From: a virus
Reading direction: 5' to 3' (one strand)
IMG/VR virus record: IMGVR_UViG_3300009151_005549
Span: 1 to 26,449 of that record
DNA length: 26,449 nucleotides
This document shows, one piece after another, positions 1 through 26,449 of this stretch. How positions within the stretch are numbered: the first letter of the stretch is position 1; each line of letters begins with the position of its first letter. The position numbers were made by a program, and so were the translations under genes. The notes beneath the pieces are model-generated. The model was not told the origin of the DNA, did no database searches, and saw only the letters and a program-made list of their open reading frames with translations.

Positions 1-1
1 G

Positions 2-3000
2 GACTTGACCATTCGAACTCAGTCTAGCGGCAATGCTTTCACAGAAATGTACCAAAGTTCCAACAGTTGGGAAGCCTTTGCCGAAGATGATAACACAGAG
101 GCCAATAGTGCCTATGCTTGGATTCGCGCAGATTTAGCAACAGCAAATACTCCTCGAGTATTCATCAATAACGTAAGAGGCAGTGACGGCCTTGATTCAA
201 CCTGGACCTTTGACGACGCAGGTAAAATAACATTGCCCCATGGTGCTTCACTTAATGATACCGCAGGTGATTCGGTAGCATTTGGTCAGAATGCAGGCGC
301 CAACAGTCAATATCAACACGCTGTGGCCATTGGTCTTAATGCCGGCTATCAATATCAAGGTGAAGATTCTGTTGCAATTGGATTCGACGCTGGATATTAC
401 AATCAAGGTCGTGGCGTGGCCATTGGATACCGAGCCGGCCAAGGAACCAGTCAGTCAACACCAGTCAGCGCAACTTATGGTGGCAGCGGCCCTGCCCACA
501 TTTATGTTTCGGGCACTGGCAATCCTTCATTGGTACTAGATAGTGTCACCAACGTTATAACATATAATCAATATGTTACAGGCAACAATATTCCAGCCAA
601 CACATACGTCACAAACATATACCCTGGTGAAGACCGCATTGAGATCAGCCAGCCACCCACTGCACCACTTGTTGCTGGTGATGCCATAACATTTATTGGA
701 AGCAACATAGGTGTGGCCAGTACCAGCAGTCTAGTGGCAGGGGCAAGAGTGCTCGGAACCAGTATTCCGGTGGGTACATATATAAACAGTATTCTAGGAC
801 CCAACAACATAGATATAAGTCAACGTCCCAGTGCTCCTCTTGTGGATGGGGACTACCTTGAATTTTATATAGGACAAGGTGAGTATGCCACCGCCATTGG
901 CTATGATGCAGGAATCCAGTATCAAGATGTAAATGCGGTGGCAGTTGGACGCAGTGCCGGTACCAATCATCAAGGTGCAAACACAGTGGCCGTTGGTTAC
1001 GTTGCTGGAGCCTATTCACAAGGTGCCAATGCAGTGGCCATTGGTGCATTTGCTGGAACGCAGACTCAGGGCATTAATACTGTGGCCATTGGCTATCACA
1101 CTGGCGGTAACACCCAAGGTGCTCGTGCAGTGGCCATTGGAGAAGATGCTGGCCACGAAATCCAAGGTGCAAATTCTATAGCAATTGGCGCCGAGGCCGG
1201 ACGCTACACACAAGGAACAAATACCTTAGCAATTGGACATTTTGCCGGTCTTCAGACACAAGGCAATTCCGCGGTGGCCATGGGCTGGACTGCTGGTTAT
1301 CAGTACCAAGGTACAGCCGCGGTGTCCGTTGGCGAAGATGCGGGTTATACAACTCAAGGTAATGCCGCAATAGCCATGGGCCTGCAGGCTGGTTATGATA
1401 CACAAGGTGCTAATGCCATAGCCATTGGTTATACTGCTGGATTAAGTGCTCAAGGAAATGTTGCAATAGCCATTGGTCAGAATGCTGGTCAGTCACAACA
1501 AGGCACAGCCGCAGTGGCCATGGGTTGGAATGCCGGTCAAGGTGGCCAAGGCAATGCCGCTATTGCCATTGGTGAAGATGCTGGATTTACCAATCAAGGT
1601 GAATATTCTGTGGCCATCGGTTACCAAGCAGGTTATTACGGCCAAGCCAATAACAGCATTGTATTGAATGCCTCTGGAGACCAAATAAACGGTATAACTG
1701 CCAACTCATTCACAGTCAAACCCGTACGTAATGCCAGCACAGGCAATGTGTTGTACTATGATCAATCGTCGGGTGAGATTACATTTGATGTAGGTGGTGG
1801 TGGTTCGGCCAACATCATCTATAATGGTACCAGCAATGTCTCGATTCCTGTAGCCAATAGCAATGTGACAATCAATGCCAATACATATCAATGGAACTTT
1901 GGTGTAGATGGTAATACCACATTCCCTAATGGTGCAATATTTACTGGGTATGATCTTTATGCTGCCGCCAACAGTTACATAGAACTTGCTGGTGATACTG
2001 GCAATACTTACATGGGTGTCAGCAACACCAGTGCGTTTATCCAAACAGATTGGAGCGGAGCACAATATCAATGGACCTTCGACGCAAACGGTAATTTAAC
2101 AACTCCTGGCGGTTCAGGCGATATCACCCTGACCGGTGGCAACATCACTGGTGCTAATAATGTTAGCACTGGAACTGTCACACTTGTAAACGGTGCAGTG
2201 ATTCGAGACACCGCAAACAATGCAGTGGCATTTGGTAACGCCGCCGGACTAACCTCACAAGGCGGCGGCGCAGTGGCCATTGGATTTACTGCTGGTTATA
2301 ACACACAAGGTCTTGTCGCAGTGGCCATTGGTGATCAAGCCGGACAAACATCACAAGGCACGGCCGCATTGGCAATTGGTATTAATGCTGGTCAAAACTC
2401 ACAAGGCAACATCGCAATAGCAATCGGCGGCGATGCTGGACAAACATCACAAGGCGCTTACTCAGTGGCTATTGGCTATTATGCCGGACACACATCACAA
2501 GGCTCTACCGCATTGGCAATTGGTAATTTTGCTGGTCGCACTTCACAAGGCAACAACTCAATCATATTAAATGCCACTGGAGCCAACTTAGATCAAACAG
2601 TAGCCAACACATTCACTGTGGCACCAGTCCGCAATGATAATTCAAATATTGCCGAAGTCATGTTCTACAACACCACTTCAAAAGAAATCACCTATGGCAA
2701 TGTCATAAGTGTTAGTGGCAATGTCACAGCCGCTAATTTCTTTGGCAACGGCAATACCTTATCTAATGTTGCTACTCAGGTAACAGGATCGTGGGACGTG
2801 CCTGTGGGCAACAGCACCCAGAATTTCACGGTGAATAGCGGCACATATAGCATGTGGGTTGATTGCAATATCACCAATGGTATCTTGGTTTGGAATGCCA
2901 CGGCCACCGTTACCAACACCAACGTGCCTGTTGTGGGTGCTCAGTATGCCTGGGTCTACAACGGTGGCGGAACGCCCATTGACTTTACCAGCATACCCAA

Positions 3001-3139
3001 TCAGTTTACAGGCACTGCCAATGCCATAGTTCGTAGCAATACGGCTCCCAGTTCAACTACCAATAGATTTGACTTTGGTATCAACAATACCAGCGGCGGT
3101 AATGTCACTGTGCGTTACGGTTACACTAAGATAAGTTAA
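2..3139 (+). CDS. Partial tail-fibre protein with YadA-head-like repeats (5' end outside window)
   Basis: The reading frame is open from the left edge, so the start lies upstream; the first possible start inside is a TTG at 5 with no visible ribosome binding site. About 1,045 residues remain. The main body has roughly 27 copies of a 16-residue unit of the form AVAIGxxAGxxxQGxx, in three blocks. This resembles the left-handed beta-roll head repeats of YadA/Hep_Hag trimeric adhesins. A motif W-x-F-x(3)-G-x(3)-x-P occurs three times, near nucleotides 201, 1890 and 2070, and is common in phage fibres. Block 1 is interrupted by a duplicated approximately 55-residue domain (505-873). The C-terminal 150 residues are non-repetitive and beta-rich, as expected of a fibre tip. 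I infer a trimeric host-recognition fibre. A structural role is well supported; the exact fibre identity is not. Confidence 0.85.
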   Translation, partial: DLTIRTQSSGNAFTEMYQSSNSWEAFAEDDNTEANSAYAWIRADLATANTPRVFINNVRGSDGLDSTWTFDDAGKITLPHGASLNDTAGDSVAFGQNAGANSQYQHAVAIGLNAGYQYQGEDSVAIGFDAGYYNQGRGVAIGYRAGQGTSQSTPVSATYGGSGPAHIYVSGTGNPSLVLDSVTNVITYNQYVTGNNIPANTYVTNIYPGEDRIEISQPPTAPLVAGDAITFIGSNIGVASTSSLVAGARVLGTSIPVGTYINSILGPNNIDISQRPSAPLVDGDYLEFYIGQGEYATAIGYDAGIQYQDVNAVAVGRSAGTNHQGANTVAVGYVAGAYSQGANAVAIGAFAGTQTQGINTVAIGYHTGGNTQGARAVAIGEDAGHEIQGANSIAIGAEAGRYTQGTNTLAIGHFAGLQTQGNSAVAMGWTAGYQYQGTAAVSVGEDAGYTTQGNAAIAMGLQAGYDTQGANAIAIGYTAGLSAQGNVAIAIGQNAGQSQQGTAAVAMGWNAGQGGQGNAAIAIGEDAGFTNQGEYSVAIGYQAGYYGQANNSIVLNASGDQINGITANSFTVKPVRNASTGNVLYYDQSSGEITFDVGGGGSANIIYNGTSNVSIPVANSNVTINANTYQWNFGVDGNTTFPNGAIFTGYDLYAAANSYIELAGDTGNTYMGVSNTSAFIQTDWSGAQYQWTFDANGNLTTPGGSGDITLTGGNITGANNVSTGTVTLVNGAVIRDTANNAVAFGNAAGLTSQGGGAVAIGFTAGYNTQGLVAVAIGDQAGQTSQGTAALAIGINAGQNSQGNIAIAIGGDAGQTSQGAYSVAIGYYAGHTSQGSTALAIGNFAGRTSQGNNSIILNATGANLDQTVANTFTVAPVRNDNSNIAEVMFYNTTSKEITYGNVISVSGNVTAANFFGNGNTLSNVATQVTGSWDVPVGNSTQNFTVNSGTYSMWVDCNITNGILVWNATATVTNTNVPVVGAQYAWVYNGGGTPIDFTSIPNQFTGTANAIVRSNTAPSSTTNRFDFGINNTSGGNVTVRYGYTKIS
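265..455 (+). repeat. YadA-head-like 48-bp repeats, block 1 (4 copies)
   Basis: Four 16-residue units, with cores FGQNAG, AIGLNAG, AIGFDAG and AIGYRAG, precede an inserted domain. Nucleotide copies are diverged but the protein core (A-I-G-x-x-A-G) is kept. Confidence 0.8.
505..873 (+). repeat. Duplicated domain inserted in the YadA-like stalk
   Basis: Two related segments of about 55 residues lie back to back. Copy A (about 521-708) contains NNIPANTYVTNIY, then IEISQPPTAPLVAGD. Copy B (about 709-873) contains TSIPVGTYINSIL, then IDISQRPSAPLVDGD. Flanking AIG-x-x-AG repeats resume on both sides, so the pair is an insertion in the repeat array. Function is unknown; a side-branching binding domain would fit. 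Confidence 0.75.
886..1650 (+). repeat. YadA-head-like 48-bp repeats, block 2 (about 16 copies)
   Basis: Sixteen consecutive units carry cores such as AIGYDAG, AVGRSAG, AMGWTAG, SVGEDAG and AIGYQAG, mostly spaced 16 residues apart with a conserved Q-G or Q-A between cores. The block ends at an abrupt switch to a non-repeat segment near 1650. Confidence 0.85.
2209..2550 (+). repeat. YadA-head-like 48-bp repeats, block 3 (7 copies)
   Basis: Seven units have cores AFGNAAG, AIGFTAG, AIGDQAG, AIGINAG, AIGGDAG, AIGYYAG and AIGNFAG. Most are joined by T-S-Q-G, more uniform than in block 2. The entry sequence (IRDTANNAVAFGNAAG) parallels that of block 1 (LNDTAGDSVAFGQNAG), so whole blocks appear to have been duplicated with their caps. 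Confidence 0.8.
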
Positions 3140-3141
3140 AA

Positions 3142-3867
3142 ATGGCCATAACAATCGGACGCGGAATCACCTTAGGCAGGGGCATATCAGTTGCTCCAGT
3201 GACAGTACTTACACCTCCGGTGCTGAGTCTTGACGCTGGCAATCCTGCCAGTTATCCTGGAGCAGGGGGCTACTCTACCTGGACTGACACCATTGGATCA
3301 ATGACGTTTACACTGGTAAACGGTCCCACATACAACAGTGCCAACGGTGGATACATACAGTTTACGCCCAGCGCAGGACAGTATGCAGCCAGCCCCACAA
3401 ACTTGGGCACACTGGCCAACTGGTCAATCGAAGCCTGGCATTATTACGATGGTACCAATACTGCCAGTGGACCCAACATATTCACAGAATACCCATACGG
3501 CGGTGGCACTATCAATCTTGGCCTGGGTTCTACTAATAATGCGTCTGATTTACAGACCTGGTGGTATGGTGGAGGATTCCAAACCACCAATCCATATACA
3601 CTAACACCAGGAAACTGGTATCAGATTGTGGGCACATTTGATGGCACCACTCTCAACCTGTATGTAAACAACACCCTGGTCGAAACTACCAATAGGCCAC
3701 CAGGTGGGGCGGCCAACCCTGGAATTGGATATGGTTTAATGACACGTTGGGATCCAGGCGGGTTCTGGGGCGGCGGATTGGCCATTGTTAATGTCTACAA
3801 TCTTGCTTTAAGCGACGCAGAAGTTACTCAAAACTTCAACCACTACCGCTCAAGATTTGGTCTTTAA
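3142..3867 (+). CDS. LamG/concanavalin A-like virion or adhesin protein
   Basis: 241 residues, starting 2 nt after the previous stop with no good ribosome binding site, so translation is probably coupled to the fibre gene. The N-terminus (AITIGRGITLGRGISV) looks like a short phage virion leader. Residues of about 25-240 have the pattern of a LamG-type jelly roll: LSLDAGNPASY, then WTD near the start, W-S-I-E-A-W in the middle, N-W-Y-Q-I-V-G-T-F-D-G-T-x-L-N-L-Y-V-N-N, and a final I-V-N-V-Y-N-x-A-L-S-D-A-E-V. That last element is typical of LamG_3-like domains. Such domains usually bind carbohydrate, so a glycan-binding role next to a fibre is likely. The 3' end overlaps the convergent methyltransferase gene by 18 bp, leaving no room for a terminator between them. 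Confidence 0.82.
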   Translation: MAITIGRGITLGRGISVAPVTVLTPPVLSLDAGNPASYPGAGGYSTWTDTIGSMTFTLVNGPTYNSANGGYIQFTPSAGQYAASPTNLGTLANWSIEAWHYYDGTNTASGPNIFTEYPYGGGTINLGLGSTNNASDLQTWWYGGGFQTTNPYTLTPGNWYQIVGTFDGTTLNLYVNNTLVETTNRPPGGAANPGIGYGLMTRWDPGGFWGGGLAIVNVYNLALSDAEVTQNFNHYRSRFGL

Positions 3868-4497
3868 CTGACGCACCAAGGTCAAGCCATTTTCAAACGG
3901 CAAGTCCATGACCTGTAGGTCAGATCGCTGTTTTAATTCTGTGATATAGTCACACACACTAAACTCATACTTGCGATCCGCTCCATAGATTGGCGAATGA
4001 AAGCGAGTTATACTGTCGTGAAATAGTGCAATAGACTGCAAACTCATTTTGTGTTCAAAGCTGGTATAATCAAATCGAGCTTGTGCTTGTGTGTGTAGTC
4101 CATCCACAAACAACATGTCTATGTTGTCCAGCTCCTGATATGTTGCTGTAGTAACAAACTCCTGTGTGGTCATTCTGTAGTGTTGAATATTAGGAACTGC
4201 ATGATCCTCAAACCATGTCTGAACTTGATCAGCATCTTGCCAGTGAGAATCAACTAGGCCAGGGTCAATGAACGTCACGGATCCTGTATCCAGATTATCT
4301 TGCATGCCACGAGCTATCAGCATGGGCACAAAGCCACGCCAAGAGCCAATGCACACCACCCGTTTGGGTCGATACACCCGGGCCAGAGAGTAGTATATCC
4401 AGCCCAGCCCCAGATTTGAATCTTCAGCAGTTTGTCCATGCCCCATTTCCAGCATGTCAGGGTTTGATAAAAGTTTTTCAAGCCATTGTTTGTTCAC
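3850..4497 (-). CDS. Class I SAM-dependent methyltransferase-like protein
   Basis: 215 residues from a GTG start; this gene overlaps the 3' end of the upstream ATP-grasp gene by 20 nt, which supports coupled translation. Visible Rossmann methyltransferase features are motif I-like VVCIGSWRG (residues 47-55), a following acidic strand FIDPG (76-80), and D-M-L-F-V-D-G-L-H-T (127-136) followed by ALFHDS (157-162). That last pattern is typical of Methyltransf_24-type enzymes. Motif I has S-W-R-G where E-x-G-x-G is usual, so the SAM site is a variant. The substrate is unknown. As last gene of a cassette with two glycosyltransferases and a ligase, it may methylate a sugar or peptide product; that is inference. 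An internal ATG (residue 15) is a less likely start. Confidence 0.75.
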   Translation of the reverse strand: MNKQWLEKLLSNPDMLEMGHGQTAEDSNLGLGWIYYSLARVYRPKRVVCIGSWRGFVPMLIARGMQDNLDTGSVTFIDPGLVDSHWQDADQVQTWFEDHAVPNIQHYRMTTQEFVTTATYQELDNIDMLFVDGLHTQAQARFDYTSFEHKMSLQSIALFHDSITRFHSPIYGADRKYEFSVCDYITELKQRSDLQVMDLPFENGLTLVRQLKTKS

Positions 4498-6232
4498 GAT
4501 TTACTTTCAAAGGTTGTATATTTTTACTGTGTGCTTGGACAAGGAACACAACATCATCGGGATTTTCTATTAGAATATTGTCCCAGCGGTCCAAAGGCAG
4601 GCCATGTGCTGCCACGTCTGCCTTGGTCATAACACACACAGCCGATGTGACTTCTGGGTTGAAGATCAAACTTTTTGCGGCCGCATAACTATCAGGCCAG
4701 CTGGCAGTAATTTGTAGTCCGTTTAACCATAGTCCTTGATCCGTGGCTAATCCGTCGGCAGCATACGCAGCCGCTAATTCCATGGCCATGCCGACAGGTA
4801 AAGGATCATCAACTATGGCCAAGTGAACTGGAATACGCGATCCCAACCGGAACAGATCCAACATCACAGGCTCAATGCCATGGTTGTAGCCAATCTGCGG
4901 TATGGCATTGACTTCGCAAATAAGAGCACCAGTCTCCAACCAAGAACGAGTAATATCTGTAGTGATAAAATCAACTCCGGCTATGTCCAGGCCCACAATC
5001 CTGGCAGCTCGCAAACACACAGCCGTGTTGTCAGGGTGAATGATAGCACGATCAATGGCTCGAGTTTGTCCACCAGCACTGGCATTGTTTCTGCGTCTCA
5101 GTTGTATGGTCTGGCCCTCGGTCAACACGGTGTCTAACTCAACCCCTTGTTGTTTCAGCATGCCCAACACTTCTTCATCTATGTCATGACGTGCCCCATT
5201 GGTGGCTATGATCACAAATGGTTCATCATTGTCGGGTCGTTTGATGCGTCTGGATTCGTTTTCGTAATTGTCAATCAGGTATTTGACTGTGTTCATGCCA
5301 TCTCCAGCAATGGTAGCTGGAAGTTTACGAGTCACAGTTATGGCTTGATCTTTGTAGATGGTAAATCTATGTCCCGTTCCTTCAACATGACGCTCAACTA
5401 GAAATTCTGAAACTAATTTTGTCACTTCATTGTAGGCTAGTCGCAGGGTTGATTTATCAGCAATACCAGCATAGACGCCTTGTCCGTTGTCACGATCATA
5501 AGGCTTGATTACCACAGGATAGCCCAACTGATCTGCTGCTGCCAGGGTTTCTTGCCAGGTTTTGACTGTGACATGCTCGGCACCCGGCAAGCCTGCCAAA
5601 CGCAATAGAGTGGCTGTGGTCCTTTTATTTTTAGCAAATATCAGTCCCTGTGCTGATGTAGCCGGAGTCATGGTGCTACTGAGTCGTTGGCTGTAGCATC
5701 CAGTGCCAAATATGTGTGTTCCGGCCCAGAGTCTGTGTGCAGGTATGTCATGCTTCATGGCCATGGTAGCCATAAATCCTTGATTCTGTCCAGGCTCACC
5801 GTGAGGATCTAACTGTTGACTATAGTCATCAATCAAGGATTCAATATTGTACTGACCTTGGGCAAATTGTTCCAACACCTGTTCAACAAAACGGAAACTG
5901 ATTGTGGTTGCCACAGCCGAGGCCAGGCTCATGATCACGGTAAACACTTGATCTTGTTGTTGTATAACATGATAACGATTGGATACTACAATACGATTCA
6001 TGCCTTGAACAAAACAACTCAAGTTCAAAGCACGATGCAGCAGTTGCAGTTGTGGATCATTAGAATTGGCAACAGCAGTAAATCCCAGGGCTTGATCCAG
6101 GGCCTGGTCTGCCTGTGCAAAATCAAAGTTCTCAGGAATATCAATCTTGACAGATAGCACAACAGTGGCACCCGGTACCCCAAATGCTGAACCCAGGCGT
6201 GTTTTATGAACTTGTGCCAACTCAAATATCAC
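4478..6232 (-). CDS. Cyanophycin synthetase-like ATP-grasp ligase with a short, P-loop-less Mur-ligase-like tail
   Basis: 584 residues from a GTG that overlaps the upstream stop as GTGA. Residues of about 1-200 match the CphA N-terminal plan, ending near residue 200 in a T-S-A-x(5)-A-x-x-K run before the ATP-grasp. Residues 201-450 are a clear ATP-grasp of CphA type: YPVVIKPYDRDNGQG (238-252), VER (279-281), HR (288-289), GDG (310-312), RRRNNASAGG (379-388), GLDIAGVD (414-421) and EVNAIP (440-445). In CphA this domain adds aspartate to the growing chain using ATP. The tail (467-584) still resembles the Mur-ligase half (GLATDQGLWLNG, then LDRWD) but is far shorter and has VDDPLPVGM where GTNGKTT is expected. 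Usual CphA is about 870 residues. Cyanobacterial CphA2 also lost its second ATP site, so an amino-acid or dipeptide ligase is plausible. Product unknown. Confidence 0.85.
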   Translation of the reverse strand: MIFELAQVHKTRLGSAFGVPGATVVLSVKIDIPENFDFAQADQALDQALGFTAVANSNDPQLQLLHRALNLSCFVQGMNRIVVSNRYHVIQQQDQVFTVIMSLASAVATTISFRFVEQVLEQFAQGQYNIESLIDDYSQQLDPHGEPGQNQGFMATMAMKHDIPAHRLWAGTHIFGTGCYSQRLSSTMTPATSAQGLIFAKNKRTTATLLRLAGLPGAEHVTVKTWQETLAAADQLGYPVVIKPYDRDNGQGVYAGIADKSTLRLAYNEVTKLVSEFLVERHVEGTGHRFTIYKDQAITVTRKLPATIAGDGMNTVKYLIDNYENESRRIKRPDNDEPFVIIATNGARHDIDEEVLGMLKQQGVELDTVLTEGQTIQLRRRNNASAGGQTRAIDRAIIHPDNTAVCLRAARIVGLDIAGVDFITTDITRSWLETGALICEVNAIPQIGYNHGIEPVMLDLFRLGSRIPVHLAIVDDPLPVGMAMELAAAYAADGLATDQGLWLNGLQITASWPDSYAAAKSLIFNPEVTSAVCVMTKADVAAHGLPLDRWDNILIENPDDVVFLVQAHSKNIQPLKVNREQTMA

Positions 6233-7155
6233 TGGTCACCATCTTCTTTTCTGCTGGGAAAATATTCAGCGGCGTAAGATTCGATATCAGGTCTGGGTCT
6301 GGACCAGACCCAAGCACCATTGGCCGCTATAGTTAGGTCCAAGGCAGGATCAAAACCCAACTGTTGTAATCGTTCATGACGAGACCAGTAGCCACGATTG
6401 GGTATTTCTCCGTGCCATAGATGATAGATAGTGTGTGGAATATAACCAACATTGCCTTGAACTGCTTGATTGAATTGACGTGCCCACTGATTATAGTGTT
6501 GTAAATGTTGGTTGGTGATAGGCACAGTTTCAGGAGCAGTCGAGAAACGCCCATATGCAGCATGCAGGATCATGCGATCAGCTGCACCCATTATCATGGC
6601 ATCATAGAATTTTAATTCATCAACAACATCTCTACGAATACTCCAGGCCAAGCCGGGGCTAACTTCTCTGCGGGTGTGTCCCCATCCATAAGGTGTTCTG
6701 CGTTCTAGTGAATCTATGCCCTGCTGTTCTATTTCGTAGATCAATCCACGGCCTGCATGTTGGTAACTGTCGGGGATCACATGTTCGCCAGGTTCAAGAT
6801 CTACAAAACGATTGAACAATTGAACCATGACCTTATCTTGTAGTTGACGTTCAGCATCAGCCACCCAACCAGGATCATCAAACAGCACATCACAATCAAT
6901 CCAGGCCACAGCGTCACAGTCTGCGGGCAAGTGTTCAAGTGCTATGTTTAATAATCGTTCTTTTTGCCAGACCATAGCACCACCAGATATCTGTACAAGA
7001 CAATCTGCATCGGATTTATTCAGTTCAAAATTGCCGTTGAAACTCAGCTCCACTGTGATCAAAGGCACAGCCAAATGATTCTTAAACACTCGATATTTGG
7101 CAAGATGATTTTGAAATACAGCAGGGTTAAAATAAGAAGTTATTGCATATAACAT
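6229..7155 (-). CDS. GT-A-type glycosyltransferase-like protein
   Basis: 308 residues, ATG start, ending in a GTGA overlap with the ligase gene. A DxD-like site sits in VAWIDCDVLFDDP (83-95), preceded by a conserved-looking W-Q-K-E-R-L-L-N (63-70), as in nucleotide-sugar-binding GT-A enzymes. Later segments S-P-G-L-A-W-S-I-R-R-D-V (166-177), M-I-M-G-A-A-D-R-M (187-195) and HLWHG (245-249) followed by R-G-Y-W-S-R-H match the acceptor-side pattern of GT-A enzymes of galactosyltransferase type. There is no signal peptide or membrane segment, so a cytoplasmic enzyme is expected. Donor and acceptor cannot be read from sequence. A Shine-Dalgarno is not evident, although a TAAATA core lies 10-15 nt upstream. 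Confidence 0.78.
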   Translation of the reverse strand: MLYAITSYFNPAVFQNHLAKYRVFKNHLAVPLITVELSFNGNFELNKSDADCLVQISGGAMVWQKERLLNIALEHLPADCDAVAWIDCDVLFDDPGWVADAERQLQDKVMVQLFNRFVDLEPGEHVIPDSYQHAGRGLIYEIEQQGIDSLERRTPYGWGHTRREVSPGLAWSIRRDVVDELKFYDAMIMGAADRMILHAAYGRFSTAPETVPITNQHLQHYNQWARQFNQAVQGNVGYIPHTIYHLWHGEIPNRGYWSRHERLQQLGFDPALDLTIAANGAWVWSRPRPDIESYAAEYFPSRKEDGDQ

Positions 7156-7164
7156 AGGTTAAAA

Positions 7165-7170
7165 TATTTA
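7165..7170 (-). promoter_or_regulatory. Possible late-promoter core before the GT-A gene
   Basis: The minus strand reads GTAAATATT here, containing the TAAATA core of T4-type late promoters, but only about 10 nt from the start codon. The 71-bp gap between the two glycosyltransferase genes shows nothing else. Weak evidence; it may be chance in an AT-rich spacer. Confidence 0.25.
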
Positions 7171-7226
7171 CTCTGCATTGTTTATAATCACTCTTTTGCC
7201 ATTCACTGGCTCTCTGTCAGCGGTCT

Positions 7227-8378
7227 TTAAATTTTGAACCAGCTCAAGAACTTGTGCATCTTGTCAACCACACTGTCCCAGTCACCCACTTGGGGTTGAC
7301 GAAATAATCTAGCACTGGGATACCAAGGCGAATCTTCACGCTTGAGCAACCAACGCCAGCAGTTGCCATACGCATTTAACGGAATCCACACAGGCCGCCC
7401 TAGAGCACCGGCCATGTGTGCATTGGCAGTGTCCACAGAAATCACCAGGTCAAGATGATGCATGAGTCCTGCTGTGTCTGAAAAGTCTCTTATGGTGCCC
7501 GGATAACACTCGCCGCCTGCAGCCGTGATCACAGCAGTTTCTTCGTCGGTGGCATCCATCTGCAGGTTGATCCACTGATGTTCAGGATTGCGACGAATTA
7601 GATCAGCCATCTTTTCCACAGGCATGCTTTTGTGTTTGTGTATCCAGGAATCCTTGCGGCCTGACCAACATACACCAATTCTCATGCGAGTTTTAGCTCC
7701 TAGTCGATTGGCCCAGATCTGTGCTTTTGCAGGGTCGGCTGCAATGTACTGCAACTGGTGTGCAATATTTTCCAGAGTCATACCAATAACTTTAGGAATG
7801 TCCATCATGGCAATCCAGTAATCAAACTCACCAAAATCTTCTCCGGGTTCGTAGATACCCACAATGATTCCGGCTGGTTGCGGAAACAAGGGCTTAACAC
7901 TGGGATTCAACAGTAATTTTATTTTCACACCGGTTGAGTGTAAATTGGCAGTGAATCTTATGAATTGTATTTGGTCACCAAGTCCTTGCTCACCTATGAT
8001 CAACAGTGTTTTATCTCGAAGATCTTGACCTGTCCATTCGGGTTCAGCCAGTTTGGGTTTGGTACCGTCAAGATGTTCAAATCTCCACCGTGCTTCGTAC
8101 AAGGGCCATCCTCGAGCATAATCACCGTTGAGCAGGTAGGCCACTGCAAGATTGAACTCAGAAGTGACATCAGCAGGATTGATATCATGTGCTGCATGTA
8201 AAAACGGAATAGCACGAGCAGGATAGCCCATTTCTCTCAGTACATTACCGTAGTTGTTGAATGCTGCACTGTGATTGAAATCTTCAGCAAACACCTGTGC
8301 GTAACAGGCCAGGGCCTGTTCAGGATTGTTCTCACTGCGATGTTGATTGCCTTGGTCAATAAGTTCTTGATGGTTCAT
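7227..8378 (-). CDS. TPR-containing GT9-like glycosyltransferase
   Basis: I chose the ATG at 8378 (383 residues). The 40 extra residues possible from 8498 look non-homologous and would run into the leader of the divergent gene. Residues 5-100 hold about three tetratricopeptide repeats (for example AAFNNYGNVLREMGYPARAI at 38-57). Residues 122-383 resemble the heptosyltransferase-like GT-B proteins often fused to TPRs in bacteria: GEQGLGDQIQFIRF (129-142), RIGVCWSG (233-240), SVDTANAHMAGALG (314-327), then W-R-W (341-343), SPWYPSARLFRQ (350-361) and GDW (365-367). The H-M-A-G-A-L-G segment is the nucleotide-sugar-proximal loop in that family. It is the first gene of the - strand cassette and is likely cytoplasmic. 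No clear Shine-Dalgarno precedes it. Substrate unknown. Confidence 0.82.
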   Translation of the reverse strand: MNHQELIDQGNQHRSENNPEQALACYAQVFAEDFNHSAAFNNYGNVLREMGYPARAIPFLHAAHDINPADVTSEFNLAVAYLLNGDYARGWPLYEARWRFEHLDGTKPKLAEPEWTGQDLRDKTLLIIGEQGLGDQIQFIRFTANLHSTGVKIKLLLNPSVKPLFPQPAGIIVGIYEPGEDFGEFDYWIAMMDIPKVIGMTLENIAHQLQYIAADPAKAQIWANRLGAKTRMRIGVCWSGRKDSWIHKHKSMPVEKMADLIRRNPEHQWINLQMDATDEETAVITAAGGECYPGTIRDFSDTAGLMHHLDLVISVDTANAHMAGALGRPVWIPLNAYGNCWRWLLKREDSPWYPSARLFRQPQVGDWDSVVDKMHKFLSWFKI

Positions 8379-8426
8379 GAGATATTTAAGAATAACACAG
8401 CCCTGAGCAAAATAAACCGAGTTTGC

Positions 8427-8434
8427 TAAATACA
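8427..8434 (+). promoter_or_regulatory. Putative T4-type late promoter (GCTAAATACA)
   Basis: TAAATACA matches the last six bases of the T4 late consensus TATAAATA plus two further bases shared with the sites at 9976 and 19721. It lies about 90 nt upstream of the start at 8525, giving a leader with two potential hairpins. Confidence 0.5.
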
Positions 8435-8438
8435 AGTC

Positions 8439-8478
8439 AACGCAATACTGCGTTTTATGCGGTGATTTACCCTGCCGC
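8439..8478 (+). other. Two potential stem-loops in the 5' leader of the gene at 8525
   Basis: The first is AACGCA (8439-8444), loop ATAC, TGCGTT (8449-8454), a perfect 6-bp stem followed by TT. The second pairs GCGG (8459-8462) with CCGC (8475-8478) and may extend by a wobble and an A-T pair. They lie just after the putative late start and may stabilise the leader. The first resembles a weak terminator, but its T-run is short. Confidence 0.35.
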
Positions 8479-8509
8479 GTAGCGAATGGAACTCGCATCG
8501 GACTTCTTT

Positions 8510-8515
8510 AAGGAG
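8510..8515 (+). promoter_or_regulatory. Shine-Dalgarno AAGGAG that fixes the start at 8525
   Basis: AAGGAG lies 9 nt before the ATG at 8525. An in-frame ATG at 8486 lies upstream of it and has no such site, so 8525 is the preferred start. Confidence 0.8.
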
Positions 8516-8524
8516 AAAAAAATC

Positions 8525-9307
8525 ATGGGTCGTCCTCTTAAAATACAAAAATTATCCACCGGCTCCGGCAATGGTGGCGCCAGCGTGGGTGTGGATCTTG
8601 GCTATCCAAACTTTGCCTCGCTCACAGCACCGGTGTTCAACTCACCAACACAAACACTCAATTCCACACAGTATGTGGGTGTGGTAGGTGGTGCAGCCCC
8701 CACAGATACTCCCAGTGCCACAAACCCTAGAGTTGTGGTCACAGTGAATATCACCTTGGCCTCTGGTTCTGCAGCAGGTTCTGCCACTGGTTATATCATA
8801 CGCCAAAAAGGCAGCCACAAGTATCTAGTTGGTGATGCAACCAGCCTCACTGCTCTAGTTGTGGGCAATGCCTACATGATTGCTGTGGTTGGCAACACAG
8901 CCTGGACCTCTTATGGTGCTCCCGGCAACTATGGTGTTGGCACAATCTTCACTGCCACCGCCGCTCTGGGCAGCACAGGCACAGGCAGTGTGAATCTGGT
9001 GGGTGTATGTATACTCAGCAATTCTGGATCTCCTACCAATGGAAACATGAGTATTGCCTATATAGATGACACCAGCTCTGATGTTTACATCAGTAAACTT
9101 ACCAATCACTTTATCCTGGGCTGGGAAGGTGGTTCCGACTATGCTGCTGATTCAGTTACCGGCGATCTTCGTAGTTTGGCCAACTTCTTTACAGACGAAG
9201 GCACCATGACCAAATCTGGTACCACTGGTCAAGCCAACACAGGCAGCATTGCCTCAGGACAACAAAATCTGTTGAACTTGGCACTGGTAGAAAACGTCAC
9301 TTCCTAA
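8525..9307 (+). CDS. Small phage virion/tail-associated protein (MGRPLKI family-like)
   Basis: 260 residues, with the start fixed by AAGGAG. The N-terminus MGRPLKIQK is one I associate with small structural proteins near the fibres of T4-like marine phages. Next comes a low-complexity Ser/Thr/Gly region, then Y-I-I-R-Q-K-G-S-H-K-Y-L-V-G-D. After that, V-G-N-A-Y-M-I-A-V-V-G-N-T-A-W-T-S-Y-G-A (about 113-132) and G-V-G-T-I-F-T-A-T form a small beta-rich unit recurrent in phage virion proteins. A later stretch, G-N-M-S-I-A-Y-I-D-D-T-S-S-D-V-Y-I-S-K-L, is also beta-rich. No enzyme motif, signal peptide or membrane segment is visible. It is first in the rightward block. The structural assignment rests on neighbourhood and remembered family features; molecular function is unknown. 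Confidence 0.7.
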   Translation: MGRPLKIQKLSTGSGNGGASVGVDLGYPNFASLTAPVFNSPTQTLNSTQYVGVVGGAAPTDTPSATNPRVVVTVNITLASGSAAGSATGYIIRQKGSHKYLVGDATSLTALVVGNAYMIAVVGNTAWTSYGAPGNYGVGTIFTATAALGSTGTGSVNLVGVCILSNSGSPTNGNMSIAYIDDTSSDVYISKLTNHFILGWEGGSDYAADSVTGDLRSLANFFTDEGTMTKSGTTGQANTGSIASGQQNLLNLALVENVTS

Positions 9308-9322
9308 TAGATTTAGTACCGG

Positions 9323-9355
9323 AATCCTCTCAGATACATACTGGGAGGATTTTTT
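9323..9355 (+). terminator. Terminator-like hairpin overlapping the next gene's ribosome binding site
   Basis: AATCCTCTC (9323-9331) pairs with GGGAGGATT (9343-9351), with one G-U pair and an 11-nt loop. The stem is followed by T residues to 9355 and then directly by the ATG at 9356. The 3' arm contains GGGAGG, the Shine-Dalgarno of the downstream gene. The hairpin could therefore end transcripts, hide the ribosome binding site, or both. Confidence 0.65.
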
Positions 9356-9943
9356 ATGAGCGTAGCATTTGTATTGGGCAACGGTCAAAGCCGATCAATT
9401 ATTGATTTGACCAGAATTCGACCTTTGGGACCAATTTATGGTTGCAACGGACTGTACAGGGATTTTGAGCCCGATTGTCTTGTGGCCACAGATAGGCCCA
9501 TTGCAGAACACATACAACGTTCGGGTTATTCTAAAAAAAATAGATTTTATACCCGTAGACCCTTGCCAGATCTAGGAGCACACCAGGTTCCAAAAAAGTA
9601 TCATGGCAACAGTTCGGGCCCTATTGCGTGTGCAATAGCTGCATCCGACGGACACCGACGAATATACCTACTGGGCTACGATATGGCTGGCACAGCAGCC
9701 AGTAAATTCAACAATGTTTATGCAGGAACAGAGTTTTACAAGTCTGCAGATGCTGCCCCTACCTTTACAGGCAACTGGATCAAACAATTATCCACAGTTG
9801 CTAGGGACTTTGCCCGAACGGAATTTGTTCGTGTGTGCGGTACAACCACTGCTGAAATTACCGACTTGAAAAACATAGATAATTTCTCACACATTGATCT
9901 CAAAGCCTTTGTACACAGGATAAACACCGGCGAAAACCTGTAA
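9356..9943 (+). CDS. Rossmann-like protein resembling DUF115/GT42-type proteins
   Basis: 195 residues; the ATG is preceded by GGGAGG at a 7-nt spacing. An N-terminal beta strand and glycine turn (FVLGNGQSR, 5-13) are followed by I-Y-G-C-N-G-L-Y-R-D-F-E-P-D (27-40), A-T-D (44-46), N-S-S-G-P-I-A-C-A-I-A-A (85-96) and R-I-Y-L-L-G-Y-D-M (102-110). This order (GNG-x-S, a C-N turn, an S-G helix, then I-Y-L-x-G-x-D) recalls DUF115/MptE-like proteins and GT42 sialyltransferases such as Campylobacter Cst. The region after the last motif has no obvious equivalent of the Cst catalytic histidine, so enzymatic activity is uncertain. It sits between fibre genes; a nucleotide-sugar or glycan-related role is inference. 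Confidence 0.6.
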   Translation: MSVAFVLGNGQSRSIIDLTRIRPLGPIYGCNGLYRDFEPDCLVATDRPIAEHIQRSGYSKKNRFYTRRPLPDLGAHQVPKKYHGNSSGPIACAIAASDGHRRIYLLGYDMAGTAASKFNNVYAGTEFYKSADAAPTFTGNWIKQLSTVARDFARTEFVRVCGTTTAEITDLKNIDNFSHIDLKAFVHRINTGENL

Positions 9944-9975
9944 TCTCCCTACAACCTTGGCCTTGCTGGCTCTGG

Positions 9976-9983
9976 TAAATACA
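9976..9983 (+). promoter_or_regulatory. Putative T4-type late promoter (GGTAAATACA) before the 2,509-residue fibre gene
   Basis: TAAATACA lies 16 nt before the ATG at 10000, with an AAGAG (9986-9990) acting as a weak Shine-Dalgarno. GG replaces the TA at the front of the T4 consensus. The short distance implies a very short leader, so this site is less certain than the one at 19719. Confidence 0.45.
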
Positions 9984-9999
9984 CTAAGAGACTTTACGA

Positions 10000-12900
10000 A
10001 TGACCCAATATGTTATTGACATTGGCGCAGTGCCCGACGACGGGCAGGGCGATCCGTTACGCACAGCGTTTGCATTTACCAACGACAACTTCAATCAGAT
10101 TTTTGAATCTGGACCTGTTGGCTCAAATGTAAAAATTGCCAACAATACCATCACCACCACGGTGATAAACAGCAACCTGATACTGAGTCCTTCGGGTATT
10201 GGTAAAATTCAGGTCAACAACACGCTGCTGCCACGAATTGACAATGTGTATGATCTGGGCAGCTTATCTCAAAGATTCAACACTATCTATGTGGGTTCCG
10301 GCGGGCTAGACATCACAGGCAGCATTGTTGTCAGCGGTAATATCACTGCTGACTATTTCATCGGTAACGGGTCAGCACTCACAGGCATTGTGGCCACCAC
10401 TGGTAGCAGGGTCGAAAACGGCAACAGCAATATCAACATACCTGCAGCAGGTTCCAATATATTTGTCACAGTCAACGGAACTGGCAATATTGTGGTATTT
10501 TCCAATACCGGAGCCTATGTTGCAGGCGAAGTAAGTGCAACTGGCAATATCACGGGTAATTATATCCTGGGCAACGGTGCATTGCTGACAGGTATCAATG
10601 CCAACTACAGCAATGCCAATGTAGCTGCCTACTTGCCCACATACACAGGTAATCTGGTCAGCTTGACAGGTCCGGTCACAACCACTTCTAACGTCACTGG
10701 TGGGAATATAAGAACCAGTGGGCAAATCACAGCCACAGGCAACATCACTGGTGGCAACGTAGACACCAACAGAGTCAATGCTGCAAACATCACTGTTGGT
10801 GGACCTGTCTCTGCAAGTGGTAACGTCACGGGTAATTATATTCTGGGTAACGGTGCGTTACTAACGGGTATCAATGCCAACTACAGCAATGCCAATGTTG
10901 CTGCCTACTTGCCAACCTATACCGGTAACCTGGTCAGTTTAACAGGACCAGTAACAACCACTGCCAATGTCACTGGTGCCAACATTCGCACAAGCGGACA
11001 AATAACCGCCACAGGAAATGTCACAGCAGGTAATGTAGACACTGGCAGAGTCAATGCTGCTACGATTACTGCCAGTGGAAATGTCAGCGGTGCATACTTC
11101 CTTGGTGATGGTAGTCAATTAACAAATTTACCTGCAGGAAATTACAGCAATGCTAATGTTGCTGCATATCTTCCGACCTATACCGGTAACCTAGTTAGTC
11201 TTGCTGGTCCAGTAACAACCACGTCTAATATCACCGGTGCCAACATTCGCACAACAGGGCAAATAACCGCCACAGGCAATATCACCGCAGGCAATGTAGA
11301 TACCAGTAGAGTCAACGCTGCCACGGTCACTGTCAGCGGCCCAGTTAGTGCAAGTGGCAATGTCACTGGTGCATACTTCTTGGGTGACGGTAGTCAGCTA
11401 ACCAATTTACCTGCGGGTAATTACAGCAATGCCAATGTTGCTGCATACCTTCCAACATATACTGGCAATCTAGTCAGCTTAACAGGACCAGTAACAACCA
11501 CAGCCAACATCACTGGCGGCAATTTGTTAACCAGTGGTCAAGCCACAGTCACTGGCAATATCACAGCAGGCAATGTAGACGCCACCAAAGTTAATGCTGT
11601 TACTGTTGCAGCCAGCGGATCGATCAGTGCGGTTGGCAACATCACCGGCAACAATCTAATTGGTGTCACTGTAACAGGAACCACTGTTACTGCCACTGCC
11701 AATGTGGTTGGCGGCAATATCACTACAGCTGGACAAATTTCATCTACAGGAAACATAACTGGTGGTAATCTCAGTGTTCCTGGTGGAACAGTCTCAAGTC
11801 TCACAGTTAGTGCTGCAGGAAATATTCGTGGCGGAAATCTTGTTACACCAGGATTTATCACAGCCACAGGCAACATCACTGGTGGCAACGTAGACACTGG
11901 CAATATTCATGCTGGTAATATAAATGTTGATAGTATTGTAAGTGCCCAAGGCAATGTGTACGGCAACACCTTTGTTGGCAATGGCTTATCGGTCTCTGGA
12001 AATGTTTCAGCAGGCAATATTTCTGTATCTGGAACTTTTGGTGCCACAACTCTCAGCGCATCAGGCAATGTGATTGGTGGAAACTTACTGACCACTGGCA
12101 AAGTTAGTGCGGTCGGCAATGTGTCAGGCAACTATTTTGTTGGTAACGGTGCGTTACTAACAGGCATCACAGTAACAGCTGGATCGTCACTGTTGAATGG
12201 CAATAGTAATGTTGTTGTGGGTGCCAATGGCAATGTCACAGTTGGTGTAAGTGGAACTAGTAATATAGCACAGTTTGCCAACACTGGTGCATATGTCACT
12301 GGTGTCATAAGTGCCACAGGCAACATAGCAGGCAGTTATTTGCTTGGTAACGGTGCGTTGATCACAGGATTGCCAGCAGGATACAGCAATGCTGATGTGG
12401 CAGCTTACCTGCCAACATATTCGGGCAACTTACCAAATTTAACTGGACTGGTATCAACCACAGGCAATGTTAGTGGCAATTACTTTATTGGTAATGGTAG
12501 TTTATTAACCGGTGTAACAGCATCCGGGGTCAATGCCAACGCACTAACGGGCAACACCCTGAGTTCAAATGTATTAAACTCAAGTCTAACATCGGTTGGA
12601 ACTCTAAGCAATCTGAGCGTAACCGGAAACACAAACAGTGGTAATTTATCAACTGGTGGAACAATAAGTGCAACAGGCAACATAACCGGCAATTATATCT
12701 TGGGTAACGGTGCATCGCTAACTGGTGTGATTACCAGTGTGGCCAACATCAACCTTGGAACATCCAACGTTACTGTGGTTAGTTCTGGAGGTAATGTCAC
12801 AGTTGGCATAGGCGGAACAAGCAATGTAGCAGTATTTTCTACCACAGGTGAATATGTTACTGGCCTAATTAGTGCAACAGGTAATATCACTGGCAGCAAC

Positions 12901-15900
12901 TTACTCACTGCTGGATTGATATCCGCAACTGCTAATGTTACTGCTGGTAACATTAACACAGCGGGATTGATATCAGCAACCGGCAATGTCACTGGAAATT
13001 ACTTTATTGGTAACGGTAGTCAACTAACAGGTGTTGCAGCATCTAGTGTAAATGCCAATGCATTGGTAGGCAATACACTAAGTTCAAACGTACTATATTC
13101 AAGTTTAACACAGGTTGGAACATTATCCAGCTTGACTGTAACAGGAAACACAACCAGTGGTAATTTATTAACTGGTGGGCTGATATCAGCAACCGGTAAT
13201 GTTATCGGCGGCAACATTGTTACGTCTGGCTCTGGAGGAAATATCACTGGGGCTAATGTAATTAGTGCCACAACATTTAGTGCTGCTGCTAATATTTTGG
13301 GCGGTAATGTTCTAACCAATGGCTTAATATCAGCAACTGGCAATGCCACCGTTGGTAATTTAAGCACAGCAGGATTGATTACCGCAACTGGTAATATTTC
13401 TGGCAACAATATTTTTGCCACAGGACTTGCAAGTGTCACAGGCAATGTGATTGCTGGCAATGTCAATACTGGTGCTATTAGACCTGTCAGCGGGCCGTTG
13501 ACAATTACCACTGCGTCGGGCAATTTGAATCTGCAACCGGCTGGCAATATTGTGTTGGCCAACACCTATATCAACAGTGTGGCCTATCCAGCACAGGATA
13601 CCGATGCTGCAACAAAATTATATGTTGACAACATGGTGTCAACTGCTATAGCGTACCACACACCTGTATATGCAGCTACCACTACTACCCTGGCCACAAC
13701 CACAGGCGGAACAATCACATATGCTCAGCCCAACGGAGTAGCCAATGGTGTTGGGGCAACACTGACCACCACTGGCTCATTCAATCTAGTTGATACCAGC
13801 AATGTTCAAACACTGGGCACACGTATCCTGGTCAAAGATCAAGCCAATGCGGTACAAAACGGCATTTACACCTGGGCCAATGCCACAGCAATTGTTCGAG
13901 CCACTGATGCAGACGAATATGGTCCAGATAGTTCGCAACAGATAAGTCTAAACGATTATTTCTTTACCAGCACCGGTAATGTCAATCTTGGTGCTGCCTT
14001 CATAGTCAATTCACCGCTGGGCACTATTACTTTTGGCACAAGCAACATTACTTTTGCTCTGTTTAGTCAAACAACTGCCTACACTGCCAATGTTGACGCT
14101 GGACTAAGTCTAACTGGTACTGTATTCTCAGCCAAAGTTGATCTGAATACCACAGCATTTGATGCTGGTGGAAATATCATTGTCAAAGCAGGTGCTAATC
14201 TTACCACACCCAATATTGGTGCTGCCACAGGCACAAGTCTAAGTTTAATAGGCAACATCAACAGTGGAAATGTCAACACCAGCGGCTTGATTTCAGCAAC
14301 TGGTAACATTACAAGTGCTGCCAATGTCACCGGCGGTAACATCCTAACTGGTGGAACAATAAGTGCAACCGGCAACATCACTGCTGGCTATTTTTCTGGC
14401 AACGGTGCTGGACTTTCTAATGTCATTGCGTCCGGCGGTGTGGGCAATACCATCACACTAGGCACACCCACAGACGGTAGCCTAACAGCCAATGTTGCTT
14501 ATCCTGGATGGACCACAGGTACTTTTGTTACAGATGGCCTAGACGATCTGAATCAAGTGTCATTGAATATTGCTAACAGTACCTATGTGGGCAATGCCTA
14601 TATCACTGCCAACGTTTATTCTGGACCCAGCCCGTTGTCAGTAGCATTCACTGGTCGTTATATTGGTAATCCCAATAGTTTCTTGTGGCAGTTTGGGGAT
14701 GGCACAGCCAACGCTACCACAGCCAATGCGGTTCATACCTTTAGCAATGCACTAGGCGGAACTTTTACTGTGAACTTCACCGCCTTCAATACCAATGGAA
14801 CCTACAATGGCAATGCAGCCAATGGCGCCAAAGGATCAACTAGTACAGCATCAATTTCAAACATTGTGTTGTACACACCAAGTCCAATACCGTCATTTAC
14901 TCTGAGCAGCAACAGTTTCAACACAGGCAACATTATTACCATAACCAATACCAGCCAGTATGTGGTCTGGTATGATCTGAGTTTTGGAGATGGTACTGCT
15001 AACTTTACTGCTGGTCCAGGATTAGGCAACACATCGTTTACCAATGTAACTCATCAGTACAATTCTGTGTCGTCCAACGCAGACAGCTTGTACAGTGCAG
15101 TTCTAAGTGGCACCAGCAACACCGCAGGTCCGGGCAACGTTACTGTGGTATCATCGGCCAGCAACGTAAAAGTTTATGCTCCTCAAACCGGCAATGTGTT
15201 TGTCACTGCCAATCGGGCCAACGTGATCAACGGCCTAGGTGGTATAAGTTTCCGCAACGACTCAAATGGCACGCCAGGCAACACAGCCAGTTTTGGCGCA
15301 CAACAATTGTACAACTTCAACTACGGTGACGGCAATATCAGCAATGTCAATGTGGGCACAGGTATTGCAGGTAACCCAGCAGCAGCCAATGTCACAAACA
15401 CATTTGTGTTGAGTGCTGCCAATCAAGCTGGCAACGTTTATCAACAGTTCACAGCCAATTTGTTCCTGTACACTGGTTACAGCAGCAGCCCAGCCCGGAG
15501 TGGTAACATCACAATCACAATAGAACCTCAAGTGCGTGGCAACTACATTGGAACCACAGCCAACGTTGTAACCGATGCCACTGCCAACACAGGCAATGCC
15601 AGAGTGGGATATCTCTATACTGATTACAATACTTCCAACCGATCAACATTCACATTCCAGAACACCAGTCAGAACAGTAATCTGGCCAACTGGTCCTGGG
15701 GTGATAGCACATTCAGCAATGGTGTGTCAAATGTGGGCAACACACTGCACACCTATAACAGCACTGGTGCGTTCACAGTGGCACTCACGGCCAACGGCAC
15801 ACCCAACGGTATAACCAGTACTGCTCAAAGCAACACAATCTCCAATGTTGGTTATATTTTTATTGCTGCCAATCCTACAGCACCTACTAATCTTAGTGGA

Positions 15901-17529
15901 TTCTCCAACTTGGCCATAGCTAACACCAGCGAAGGGACCAGTCCGTTACTGGCAGCTGGAGCAACAGATGCTTCAGGCGGCAATATTGTGGCCAATGGCA
16001 CCAGTGTCACACGTTTTGCAACAACCACACTGATTGCTACCGCTGCCAATATTATCAATGCCAACACAGGAATAAGTTCAACTCAGTTTACCGCCAACTT
16101 GTTTGCCTATGTCAACAATACTGCGGCTGGCAACGTGGCATTTAGCAATGTGAGCAACACAGTTGGAACTTCGGGTGCATTGGTAATCACTCAAGATCGA
16201 GACTTGCACGTGGCCAACGCTGCTGTACCAAGCTACTTCTACAAGGTGTTCAATGCCAATGTTGCTTGTGCTCTCAGCAGCCTGAGCACTGGTTACAACA
16301 ACTACAAATTGGTAGATTCCGTAACAGGCAACACCAACTATGTGGGCTTTGTCAAAGACAATTTGAATTCAGCACCTAGCTTGATCACTGCCAGTACTGC
16401 TCTGGTCGAAGCCACAGCAGGCACATACCGATATATTTCGGGTATTCCTTATTACAACACAGGATCACCTACAATTACCATTGCCACACTGGCGGTGGCA
16501 AACTTGTCCGGACAAACATTTAGAAGTGCAGATCCGTTTGTGTTGGCCAGTGGAACAGTGATCGAAGGATCTGGAGCCATATTATCTGCAACACAGACCA
16601 AAGCACTTGGCACAATCAACAATGCTGGCAACAGCTTCCTGACAGGAGCCAACCTAAATGCCAATGTGGGTGTTGGTTCATCTTACACACTTGGCAACTT
16701 GACTGCCAACTTAACAGGAGCCAACAACAGTGTGGCCACTTTGCAGGCCAACATATTCAACGTGGTTGGAACCAGTGCCACAGTGCAGTTGCCAGCAAAT
16801 ATACAGATGTACGCAGGTGCAAACTCTGGCATAAACGAACAGGCAATTACTTGTACACCCACTGCCAACACACAAGCAGCCATACGAATAGTGATGAGCA
16901 CAGCCGGCAACACTCCGGTGTTTTCTAATTCAACCAATTTTTACACTGCCAACGCCTGGTCCGGAGCACAAACCATTGCTGGAACACCAGAAGCTGTGGT
17001 TCGATACGGTGTGCTCAAACAGTATGCAGTTGATCTCAGCACAGGATATTTGCCAGTAGGACCAAACTTGTCAGTCACTGGCGGACGCACCAGCACACAG
17101 TACTTTACTTTTGCATTTGCAAGACCGAGTCTTGCAAACTTTGATATTAGATTAACCACAACCACAGGTGTTGCAGGCGTATGGCTGGCTGCACCTGGAA
17201 CCACAATAGACAAAAGCGGATTCTCATCGCCCACACCGGGGTTCCCAGGACCTACCAGTACCATCAACGGATGGTTAGAAGCATCTACTCAGTATGCTGG
17301 ATCAGGAGTTCCTGGTGCAGCCACTGGCACAGGCGGCAACGGGTCAAATGGTTGTGCCTTGACCGGGGCAGATGTAATTCCATTAAATACAGCAATCTCT
17401 AACGTAGCTTACACAATGACCCTAGGATCTCAAAACGCCGCCAACAGCACTGGTACCAATATTCTAATTAGAATTGCGTTAGCGGCCGGACAATCTATCA
17501 CAGATCTGCAGATAGGAGTGGTGTCTTAA
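10000..17529 (+). CDS. Giant fibre/adhesin protein with TGN-type repeats and four PKD-like domains
   Basis: 2,509 residues. The N-terminus (MTQYVIDIGAVPDDGQGDPL) and a YDLGSLSQRFNTIY element begin a fibre-type protein. Residues of about 110-1145 are glycine/asparagine/threonine-rich repeats built around SATGNITGGN and G-N-Y-I-L-G-N-G. Residues of about 1145-1440 hold a fibre module with DAATKLYVDN (1202) and RILVKDQANAVQNG (about 1275), shared with the gene at 19756. Residues of about 1530-1960 carry four PKD-like signatures: WQFGDG (1563), SFGDG (1661), NYGDG (1774) and WSWGDS (1898). The C-terminal 500 residues are beta-rich and unrecognised, ending in D-L-Q-I-G-V-V-S. No signal peptide, as expected for a virion protein. 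It ends in a TAATG overlap with the next gene. I infer a very long tail fibre or baseplate adhesin; the exact position in the virion is unknown. Confidence 0.83.
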   Translation: MTQYVIDIGAVPDDGQGDPLRTAFAFTNDNFNQIFESGPVGSNVKIANNTITTTVINSNLILSPSGIGKIQVNNTLLPRIDNVYDLGSLSQRFNTIYVGSGGLDITGSIVVSGNITADYFIGNGSALTGIVATTGSRVENGNSNINIPAAGSNIFVTVNGTGNIVVFSNTGAYVAGEVSATGNITGNYILGNGALLTGINANYSNANVAAYLPTYTGNLVSLTGPVTTTSNVTGGNIRTSGQITATGNITGGNVDTNRVNAANITVGGPVSASGNVTGNYILGNGALLTGINANYSNANVAAYLPTYTGNLVSLTGPVTTTANVTGANIRTSGQITATGNVTAGNVDTGRVNAATITASGNVSGAYFLGDGSQLTNLPAGNYSNANVAAYLPTYTGNLVSLAGPVTTTSNITGANIRTTGQITATGNITAGNVDTSRVNAATVTVSGPVSASGNVTGAYFLGDGSQLTNLPAGNYSNANVAAYLPTYTGNLVSLTGPVTTTANITGGNLLTSGQATVTGNITAGNVDATKVNAVTVAASGSISAVGNITGNNLIGVTVTGTTVTATANVVGGNITTAGQISSTGNITGGNLSVPGGTVSSLTVSAAGNIRGGNLVTPGFITATGNITGGNVDTGNIHAGNINVDSIVSAQGNVYGNTFVGNGLSVSGNVSAGNISVSGTFGATTLSASGNVIGGNLLTTGKVSAVGNVSGNYFVGNGALLTGITVTAGSSLLNGNSNVVVGANGNVTVGVSGTSNIAQFANTGAYVTGVISATGNIAGSYLLGNGALITGLPAGYSNADVAAYLPTYSGNLPNLTGLVSTTGNVSGNYFIGNGSLLTGVTASGVNANALTGNTLSSNVLNSSLTSVGTLSNLSVTGNTNSGNLSTGGTISATGNITGNYILGNGASLTGVITSVANINLGTSNVTVVSSGGNVTVGIGGTSNVAVFSTTGEYVTGLISATGNITGSNLLTAGLISATANVTAGNINTAGLISATGNVTGNYFIGNGSQLTGVAASSVNANALVGNTLSSNVLYSSLTQVGTLSSLTVTGNTTSGNLLTGGLISATGNVIGGNIVTSGSGGNITGANVISATTFSAAANILGGNVLTNGLISATGNATVGNLSTAGLITATGNISGNNIFATGLASVTGNVIAGNVNTGAIRPVSGPLTITTASGNLNLQPAGNIVLANTYINSVAYPAQDTDAATKLYVDNMVSTAIAYHTPVYAATTTTLATTTGGTITYAQPNGVANGVGATLTTTGSFNLVDTSNVQTLGTRILVKDQANAVQNGIYTWANATAIVRATDADEYGPDSSQQISLNDYFFTSTGNVNLGAAFIVNSPLGTITFGTSNITFALFSQTTAYTANVDAGLSLTGTVFSAKVDLNTTAFDAGGNIIVKAGANLTTPNIGAATGTSLSLIGNINSGNVNTSGLISATGNITSAANVTGGNILTGGTISATGNITAGYFSGNGAGLSNVIASGGVGNTITLGTPTDGSLTANVAYPGWTTGTFVTDGLDDLNQVSLNIANSTYVGNAYITANVYSGPSPLSVAFTGRYIGNPNSFLWQFGDGTANATTANAVHTFSNALGGTFTVNFTAFNTNGTYNGNAANGAKGSTSTASISNIVLYTPSPIPSFTLSSNSFNTGNIITITNTSQYVVWYDLSFGDGTANFTAGPGLGNTSFTNVTHQYNSVSSNADSLYSAVLSGTSNTAGPGNVTVVSSASNVKVYAPQTGNVFVTANRANVINGLGGISFRNDSNGTPGNTASFGAQQLYNFNYGDGNISNVNVGTGIAGNPAAANVTNTFVLSAANQAGNVYQQFTANLFLYTGYSSSPARSGNITITIEPQVRGNYIGTTANVVTDATANTGNARVGYLYTDYNTSNRSTFTFQNTSQNSNLANWSWGDSTFSNGVSNVGNTLHTYNSTGAFTVALTANGTPNGITSTAQSNTISNVGYIFIAANPTAPTNLSGFSNLAIANTSEGTSPLLAAGATDASGGNIVANGTSVTRFATTTLIATAANIINANTGISSTQFTANLFAYVNNTAAGNVAFSNVSNTVGTSGALVITQDRDLHVANAAVPSYFYKVFNANVACALSSLSTGYNNYKLVDSVTGNTNYVGFVKDNLNSAPSLITASTALVEATAGTYRYISGIPYYNTGSPTITIATLAVANLSGQTFRSADPFVLASGTVIEGSGAILSATQTKALGTINNAGNSFLTGANLNANVGVGSSYTLGNLTANLTGANNSVATLQANIFNVVGTSATVQLPANIQMYAGANSGINEQAITCTPTANTQAAIRIVMSTAGNTPVFSNSTNFYTANAWSGAQTIAGTPEAVVRYGVLKQYAVDLSTGYLPVGPNLSVTGGRTSTQYFTFAFARPSLANFDIRLTTTTGVAGVWLAAPGTTIDKSGFSSPTPGFPGPTSTINGWLEASTQYAGSGVPGAATGTGGNGSNGCALTGADVIPLNTAISNVAYTMTLGSQNAANSTGTNILIRIALAAGQSITDLQIGVVS
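10530..11510 (+). repeat. Four tandem 87-93-residue modules in the 2,509-residue fibre
   Basis: Each module carries Y-S-N-A-N-V-A-A-Y-L-P-T-Y-T-G-N-L-V-S-L. The Tyr codons start at 10606, 10882, 11143 and 11422, giving spacings of 276, 261 and 279 bp. A fifth, diverged copy (Y-S-N-A-D-V-A-A-Y-L-P) starts at 12382. The first two modules share the G-N-Y-I-L-G-N-G lead-in and the next two share G-A-Y-F-L-G-D-G, so pairs have duplicated or swapped parts. Confidence 0.85.
12478..13200 (+). repeat. Duplicated NANAL-TLSSNVL fibre module
   Basis: Residues with V-N-A-N-A-L-T-G-N-T-L-S-S-N-V-L (from about 12530) recur as V-N-A-N-A-L-V-G-N-T-L-S-S-N-V-L (from about 13050). Each is followed by S-S-L-T-x-V-G-T-L-S and V-T-G-N-T. 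The copies lie about 515 bp apart. The S-N-V-L-x-S-S-L-T-x-V-G-T-L pattern is common in phage and other surface fibres. Confidence 0.75.
13432..14330 (+). repeat. Fibre module shared with the 2,190-residue fibre (copy 1)
   Basis: The segment from V-T-G-N-V-I-A-G-N-V-N-T through DAATKLYVDN, G-V-G-A-T-L-T-T-T-G-S-F-N-L, RILVKDQANAVQNG and T-P-N-I-G-A-A-T-G-T-S closely matches 22171-23060 in protein, with clear but lower nucleotide similarity. This is a recognisable phage fibre domain (DAATK-YVD ... ILVKDQ ... NGIY). Confidence 0.85.
14600..15860 (+). other. PKD-like domain cluster within the giant fibre
   Basis: Four immunoglobulin-fold PKD signatures, each an aromatic-x-F/Y/W-G-D-[GS] turn, are encoded near 14686, 14980, 15319 and 15691. 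At least three are followed 15-40 residues later by a H-x-F/Y strand (V-H-T-F, V-T-H-Q-Y, L-H-T-Y). PKD domains act as spacers or glycan-binding modules in many surface proteins. Confidence 0.72.
17384..17391 (+). promoter_or_regulatory. Possible internal late-promoter motif upstream of the gene at 17529
   Basis: TAAATACA occurs inside the 3' end of the giant gene, about 140 nt before the next start. It is the only intragenic copy I found by eye on this strand. It may be chance. Confidence 0.2.
17514..17518 (+). promoter_or_regulatory. Shine-Dalgarno AGGAG for the gene at 17529
   Basis: AGGAG lies within the last codons of the giant fibre gene, 10 nt before an ATG that overlaps its stop as TAATG. 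This supports both the chosen start and coupled translation. Confidence 0.7.
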
Positions 17530-19019
17530 TGGCTGCTTCGTTTAACGAATCACAAAAGATTGATTATCTTTGGAAAAAGGTTGGTTACGGTGTAACCAAA
17601 ACAGCCGAGCCAGCCTCCAAAGAAGCCTTTAACGAAAGTATTGCCAGTCCACTGTTGTATCGCGGCGACCTTATCTGGACACAGAGTGGAAACATACCTG
17701 CCTCACCGCCTGCCAATACCACGCCACTGGTGCAGGTATACAAAGATGGCGGCGGAGCCGGATACAGTCCCACAGTACAATGTACAGAAGATCTCACAGC
17801 ACCAGACAATCAAACTTGGAAAACAAACTCAATCAACTGGATTCCCACACAGTTTGGTGACAATTATCTGGTGCAGGTTTATGCGGCTGCACCTGGTATT
17901 ACAAATGCTCAAACAGTAGGTACCAAGTTGTTTGGTGCAGGATCGGGTGCAGACGACACCTGGTTCTTTGATTATCAATCAGGTGTACTAAACTTTAACG
18001 GCGCAACTATACCAGCAGCCATTGGTACCGGAACAGCCAACACAATCTATGTTGTGGGTTATAGATATGTGGGTGAATTTGGTGTAGACACTACATTCAT
18101 CAGCAACGGTACCAGCAATGTAAGCATTGCCACTGCTAACGCCAACATCACCATGAGTGTGAATGGCACAGGTAATGTGGTTGTGATCGCCAACACAGGT
18201 GCATATGTTTCTGGAGCAGTAAGCGTATCAGGCAACATCACCGGCGGCAACATACTGTCCGACAACTATTATTATGCCAATGGTACACCAGTACCACCGG
18301 GTGTGATATACACTGCCAACACAGCACCTCCGGTATCACCTGCGCCCAAGGTAACTGACCAGTGGTATGATACTGCCAACGATGTGCTGTATGAATATCT
18401 TGATGATGGCACAAGCACCTACTGGATTGACACAACCAGTCCTGCATTTGCAGGTGGAGTAGTTGCTAATGTGGCAATTTCTGGCACCCTGGTACCGGTT
18501 GGCAATGTCACCTATGACATTGGTACTAGCACAGTATATTTCCGTAACACGTATACTCAGAATCTTTATACCAACAACAGATTGCCTGCGTTCAACATGC
18601 CACTGGGTGCAGTGGTACAAACAGTGATGAGTTCAAGCCTTGGAGGCAGTATCACAAACAGCACCAGCTATGCAGACATCAGCTATGCCAACGTGACTAT
18701 TACCCCATCAAGTGCAACCAGCAAGATTTTTGTTGTGGCCACGGGTACTGCTAGTTTTACATCACTGGCAGGACAAGACGTCACAGCTGACACTCAGTTG
18801 GTTAGAAGCCCTAGCACCAGTTTGCAAATACAAACATGCGGAACAACAGTGTCAGGCGGTGGTATTGGAGTTACGGGTTCTGTATCTTACAGTTATGTAG
18901 ACAGCCCGGGAACCACATCGCCGGTGACCTACAAATTACAACAAAAAGTGTCCAATGCTAGTAGTACACTTACCAGCACAAATATTTGGTTAATAGCCAT
19001 GGAGATTACCTCATCATGA
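17529..19019 (+). CDS. Tail-fibre protein (MAASFNESQKIDYLWKKVGYG type)
   Basis: 496 residues. Residues of about 1-186 form a conserved-looking head. It has MAASFNESQKIDYLWKKVGY, K-E-A-F-N-E-S-I-A-S-P-L-L, the duplicated-looking Q-T-W-K-T-N-S-I-N-W-I-P-T-Q-F-G segment and W-F-F-D-Y-Q-S-G-V-L-N-F-N-G. I associate this head with fibre proteins of T4-like cyanophages and their relatives. A short TGN-repeat stalk follows, then residues of about 232-345, a Y-Y-Y-A-N-G to S-P-A-F-A-G-G module shared with the gene at 19756, and a different beta-rich tip (about 350-496: MPLGAVVQTVMSSS ... SATSKIFVVATG ... IWLIAMEI). That tip pattern occurs in many phage receptor-binding ends. The gene is coupled upstream by TAATG and downstream by ATGA. 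A structural fibre role is likely; receptor unknown. Confidence 0.82.
   Translation: MAASFNESQKIDYLWKKVGYGVTKTAEPASKEAFNESIASPLLYRGDLIWTQSGNIPASPPANTTPLVQVYKDGGGAGYSPTVQCTEDLTAPDNQTWKTNSINWIPTQFGDNYLVQVYAAAPGITNAQTVGTKLFGAGSGADDTWFFDYQSGVLNFNGATIPAAIGTGTANTIYVVGYRYVGEFGVDTTFISNGTSNVSIATANANITMSVNGTGNVVVIANTGAYVSGAVSVSGNITGGNILSDNYYYANGTPVPPGVIYTANTAPPVSPAPKVTDQWYDTANDVLYEYLDDGTSTYWIDTTSPAFAGGVVANVAISGTLVPVGNVTYDIGTSTVYFRNTYTQNLYTNNRLPAFNMPLGAVVQTVMSSSLGGSITNSTSYADISYANVTITPSSATSKIFVVATGTASFTSLAGQDVTADTQLVRSPSTSLQIQTCGTTVSGGGIGVTGSVSYSYVDSPGTTSPVTYKLQQKVSNASSTLTSTNIWLIAMEITSS
18224..18570 (+). repeat. YYYANG-SPAFAGG module, copy 1
   Basis: This matches 24675-25010 in the 2,190-residue fibre. 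Shared elements include N-Y-Y-Y-A-N-G, W-Y-(D/N)-T, D-V-L-Y-E-Y-L-x-D-G-T-S, D-T-T-S-P-A-F-A-G-G-V-V-A-N-V-A-I-S-G and Y-D-I-G. Nucleotide identity is high around the SPAFAGG segment, pointing to exchange between fibre genes. Confidence 0.85.
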
Positions 19020-19687
19020 TAACACTGTTTCATGCTATACAGAGTCTGGTGCCCGGGGCAGAAGTCAGTGTGGGCATGTATGACAAAACAATAATCTGGC
19101 ACAAGCCCGAAACGGCTCCAGTGACCACGGCACAAATACTCGAAGAGCAACGGCGACTGCAACAGGCCTATGACTGGAACATGTATCAACGTAATCGTGC
19201 TAGAGAGTATCCTAGTGTGCAAGAACAACTGGATGCACTGTATCATGCCGGTGTTTTTCCAGCAGCCATGGCAGCCAGAATACGAGCAGTAAAAGAAAAG
19301 TATCCACGTCATCCAATGGGCGATTCACCAACAGCAAATCCACAAACGGTTGAAAATCCAGTGGCAAAAATGACAGTTGAGCAATGGCTAGCAGAAGAAA
19401 CAAAAATGACTGATCAGGAATGGCTGGCCCAACAACAATCGGCCAGCCCAATGACTAGAGAACAGTGGTTGGCAAGCCAACAACAGATCAAGATCACTCA
19501 TGCACCAACATTGTTGCGAGATTCTCGCCCTACCATGACAGCAGAAGAATGGCTGGCTCAGCAAACAGCTCAGATAAATGAGCCAACAATGACTAGAGAA
19601 CAGTGGTTTGAACAACAAAAAACCGCTCTGCAACCGCGTCAAATGACCCGAGAACAGTGGCTGGCAGAGCAAGCAAACATAAAATAA
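19016..19687 (+). CDS. Fibre accessory/assembly-type protein with six MTxEQWL motifs
   Basis: I chose the ATG at 19016, which overlaps the previous stop as ATGA and follows a GGAGA; the in-frame TTG at 18986 has no support. The product has 223 residues. Residues of about 40-100 (LEEQRRLQQAYDWNMYQRNR, then A-R-E-Y-P-S-V-Q-E-Q-L-D-A-L-Y-H-A-G and R-A-V-K-E-K-Y-P) form a mostly helical element. I recognise it from small proteins encoded beside tail fibres in T4-like marine phages. Residues 119-220 carry six motifs of the form M-T-x-[ED]-[QE]-W-[LF], separated by Gln/Ala-rich or Pro-containing linkers. Position between two fibre genes suggests a fibre-assembly chaperone or adaptor; this is inference. 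No enzyme motif, signal peptide or membrane segment is present. Confidence 0.72.
   Translation: MITLFHAIQSLVPGAEVSVGMYDKTIIWHKPETAPVTTAQILEEQRRLQQAYDWNMYQRNRAREYPSVQEQLDALYHAGVFPAAMAARIRAVKEKYPRHPMGDSPTANPQTVENPVAKMTVEQWLAEETKMTDQEWLAQQQSASPMTREQWLASQQQIKITHAPTLLRDSRPTMTAEEWLAQQTAQINEPTMTREQWFEQQKTALQPRQMTREQWLAEQANIK
19370..19672 (+). repeat. Six in-frame MTxEQWL motif repeats
   Basis: The Met codons start at 19370, 19406, 19451, 19535, 19589 and 19643. Cores are MTVEQWLAEE, MTDQEWLAQQ, MTREQWLASQ, MTAEEWLAQQ, MTREQWFEQQ and MTREQWLAEQ. The 20 bases starting at 19451 and at 19589 are identical, so copying was fairly recent, while linkers vary in length and sequence. Confidence 0.9.
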
Positions 19688-19688
19688 T

Positions 19689-19719
19689 ACAGACTGTAAT
19701 TTCTAAATCTGTTTTTTTT
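19689..19719 (+). terminator. Possible weak terminator running into the late promoter
   Basis: ACAGA (19689-19693) can pair with TCTGT (19708-19712), a 5-bp stem with a 14-nt loop, followed by eight T residues (19712-19719). The stem is weak. The last T is also the first base of the TATAAATA promoter. Confidence 0.35.
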
Positions 19720-19726
19720 ATAAATA
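19719..19726 (+). promoter_or_regulatory. T4-type late promoter TATAAATA
   Basis: A perfect match to the T4 late-promoter consensus TATAAATA lies in the 68-bp gap, 29 nt before the ATG at 19756 and on the correct strand. In T4 such sites are read by host RNA polymerase with a phage late sigma factor and sliding clamp. It implies late, replication-linked expression of the downstream fibre genes. Confidence 0.78.
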
Positions 19727-19742
19727 CAATATAACCAATACC

Positions 19743-19747
19743 AGGAG
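19743..19747 (+). promoter_or_regulatory. Shine-Dalgarno AGGAG for the 2,190-residue fibre gene
   Basis: AGGAG lies 8 nt before the ATG at 19756 and downstream of the late promoter, which supports this start. Confidence 0.8.
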
Positions 19748-19755
19748 CTTAATCA

Positions 19756-22700
19756 ATGGCATTTCCAACAACACCCACAAACGGTCAAGTAACCGTAGTT
19801 AATCAGGTATCATACCAGTATTCCAGCGCAACCAACAGCTGGACTAGAATTTTATCCACAGCAAATGTTATTACTGCCAATACCATTGCAGTAAATGGCA
19901 ACTTGACTGTGGGTGTGGACATTGTTGCCAGCGGCAACATCACAGGTAATTATTACTTTGGTAACGGTAGTCAATTAACTGGGGTTACAGCGTCAAGTGC
20001 AGGTTTCCCAATCACAGCAGGCAACAGCAATATTGCAGCAGCAGCCAATAGCAATATTGCAATCACGGTTACAGGAACTCCTAATGTTGCTGTGTTTGCC
20101 CCAACTGGTGAATATGTTACAGGTGTTGTTAGTGCAAGCGGTACAGTAACAGGTGGCAATTTGGCCACTGGCGGAACAGCAAGTGCAGCAGGCACCGTAA
20201 CAGGTGGCAATTTGGCCACAGGTGGAACAGCGTCGGCTACAGGTACAGTAACAGGTGGCAATTTGGCCACAGGTGGAACAGCTTCGGCTACAGGTACAGT
20301 AACAGGTGGCAATTTGGCCACAGGCGGAACAGCTTCGGCTGCTGGCACAATAACCGGTGGAAACATTGCCACAGGCGGTACTGCAAGTGCTACCGGCAAT
20401 GTCACAGGTGGCAACCTAGTAACCAGCGGAGTAACACAAACAGGCAATTTTAGTATTACTGGCAATGTAATTGGTAATTTATTGCCCTCTGCTAATGCAA
20501 CATACAGTCTTGGCGGCCCAGGACAACTTTGGAAAAACTTGTATCTAAGCGGTAACACACTGGTTCTTGGTGATCAATCACTCAGCTCAAATGCCACTGC
20601 AATTTTTACAGCCAATAATTTTAGTTCCAACAATCTAGCTGCAACTAATGCGGTAGCAGCAGGAACCACTGTTAGTGCAGTGGGCAACGTAATTGGTGGC
20701 AACGTAACAACAGTAGGCCAAGTAAGTGCAACTGGTACCATAACAGGTGGCAATATTGCCACAGGTGGTACCGCAAGTGCTACAGGCAACATCACAGGTG
20801 GCAATGTACTCACAGGTGGGTTAATCAGTGCCACTGGAACAATAACTGGTGTTGACACAATAACAGGTGGAAATATTGCCACAGGTGGCACAGCATCAGC
20901 AACAGGCAATATCACTGGCGGCAATGTACTCACAGGTGGACTGATCAGTGCTACATCAACCATCACAAGTGCTGCCACAATAACAGGTGGCAACTTGGCC
21001 ACAGGTGGCACTGCAAGTGCAACCGGAACAATAACCGGCGGCAATTTGGCCACAGGCGGAACTGCGTCAGCAGCAGGAACTGTAACAGGTGGAAACATTG
21101 CTACAGGCGGTACCGCAAGTGCCACAGGCAATATCACAGGTGGCAATGTCTTAACAGCCGGTCAAGTAAGTGCAACCGGCAACGTAACTGGTAACTATAT
21201 CCTGGGTAACGGTGCGTCCTTGACCGGAGTCATCACAAGTGTGGCCAACATCAACAATGGCACATCAAATGTGACTATTGCTGCTGCCAACGCCAACGTT
21301 ACAGTCAGTGTTAATGGCACATCAAATGTTGCGGTATTTGCTACAACAGGTGAATATGTTACAGGTGTTGTGAGTGCAAGCGGTACAGTAACTGGTGGAA
21401 ACATTGCCACAGGCGGTACATCAAGTGCAACAGGTACAGTAACCGGCGGCAATTTGCTAACTGGTGGGTTGATCAGTGCCACTGGAACAATAACTGGTGT
21501 TGACACAATAACAGGTGGCAACTTGGCCACAGGCGGTACTACGTCAGCAACAGGTAACATAACTGGTGGTAATTTGTTAACAGGTGGCCTAATCAGTGCC
21601 ACATCAACTATCACAAGTGCTGCTACCGTAACTGGTGGCAACTTGGCCACTGGCGGAACAGCTTCGGCTGCAGGAACAATAACAGGTGGAAATATTGCCA
21701 CAGGTGGTACCGCAAGTGCCACAGGCAATGTCACAGGTGGCAATGTACTCACAGGTGGGTTAATCAGTGCTACTGGCAATATTACTGGTGGTAATATTGC
21801 CACTACTGGCACATTTGGCGCAGCAAGTCTGAGTGCATCAGGTAATGTCACTGGTGGTAATTTGCTAACAGGTGGTTTGATAAGTGCTACTTCAACTATC
21901 ACAAGTGCTGCCACAATAACAGGTGGCAATTTGGCCACAGGCGGCACAGCGTCAGCGACAGGAACAATTACTGGTGGAAACATTGCCACAGGCGGCACAG
22001 CGTCAGCGACAGGAACAATTACTGGTGGAAACATTGCCACAGGCGGTACTGCAAGTGCAGCAGGTAACATAACTGGTGGTAATTTGTTGACAGGTGGACT
22101 GATCAGTTCAACTGGCAGCATCACAACAACATCTAACATTTCAGGCGGCAACTTGTTGACCTCTGGACTGGTATCAGTAACTGGCAATGTTATTGCTGGC
22201 AATGTTAATACCAGCACTATCAGACCCACAAGTGGTGCATTGACAATCAGCACAGCATCAGGTAATTTGAACTTGAATCCTGCTGGCAATATTGTATTGT
22301 CTGCAAATACCTGGATCAACAATGTAAATTATCCGGCTCAAGCATCTGATGCAGCCACAAAAGAATATGTTGACAATCTTGCTACAACAGCTATTGCTTA
22401 TCACCAACCAGTTTTTGCAGCAACAACTACTACCCTGGCTACAACCACAGGTGGTACAGTAACTTACAACAATGGTACGTCTGGGGTTGGTGCCACATTG
22501 ACCACAACTGGCTCATTCAACTTGATCGATACTGCCAATGTTCAAACAGTTGGCACACGTATTCTGGTCAAAGATCAGGCCAATGCTGTGCAAAACGGTG
22601 TGTATGTTTACACCAGTAGTACAGTAATTACTCGTTCAACAGACGCTGACACATACGGGCCAGACAGTACAACTGATTTGAGTATCAATGATTATTTCTT

Positions 22701-25700
22701 CACTACCAACGGTACTGTTAATGCCGGCACAGCCTTTATTGTTAGTGCTCCAACAGGTGTAATTACATTTGGTACGTCAAATATTACTTTTAGTATATTC
22801 AGTAGCAGCCAAGTTTACTCAGCCAATTCTGCAGCCGGTCTAAGCCTCGACGGCACAGTATTCTCAGCCAAAGTTGACAACAATACCACAGCATTTGACG
22901 GCACAGGCAATATCATTGTCAAGGCCAGTGCTAACCTGACCACACCCAATATTGGTGCTGCAACAGGTACCAGCGTAAGTTTGACAGGCAACGTTAACGG
23001 CGGCAATGTGGTCACAGGTGGCCTGATTAGTGCTGCTGGCAACATTACCGGTGGTAATATTTCCACTGCTGGCACATTTGGTGCAGCAAGTCTAAGTGCA
23101 TCAGGTAATGTCACTGGTGGTAATTTGCTAACAGGTGGCCTAATTAGCGCAACCAGCACAGTAACTGGTTCTAGCTTGTTGGGATCGGTTGTCAGTGCAA
23201 GCGGTAACGTTACCGGCGGCAATGTACTCACAGGCGGATTAATTAGTGCTACGTCAACAATCACAAGTGCTGCCACAATAACCGGTGGCAACTTGGCCAC
23301 TGGCGGAACAGCTAGTGCAGCAGGTACTGTAACAGGTGGCAATTTGGCCACAGGTGGAACTGCAAGTGCTACTGGTAATATCACTGGTGGCAATGTCTTA
23401 ACAGGTGGACTGATCAGTTCAACTGGCACTATCACAAGTGCAAACAATATTACTGGTGGTAATTTGTTAACAGGTGGCCTAATCAGTGCCACATCAACCA
23501 TCACCAGTGCTGCCACAATAACCGGTGGCAACTTGGCCACAGGTGGAACAGCTAGTGTCACTGGTAACATCACAGGCGGTAACGTACTCACAGGTGGAAT
23601 AGTTTCGGCAACTGGTAACGCTACTTTTGGAAACATTTCAACTTCTGGATCAGGCGGCAATATTTCTGGCGCCAATGTAATTTCAAGTACAACACTCAGT
23701 GCCACTGCAAATGTAATAGGTGGCAATGTCTTAACAGCCGGCCAAGTAAGTGCTACTGGTAATGTTACTGGTAACTATATTCTAGGTAATGGTGCGTCAC
23801 TAACTGGTGTTATCACAAGTGTGGCCAATAACAACAATGGCACATCTAACGTAACTATTGCTGCTGCCAATGCCAATGTTACAGTCAGTGTCAATGGTAC
23901 ATCAAATGTTGCTGTGTTTGCCACAACTGGCGAGTATATCACCGGCGTGTTAAGTGCAAGCGGAACAGTAACAGGTGGAAACATTGCCACAGGTGGCACC
24001 GCAAGTGCCACTGGCAACATCACAGGCGGCAATGTACTCACAGGTGGATTGATAAGTGCTACTGGAACAATAACCGGCGTTAACACAATAACCGGTGGAA
24101 ATATTGCCACAGGCGGAACTGCATCAGCAACTGGCAATATCACAGGTGGTAACATACTCACAGGTGGGCTGATCAGTGCTACATCAACAATTTCCGGTGG
24201 AAATATTGCCACAGGCGGTACTTCAAGTGCTACAGGAAATATTACAGGTGGCAATGTACTCACAGGTGGCTTGATAAGTGCTACTTCAACCATCACAAGT
24301 TCAGCTAATGTTACCGGTGGAAATATTGCCACAGGTGGTACCGCAAGTGCAGCAGGTACTGTAACTGGCGGTAATTTAGCCACTGGCGGAACAGCAAGTG
24401 CCACAGGCAATATCACAGGTGGTAATGTACTCACAGGTGGCTTGATAAGTGCTACTTCAACCATCACAAGTTCTGCCACTGTAACCGGTGGAAATATTGC
24501 CACAGGTGGCACCGCAAGTGCCACAGGCAACATCACTGGTGGTAATTTGTTGACAGGTGGACTGATCAGTTCAACAGGAACAATCACTGGTTCAAGTATA
24601 CTGGGATCAGTTGTGTCTGTAAGTGGTAACATCACTGGTGGTAACATCAGCACAACAGGATTGATCACTACCACTGGCAACATTGCTGGTGGCAACATCC
24701 TGTCCAACAACTACTACTATGCCAATGGTCAGGCCATTGTGTTTGGAGTAAACTTCACAGCAAGTACCACTCCACCTTCGGGTGCAGGCAACGGATGGCA
24801 GTGGTACAACACATCCACAGACGTGTTGTACGAATATCTCAGTGACGGCACAAGCCAGTACTGGGTTGACACAACCAGTCCTGCATTTGCAGGCGGAGTA
24901 GTTGCCAACGTGGCAATCTCGGGCAGCATGCTGGTAGCTACTAGCAATGTGTATGACATTGGTGCCAGCGGACAAACATTCCGAAATGTGTATGCCACAA
25001 ACTATTATGGTAACGGTGCTTCGTTGAGCGGCATTATTACCAGCGTGAGCAACATCAACAACGGCACAACCAACATGACTGTGGTCAGCTCAGGCGGCAA
25101 TATTGCAGCGTCAGTTGGCGGAACATCAAACGTGATGGTTATCACATCAGGTGCGGTGGCAATCACTGGCGATTTGAGTGTGACTGGTAACGCCACCCTC
25201 AGCGGCAACATTCTGGGCGATAGAATCCAGAACGGAACCACACAGATTGATATCCAGACCATAAATGGCAATGCCAACATCACTGTTGGTGGTGTCAGCA
25301 ATGTGGCTGTGTTCAGCACAGATCGAGTGACTTTGGGCGGTAACTTGTTGCCAAGTGCCAATGTCACATATGACCTGGGTACAACAACACAGCGTTGGAA
25401 AGACTTATGGTTGAGCAACAGCACAATTTATCTGGGCAACAGTCAGATCAGTGCCAATGCAACAGCGGTTGTGATTACCAATCCTGCAGGCGGAACCACA
25501 GTGTTGCAAGGGGCAACTCCAAGTATCACAGGCTCAGTTGTCAGTGCAAGTGGCAATGTCACCGGCGGTAATTTGTTGACAGGTGGTTTGATTAGTGCAA
25601 CTGGCAACATAAGTGGCGGCAATATCTTAGGCGGGGCCAACGTCAATGCAACAACTCACACAGGTTCAACAGTTAGTGTAACTGGCAATATTACCGGTGG

Positions 25701-26328
25701 CAACATCTTGACAGGTGGACTGATTAGTGCAACTGGCAATGTAAATGTAGGCAATTTGATCAATGCAGGTCTTACTAGTGTAACTGGCAATATTACCGGT
25801 GGCAACTTAACCACAGCAGGCATACTTACTGTGAACTCAGGTGCAGCAGCCACAGCCATTGTGAATGGTGCAGGTAACGCAGTGGGCAACATTGGTAGTT
25901 CCGGCACATACTTCAATCGACTGTTTGCTCAAGCAACCACAGCACTCTACGCCGACTTGGCAGAGATGTATGTGAGTGACGCTGAATATGATGCAGGAAC
26001 TGTGGTAGATTTTGACGGCACTCAAGAAATCACAATAAGTAACACTGATTCTAGCAAACGAGTTGCTGGCGTGATATCAACCAATCCTGCACACCTGATG
26101 AATTCGGGCATTGTTGGTGATATCACATTGCCAGTGGCACTGATTGGTAGAGTTCCAGTCAAGGTAACAGGTGTTGTACGCAAAGGTGATCTAATGGTGT
26201 CAGCAGGAAATGGTAGAGCTCGTGCAGTAACAATTGCAAGTCCAAAAGTAGGTACCATAATTGGCAAGGCACTGGAAAACTTTGCAGGCGGTGAAGGCAT
26301 TATTGAACTTGTGATTGGCAAACATTAA
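19756..26328 (+). CDS. Giant repetitive tail-fibre protein with 17-residue repeats and a DLAEMY C-terminal domain
   Basis: 2,190 residues with a late promoter and Shine-Dalgarno upstream. The N-terminus (MAFPTTPTNGQVTVVNQVSYQY ... SWTRIL) is a fibre-attachment type shared with the next gene. Most of the body is a 17-residue unit of the form ATGTVTGGNLATGGTAS or ATGNITGGNLLTGGLIS. It is interrupted by GNYILGNG modules, a DAATKEYVDN/RILVKDQ domain (residues of about 806-1100), two Y-S/D-L-G ... W-K-x-L-(Y/W)-L elements (near 20510 and 25370) and a YYYANG-SPAFAGG module. The last 124 residues (2067-2190) begin D-L-A-E-M-Y and end V-I-G-K-H, with R-V-A-G-V-I-S-T-N-P and G-R-V-P-V-K-V. This compact C-terminal domain is common on phage fibres and its layout recalls autoprocessing Peptidase_G2-type ends, although cleavage is not shown. 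Likely a trimeric beta-solenoid fibre. Confidence 0.86.
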   Translation: MAFPTTPTNGQVTVVNQVSYQYSSATNSWTRILSTANVITANTIAVNGNLTVGVDIVASGNITGNYYFGNGSQLTGVTASSAGFPITAGNSNIAAAANSNIAITVTGTPNVAVFAPTGEYVTGVVSASGTVTGGNLATGGTASAAGTVTGGNLATGGTASATGTVTGGNLATGGTASATGTVTGGNLATGGTASAAGTITGGNIATGGTASATGNVTGGNLVTSGVTQTGNFSITGNVIGNLLPSANATYSLGGPGQLWKNLYLSGNTLVLGDQSLSSNATAIFTANNFSSNNLAATNAVAAGTTVSAVGNVIGGNVTTVGQVSATGTITGGNIATGGTASATGNITGGNVLTGGLISATGTITGVDTITGGNIATGGTASATGNITGGNVLTGGLISATSTITSAATITGGNLATGGTASATGTITGGNLATGGTASAAGTVTGGNIATGGTASATGNITGGNVLTAGQVSATGNVTGNYILGNGASLTGVITSVANINNGTSNVTIAAANANVTVSVNGTSNVAVFATTGEYVTGVVSASGTVTGGNIATGGTSSATGTVTGGNLLTGGLISATGTITGVDTITGGNLATGGTTSATGNITGGNLLTGGLISATSTITSAATVTGGNLATGGTASAAGTITGGNIATGGTASATGNVTGGNVLTGGLISATGNITGGNIATTGTFGAASLSASGNVTGGNLLTGGLISATSTITSAATITGGNLATGGTASATGTITGGNIATGGTASATGTITGGNIATGGTASAAGNITGGNLLTGGLISSTGSITTTSNISGGNLLTSGLVSVTGNVIAGNVNTSTIRPTSGALTISTASGNLNLNPAGNIVLSANTWINNVNYPAQASDAATKEYVDNLATTAIAYHQPVFAATTTTLATTTGGTVTYNNGTSGVGATLTTTGSFNLIDTANVQTVGTRILVKDQANAVQNGVYVYTSSTVITRSTDADTYGPDSTTDLSINDYFFTTNGTVNAGTAFIVSAPTGVITFGTSNITFSIFSSSQVYSANSAAGLSLDGTVFSAKVDNNTTAFDGTGNIIVKASANLTTPNIGAATGTSVSLTGNVNGGNVVTGGLISAAGNITGGNISTAGTFGAASLSASGNVTGGNLLTGGLISATSTVTGSSLLGSVVSASGNVTGGNVLTGGLISATSTITSAATITGGNLATGGTASAAGTVTGGNLATGGTASATGNITGGNVLTGGLISSTGTITSANNITGGNLLTGGLISATSTITSAATITGGNLATGGTASVTGNITGGNVLTGGIVSATGNATFGNISTSGSGGNISGANVISSTTLSATANVIGGNVLTAGQVSATGNVTGNYILGNGASLTGVITSVANNNNGTSNVTIAAANANVTVSVNGTSNVAVFATTGEYITGVLSASGTVTGGNIATGGTASATGNITGGNVLTGGLISATGTITGVNTITGGNIATGGTASATGNITGGNILTGGLISATSTISGGNIATGGTSSATGNITGGNVLTGGLISATSTITSSANVTGGNIATGGTASAAGTVTGGNLATGGTASATGNITGGNVLTGGLISATSTITSSATVTGGNIATGGTASATGNITGGNLLTGGLISSTGTITGSSILGSVVSVSGNITGGNISTTGLITTTGNIAGGNILSNNYYYANGQAIVFGVNFTASTTPPSGAGNGWQWYNTSTDVLYEYLSDGTSQYWVDTTSPAFAGGVVANVAISGSMLVATSNVYDIGASGQTFRNVYATNYYGNGASLSGIITSVSNINNGTTNMTVVSSGGNIAASVGGTSNVMVITSGAVAITGDLSVTGNATLSGNILGDRIQNGTTQIDIQTINGNANITVGGVSNVAVFSTDRVTLGGNLLPSANVTYDLGTTTQRWKDLWLSNSTIYLGNSQISANATAVVITNPAGGTTVLQGATPSITGSVVSASGNVTGGNLLTGGLISATGNISGGNILGGANVNATTHTGSTVSVTGNITGGNILTGGLISATGNVNVGNLINAGLTSVTGNITGGNLTTAGILTVNSGAAATAIVNGAGNAVGNIGSSGTYFNRLFAQATTALYADLAEMYVSDAEYDAGTVVDFDGTQEITISNTDSSKRVAGVISTNPAHLMNSGIVGDITLPVALIGRVPVKVTGVVRKGDLMVSAGNGRARAVTIASPKVGTIIGKALENFAGGEGIIELVIGKH
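20140..20420 (+). repeat. 51-bp (17-residue) tandem repeats, first array
   Basis: About five to six consecutive 51-bp units encode variations of TGGNLATGGTASATGTV. Neighbouring units differ by only a few bases, such as a CA-to-TC or T-to-C change, so the array is young. Confidence 0.9.
20725..21190 (+). repeat. 51-bp repeats, second array
   Basis: Units alternate between a NIATGGTASATG type and a NVLTGGLISATG type, with occasional spacers (G-V-D-T-I and S-A-A-T-I). This higher-order alternation recurs in later arrays. Confidence 0.85.
21172..21400 (+). repeat. GNYILGNG-NGTSNV module, copy 1
   Basis: This approximately 230-bp segment encodes Q-V-S-A-T-G-N-V-T-G-N-Y-I-L-G-N-G-A-S, then N-G-T-S-N-V-T-I-A-A-A-N-A-N-V and T-T-G-E-Y-V-T-G-V. 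It matches 23746-23980 almost residue for residue. Confidence 0.88.
21375..22180 (+). repeat. 51-bp repeats, third array
   Basis: The longest run of 17-residue units. It mixes the ATGG and LTGG types and contains a T-F-G-A-A-S-L-S-A-S-G variant unit near 21805 that recurs near 23070. Confidence 0.87.
21934..22046 (+). repeat. Exact 51-bp tandem duplication
   Basis: Units starting at 21934 and 21985 are identical over all 51 bases, and the next 11 bases from 22036 also match. This is the cleanest sign of recent slippage or unequal recombination in the window. Confidence 0.92.
22171..23060 (+). repeat. Fibre module shared with the 2,509-residue fibre (copy 2)
   Basis: This is the counterpart of 13432-14330. 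The order of elements (V-N-T-x-x-I-R-P, S-G-N-L-N-L-x-P-A-G-N-I-V-L, DAATKEYVDN, RILVKDQANAVQNG, T-P-N-I-G-A-A-T-G-T-S) is the same in both, but the flanks differ. Confidence 0.85.
23010..23760 (+). repeat. 51-bp repeats, fourth array
   Basis: Includes the recurring S-A-T-S-T-I-T-S-A-A-T-I-T-G-G-N-L-A-T-G-G super-unit twice (near 23245 and 23485) and a G-S-G-G-N-I-S-G-A-N-V-I-S variant near 23650. That variant has a relative in the 2,509-residue fibre near 13230. Confidence 0.83.
23746..23980 (+). repeat. GNYILGNG-NGTSNV module, copy 2
   Basis: Near-identical protein to 21172-21400, with I-N-N-N changed to N-N-N-N and V-T-G-V-V to I-T-G-V-L. The nucleotide differences are mostly at third codon positions. 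Confidence 0.88.
23955..24680 (+). repeat. 51-bp repeats, fifth array
   Basis: Alternating ATGG and LTGG units with S-A-T-S-T-I spacers. It ends in a G-S-S-I-L-G-S-V-V-S-V-S-G segment like that near 23170. Confidence 0.85.
24675..25010 (+). repeat. YYYANG-SPAFAGG module, copy 2
   Basis: Counterpart of 18224-18570 in the 496-residue fibre gene. It is followed by F-R-N-V-Y and a G-N-G-A-S-L-S-G-I-I element. Confidence 0.85.
25540..25830 (+). repeat. Short terminal array of 17-residue-type repeats
   Basis: Several less regular ITGGNxLTGGLISATGN units lead into the unique C-terminal domain. Confidence 0.75.
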
Positions 26329-26333
26329 AAGGG
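26329..26333 (+). promoter_or_regulatory. Shine-Dalgarno AAGGG before the fibre gene at 26340
   Basis: AAAAGGG overlaps and follows the stop of the 2,190-residue gene and sits 6 nt before the next ATG. The 11-bp gap has no promoter or terminator, so the two genes are probably co-transcribed. Confidence 0.65.
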
Positions 26334-26339
26334 TAGTAG

Positions 26340-26449
26340 ATGGCCTTTCCCAGCACGCCAACTAACGGGCAAATTGCAGTAGTGGGTGGTATAGCATATC
26401 AGTATGCTACCACCCCTAATTCTTGGAGTCGAATTCTTTCGTCTGCCAA
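26340..26449 (+). CDS. Partial tail-fibre gene, paralogue of the 2,190-residue fibre (3' end outside window)
   Basis: Thirty-six complete codons are present before the right edge. The peptide begins MAFPSTPTNGQIAVVGG, then I-A-Y-Q-Y-A-T-T-P-N-S-W-S-R-I-L-S-S-A. It aligns without gaps to the N-terminus of the upstream giant (MAFPTTPTNGQVTVVNQ ... YQY ... NSWTRILSTA). A shared N-terminus suggests both proteins attach at the same kind of site, with different distal parts. Nothing can be said about its length or tip. Confidence 0.88.
   Translation, partial: MAFPSTPTNGQIAVVGGIAYQYATTPNSWSRILSSA

Follow-up and report, generated by a model that had tools for sequence, protein, structure and literature searches.

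The locus and its minus-strand genes

The locus described here raises the question of what a set of modifying enzymes is doing in the midst of phage fibre genes, and on which molecule these enzymes might act. The window, i.e., the whole stretch of DNA analysed, is a complete IMG/VR record of 26,449 bases, yet only a fragment of a phage genome, and its source is a large aquatic phage of the T4-like lineage. Four open frames are found on the minus strand (7227–8378, 6229–7155, 4478–6232 and 3850–4497), the second and third overlapping by 4 nt (GTGA, 6229–6232) and the third and fourth by 20 nt (4478–4497). Fibre-like genes on the + strand flank the four on either side. These coordinates, both overlaps and the flanking fibre-like genes reproduce what had been noted in a first-pass annotation of this DNA. 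The GC content is 0.45–0.47 across 3501–8500, compared with 0.43–0.50 over the entire window.

The + strand gene at 5–3139, whose start possibly lies beyond the window edge, encodes a fibre with 22 YadA-head-like repeats. It is followed by lam241 (3142–3867, +), a Concanavalin/Laminin_G_3 lectin-like protein. The four minus-strand genes had been annotated as encoding a TPR-GT9-like protein, a GT-A-like transferase, a CphA-like ligase and a methyltransferase. Profile matches bear out the first, third and fourth of these families, while the GT-A assignment is only probable. A known defence system was also considered and rejected, as PADLOC gave weak TPR matches and one match at E 0.008 only.

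Three enzymes under purifying selection

The gene at 6229–7155 (minus strand) encodes a 308-aa protein with both phage and bacterial relatives. The protein had no family match in Pfam, and its profile found nothing at or under E 0.2 among PDB sequences; a weak match to Glyco_transf_34 (E 0.043) was seen for one of 11 relatives. The motif D87xD89 is invariant across the family alignment. A structure model was of low confidence (pLDDT 52), and the Foldseek top 50 for this model were about half IspD nucleotidyltransferases and half glycosyltransferases, which form one fold class. After realignment the list consisted mostly of glycosyltransferases, with GlcAT-S (Z 8.5) and GalNAc-T2 (Z 8.2) first, middling scores for a model at pLDDT 52. 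Such a model does not separate a glycosyltransferase from an IspD nucleotidyltransferase, but together with the invariant D87xD89 it makes a GT-A glycosyltransferase the probable product. The INPHARED phages contain one relative (28% identity), and relatives at 25–37% are found in other phages without the ligase or the methyltransferase.

The second gene (4478–6232, minus strand) encodes a cyanophycin-synthetase-like ATP-grasp ligase of 584 aa, made up of an N domain, a G domain and a degenerate M-domain stub without P-loop. It matches the NCBIfam cyanophycin synthetase with E 3e-74 over residues 92–551 and fails the full-length cut-offs (251 bits vs 877 for PRK14016 and 233 vs 850 for TIGR02068). 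A structure model (pLDDT 43.6) was set aside as unusable. The ligase profile is closer to CphA1 (2.9e-50) than to PDB chain 8fxh (3.1e-30), which we take to be a CphA2. Membership of CphA2, which joins beta-Asp-Arg dipeptides, was accordingly rejected by sequence, and the ligase seems to have lost its M domain independently of CphA2, since the profile lies nearer CphA1. The Mur P-loop G[TS]NGK[TS] is absent from all seven ligase proteins, and the protein stops after the M-domain stub.

With residue roles for the ATP, Mg and catalytic sites of CphA1 taken from PMC9427784, the ATP-grasp residues K203, K243, R289, N383, S385, D421, E440 and N442 are retained. His267 and Glu215, two residues of importance for CphA1, are replaced by N249 and I198, Arg323 is also replaced, and Arg458 could not be aligned. 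As His267 and Glu215 are replaced, the chemistry or the acceptor may differ from that of CphA1. The HxxEH motif of the N domain is likewise absent from all seven ligase proteins. According to PMC9262961, the full motif is present in 83% of CphA1; its loss is not decisive against CphA1, because some CphA1 also lack it. The INPHARED phages gave four partial matches to the ligase (28–29%).

The third gene (3850–4497, minus strand) encodes a class I methyltransferase of 215 aa, which passes the gathering cut-off of Pfam Methyltransf_24 (52.4 bits vs 26.3). No match was found among PDB sequences and no relative among the INPHARED phages; a match in L028 (26%, E 4e-5; viral contigs and bacterial loci are designated L followed by a number) was left out of the family. 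Between relatives, dN/dS is 0.09–0.25 for all three genes, corresponding to purifying selection, so the frames are not chance.

The three genes recur as a unit

The GT-A, ligase and methyltransferase genes could be identified in one and the same order in six further contigs (L011–L016), which represent five distinct phages, L013 being a 99.99% copy of L014 with its methyltransferase cut at the last codons. In L010, which ends inside the ligase, the GT-A gene and a partial ligase are present. The junctions overlap in all six contigs, by 8 or 14 nt between GT-A and ligase (nearest ATG) and by 8 nt between ligase and methyltransferase. The identity of the best block is 99.8% for L010/L011, 97.7% for L011/L015 and 86% for L012/L014. 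Over the trio it is 91% for L012/L013 and 82–84% between L016 and the others. L016 shares a single best block with L012–L015, running from 12 nt before the GT-A gene to about the end of the methyltransferase. Including the window, the trio contigs form at least four sequence groups.

The trio runs in the same direction as the fibre genes in L010–L016 and is inverted relative to them in the window, in its 99.99% twin and in L004, which stops shortly after the GT-A gene and whose GT-A protein is 87% identical to that of the window. The opposite strand had been taken as a mark of a transferable module; as L011–L016 carry the full trio along the fibre strand, orientation is ruled out as a module property. 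L005 holds just the first 38 GT-A codons, beside a divergent fibre-like frame.

The first-pass annotation had also stated that scattered, independent occurrence of these genes in related phages would speak against a module. When viral contigs were scanned with the ligase and with the methyltransferase, the hits were these trio contigs and the twin of the window (L010 is missing from the methyltransferase scan, as it ends before that gene, and an extra row at 21% was taken as chance). Among the viral contigs, these scans thus met ligase and methyltransferase in trio contigs only, while GT-A relatives also occur separately.

The TPR-GT9 gene belongs to the lineage, not to the unit

The protein encoded at 7227–8378 (minus strand) matches TPR and Glyco_transf_9 (24.8 bits vs a cut-off of 22). 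A longer start at 8498 is an alternative, and 8378 agrees with the relative in L004. A scan with a 195-aa neighbour gave at least 578 relatives; among the loci of the best 80 of these, many of them cut, fib260 is found in 79 and TPR-GT9 in 59. The major capsid gene and TPR-GT9 are both present in 51 of 89 sources, near-identical phages such as L074, L076 and L077 included, and the two genes are convergent in all 51. The gap between them varies from 9 nt to 8.2 kb and holds the trio in two of the 51 loci (L012 and L014). The other gaps are empty or contain fibres or endonuclease-like genes (HNH or GIY-YIG), so that the capsid–TPR-GT9 interval is a hotspot; the endonuclease names and the assignment of the capsid as T4 gp23-like were read off the sequence. 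In L011 and L015 the trio and fib260 occur without an intervening TPR-GT9, and no TPR-GT9 was found in L016, a 148-kb record.

All 46 distinct TPR-GT9 upstreams have the sequence TAAATA in the 80 nt preceding the gene, as against 134 of 4,860 random stretches. It is far less frequent before three other genes (fib260 0/58, capsid 1/32, CSTI195 8/62). Read together with TATAAATAC before the gene at 19756, the element is presumably a T4-type late promoter.

A tree of TPR-GT9 (19 rows) rejects a clade of the window and L004 (AU p 8e-147). As their GT-A proteins are 87% identical, the history of GT-A differs from that of TPR-GT9. Between L012 and L014, dS is 0.14–0.43 in the trio and 1.07 in TPR-GT9. 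(L033, which has a stop in frame, was left out of alignment A10, and L007 was left out of alignment A6, the fold-tool input.) TPR-GT9 occurs widely in this T4-like lineage, is preceded by a promoter-like element of its own and has a separate history, and the four-gene cassette originally proposed is ruled out by its spread, its convergence with the capsid gene, the promoter-like element and the tree. The accessory unit consists of GT-A, ligase and methyltransferase only (3850–7155).

An empty site and a second promoter-like element

In L059 and L061 a relative of lam241 directly abuts TPR-GT9, representing the empty site. Homology to the window ends at base 3866 (L061) or 3773 (L059) and restarts at 7222 in both. 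The inserted segment would accordingly span 3868–7221 and comprise the trio and 66 nt upstream of GT-A. The end of lam241, read in antisense, supplies the terminal codons of the methyltransferase. Both edges of the insert carry the 9-bp direct repeat GGTCTTTAA (3859–3867 and 7222–7230); as 368 of 20,000 random stretch pairs also share a 9-mer, this repeat alone is weak evidence.

In the record of L055, which is the closest relative and shares 89% identity with window positions 7228–10000, the repeat fibre, GT-A and ligase are all absent. Two whole records of 340 and 337 kb, the completeness of which is not certified, contain TPR-GT9 and lack GT-A and ligase. Given the empty site and a history unlike that of its neighbours, the trio is a mobile module. 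The transferable module of the first-pass annotation therefore stands for the three genes, which lie beside fibre genes and are present or absent as a unit, and falls for the membership of TPR-GT9.

A late-promoter-like element ends 8–9 nt before the GT-A start in all three inverted forms. In the window it is GAGTAAATA (7165–7173, minus strand), ending 9 nt before the start; it is retained in L004, and L005 keeps nearly identical bases around GAGTAAATA before its GT-A start. No TAAATA was found before GT-A in the five forward contigs examined. The trio is presumably expressed late.

The trio occurs with one type of fibre

The repeat fibre was scored by counts of [VILA]A[IVM]G..AG in the frames of 88 sources, and was found in nine of ten trio rows and in none of 78 other loci, 49 of which span the site. 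The nine are not independent cases, because the trio contigs are related and two rows duplicate others (L054 repeats the window, L057 repeats L014). The tenth row, L004, ends right after GT-A. L013 (12 repeats) and L005 (at most one, fibre side cut) were kept outside the count; neither L004 nor L005 is able to show a fibre, as both contigs are cut before the fibre side. The link was not built into the search, since the trio loci were found by enzyme and not by fibre. Among 15 whole records the repeat fibre is present in three, exactly the three that hold GT-A and ligase.

Three trio-free loci with another fibre at the site have neither repeats nor trio, and the fibres of L059 and L061 match that of the window weakly (E 1e-6 to 3e-9). 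The repeats match YadA_head below the cut-off in L014 (0.0003) and L012 (0.029), and gave no such match in the window or L016. Other phages in INPHARED also have distant repeat fibres (26–34%, eight records), and these records do not include any of the four that match the ligase weakly. As these fibres occur without a ligase or methyltransferase match, the trio is not a requirement of the repeat type as such.

Against a decorated fibre, the co-occurrence may mean only that fibre and trio move together.

Related enzymes in bacteria

A scan of bacterial genomes gave 27 loci with GT-A relatives. Four of these carry the methyltransferase (45–51%), and all four also have an AMP-forming ligase of the PaaK/BagE kind, although the L036 contig breaks off within this ligase and retains only 113 aa of its end; in L034 about 2.8 kb separate GT-A and the methyltransferase. 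Two further loci have GT-A and the AMP-forming ligase. In Ramlibacter (L052), GT-A and a TupA-like ATP-grasp gene have a short CphA-like gene as their neighbour. The remaining 20 loci, some of them cut, have GT-A without the methyltransferase or either ligase.

A second Ramlibacter contig (L216) contains a CphA-like gene, the methyltransferase and four GT-A copies. Within the order of Ramlibacter the methyltransferase was found in two of 399 genomes, one of them that Ramlibacter genome. In the other (L219, a chromosome), methyltransferase and GT-A overlap by 4 nt and there is no ligase. A ligase of either of the two unrelated kinds is thus present in five of the six bacterial loci that combine methyltransferase and GT-A. 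The ligase step is not obligatory, as the 20 GT-A loci and L219 lack it. An unsystematic look recognised no fibre beside the bacterial sets. That methyltransferase and GT-A occur with two unrelated ligases suggests a modification carried out by bacteria, no description of which was found in our searches.

What the trio might do

We give roughly even odds (a probability of about 0.5) to the reading that the mobile trio travels with a repeat-type tail fibre and decorates this fibre. The reading builds on the sequence families of ligase and methyltransferase, co-inheritance, the empty site, the inversion, purifying selection and the fibre co-occurrence, all of which are observed. Of the three targets considered in the first-pass annotation (fibres, the host envelope or masking of virions), co-occurrence with one fibre type favours the fibre (5–3139) as the most likely acceptor. 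For the acceptor, sugar, amine and order of steps we infer the following: the GT-A enzyme would add a sugar to the fibre, or to a glycan already on it; the ATP-grasp ligase would activate a carboxylate as acyl phosphate and join it to an amine, most likely an amino acid; and the methyltransferase would cap a hydroxyl or a carboxylate. The virion would then carry a glycan that is both amidated and methylated.

More tentatively, fibre and trio might constitute the phage's own maturation kit for an amino-acid-amidated, methylated fibre glycan, in which a relative of cyanophycin synthetase has been repurposed from making a storage polymer. The same chemistry would, on this tentative reading, also exist in bacteria, where an unrelated ligase often takes the place of the CphA-like one.

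The main rival, that the trio alters the LPS or capsule of the host late in infection and so causes superinfection exclusion or keeps progeny off debris, appears doubtful. Surface modification has been proposed for glycosyltransferase clusters of jumbo phages in PMC7824862, and the bacterial relatives, including the pair in L052, where GT-A and a short CphA-like gene lie next to a TupA-like gene, would suit such a role. Against it, the trio is bound to one fibre type, and no sugar-nucleotide or flippase gene was found among the 10 window proteins scanned for families, a set that leaves out the two largest frames (10000–17529 and 19756–26328).

It is unlikely, too, that fibre and trio lack any biochemical link and only share a recombining segment as passengers. 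The hotspot between capsid gene and TPR-GT9 does hold endonuclease-like genes and other fibres, as passengers would lead one to expect, but at least four sequence groups retain both fibre and trio, across two orientations and despite changes among the other neighbours.

Less probable still is a soluble small compound, glycosylated, amidated and methylated and attached neither to the virion nor to the envelope. PaaK/BagE-type AMP-forming ligases often act on free small acids, and their presence in the bacterial sets fits this idea, as do the methyltransferase and GT-A genes standing alone in the chromosome L219; the fibre linkage argues against it, and the window, L012 and L014 also have the trio in a structural-gene hotspot. 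Modification of the phage DNA is highly improbable: phage glycosyltransferases can glucosylate DNA, as stated in PMC12619734, but the late-promoter-like element and the fibre linkage speak against it, as does the lack of the trio in most examined loci of the lineage, even if DNA-base genes could lie outside so small a window.

If fibre decoration is true, the exchange of a small gene set, and not sequence change only, would make phage fibres chemically more varied. Host recognition and escape from fibre-binding defences would be affected, and the cyanophycin-synthetase family would have a new job. None of the literature titles found describes the trio; subscription papers lay mostly outside this scope, so absence from print is not implied.

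Comparison with known systems

Like CphA1 and CphA2, the trio ligase has an N domain and an ATP-grasp G domain whose ATP and Mg residues are conserved. It has lost the Mur P-loop, as has CphA2 according to PMC9427784. Unlike CphA1 and CphA2, the trio ligase is accompanied by a GT-A enzyme and a methyltransferase, and its acceptor may differ. TupA-like ATP-grasp systems also combine an ATP-grasp ligase with glycosyltransferases, and in L052 a TupA-like gene lies near the CphA-like and GT-A genes; in contrast, no TupA-like match was found among the 10 window proteins scanned.

Jumbo cyanophages carry clusters for surface polysaccharides and for secondary metabolites, the first kind with sugar-nucleotide genes and the second comprising 8–12 genes, as described in PMC7824862. 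Like the trio, these clusters bring together phage-borne glycosyltransferases and other modifying enzymes, whereas the trio has three genes only, none recognised as a sugar-nucleotide gene. The virion glycosylation of mycobacteriophages (Freeman 2023), in which capsid and tail tube are glycosylated as reported in PMC12619734, resembles the present proposal in placing glycans on virion proteins. The targets there are the capsid and the tail tube, while here the proposed target is a fibre, and the gene set includes an ATP-grasp ligase.

Genes neighbouring the trio and TPR-GT9

In L004, a relative of the window, a collagen-like fibre is followed by a pair of group-1 glycosyltransferases together with an FkbM methyltransferase (457–3112). 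Two of the contigs carrying the GT-A, CphA-like ligase and methyltransferase trio have a sulfotransferase-like gene adjoining the fibre (L011, 1550–2308, where the Pfam match is weak and under the cut-off, E 0.006; L015, 2254–3012). A 195-aa protein (9356–9943) weakly resembles the sialyltransferase CST-I and MptE. It has at least 578 relatives on viral contigs, and fib260 accompanies them in 79 of the 80 loci with the best matches.

Across the viral loci L054–L133, the interval between the major capsid gene and TPR-GT9 is a variable hotspot flanked by convergent genes, ranging from 9 nt to 8.2 kb and holding fibres, endonuclease-like genes and unknown enzymes. In the examples inspected, from the window (8378–8390) and its relatives, only a few bases separate TAAATA from the TPR-GT9 start, so the message may be nearly leaderless.

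Similarity to large-phage and bacterial proteins

The protein encoded by the large frame at 19756–26328 has matches in PA5oct-like and other large phages over its C-terminal residues 2052–2187, and some of the matching proteins carry baseplate or structural annotations.

Relatives of the trio genes occur on two contigs of one bacterial Ramlibacter genome. On L216 (8296–12340), four tandem GT-A copies adjoin a bacterial methyltransferase and a CphA-like ligase, and on L052 (5142–8939) a TupA-like ATP-grasp protein, a short CphA-like ligase and a GT-A form a cluster that is possibly a bacterial glycopeptide system.

Follow-up and report, generated by a model that had tools for sequence, protein, structure and literature searches.

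A cyanophycin-synthetase-like ATP-grasp ligase without Mur P-loop in the fibre region of T4-like phages

Background

The closest described relatives of the phage protein reported here are the cyanophycin synthetases CphA1 and CphA2. CphA1 has an N domain, an ATP-grasp (G) domain and a full Mur-ligase-like (M) domain with a functional P-loop (GTNGKTT), and a Cx19HxxEH active site is found in the N domain of 83% of CphA1 (PMC9262961). The roles of its active-site residues, given in TeCphA1 numbering, assign H267 to the acyl-phosphate, E215 to the Arg of cyanophycin and R458 to the alpha-carboxylate of the incoming Asp (PMC9427784). CphA2, a cyanobacterial beta-Asp-Arg polymerase, is defined by an N domain, a G domain and an M domain without P-loop and lid (PMC9427784). 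For phages, the ATP-grasp enzymes described in the literature consulted here comprise RNA ligases and protein modifiers of the R2K type (PMC4431377, PMC7824862). Animals provide a precedent for an ATP-grasp ligase with a predicted role in attaching amino acids to polymers of the surface (PMC2824669).

Here, we analyzed a stretch of 26,449 nucleotides from a viral record (IMGVR_UViG_3300009151_005549), hereafter the window. A first-pass annotation, made from the sequence alone, had proposed that it encodes, in a phage fibre region, a CphA-like ligase for which no phage counterpart was known. Our literature search likewise found no paper describing a phage CphA-like ligase.

Results and discussion

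The window encodes a CphA-family protein

The features of the locus are listed in Table 1. The ligase ORF is found on the minus strand only, the plus strand being full of stops across the same interval, and all the motifs quoted in the first-pass annotation are present in its product.

Table 1. Features of the ligase locus (positions in the window)
Feature	Position	Strand	Details and evidence
Fibre/spike-like protein with AIGxxAG repeats	5..3139	+	tail spike phrog_4636, E=4e-8
SAM methyltransferase (Methyltransf_24)	3850..4497	-	215 aa; E=1e-13
CphA-like ATP-grasp ligase	4478..6232	-	584 aa; GTG start, stop included
Mur-ligase M-domain remnant, no P-loop	4508..4858	-	residues 459-575; alignment, profile comparison, AF2 (well folded)
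Lost P-loop site (VDDPLPVGM)	4787..4813	-	residues 474-482; alignment, motif scan
G (ATP-grasp) domain	4859..5797	-	residues 146-458; alignment, residue roles from PMC9427784
N domain, CphA-type fold	5798..6232	-	residues 1-145; alignment, AF2, motif scan
Putative GT-A-like glycosyltransferase	6229..7155	-	308 aa; WIDCDVLF (DxD-like motif); weak PHROG match, E=0.14
TPR + GT9-like protein	7227..8498	-	domain match

This protein belongs to the cyanophycin synthetase family of ATP-grasp proteins. Residues 92-551 match the NCBIfam cyanophycin synthetase model PRK14016 with E=3e-74, a score that lies far under the curated cut-off of this model. The best PDB match by sequence is CphA1 (7lgn, E=1e-44), with CphA2 also detected (7ta5, 1e-29; 8fxh, 8e-29). 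AF2 predicted the structure with confidence (pLDDT 90.8 for the whole protein and about 95 for the Mur remnant), and Foldseek matched the model to CphA1 (E=4e-43) and to CphA2 (7ta5, TM 0.77 by both lengths). These results uphold the CphA-type N region and ATP-grasp domain initially recognized, and neither a second ATP site nor a better-matching unrelated ATP-grasp family was found. Phage RimK/R2K and other ATP-grasp ligases are also phage-borne members of the superfamily, but they lack both the CphA-type N domain and the Mur remnant and reached only marginal sequence scores.

The phage ligase shares with CphA1 the family, the N and G domains, the start of the M domain and the ATP/Mg residues. 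Its overall organization is that of CphA2 (7ta5, 8fxh/8fxi), with an N domain, an ATP-grasp domain and a Mur domain devoid of P-loop and lid, and a fold match over the whole length, CphA2 being 636 aa long versus 584 aa for the phage ligase.

The Mur domain is truncated and under selection

In the alignment, residues 473-482 of the ligase stand opposite the P-loop of CphA1 (TGTNGKTT). The first ~100 residues of the M domain of CphA1 have colinear counterparts in residues 460-565, and ~300 aa of this domain (the rest of the core and the lid) are absent. In profile-profile comparisons, residues 449-584 alone matched the beginning of this M domain in the expected register, with P=7e-7 when only phage sequences were used and P=4e-11 when three cellular relatives were added. 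Furthermore, in an hmmsearch with the family profile, the match to CphA1 of solved structure extends into its M domain. The proposal of a Mur half deprived of its P-loop is thus confirmed: the ligase has neither the functional GTNGKTT loop nor the full M domain of CphA1.

dN is far below dS in the N, G and Mur-remnant regions of phage ligases. For instance, dN/dS between L003 and L005 (two viral relatives, see below) is 0.25 for the N domain, 0.06 for the G domain, which is the most conserved part of the protein, and 0.15 for the Mur remnant. Since this ratio is well below 1 in the remnant, the latter is maintained; it would have no catalytic role and would probably serve in packing or oligomerization.

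ATP-binding residues are kept and cyanophycin-reading residues are changed

The G domain is complete, including the Lys pair and the acidic/Asn Mg ligands expected for an ATP-grasp enzyme. Residues conserved between TeCphA1 (numbering of PMC9427784) and the phage ligase are K220 (K203), K261 (K243), D431 (D421), E450 (E440), R309 (R289), N394 (N383) and S396 (S385); N442 of the ligase is the conserved Mg-ligand Asn. The carboxylate-binding Arg of CphA1 is kept, and R323 is replaced by Lys. By contrast, three residues that read cyanophycin or Asp in CphA1 are changed: E215 to I198 (Ile or Leu across phage forms), H267 to N249 and R458 to G448; in addition, G456 is changed to Q446. These data indicate that ATP use is likely and that cyanophycin is an unlikely substrate. 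However, R458 and H267 are also lost in CphA2, so that these two changes alone would still allow a CphA2-like substrate. Phage forms differ from CphA2 by Asn instead of Lys at the H267 site (Gln in the nearest kin), Ile/Leu instead of Asp/Glu at site 215 and Gln instead of Gly456. Since the catalytic H267 is replaced by Asn, ligase activity is not guaranteed. The HxxEH motif of the primer-generating metallopeptidase was detected by motif scan in 16 of the 20 CphA1 checked and in none of the phage forms.

The ligase is carried by T4-like phages

Besides the window, whose source record is viral, homologs were found on further viral contigs. One of them (L002) is near-identical (99.99% over 14.5 kb) and seven more loci (L003-L009) encode a ligase with 51-53% identity to that of the window, which answers the call for a search of other phages. 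Scanning viral and genome contigs with a single sequence returned only the near-identical contig or nothing, and the relatives were recovered by adding CphA1 segments. Four matches in phage isolates were weak, covered 32-40% of the ligase query and were set aside. In a database of predicted viral structures, the matches listed under cyanophycin names comprised nothing beyond an N-domain fragment from a caudovirus and a protein of Pandoravirus labelled 'incomplete domain'.

Several relatives carry, by inspection, T4-type head genes (gp21/22/23-like). The capsid protein of L003 is a Gp23 (E=8e-98), with 64-66% identity to its counterparts in T4-like jumbo phages, among them Pseudomonas phage PA5oct and Vibrio phage 2.275.O. 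The carriers of the ligase are T4-like, jumbo-type, large water-borne phages. A second, separate phage lineage (L010-L012) harbors a 565-aa CphA-like version, which in L010 (9398-12429) is followed by a small ORF and then by a sulfotransferase gene.

The ligase is the central gene of a conserved cassette

Unlike that of CphA2, the phage ligase gene is set in a glycosyltransferase (GT)-methyltransferase cassette. In the window, the stop of the putative GT gene and the start of the ligase gene share 4 nt, and the end of the ligase gene shares 20 nt with the start of the methyltransferase gene. The putative GT gene lies directly before the ligase gene, with overlapping ends, in the window and in all eight other viral contigs (8/8). 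The methyltransferase gene comes after it wherever the viral contig extends that far and, conversely, the ligase is present on 7/7 contigs with that methyltransferase. Searches from the GT and the methyltransferase retrieved this set of contigs again and added two others, namely L149, a contig that stops shortly beyond the GT gene, and L157, with a distant GT. No ligase gene accompanies the distant GT homologs of L157 and Xanthomonas phage XaC1. The TPR/GT9 gene is missing or on the opposite strand in some relatives, and is therefore separable from the trio.

A homolog of the fibre protein adjoins the trio in the relatives too, in agreement with the fibre region initially proposed. In L003-L009, trio and fibre gene are codirectional, and they run against each other in the window, where the trio and the TPR/GT9 gene (3850-8498) are on the minus strand, flanked by plus-strand fibre genes. 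This difference suggests an inversion. The assertion of glycosyltransferase neighbours holds in part: there is a link to glycan-type enzymes, but the 308-aa protein is only a putative GT, with no Pfam match, no significant match to a glycosyltransferase and a poor structure model (pLDDT 58.7). No member of the S51 (cyanophycinase) family was found in seven phage records, some of which may be fragments.

Elsewhere in the window, a CST-I/sialyltransferase-like protein (9356-9943; PHROG 4603, E=1e-6) is encoded between fibre genes and kept in relatives, and two giant proteins of 2509 and 2190 aa (10000-17529 and 19756-26328) are rich in TGNITGGN-type repeats, the first with a PKD domain.

The nearest relatives are alphaproteobacterial

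In our tree, the phage clade is sister (support 95/83) to P-loop-less alphaproteobacterial paralogs (L015, L101 and L102). CphA2 forms a separate clade, and a grouping of phage forms with CphA2 is rejected (AU p=0.035). The exclusion from the CphA2 clade has moderate rather than strong support from these sequences because of long branches. The affinity to CphA2 considered in the first-pass annotation is therefore one of shape, not of nearest kinship. The phage ligase and these short paralogs (L015, L101, L102 and others) match over the full length, have lost the P-loop and share the Gln at the Gly456 site and GT neighbours. However, the paralogs are cellular, have other partner genes and show only about 32% identity to the phage ligase.

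Some alphaproteobacterial genomes encode several short CphA-like paralogs; for instance, the MAG containing L015 has four strong matches, L015 included. P-loop decay is graded among short forms (GTSGKTT in L112, GTRGATG in L115, no recognizable loop in most), and a motif scan found the motif missing in 15 of 16. The phage gene probably came from such a P-loop-less paralog of cyanophycin synthetase. Moreover, L010 is placed apart from the main phage clade, with other short forms (L098 and L113), so that short CphA-like genes probably entered phages at least twice. In the region 5185-10666 of L098 (G003 contig 40), a P-loop-less CphA-like gene is divergent from the adjacent genes for a contractile injection system (Pvc16_N, tail sheath, gp19-type tube), which may reflect either chance or another tie of such ligases to phage-tail-like particles.

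No described function was found in the literature for these short paralogs. Their genes neighbour those of (i) GT2 and a phosphodiesterase (L120, L099), (ii) a phosphodiesterase and GT1 (L122), (iii) a methyltransferase (L123, L124, L127), (iv) a sulfotransferase (L125) or (v) GT25, in a polysaccharide-type cluster (L129). In L097 (5266-8124), the CphA-like ATP-grasp part is fused to a GT2-type Glyco_tranf_2_4 domain in a single 952-aa protein. Since no homology was detectable between the phage GT and methyltransferase and the neighbours of cellular kin, the parallel lies in the class of function and not in descent from a shared operon.

For comparison, 15 CphA1 genes taken as a control had 59 neighbours, among which were 10 S51 proteins, 9 Mur ligases and 6 amidohydrolases, as expected for cyanophycin metabolism. 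Among the 25 commonest families, those listed for 60 neighbours of 15 short forms included 5 methyltransferases and no S51, Mur ligase or amidohydrolase; this contrast could be partly taxonomic, the short forms being all alphaproteobacterial and the CphA1 set coming from several phyla. Likewise, the phage ligase differs from CphA1 by the lack of a cyanophycinase neighbour, as well as of the P-loop, most of the M domain and the HxxEH site.

Proposed function

Our best reading, still a tentative one, is that the protein is an active single-site carboxylate-amine ligase, whose gene is the second of three in a cassette that decorates a surface glycoconjugate. Judging from the family, it is very probably catalytically active. 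A ligase is favoured by the conservation of the ATP/Mg ligands and of the carboxylate Arg, by the confident AF2 model and by purifying selection. The G domain would phosphorylate a carboxylate with ATP and then couple it to an amine. From the context in phages and cells, a surface glycoconjugate is rather probably the target. Surface decoration is favoured because the cassette is fixed in phages and the kin lie beside GT, methyltransferase or sulfotransferase genes. On the other hand, genes for GTs and methyltransferases abound in the fibre regions of phages, as they do in genomes generally.

The putative GT, the ligase and the methyltransferase might together build or decorate the glycoconjugate with an amino acid or a short peptide. 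The amino-acid or peptide ligation first suggested for this enzyme is consistent with this context and is kept as a proposal. The likeliest carrier would be the neighbouring fibre, either itself or through a glycan that it bears; from gene position, the virion fibre is possibly the carrier. A broader scenario, more doubtful, is that phages own a three-enzyme pathway (sugar transfer, amino-acid or peptide ligation by a repurposed G domain, methylation) producing peptidyl-glycan tail fibres, as a branch of a wider, undescribed alphaproteobacterial family of P-loop-less CphA taken up at least twice by phages.

It is unlikely that the same ligase chemistry would instead act on the host surface (LPS or capsule glycan), blocking superinfection or altering receptors. 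Phage-borne genes altering O-antigens are well known, and L129 lies in a polysaccharide-type cluster beside GT25; however, the cassette is located within the structural/fibre region, beside a conserved fibre gene in all relatives, and no membrane flippase was seen in it. Slightly more unlikely is the ligation of amino acids to a virion or host protein, in a RimK/R2K-like manner and with no glycan. Other phage ATP-grasp ligases are predicted protein modifiers (PMC4431377, PMC7824862), but the constant partners here are a putative GT and a methyltransferase, and cellular kin have GT or sulfotransferase neighbours or a GT fusion. A functional CphA2-like enzyme, polymerizing beta-Asp-Arg or making cyanophycin from host pools, would agree with the three-part architecture and the whole-length likeness (TM 0.77) but is highly improbable given the position outside the CphA2 clade, the changed equivalents of E215, H267 and R458, the lack of cyanophycinase family members in the phage records and kin that are not beside cyanophycin genes. 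The least probable is a protein devoid of catalysis, retained as a structural scaffold or to bind its partner enzymes: it would account for the replaced His267 and the missing second site, but all ATP/Mg residues are kept despite divergence between the window and the other phage forms at nearly half of all positions, and conservation is highest in the G domain.

Significance

Our analysis indicates that loss of the Mur site from the CphA scaffold was not confined to the CphA2 lineage of cyanobacteria, and that viruses use the result. The label 'cyanophycin synthetase' is probably wrong for short homologs. Moreover, ATP-grasp ligases are linked in phages to glycan-type enzymes of the fibre region, which makes the decoration of virions with amino acids directly testable.

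Follow-up and report, generated by a model that had tools for sequence, protein, structure and literature searches.

The closest mechanistic analogue of the protein described here is gp25 of the myocyanophage Pam3, a protein of 162 aa which forms a 3:3 complex with gp24, a fibre carrying a TNF-like domain (PMC9608196). The variable N-terminal domain of gp25, a beta-sandwich, binds the fibre tip and the conserved helical domain trimerises; mass spectrometry of virions did not detect the protein (PMC9608196). The protein studied here resembles gp25 in being the product of a small gene beside a fibre gene, in its TNF-like client tip, which is predicted here for the fibre called F2, and in the combination of a variable N-half with a conserved helical C-half, the comparison being one of layout; it differs by a motif array, none being described for gp25 in the available portion of the published account. 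A small gene directly behind the fibre gene is also the arrangement of Tfa and gp38 in Mu, lambda and T4, for which we propose the same role here, but the new protein has no Pfam Tfa-type match and no structural match to these proteins among those listed. Several proteins with the PF16778 (Phage_tail_APC) domain share its N-half (residues 1–52) and sit at −4 behind the same kind of tip; they differ by having PF16778 in place of the C-half with the signature YQRxRxxEYPSIxxQLDxLYH, and have no array. The marine-phage members of PHROG 9114 (HTVC010P, ORF40 of P-SSP7) are homologous over residues 1–98 and occur in the same order behind a tip-type fibre, but stop at about residue 98 (KYPK), without the array. 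A weak, isolated match to PF09636 (XkdW; E = 0.003) was seen in one of 54 family members, the protein studied having none. A literature search covering few subscription journals found no tail-fibre chaperone with an array of short motifs.

The window, that is, the whole stretch of 26,449 nucleotides of viral DNA that was analysed, contains the following features relevant to the comparison:

10000–17529, + strand: F1, the upstream long fibre with repeats, which some relatives have joined to the F2 tip in one fibre
17529–19019, + strand: fibre gene F2 (496 aa), the proposed client, whose N-end matches PHROG 9417
18570–19016, + strand: predicted TNF/C1q-like lectin-fold tip of F2, its last 149 residues (AlphaFold2 mean pLDDT 89, pTM 0.84)
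19016–19687, + strand: gene of the protein studied (ORF), 223 aa, proposed fibre-tip chaperone with motif array
19016–19171, + strand: N-half, residues 1–52, common to PF16778 proteins (HMM; AlphaFold2 pLDDT above 90); proposed client-binding part
19178–19309, + strand: C-half, residues 55–98, helical, with the YQRxRxxEYPSIxxQLDxLYH signature; replaced by PF16778 in swapped homologues
19756–26328, + strand: F3, the downstream long fibre with repeats, the number of which does not track motif number

Linkage to a predicted TNF-like tip and exchange of half-domains

The open reading frame at 19016–19687 is intact, with an ATG at 19016 and a TAA stop at 19685–19687 (223 aa). Its start overlaps the stop of F2 by the sequence ATGA (−4 nt), the two genes lying in different frames. 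Analysis of the best 80 N-domain matches, near-duplicates included, which correspond to 78 loci, reveals that a fibre-like ORF ends at most 20 nt from the N-domain start in 76 of them. The fibre ORF overlaps the N-domain gene in 59 of these 76 cases, with a gap of −4 in 41 and of −1 in 18, and the same C-terminal tip signature ends 74 of the 76 upstream ORFs. The conserved partner is this TNF-like C-terminal tip, which is also found upstream of motif-free homologues. The assignment of the C-terminal domain of F2 to a TNF-like lectin fold is a prediction from its AlphaFold2 model, which matches PLTL (9ib9) with a Foldseek E-value of 4e-8 and a VIA-align Z-score of 15.4 (2.0 Å over 129 residues); other structural matches of the model are BC2L-C, Pgp3, C1q domains and a short-fibre domain of cyanophage A-1(L). 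The tip family profile moreover matches the solved chain 9efk_AE, named orf22, with an E-value of 3e-27. This orf22 is a protein of 658 aa, present as 18 chains in one entry, with the tip domain at its C-end; no paper on PDB 9efk was found in the literature search.

The N-domain matches PHROG 9114, a family of unassigned function, over residues 1–98 (positions 1–101 of the 103 of the profile, E = 5.4e-19), and the same profile is matched by all 54 aligned family members. Standalone relatives of 96–117 aa, free of the array, are found in HTVC010P, P-SSP7 and S-CAM8, and most of the invariant N-domain columns fall in the C-half (residues 55–98). Searches of Pfam, of PDB sequences and of PDB folds with the full-length protein identified no informative relative, and no N-domain chain was found among the PDB chains; PF16778 and the Tfa-type Pfam families have no match in the window protein or the 54 aligned members, nor is a Pfam chaperone family reached by the N-domain sequence. 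Weak Pfam matches of the window protein, such as WD40_4, fell below the cut-off. Comparison of the N-domain model with solved structures (Foldseek, VIA-align) gave no good match, and no Tfa/gp25-type chain was among the matches listed. In BFVD mostly unnamed phage proteins were matched; an ACG-2014j entry annotated as 'phage tail assembly chaperone-like domain-containing protein' was rejected as too weak (E = 0.077).

A named chaperone domain is encountered in the homologues in which the C-half is exchanged. In Synechococcus phage S-B05 the gene at the equivalent place (L225, 3390–3713) encodes a PF16778 Phage_tail_APC protein (E = 8e-16). A profile of residues 1–52 matched 17 ORFs in the loci fetched with this protein, and PF16778 lies behind the shared N-half in all eight of the 17 that were checked (E-values of 1e-13 to 1e-16), several of the swapped ORFs starting at −4 relative to a fibre gene with this type of tip. 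The profile of residues 55–98 had no match among the ORFs of the PF16778 set. Behind a single type of fibre tip, the same N-half thus occurs with either of two C-halves. Among the sequence evidence, this domain swap speaks most strongly for a role of the PHROG 9114 protein as a chaperone of fibre assembly. Together with the tip-linked synteny, the joining of the N-half to PF16778 makes the protein a likely chaperone of the TNF-like fibre tip, a reading to which we assign a probability of about 0.75. PHROG 9114, so far without an assigned function, thereby gains a testable role through the TNF-like tip and the fusion to a named chaperone domain.

The C-terminal motif array

The array occupies residues 119–219, C-terminal to the folded domain of about 98 residues (residues 1–98):

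19121–19150, + strand: VTTAQILEEQ, residues 36–45, start of the long helix of the N-domain; closest echo of the array motif outside the array in the scanned fibre-cassette regions (PSSM scans)
19310–19369, + strand: flexible linker, residues 99–118 (AlphaFold2 pLDDT 53–56)
19370–19399, + strand: motif 1, MTVEQWLAEE, from residue 119
19406–19435, + strand: motif 2, MTDQEWLAQQ, from residue 131
19451–19480, + strand: motif 3, MTREQWLASQ, from residue 146
19535–19564, + strand: motif 4, MTAEEWLAQQ, from residue 174
19589–19618, + strand: motif 5, MTREQWFEQQ, from residue 192
19643–19672, + strand: motif 6, MTREQWLAEQ, from residue 210

A preliminary description of this DNA had reported six Trp-centred motifs in the gene, joined by flexible linkers of variable length, and had suggested that the motif number may differ between phages. 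Coordinates and count are correct; the fourth position of the pattern had to be widened, as copy 2 has Q there, so that the six copies read MTx[EDQ][QE]W[LF]. The motif-to-motif spacings of 12, 15, 28, 18 and 18 residues agree with linkers of variable length, and in the AlphaFold2 model the motifs form separate helices on flexible linkers. This model, calculated for a single chain from an alignment of 52 sequences, is confident for residues 1–98 (pLDDT about 87–96 by block), which are followed by a low-confidence linker and six predicted helices, one per motif (residues 121–129, 133–142, 148–156, 176–187, 194–204 and 212–221), with an overall pTM of 0.46. The motif is presumably a classical helix N-cap, in which Thr would be the capping residue, Met and Trp would form a hydrophobic staple, and N3 is taken by Glu/Gln; the array is likely to be a multivalent helical docking module.

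Shuffling the 125-residue tail 100,000 times gave one motif in 25 cases and two motifs in none. Pairwise DNA identity between the copies is limited to 18–25 of 30 nt, with many synonymous as well as non-synonymous differences, so that the copies are old, are maintained at the protein level and did not arise by recent slippage. Among ten six-motif orthologues pN/pS is 0.122 for the motifs, 0.136 for the folded N-domain and 0.584 for the linkers, indicating that selection keeps the motifs rather than the linkers.

About twenty contigs in IMG/VR carry the array, several of them of 94–200 kb. Copy number indeed varies, with one motif in L215, two in L136, three in L217, six in most proteins and nine in L015 and L027, a natural series (1, 2, 3, 6, 9) with which it can be asked how motif number affects the work of a fibre chaperone. 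In the N-domain tree the array-bearing proteins constitute one clade (support 99/97), within which the one- and two-motif forms are sister to the remaining array proteins and the two nine-motif forms group together; the latter look as if a block of about three motifs had been duplicated within the array. Near the array gene of L218, genes match PHROGs of the major head protein, the portal and the head maturation protease, which we read as a T4-type head module, the array being known from phages with such genes. We regard the array as a clade-specific addition to the chaperone in one group of large phages, and as dispensable for the basic job, because most homologues are without it. The motif pattern was not found outside the array gene in related contigs of 178 and 200 kb, and bacterial genomes scanned for a double motif yielded unrelated proteins only, with no homologous array.

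When the fibre-cassette regions were scanned with the motif PSSM, the sole close echo outside the array lay within the N-domain, at residues 36–45 (VTxEQIxxEQ). These residues score 10.1 in the close relative L034, which is identical to the window at these residues, and 15.7 in the single-motif L042, a score of at least 10 being reached by 7 of 295,009 other sequence windows from the fetched loci; the significance, calculated post hoc, is p ~0.002 after correction for about 90 domain windows. In L041 and in many homologues without motifs the echo is weak or absent, and this likeness in sequence is to be taken as a lead only. The strongest extra-family motif match among the 295,009 windows is the beginning, MIMAMTPEEWLATQESQPLDPESWMAAQEAS, of a protein encoded on an unrelated contig (L024, 2278–3684, − strand).

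Proposed mechanism and alternatives

We infer a chaperone activity, a trimeric state and translational coupling. The chaperone would be made by coupling of its translation to that of F2 at the ATGA overlap; residues 1–52 would bind the tip of F2 as client, and the helical residues 38–98 would oligomerise, probably to a trimer, and bring three fibre chains into register as in Pam3 gp25. On its flexible linker, each motif would form a self-capping amphipathic helix, with Met as the staple, Thr as the N-cap, then Glu/Gln, and with Trp and Leu exposed. The motifs may thus offer extra, exchangeable contacts of low affinity that raise avidity, and the array would keep fibre chains or tips close to the folding site while these are still unfolded or partly folded. 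Binding of the motifs to the client fibre is the least certain step, and we put forward only tentatively, at somewhat under even odds, that the array targets this fibre. The joint reading, an F2-tip chaperone whose array gives extra fibre-holding contacts, appears evenly balanced, its last step being loose.

The preliminary description had suggested that the array could hold several fibre chains or repeats, or join fibres, and that motif number be compared with fibre repeat number. Were the motifs to dock on the tandem repeats of F1 and F3, one per repeat or chain, copy number should follow the repeats; in keeping with this, all phages in which the array is seen have long repeat fibres, and the motif-free homologues lie mostly behind short fibre ORFs of about 160–350 aa. 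Two fibre layouts occur, one with separate F1 (2274–2696 aa) and F2 (positions 10000–19019 of the window, compared with L213, L215, L218 and L136) and one with a single fused fibre of 982–1681 aa that has the start of F1 and the TNF-like tip of F2. The one-motif L215 has an upstream fibre of 1063 aa with 10 repeats and an F3 with 30 repeats, fibres as long as those of the six-motif relatives, in which the upstream fibre measures 982–997 aa (7–9 repeats) or is short (~496 aa) and F3 has 18–47 repeats, whereas the nine-motif forms have an F2 of 565–710 aa with few repeats. The suggested comparison of motif counts with repeat counts in the fibres showed no tracking, no correlation with fibre length or repeat number being seen across the array relatives, and the genetic linkage of the gene is to the tip domain. 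L215 in fact comes close to a homologue lacking motifs beside equally long fibres, a case that had been named as speaking against the original proposal, and docking on the repeats is very unlikely. What stands of that proposal is the link to fibres and, as the most likely function, that of a chaperone (synteny, overlap, PF16778 swap); the matching of motifs to repeats is not supported. T-even gp38 is a fibre-tip protein present on the virion. Persistence of the present protein in the virion, with the N-domain capping the tip and the array acting as an adhesive or linker tail to the host surface or to other fibres, would fit the shifts of motif copy number between relatives, as in surface-contact parts, and some fibre chaperones (Mu, Ur-lambda) do remain in mature phages (PMC9608196). 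The strong purifying selection on the motifs is unlike that of fast-changing receptor contacts, however; Pam3 gp25 is absent from virions, and by sequence the tip domain was found among PDB chains but the N-domain was not. A virion part thus seems quite unlikely; in the one paper searched for it, no virion proteomics of P-SSP7 ORF40 was found.

Recruitment by the motifs of a factor from the host, for example a general chaperone or a translation factor, to the site of fibre assembly would agree with the occurrence of the pattern nowhere else in the phage contigs, as no second phage copy hints at a phage partner, but the bacterial genome scan matched unrelated proteins only, and we regard such recruitment as highly unlikely. 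A neutral tandem expansion of the C-terminal tail could account for the changes in copy number and for the apparent internal duplication of the nine-motif forms; it is extremely improbable given that the pN/pS of the motifs (0.12) equals that of the folded domain and that of the linkers is 0.58. The echo at residues 36–45, being the best non-array PSSM match in the fibre-cassette regions and part of the same protein, raises the idea that the motifs self-associate or bind their own N-domain in place of this helix start, which would give an autoinhibited or higher-order chaperone. The echo was recognised post hoc, may reflect convergence on a good helix N-cap and becomes weak or is lost in L041 and in many homologues that have no motifs, and the AlphaFold2 model (pTM 0.46) has no confident packing of the array, so that self-binding is rather improbable. 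Returning to the tip chaperone with its client-holding tail, the same echo would be compatible with an origin of this multivalent tail by repetition of the chaperone's own helix start, with replacement of Ile by Trp, the outcome being a phage-encoded, ATP-free fibre-tip holdase with one to nine copies of the motif; we consider this scenario unlikely.

Further genes and signals in the window

A partial ORF at 2–3139 (+ strand) contains many tandem repeats of the AVAIGxxAGxxxQG type and matches a tail spike PHROG. Just upstream of F3, at 19719–19726 (+ strand), lies TATAAATA, the core of a T4-type late promoter, found once in the window against 0.6 copies expected by chance and kept in position only in close relatives. 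Four genes on the opposite strand (3850–8498, − strand) lie within the fibre cluster and encode a Methyltransf_24 protein, a 584-aa ATP-grasp/RimK-like protein, a 308-aa protein without Pfam match and a protein with TPR and Glyco_transf_9 domains, which suggests that functions for modifying surface sugars or peptides accompany the fibres. The 195-aa protein encoded at 9356–9943 (+ strand) resembles the phage alpha-2,3-sialyltransferase family (PHROG 4603, E = 1e-6) and is found at the same place in most related cassettes.
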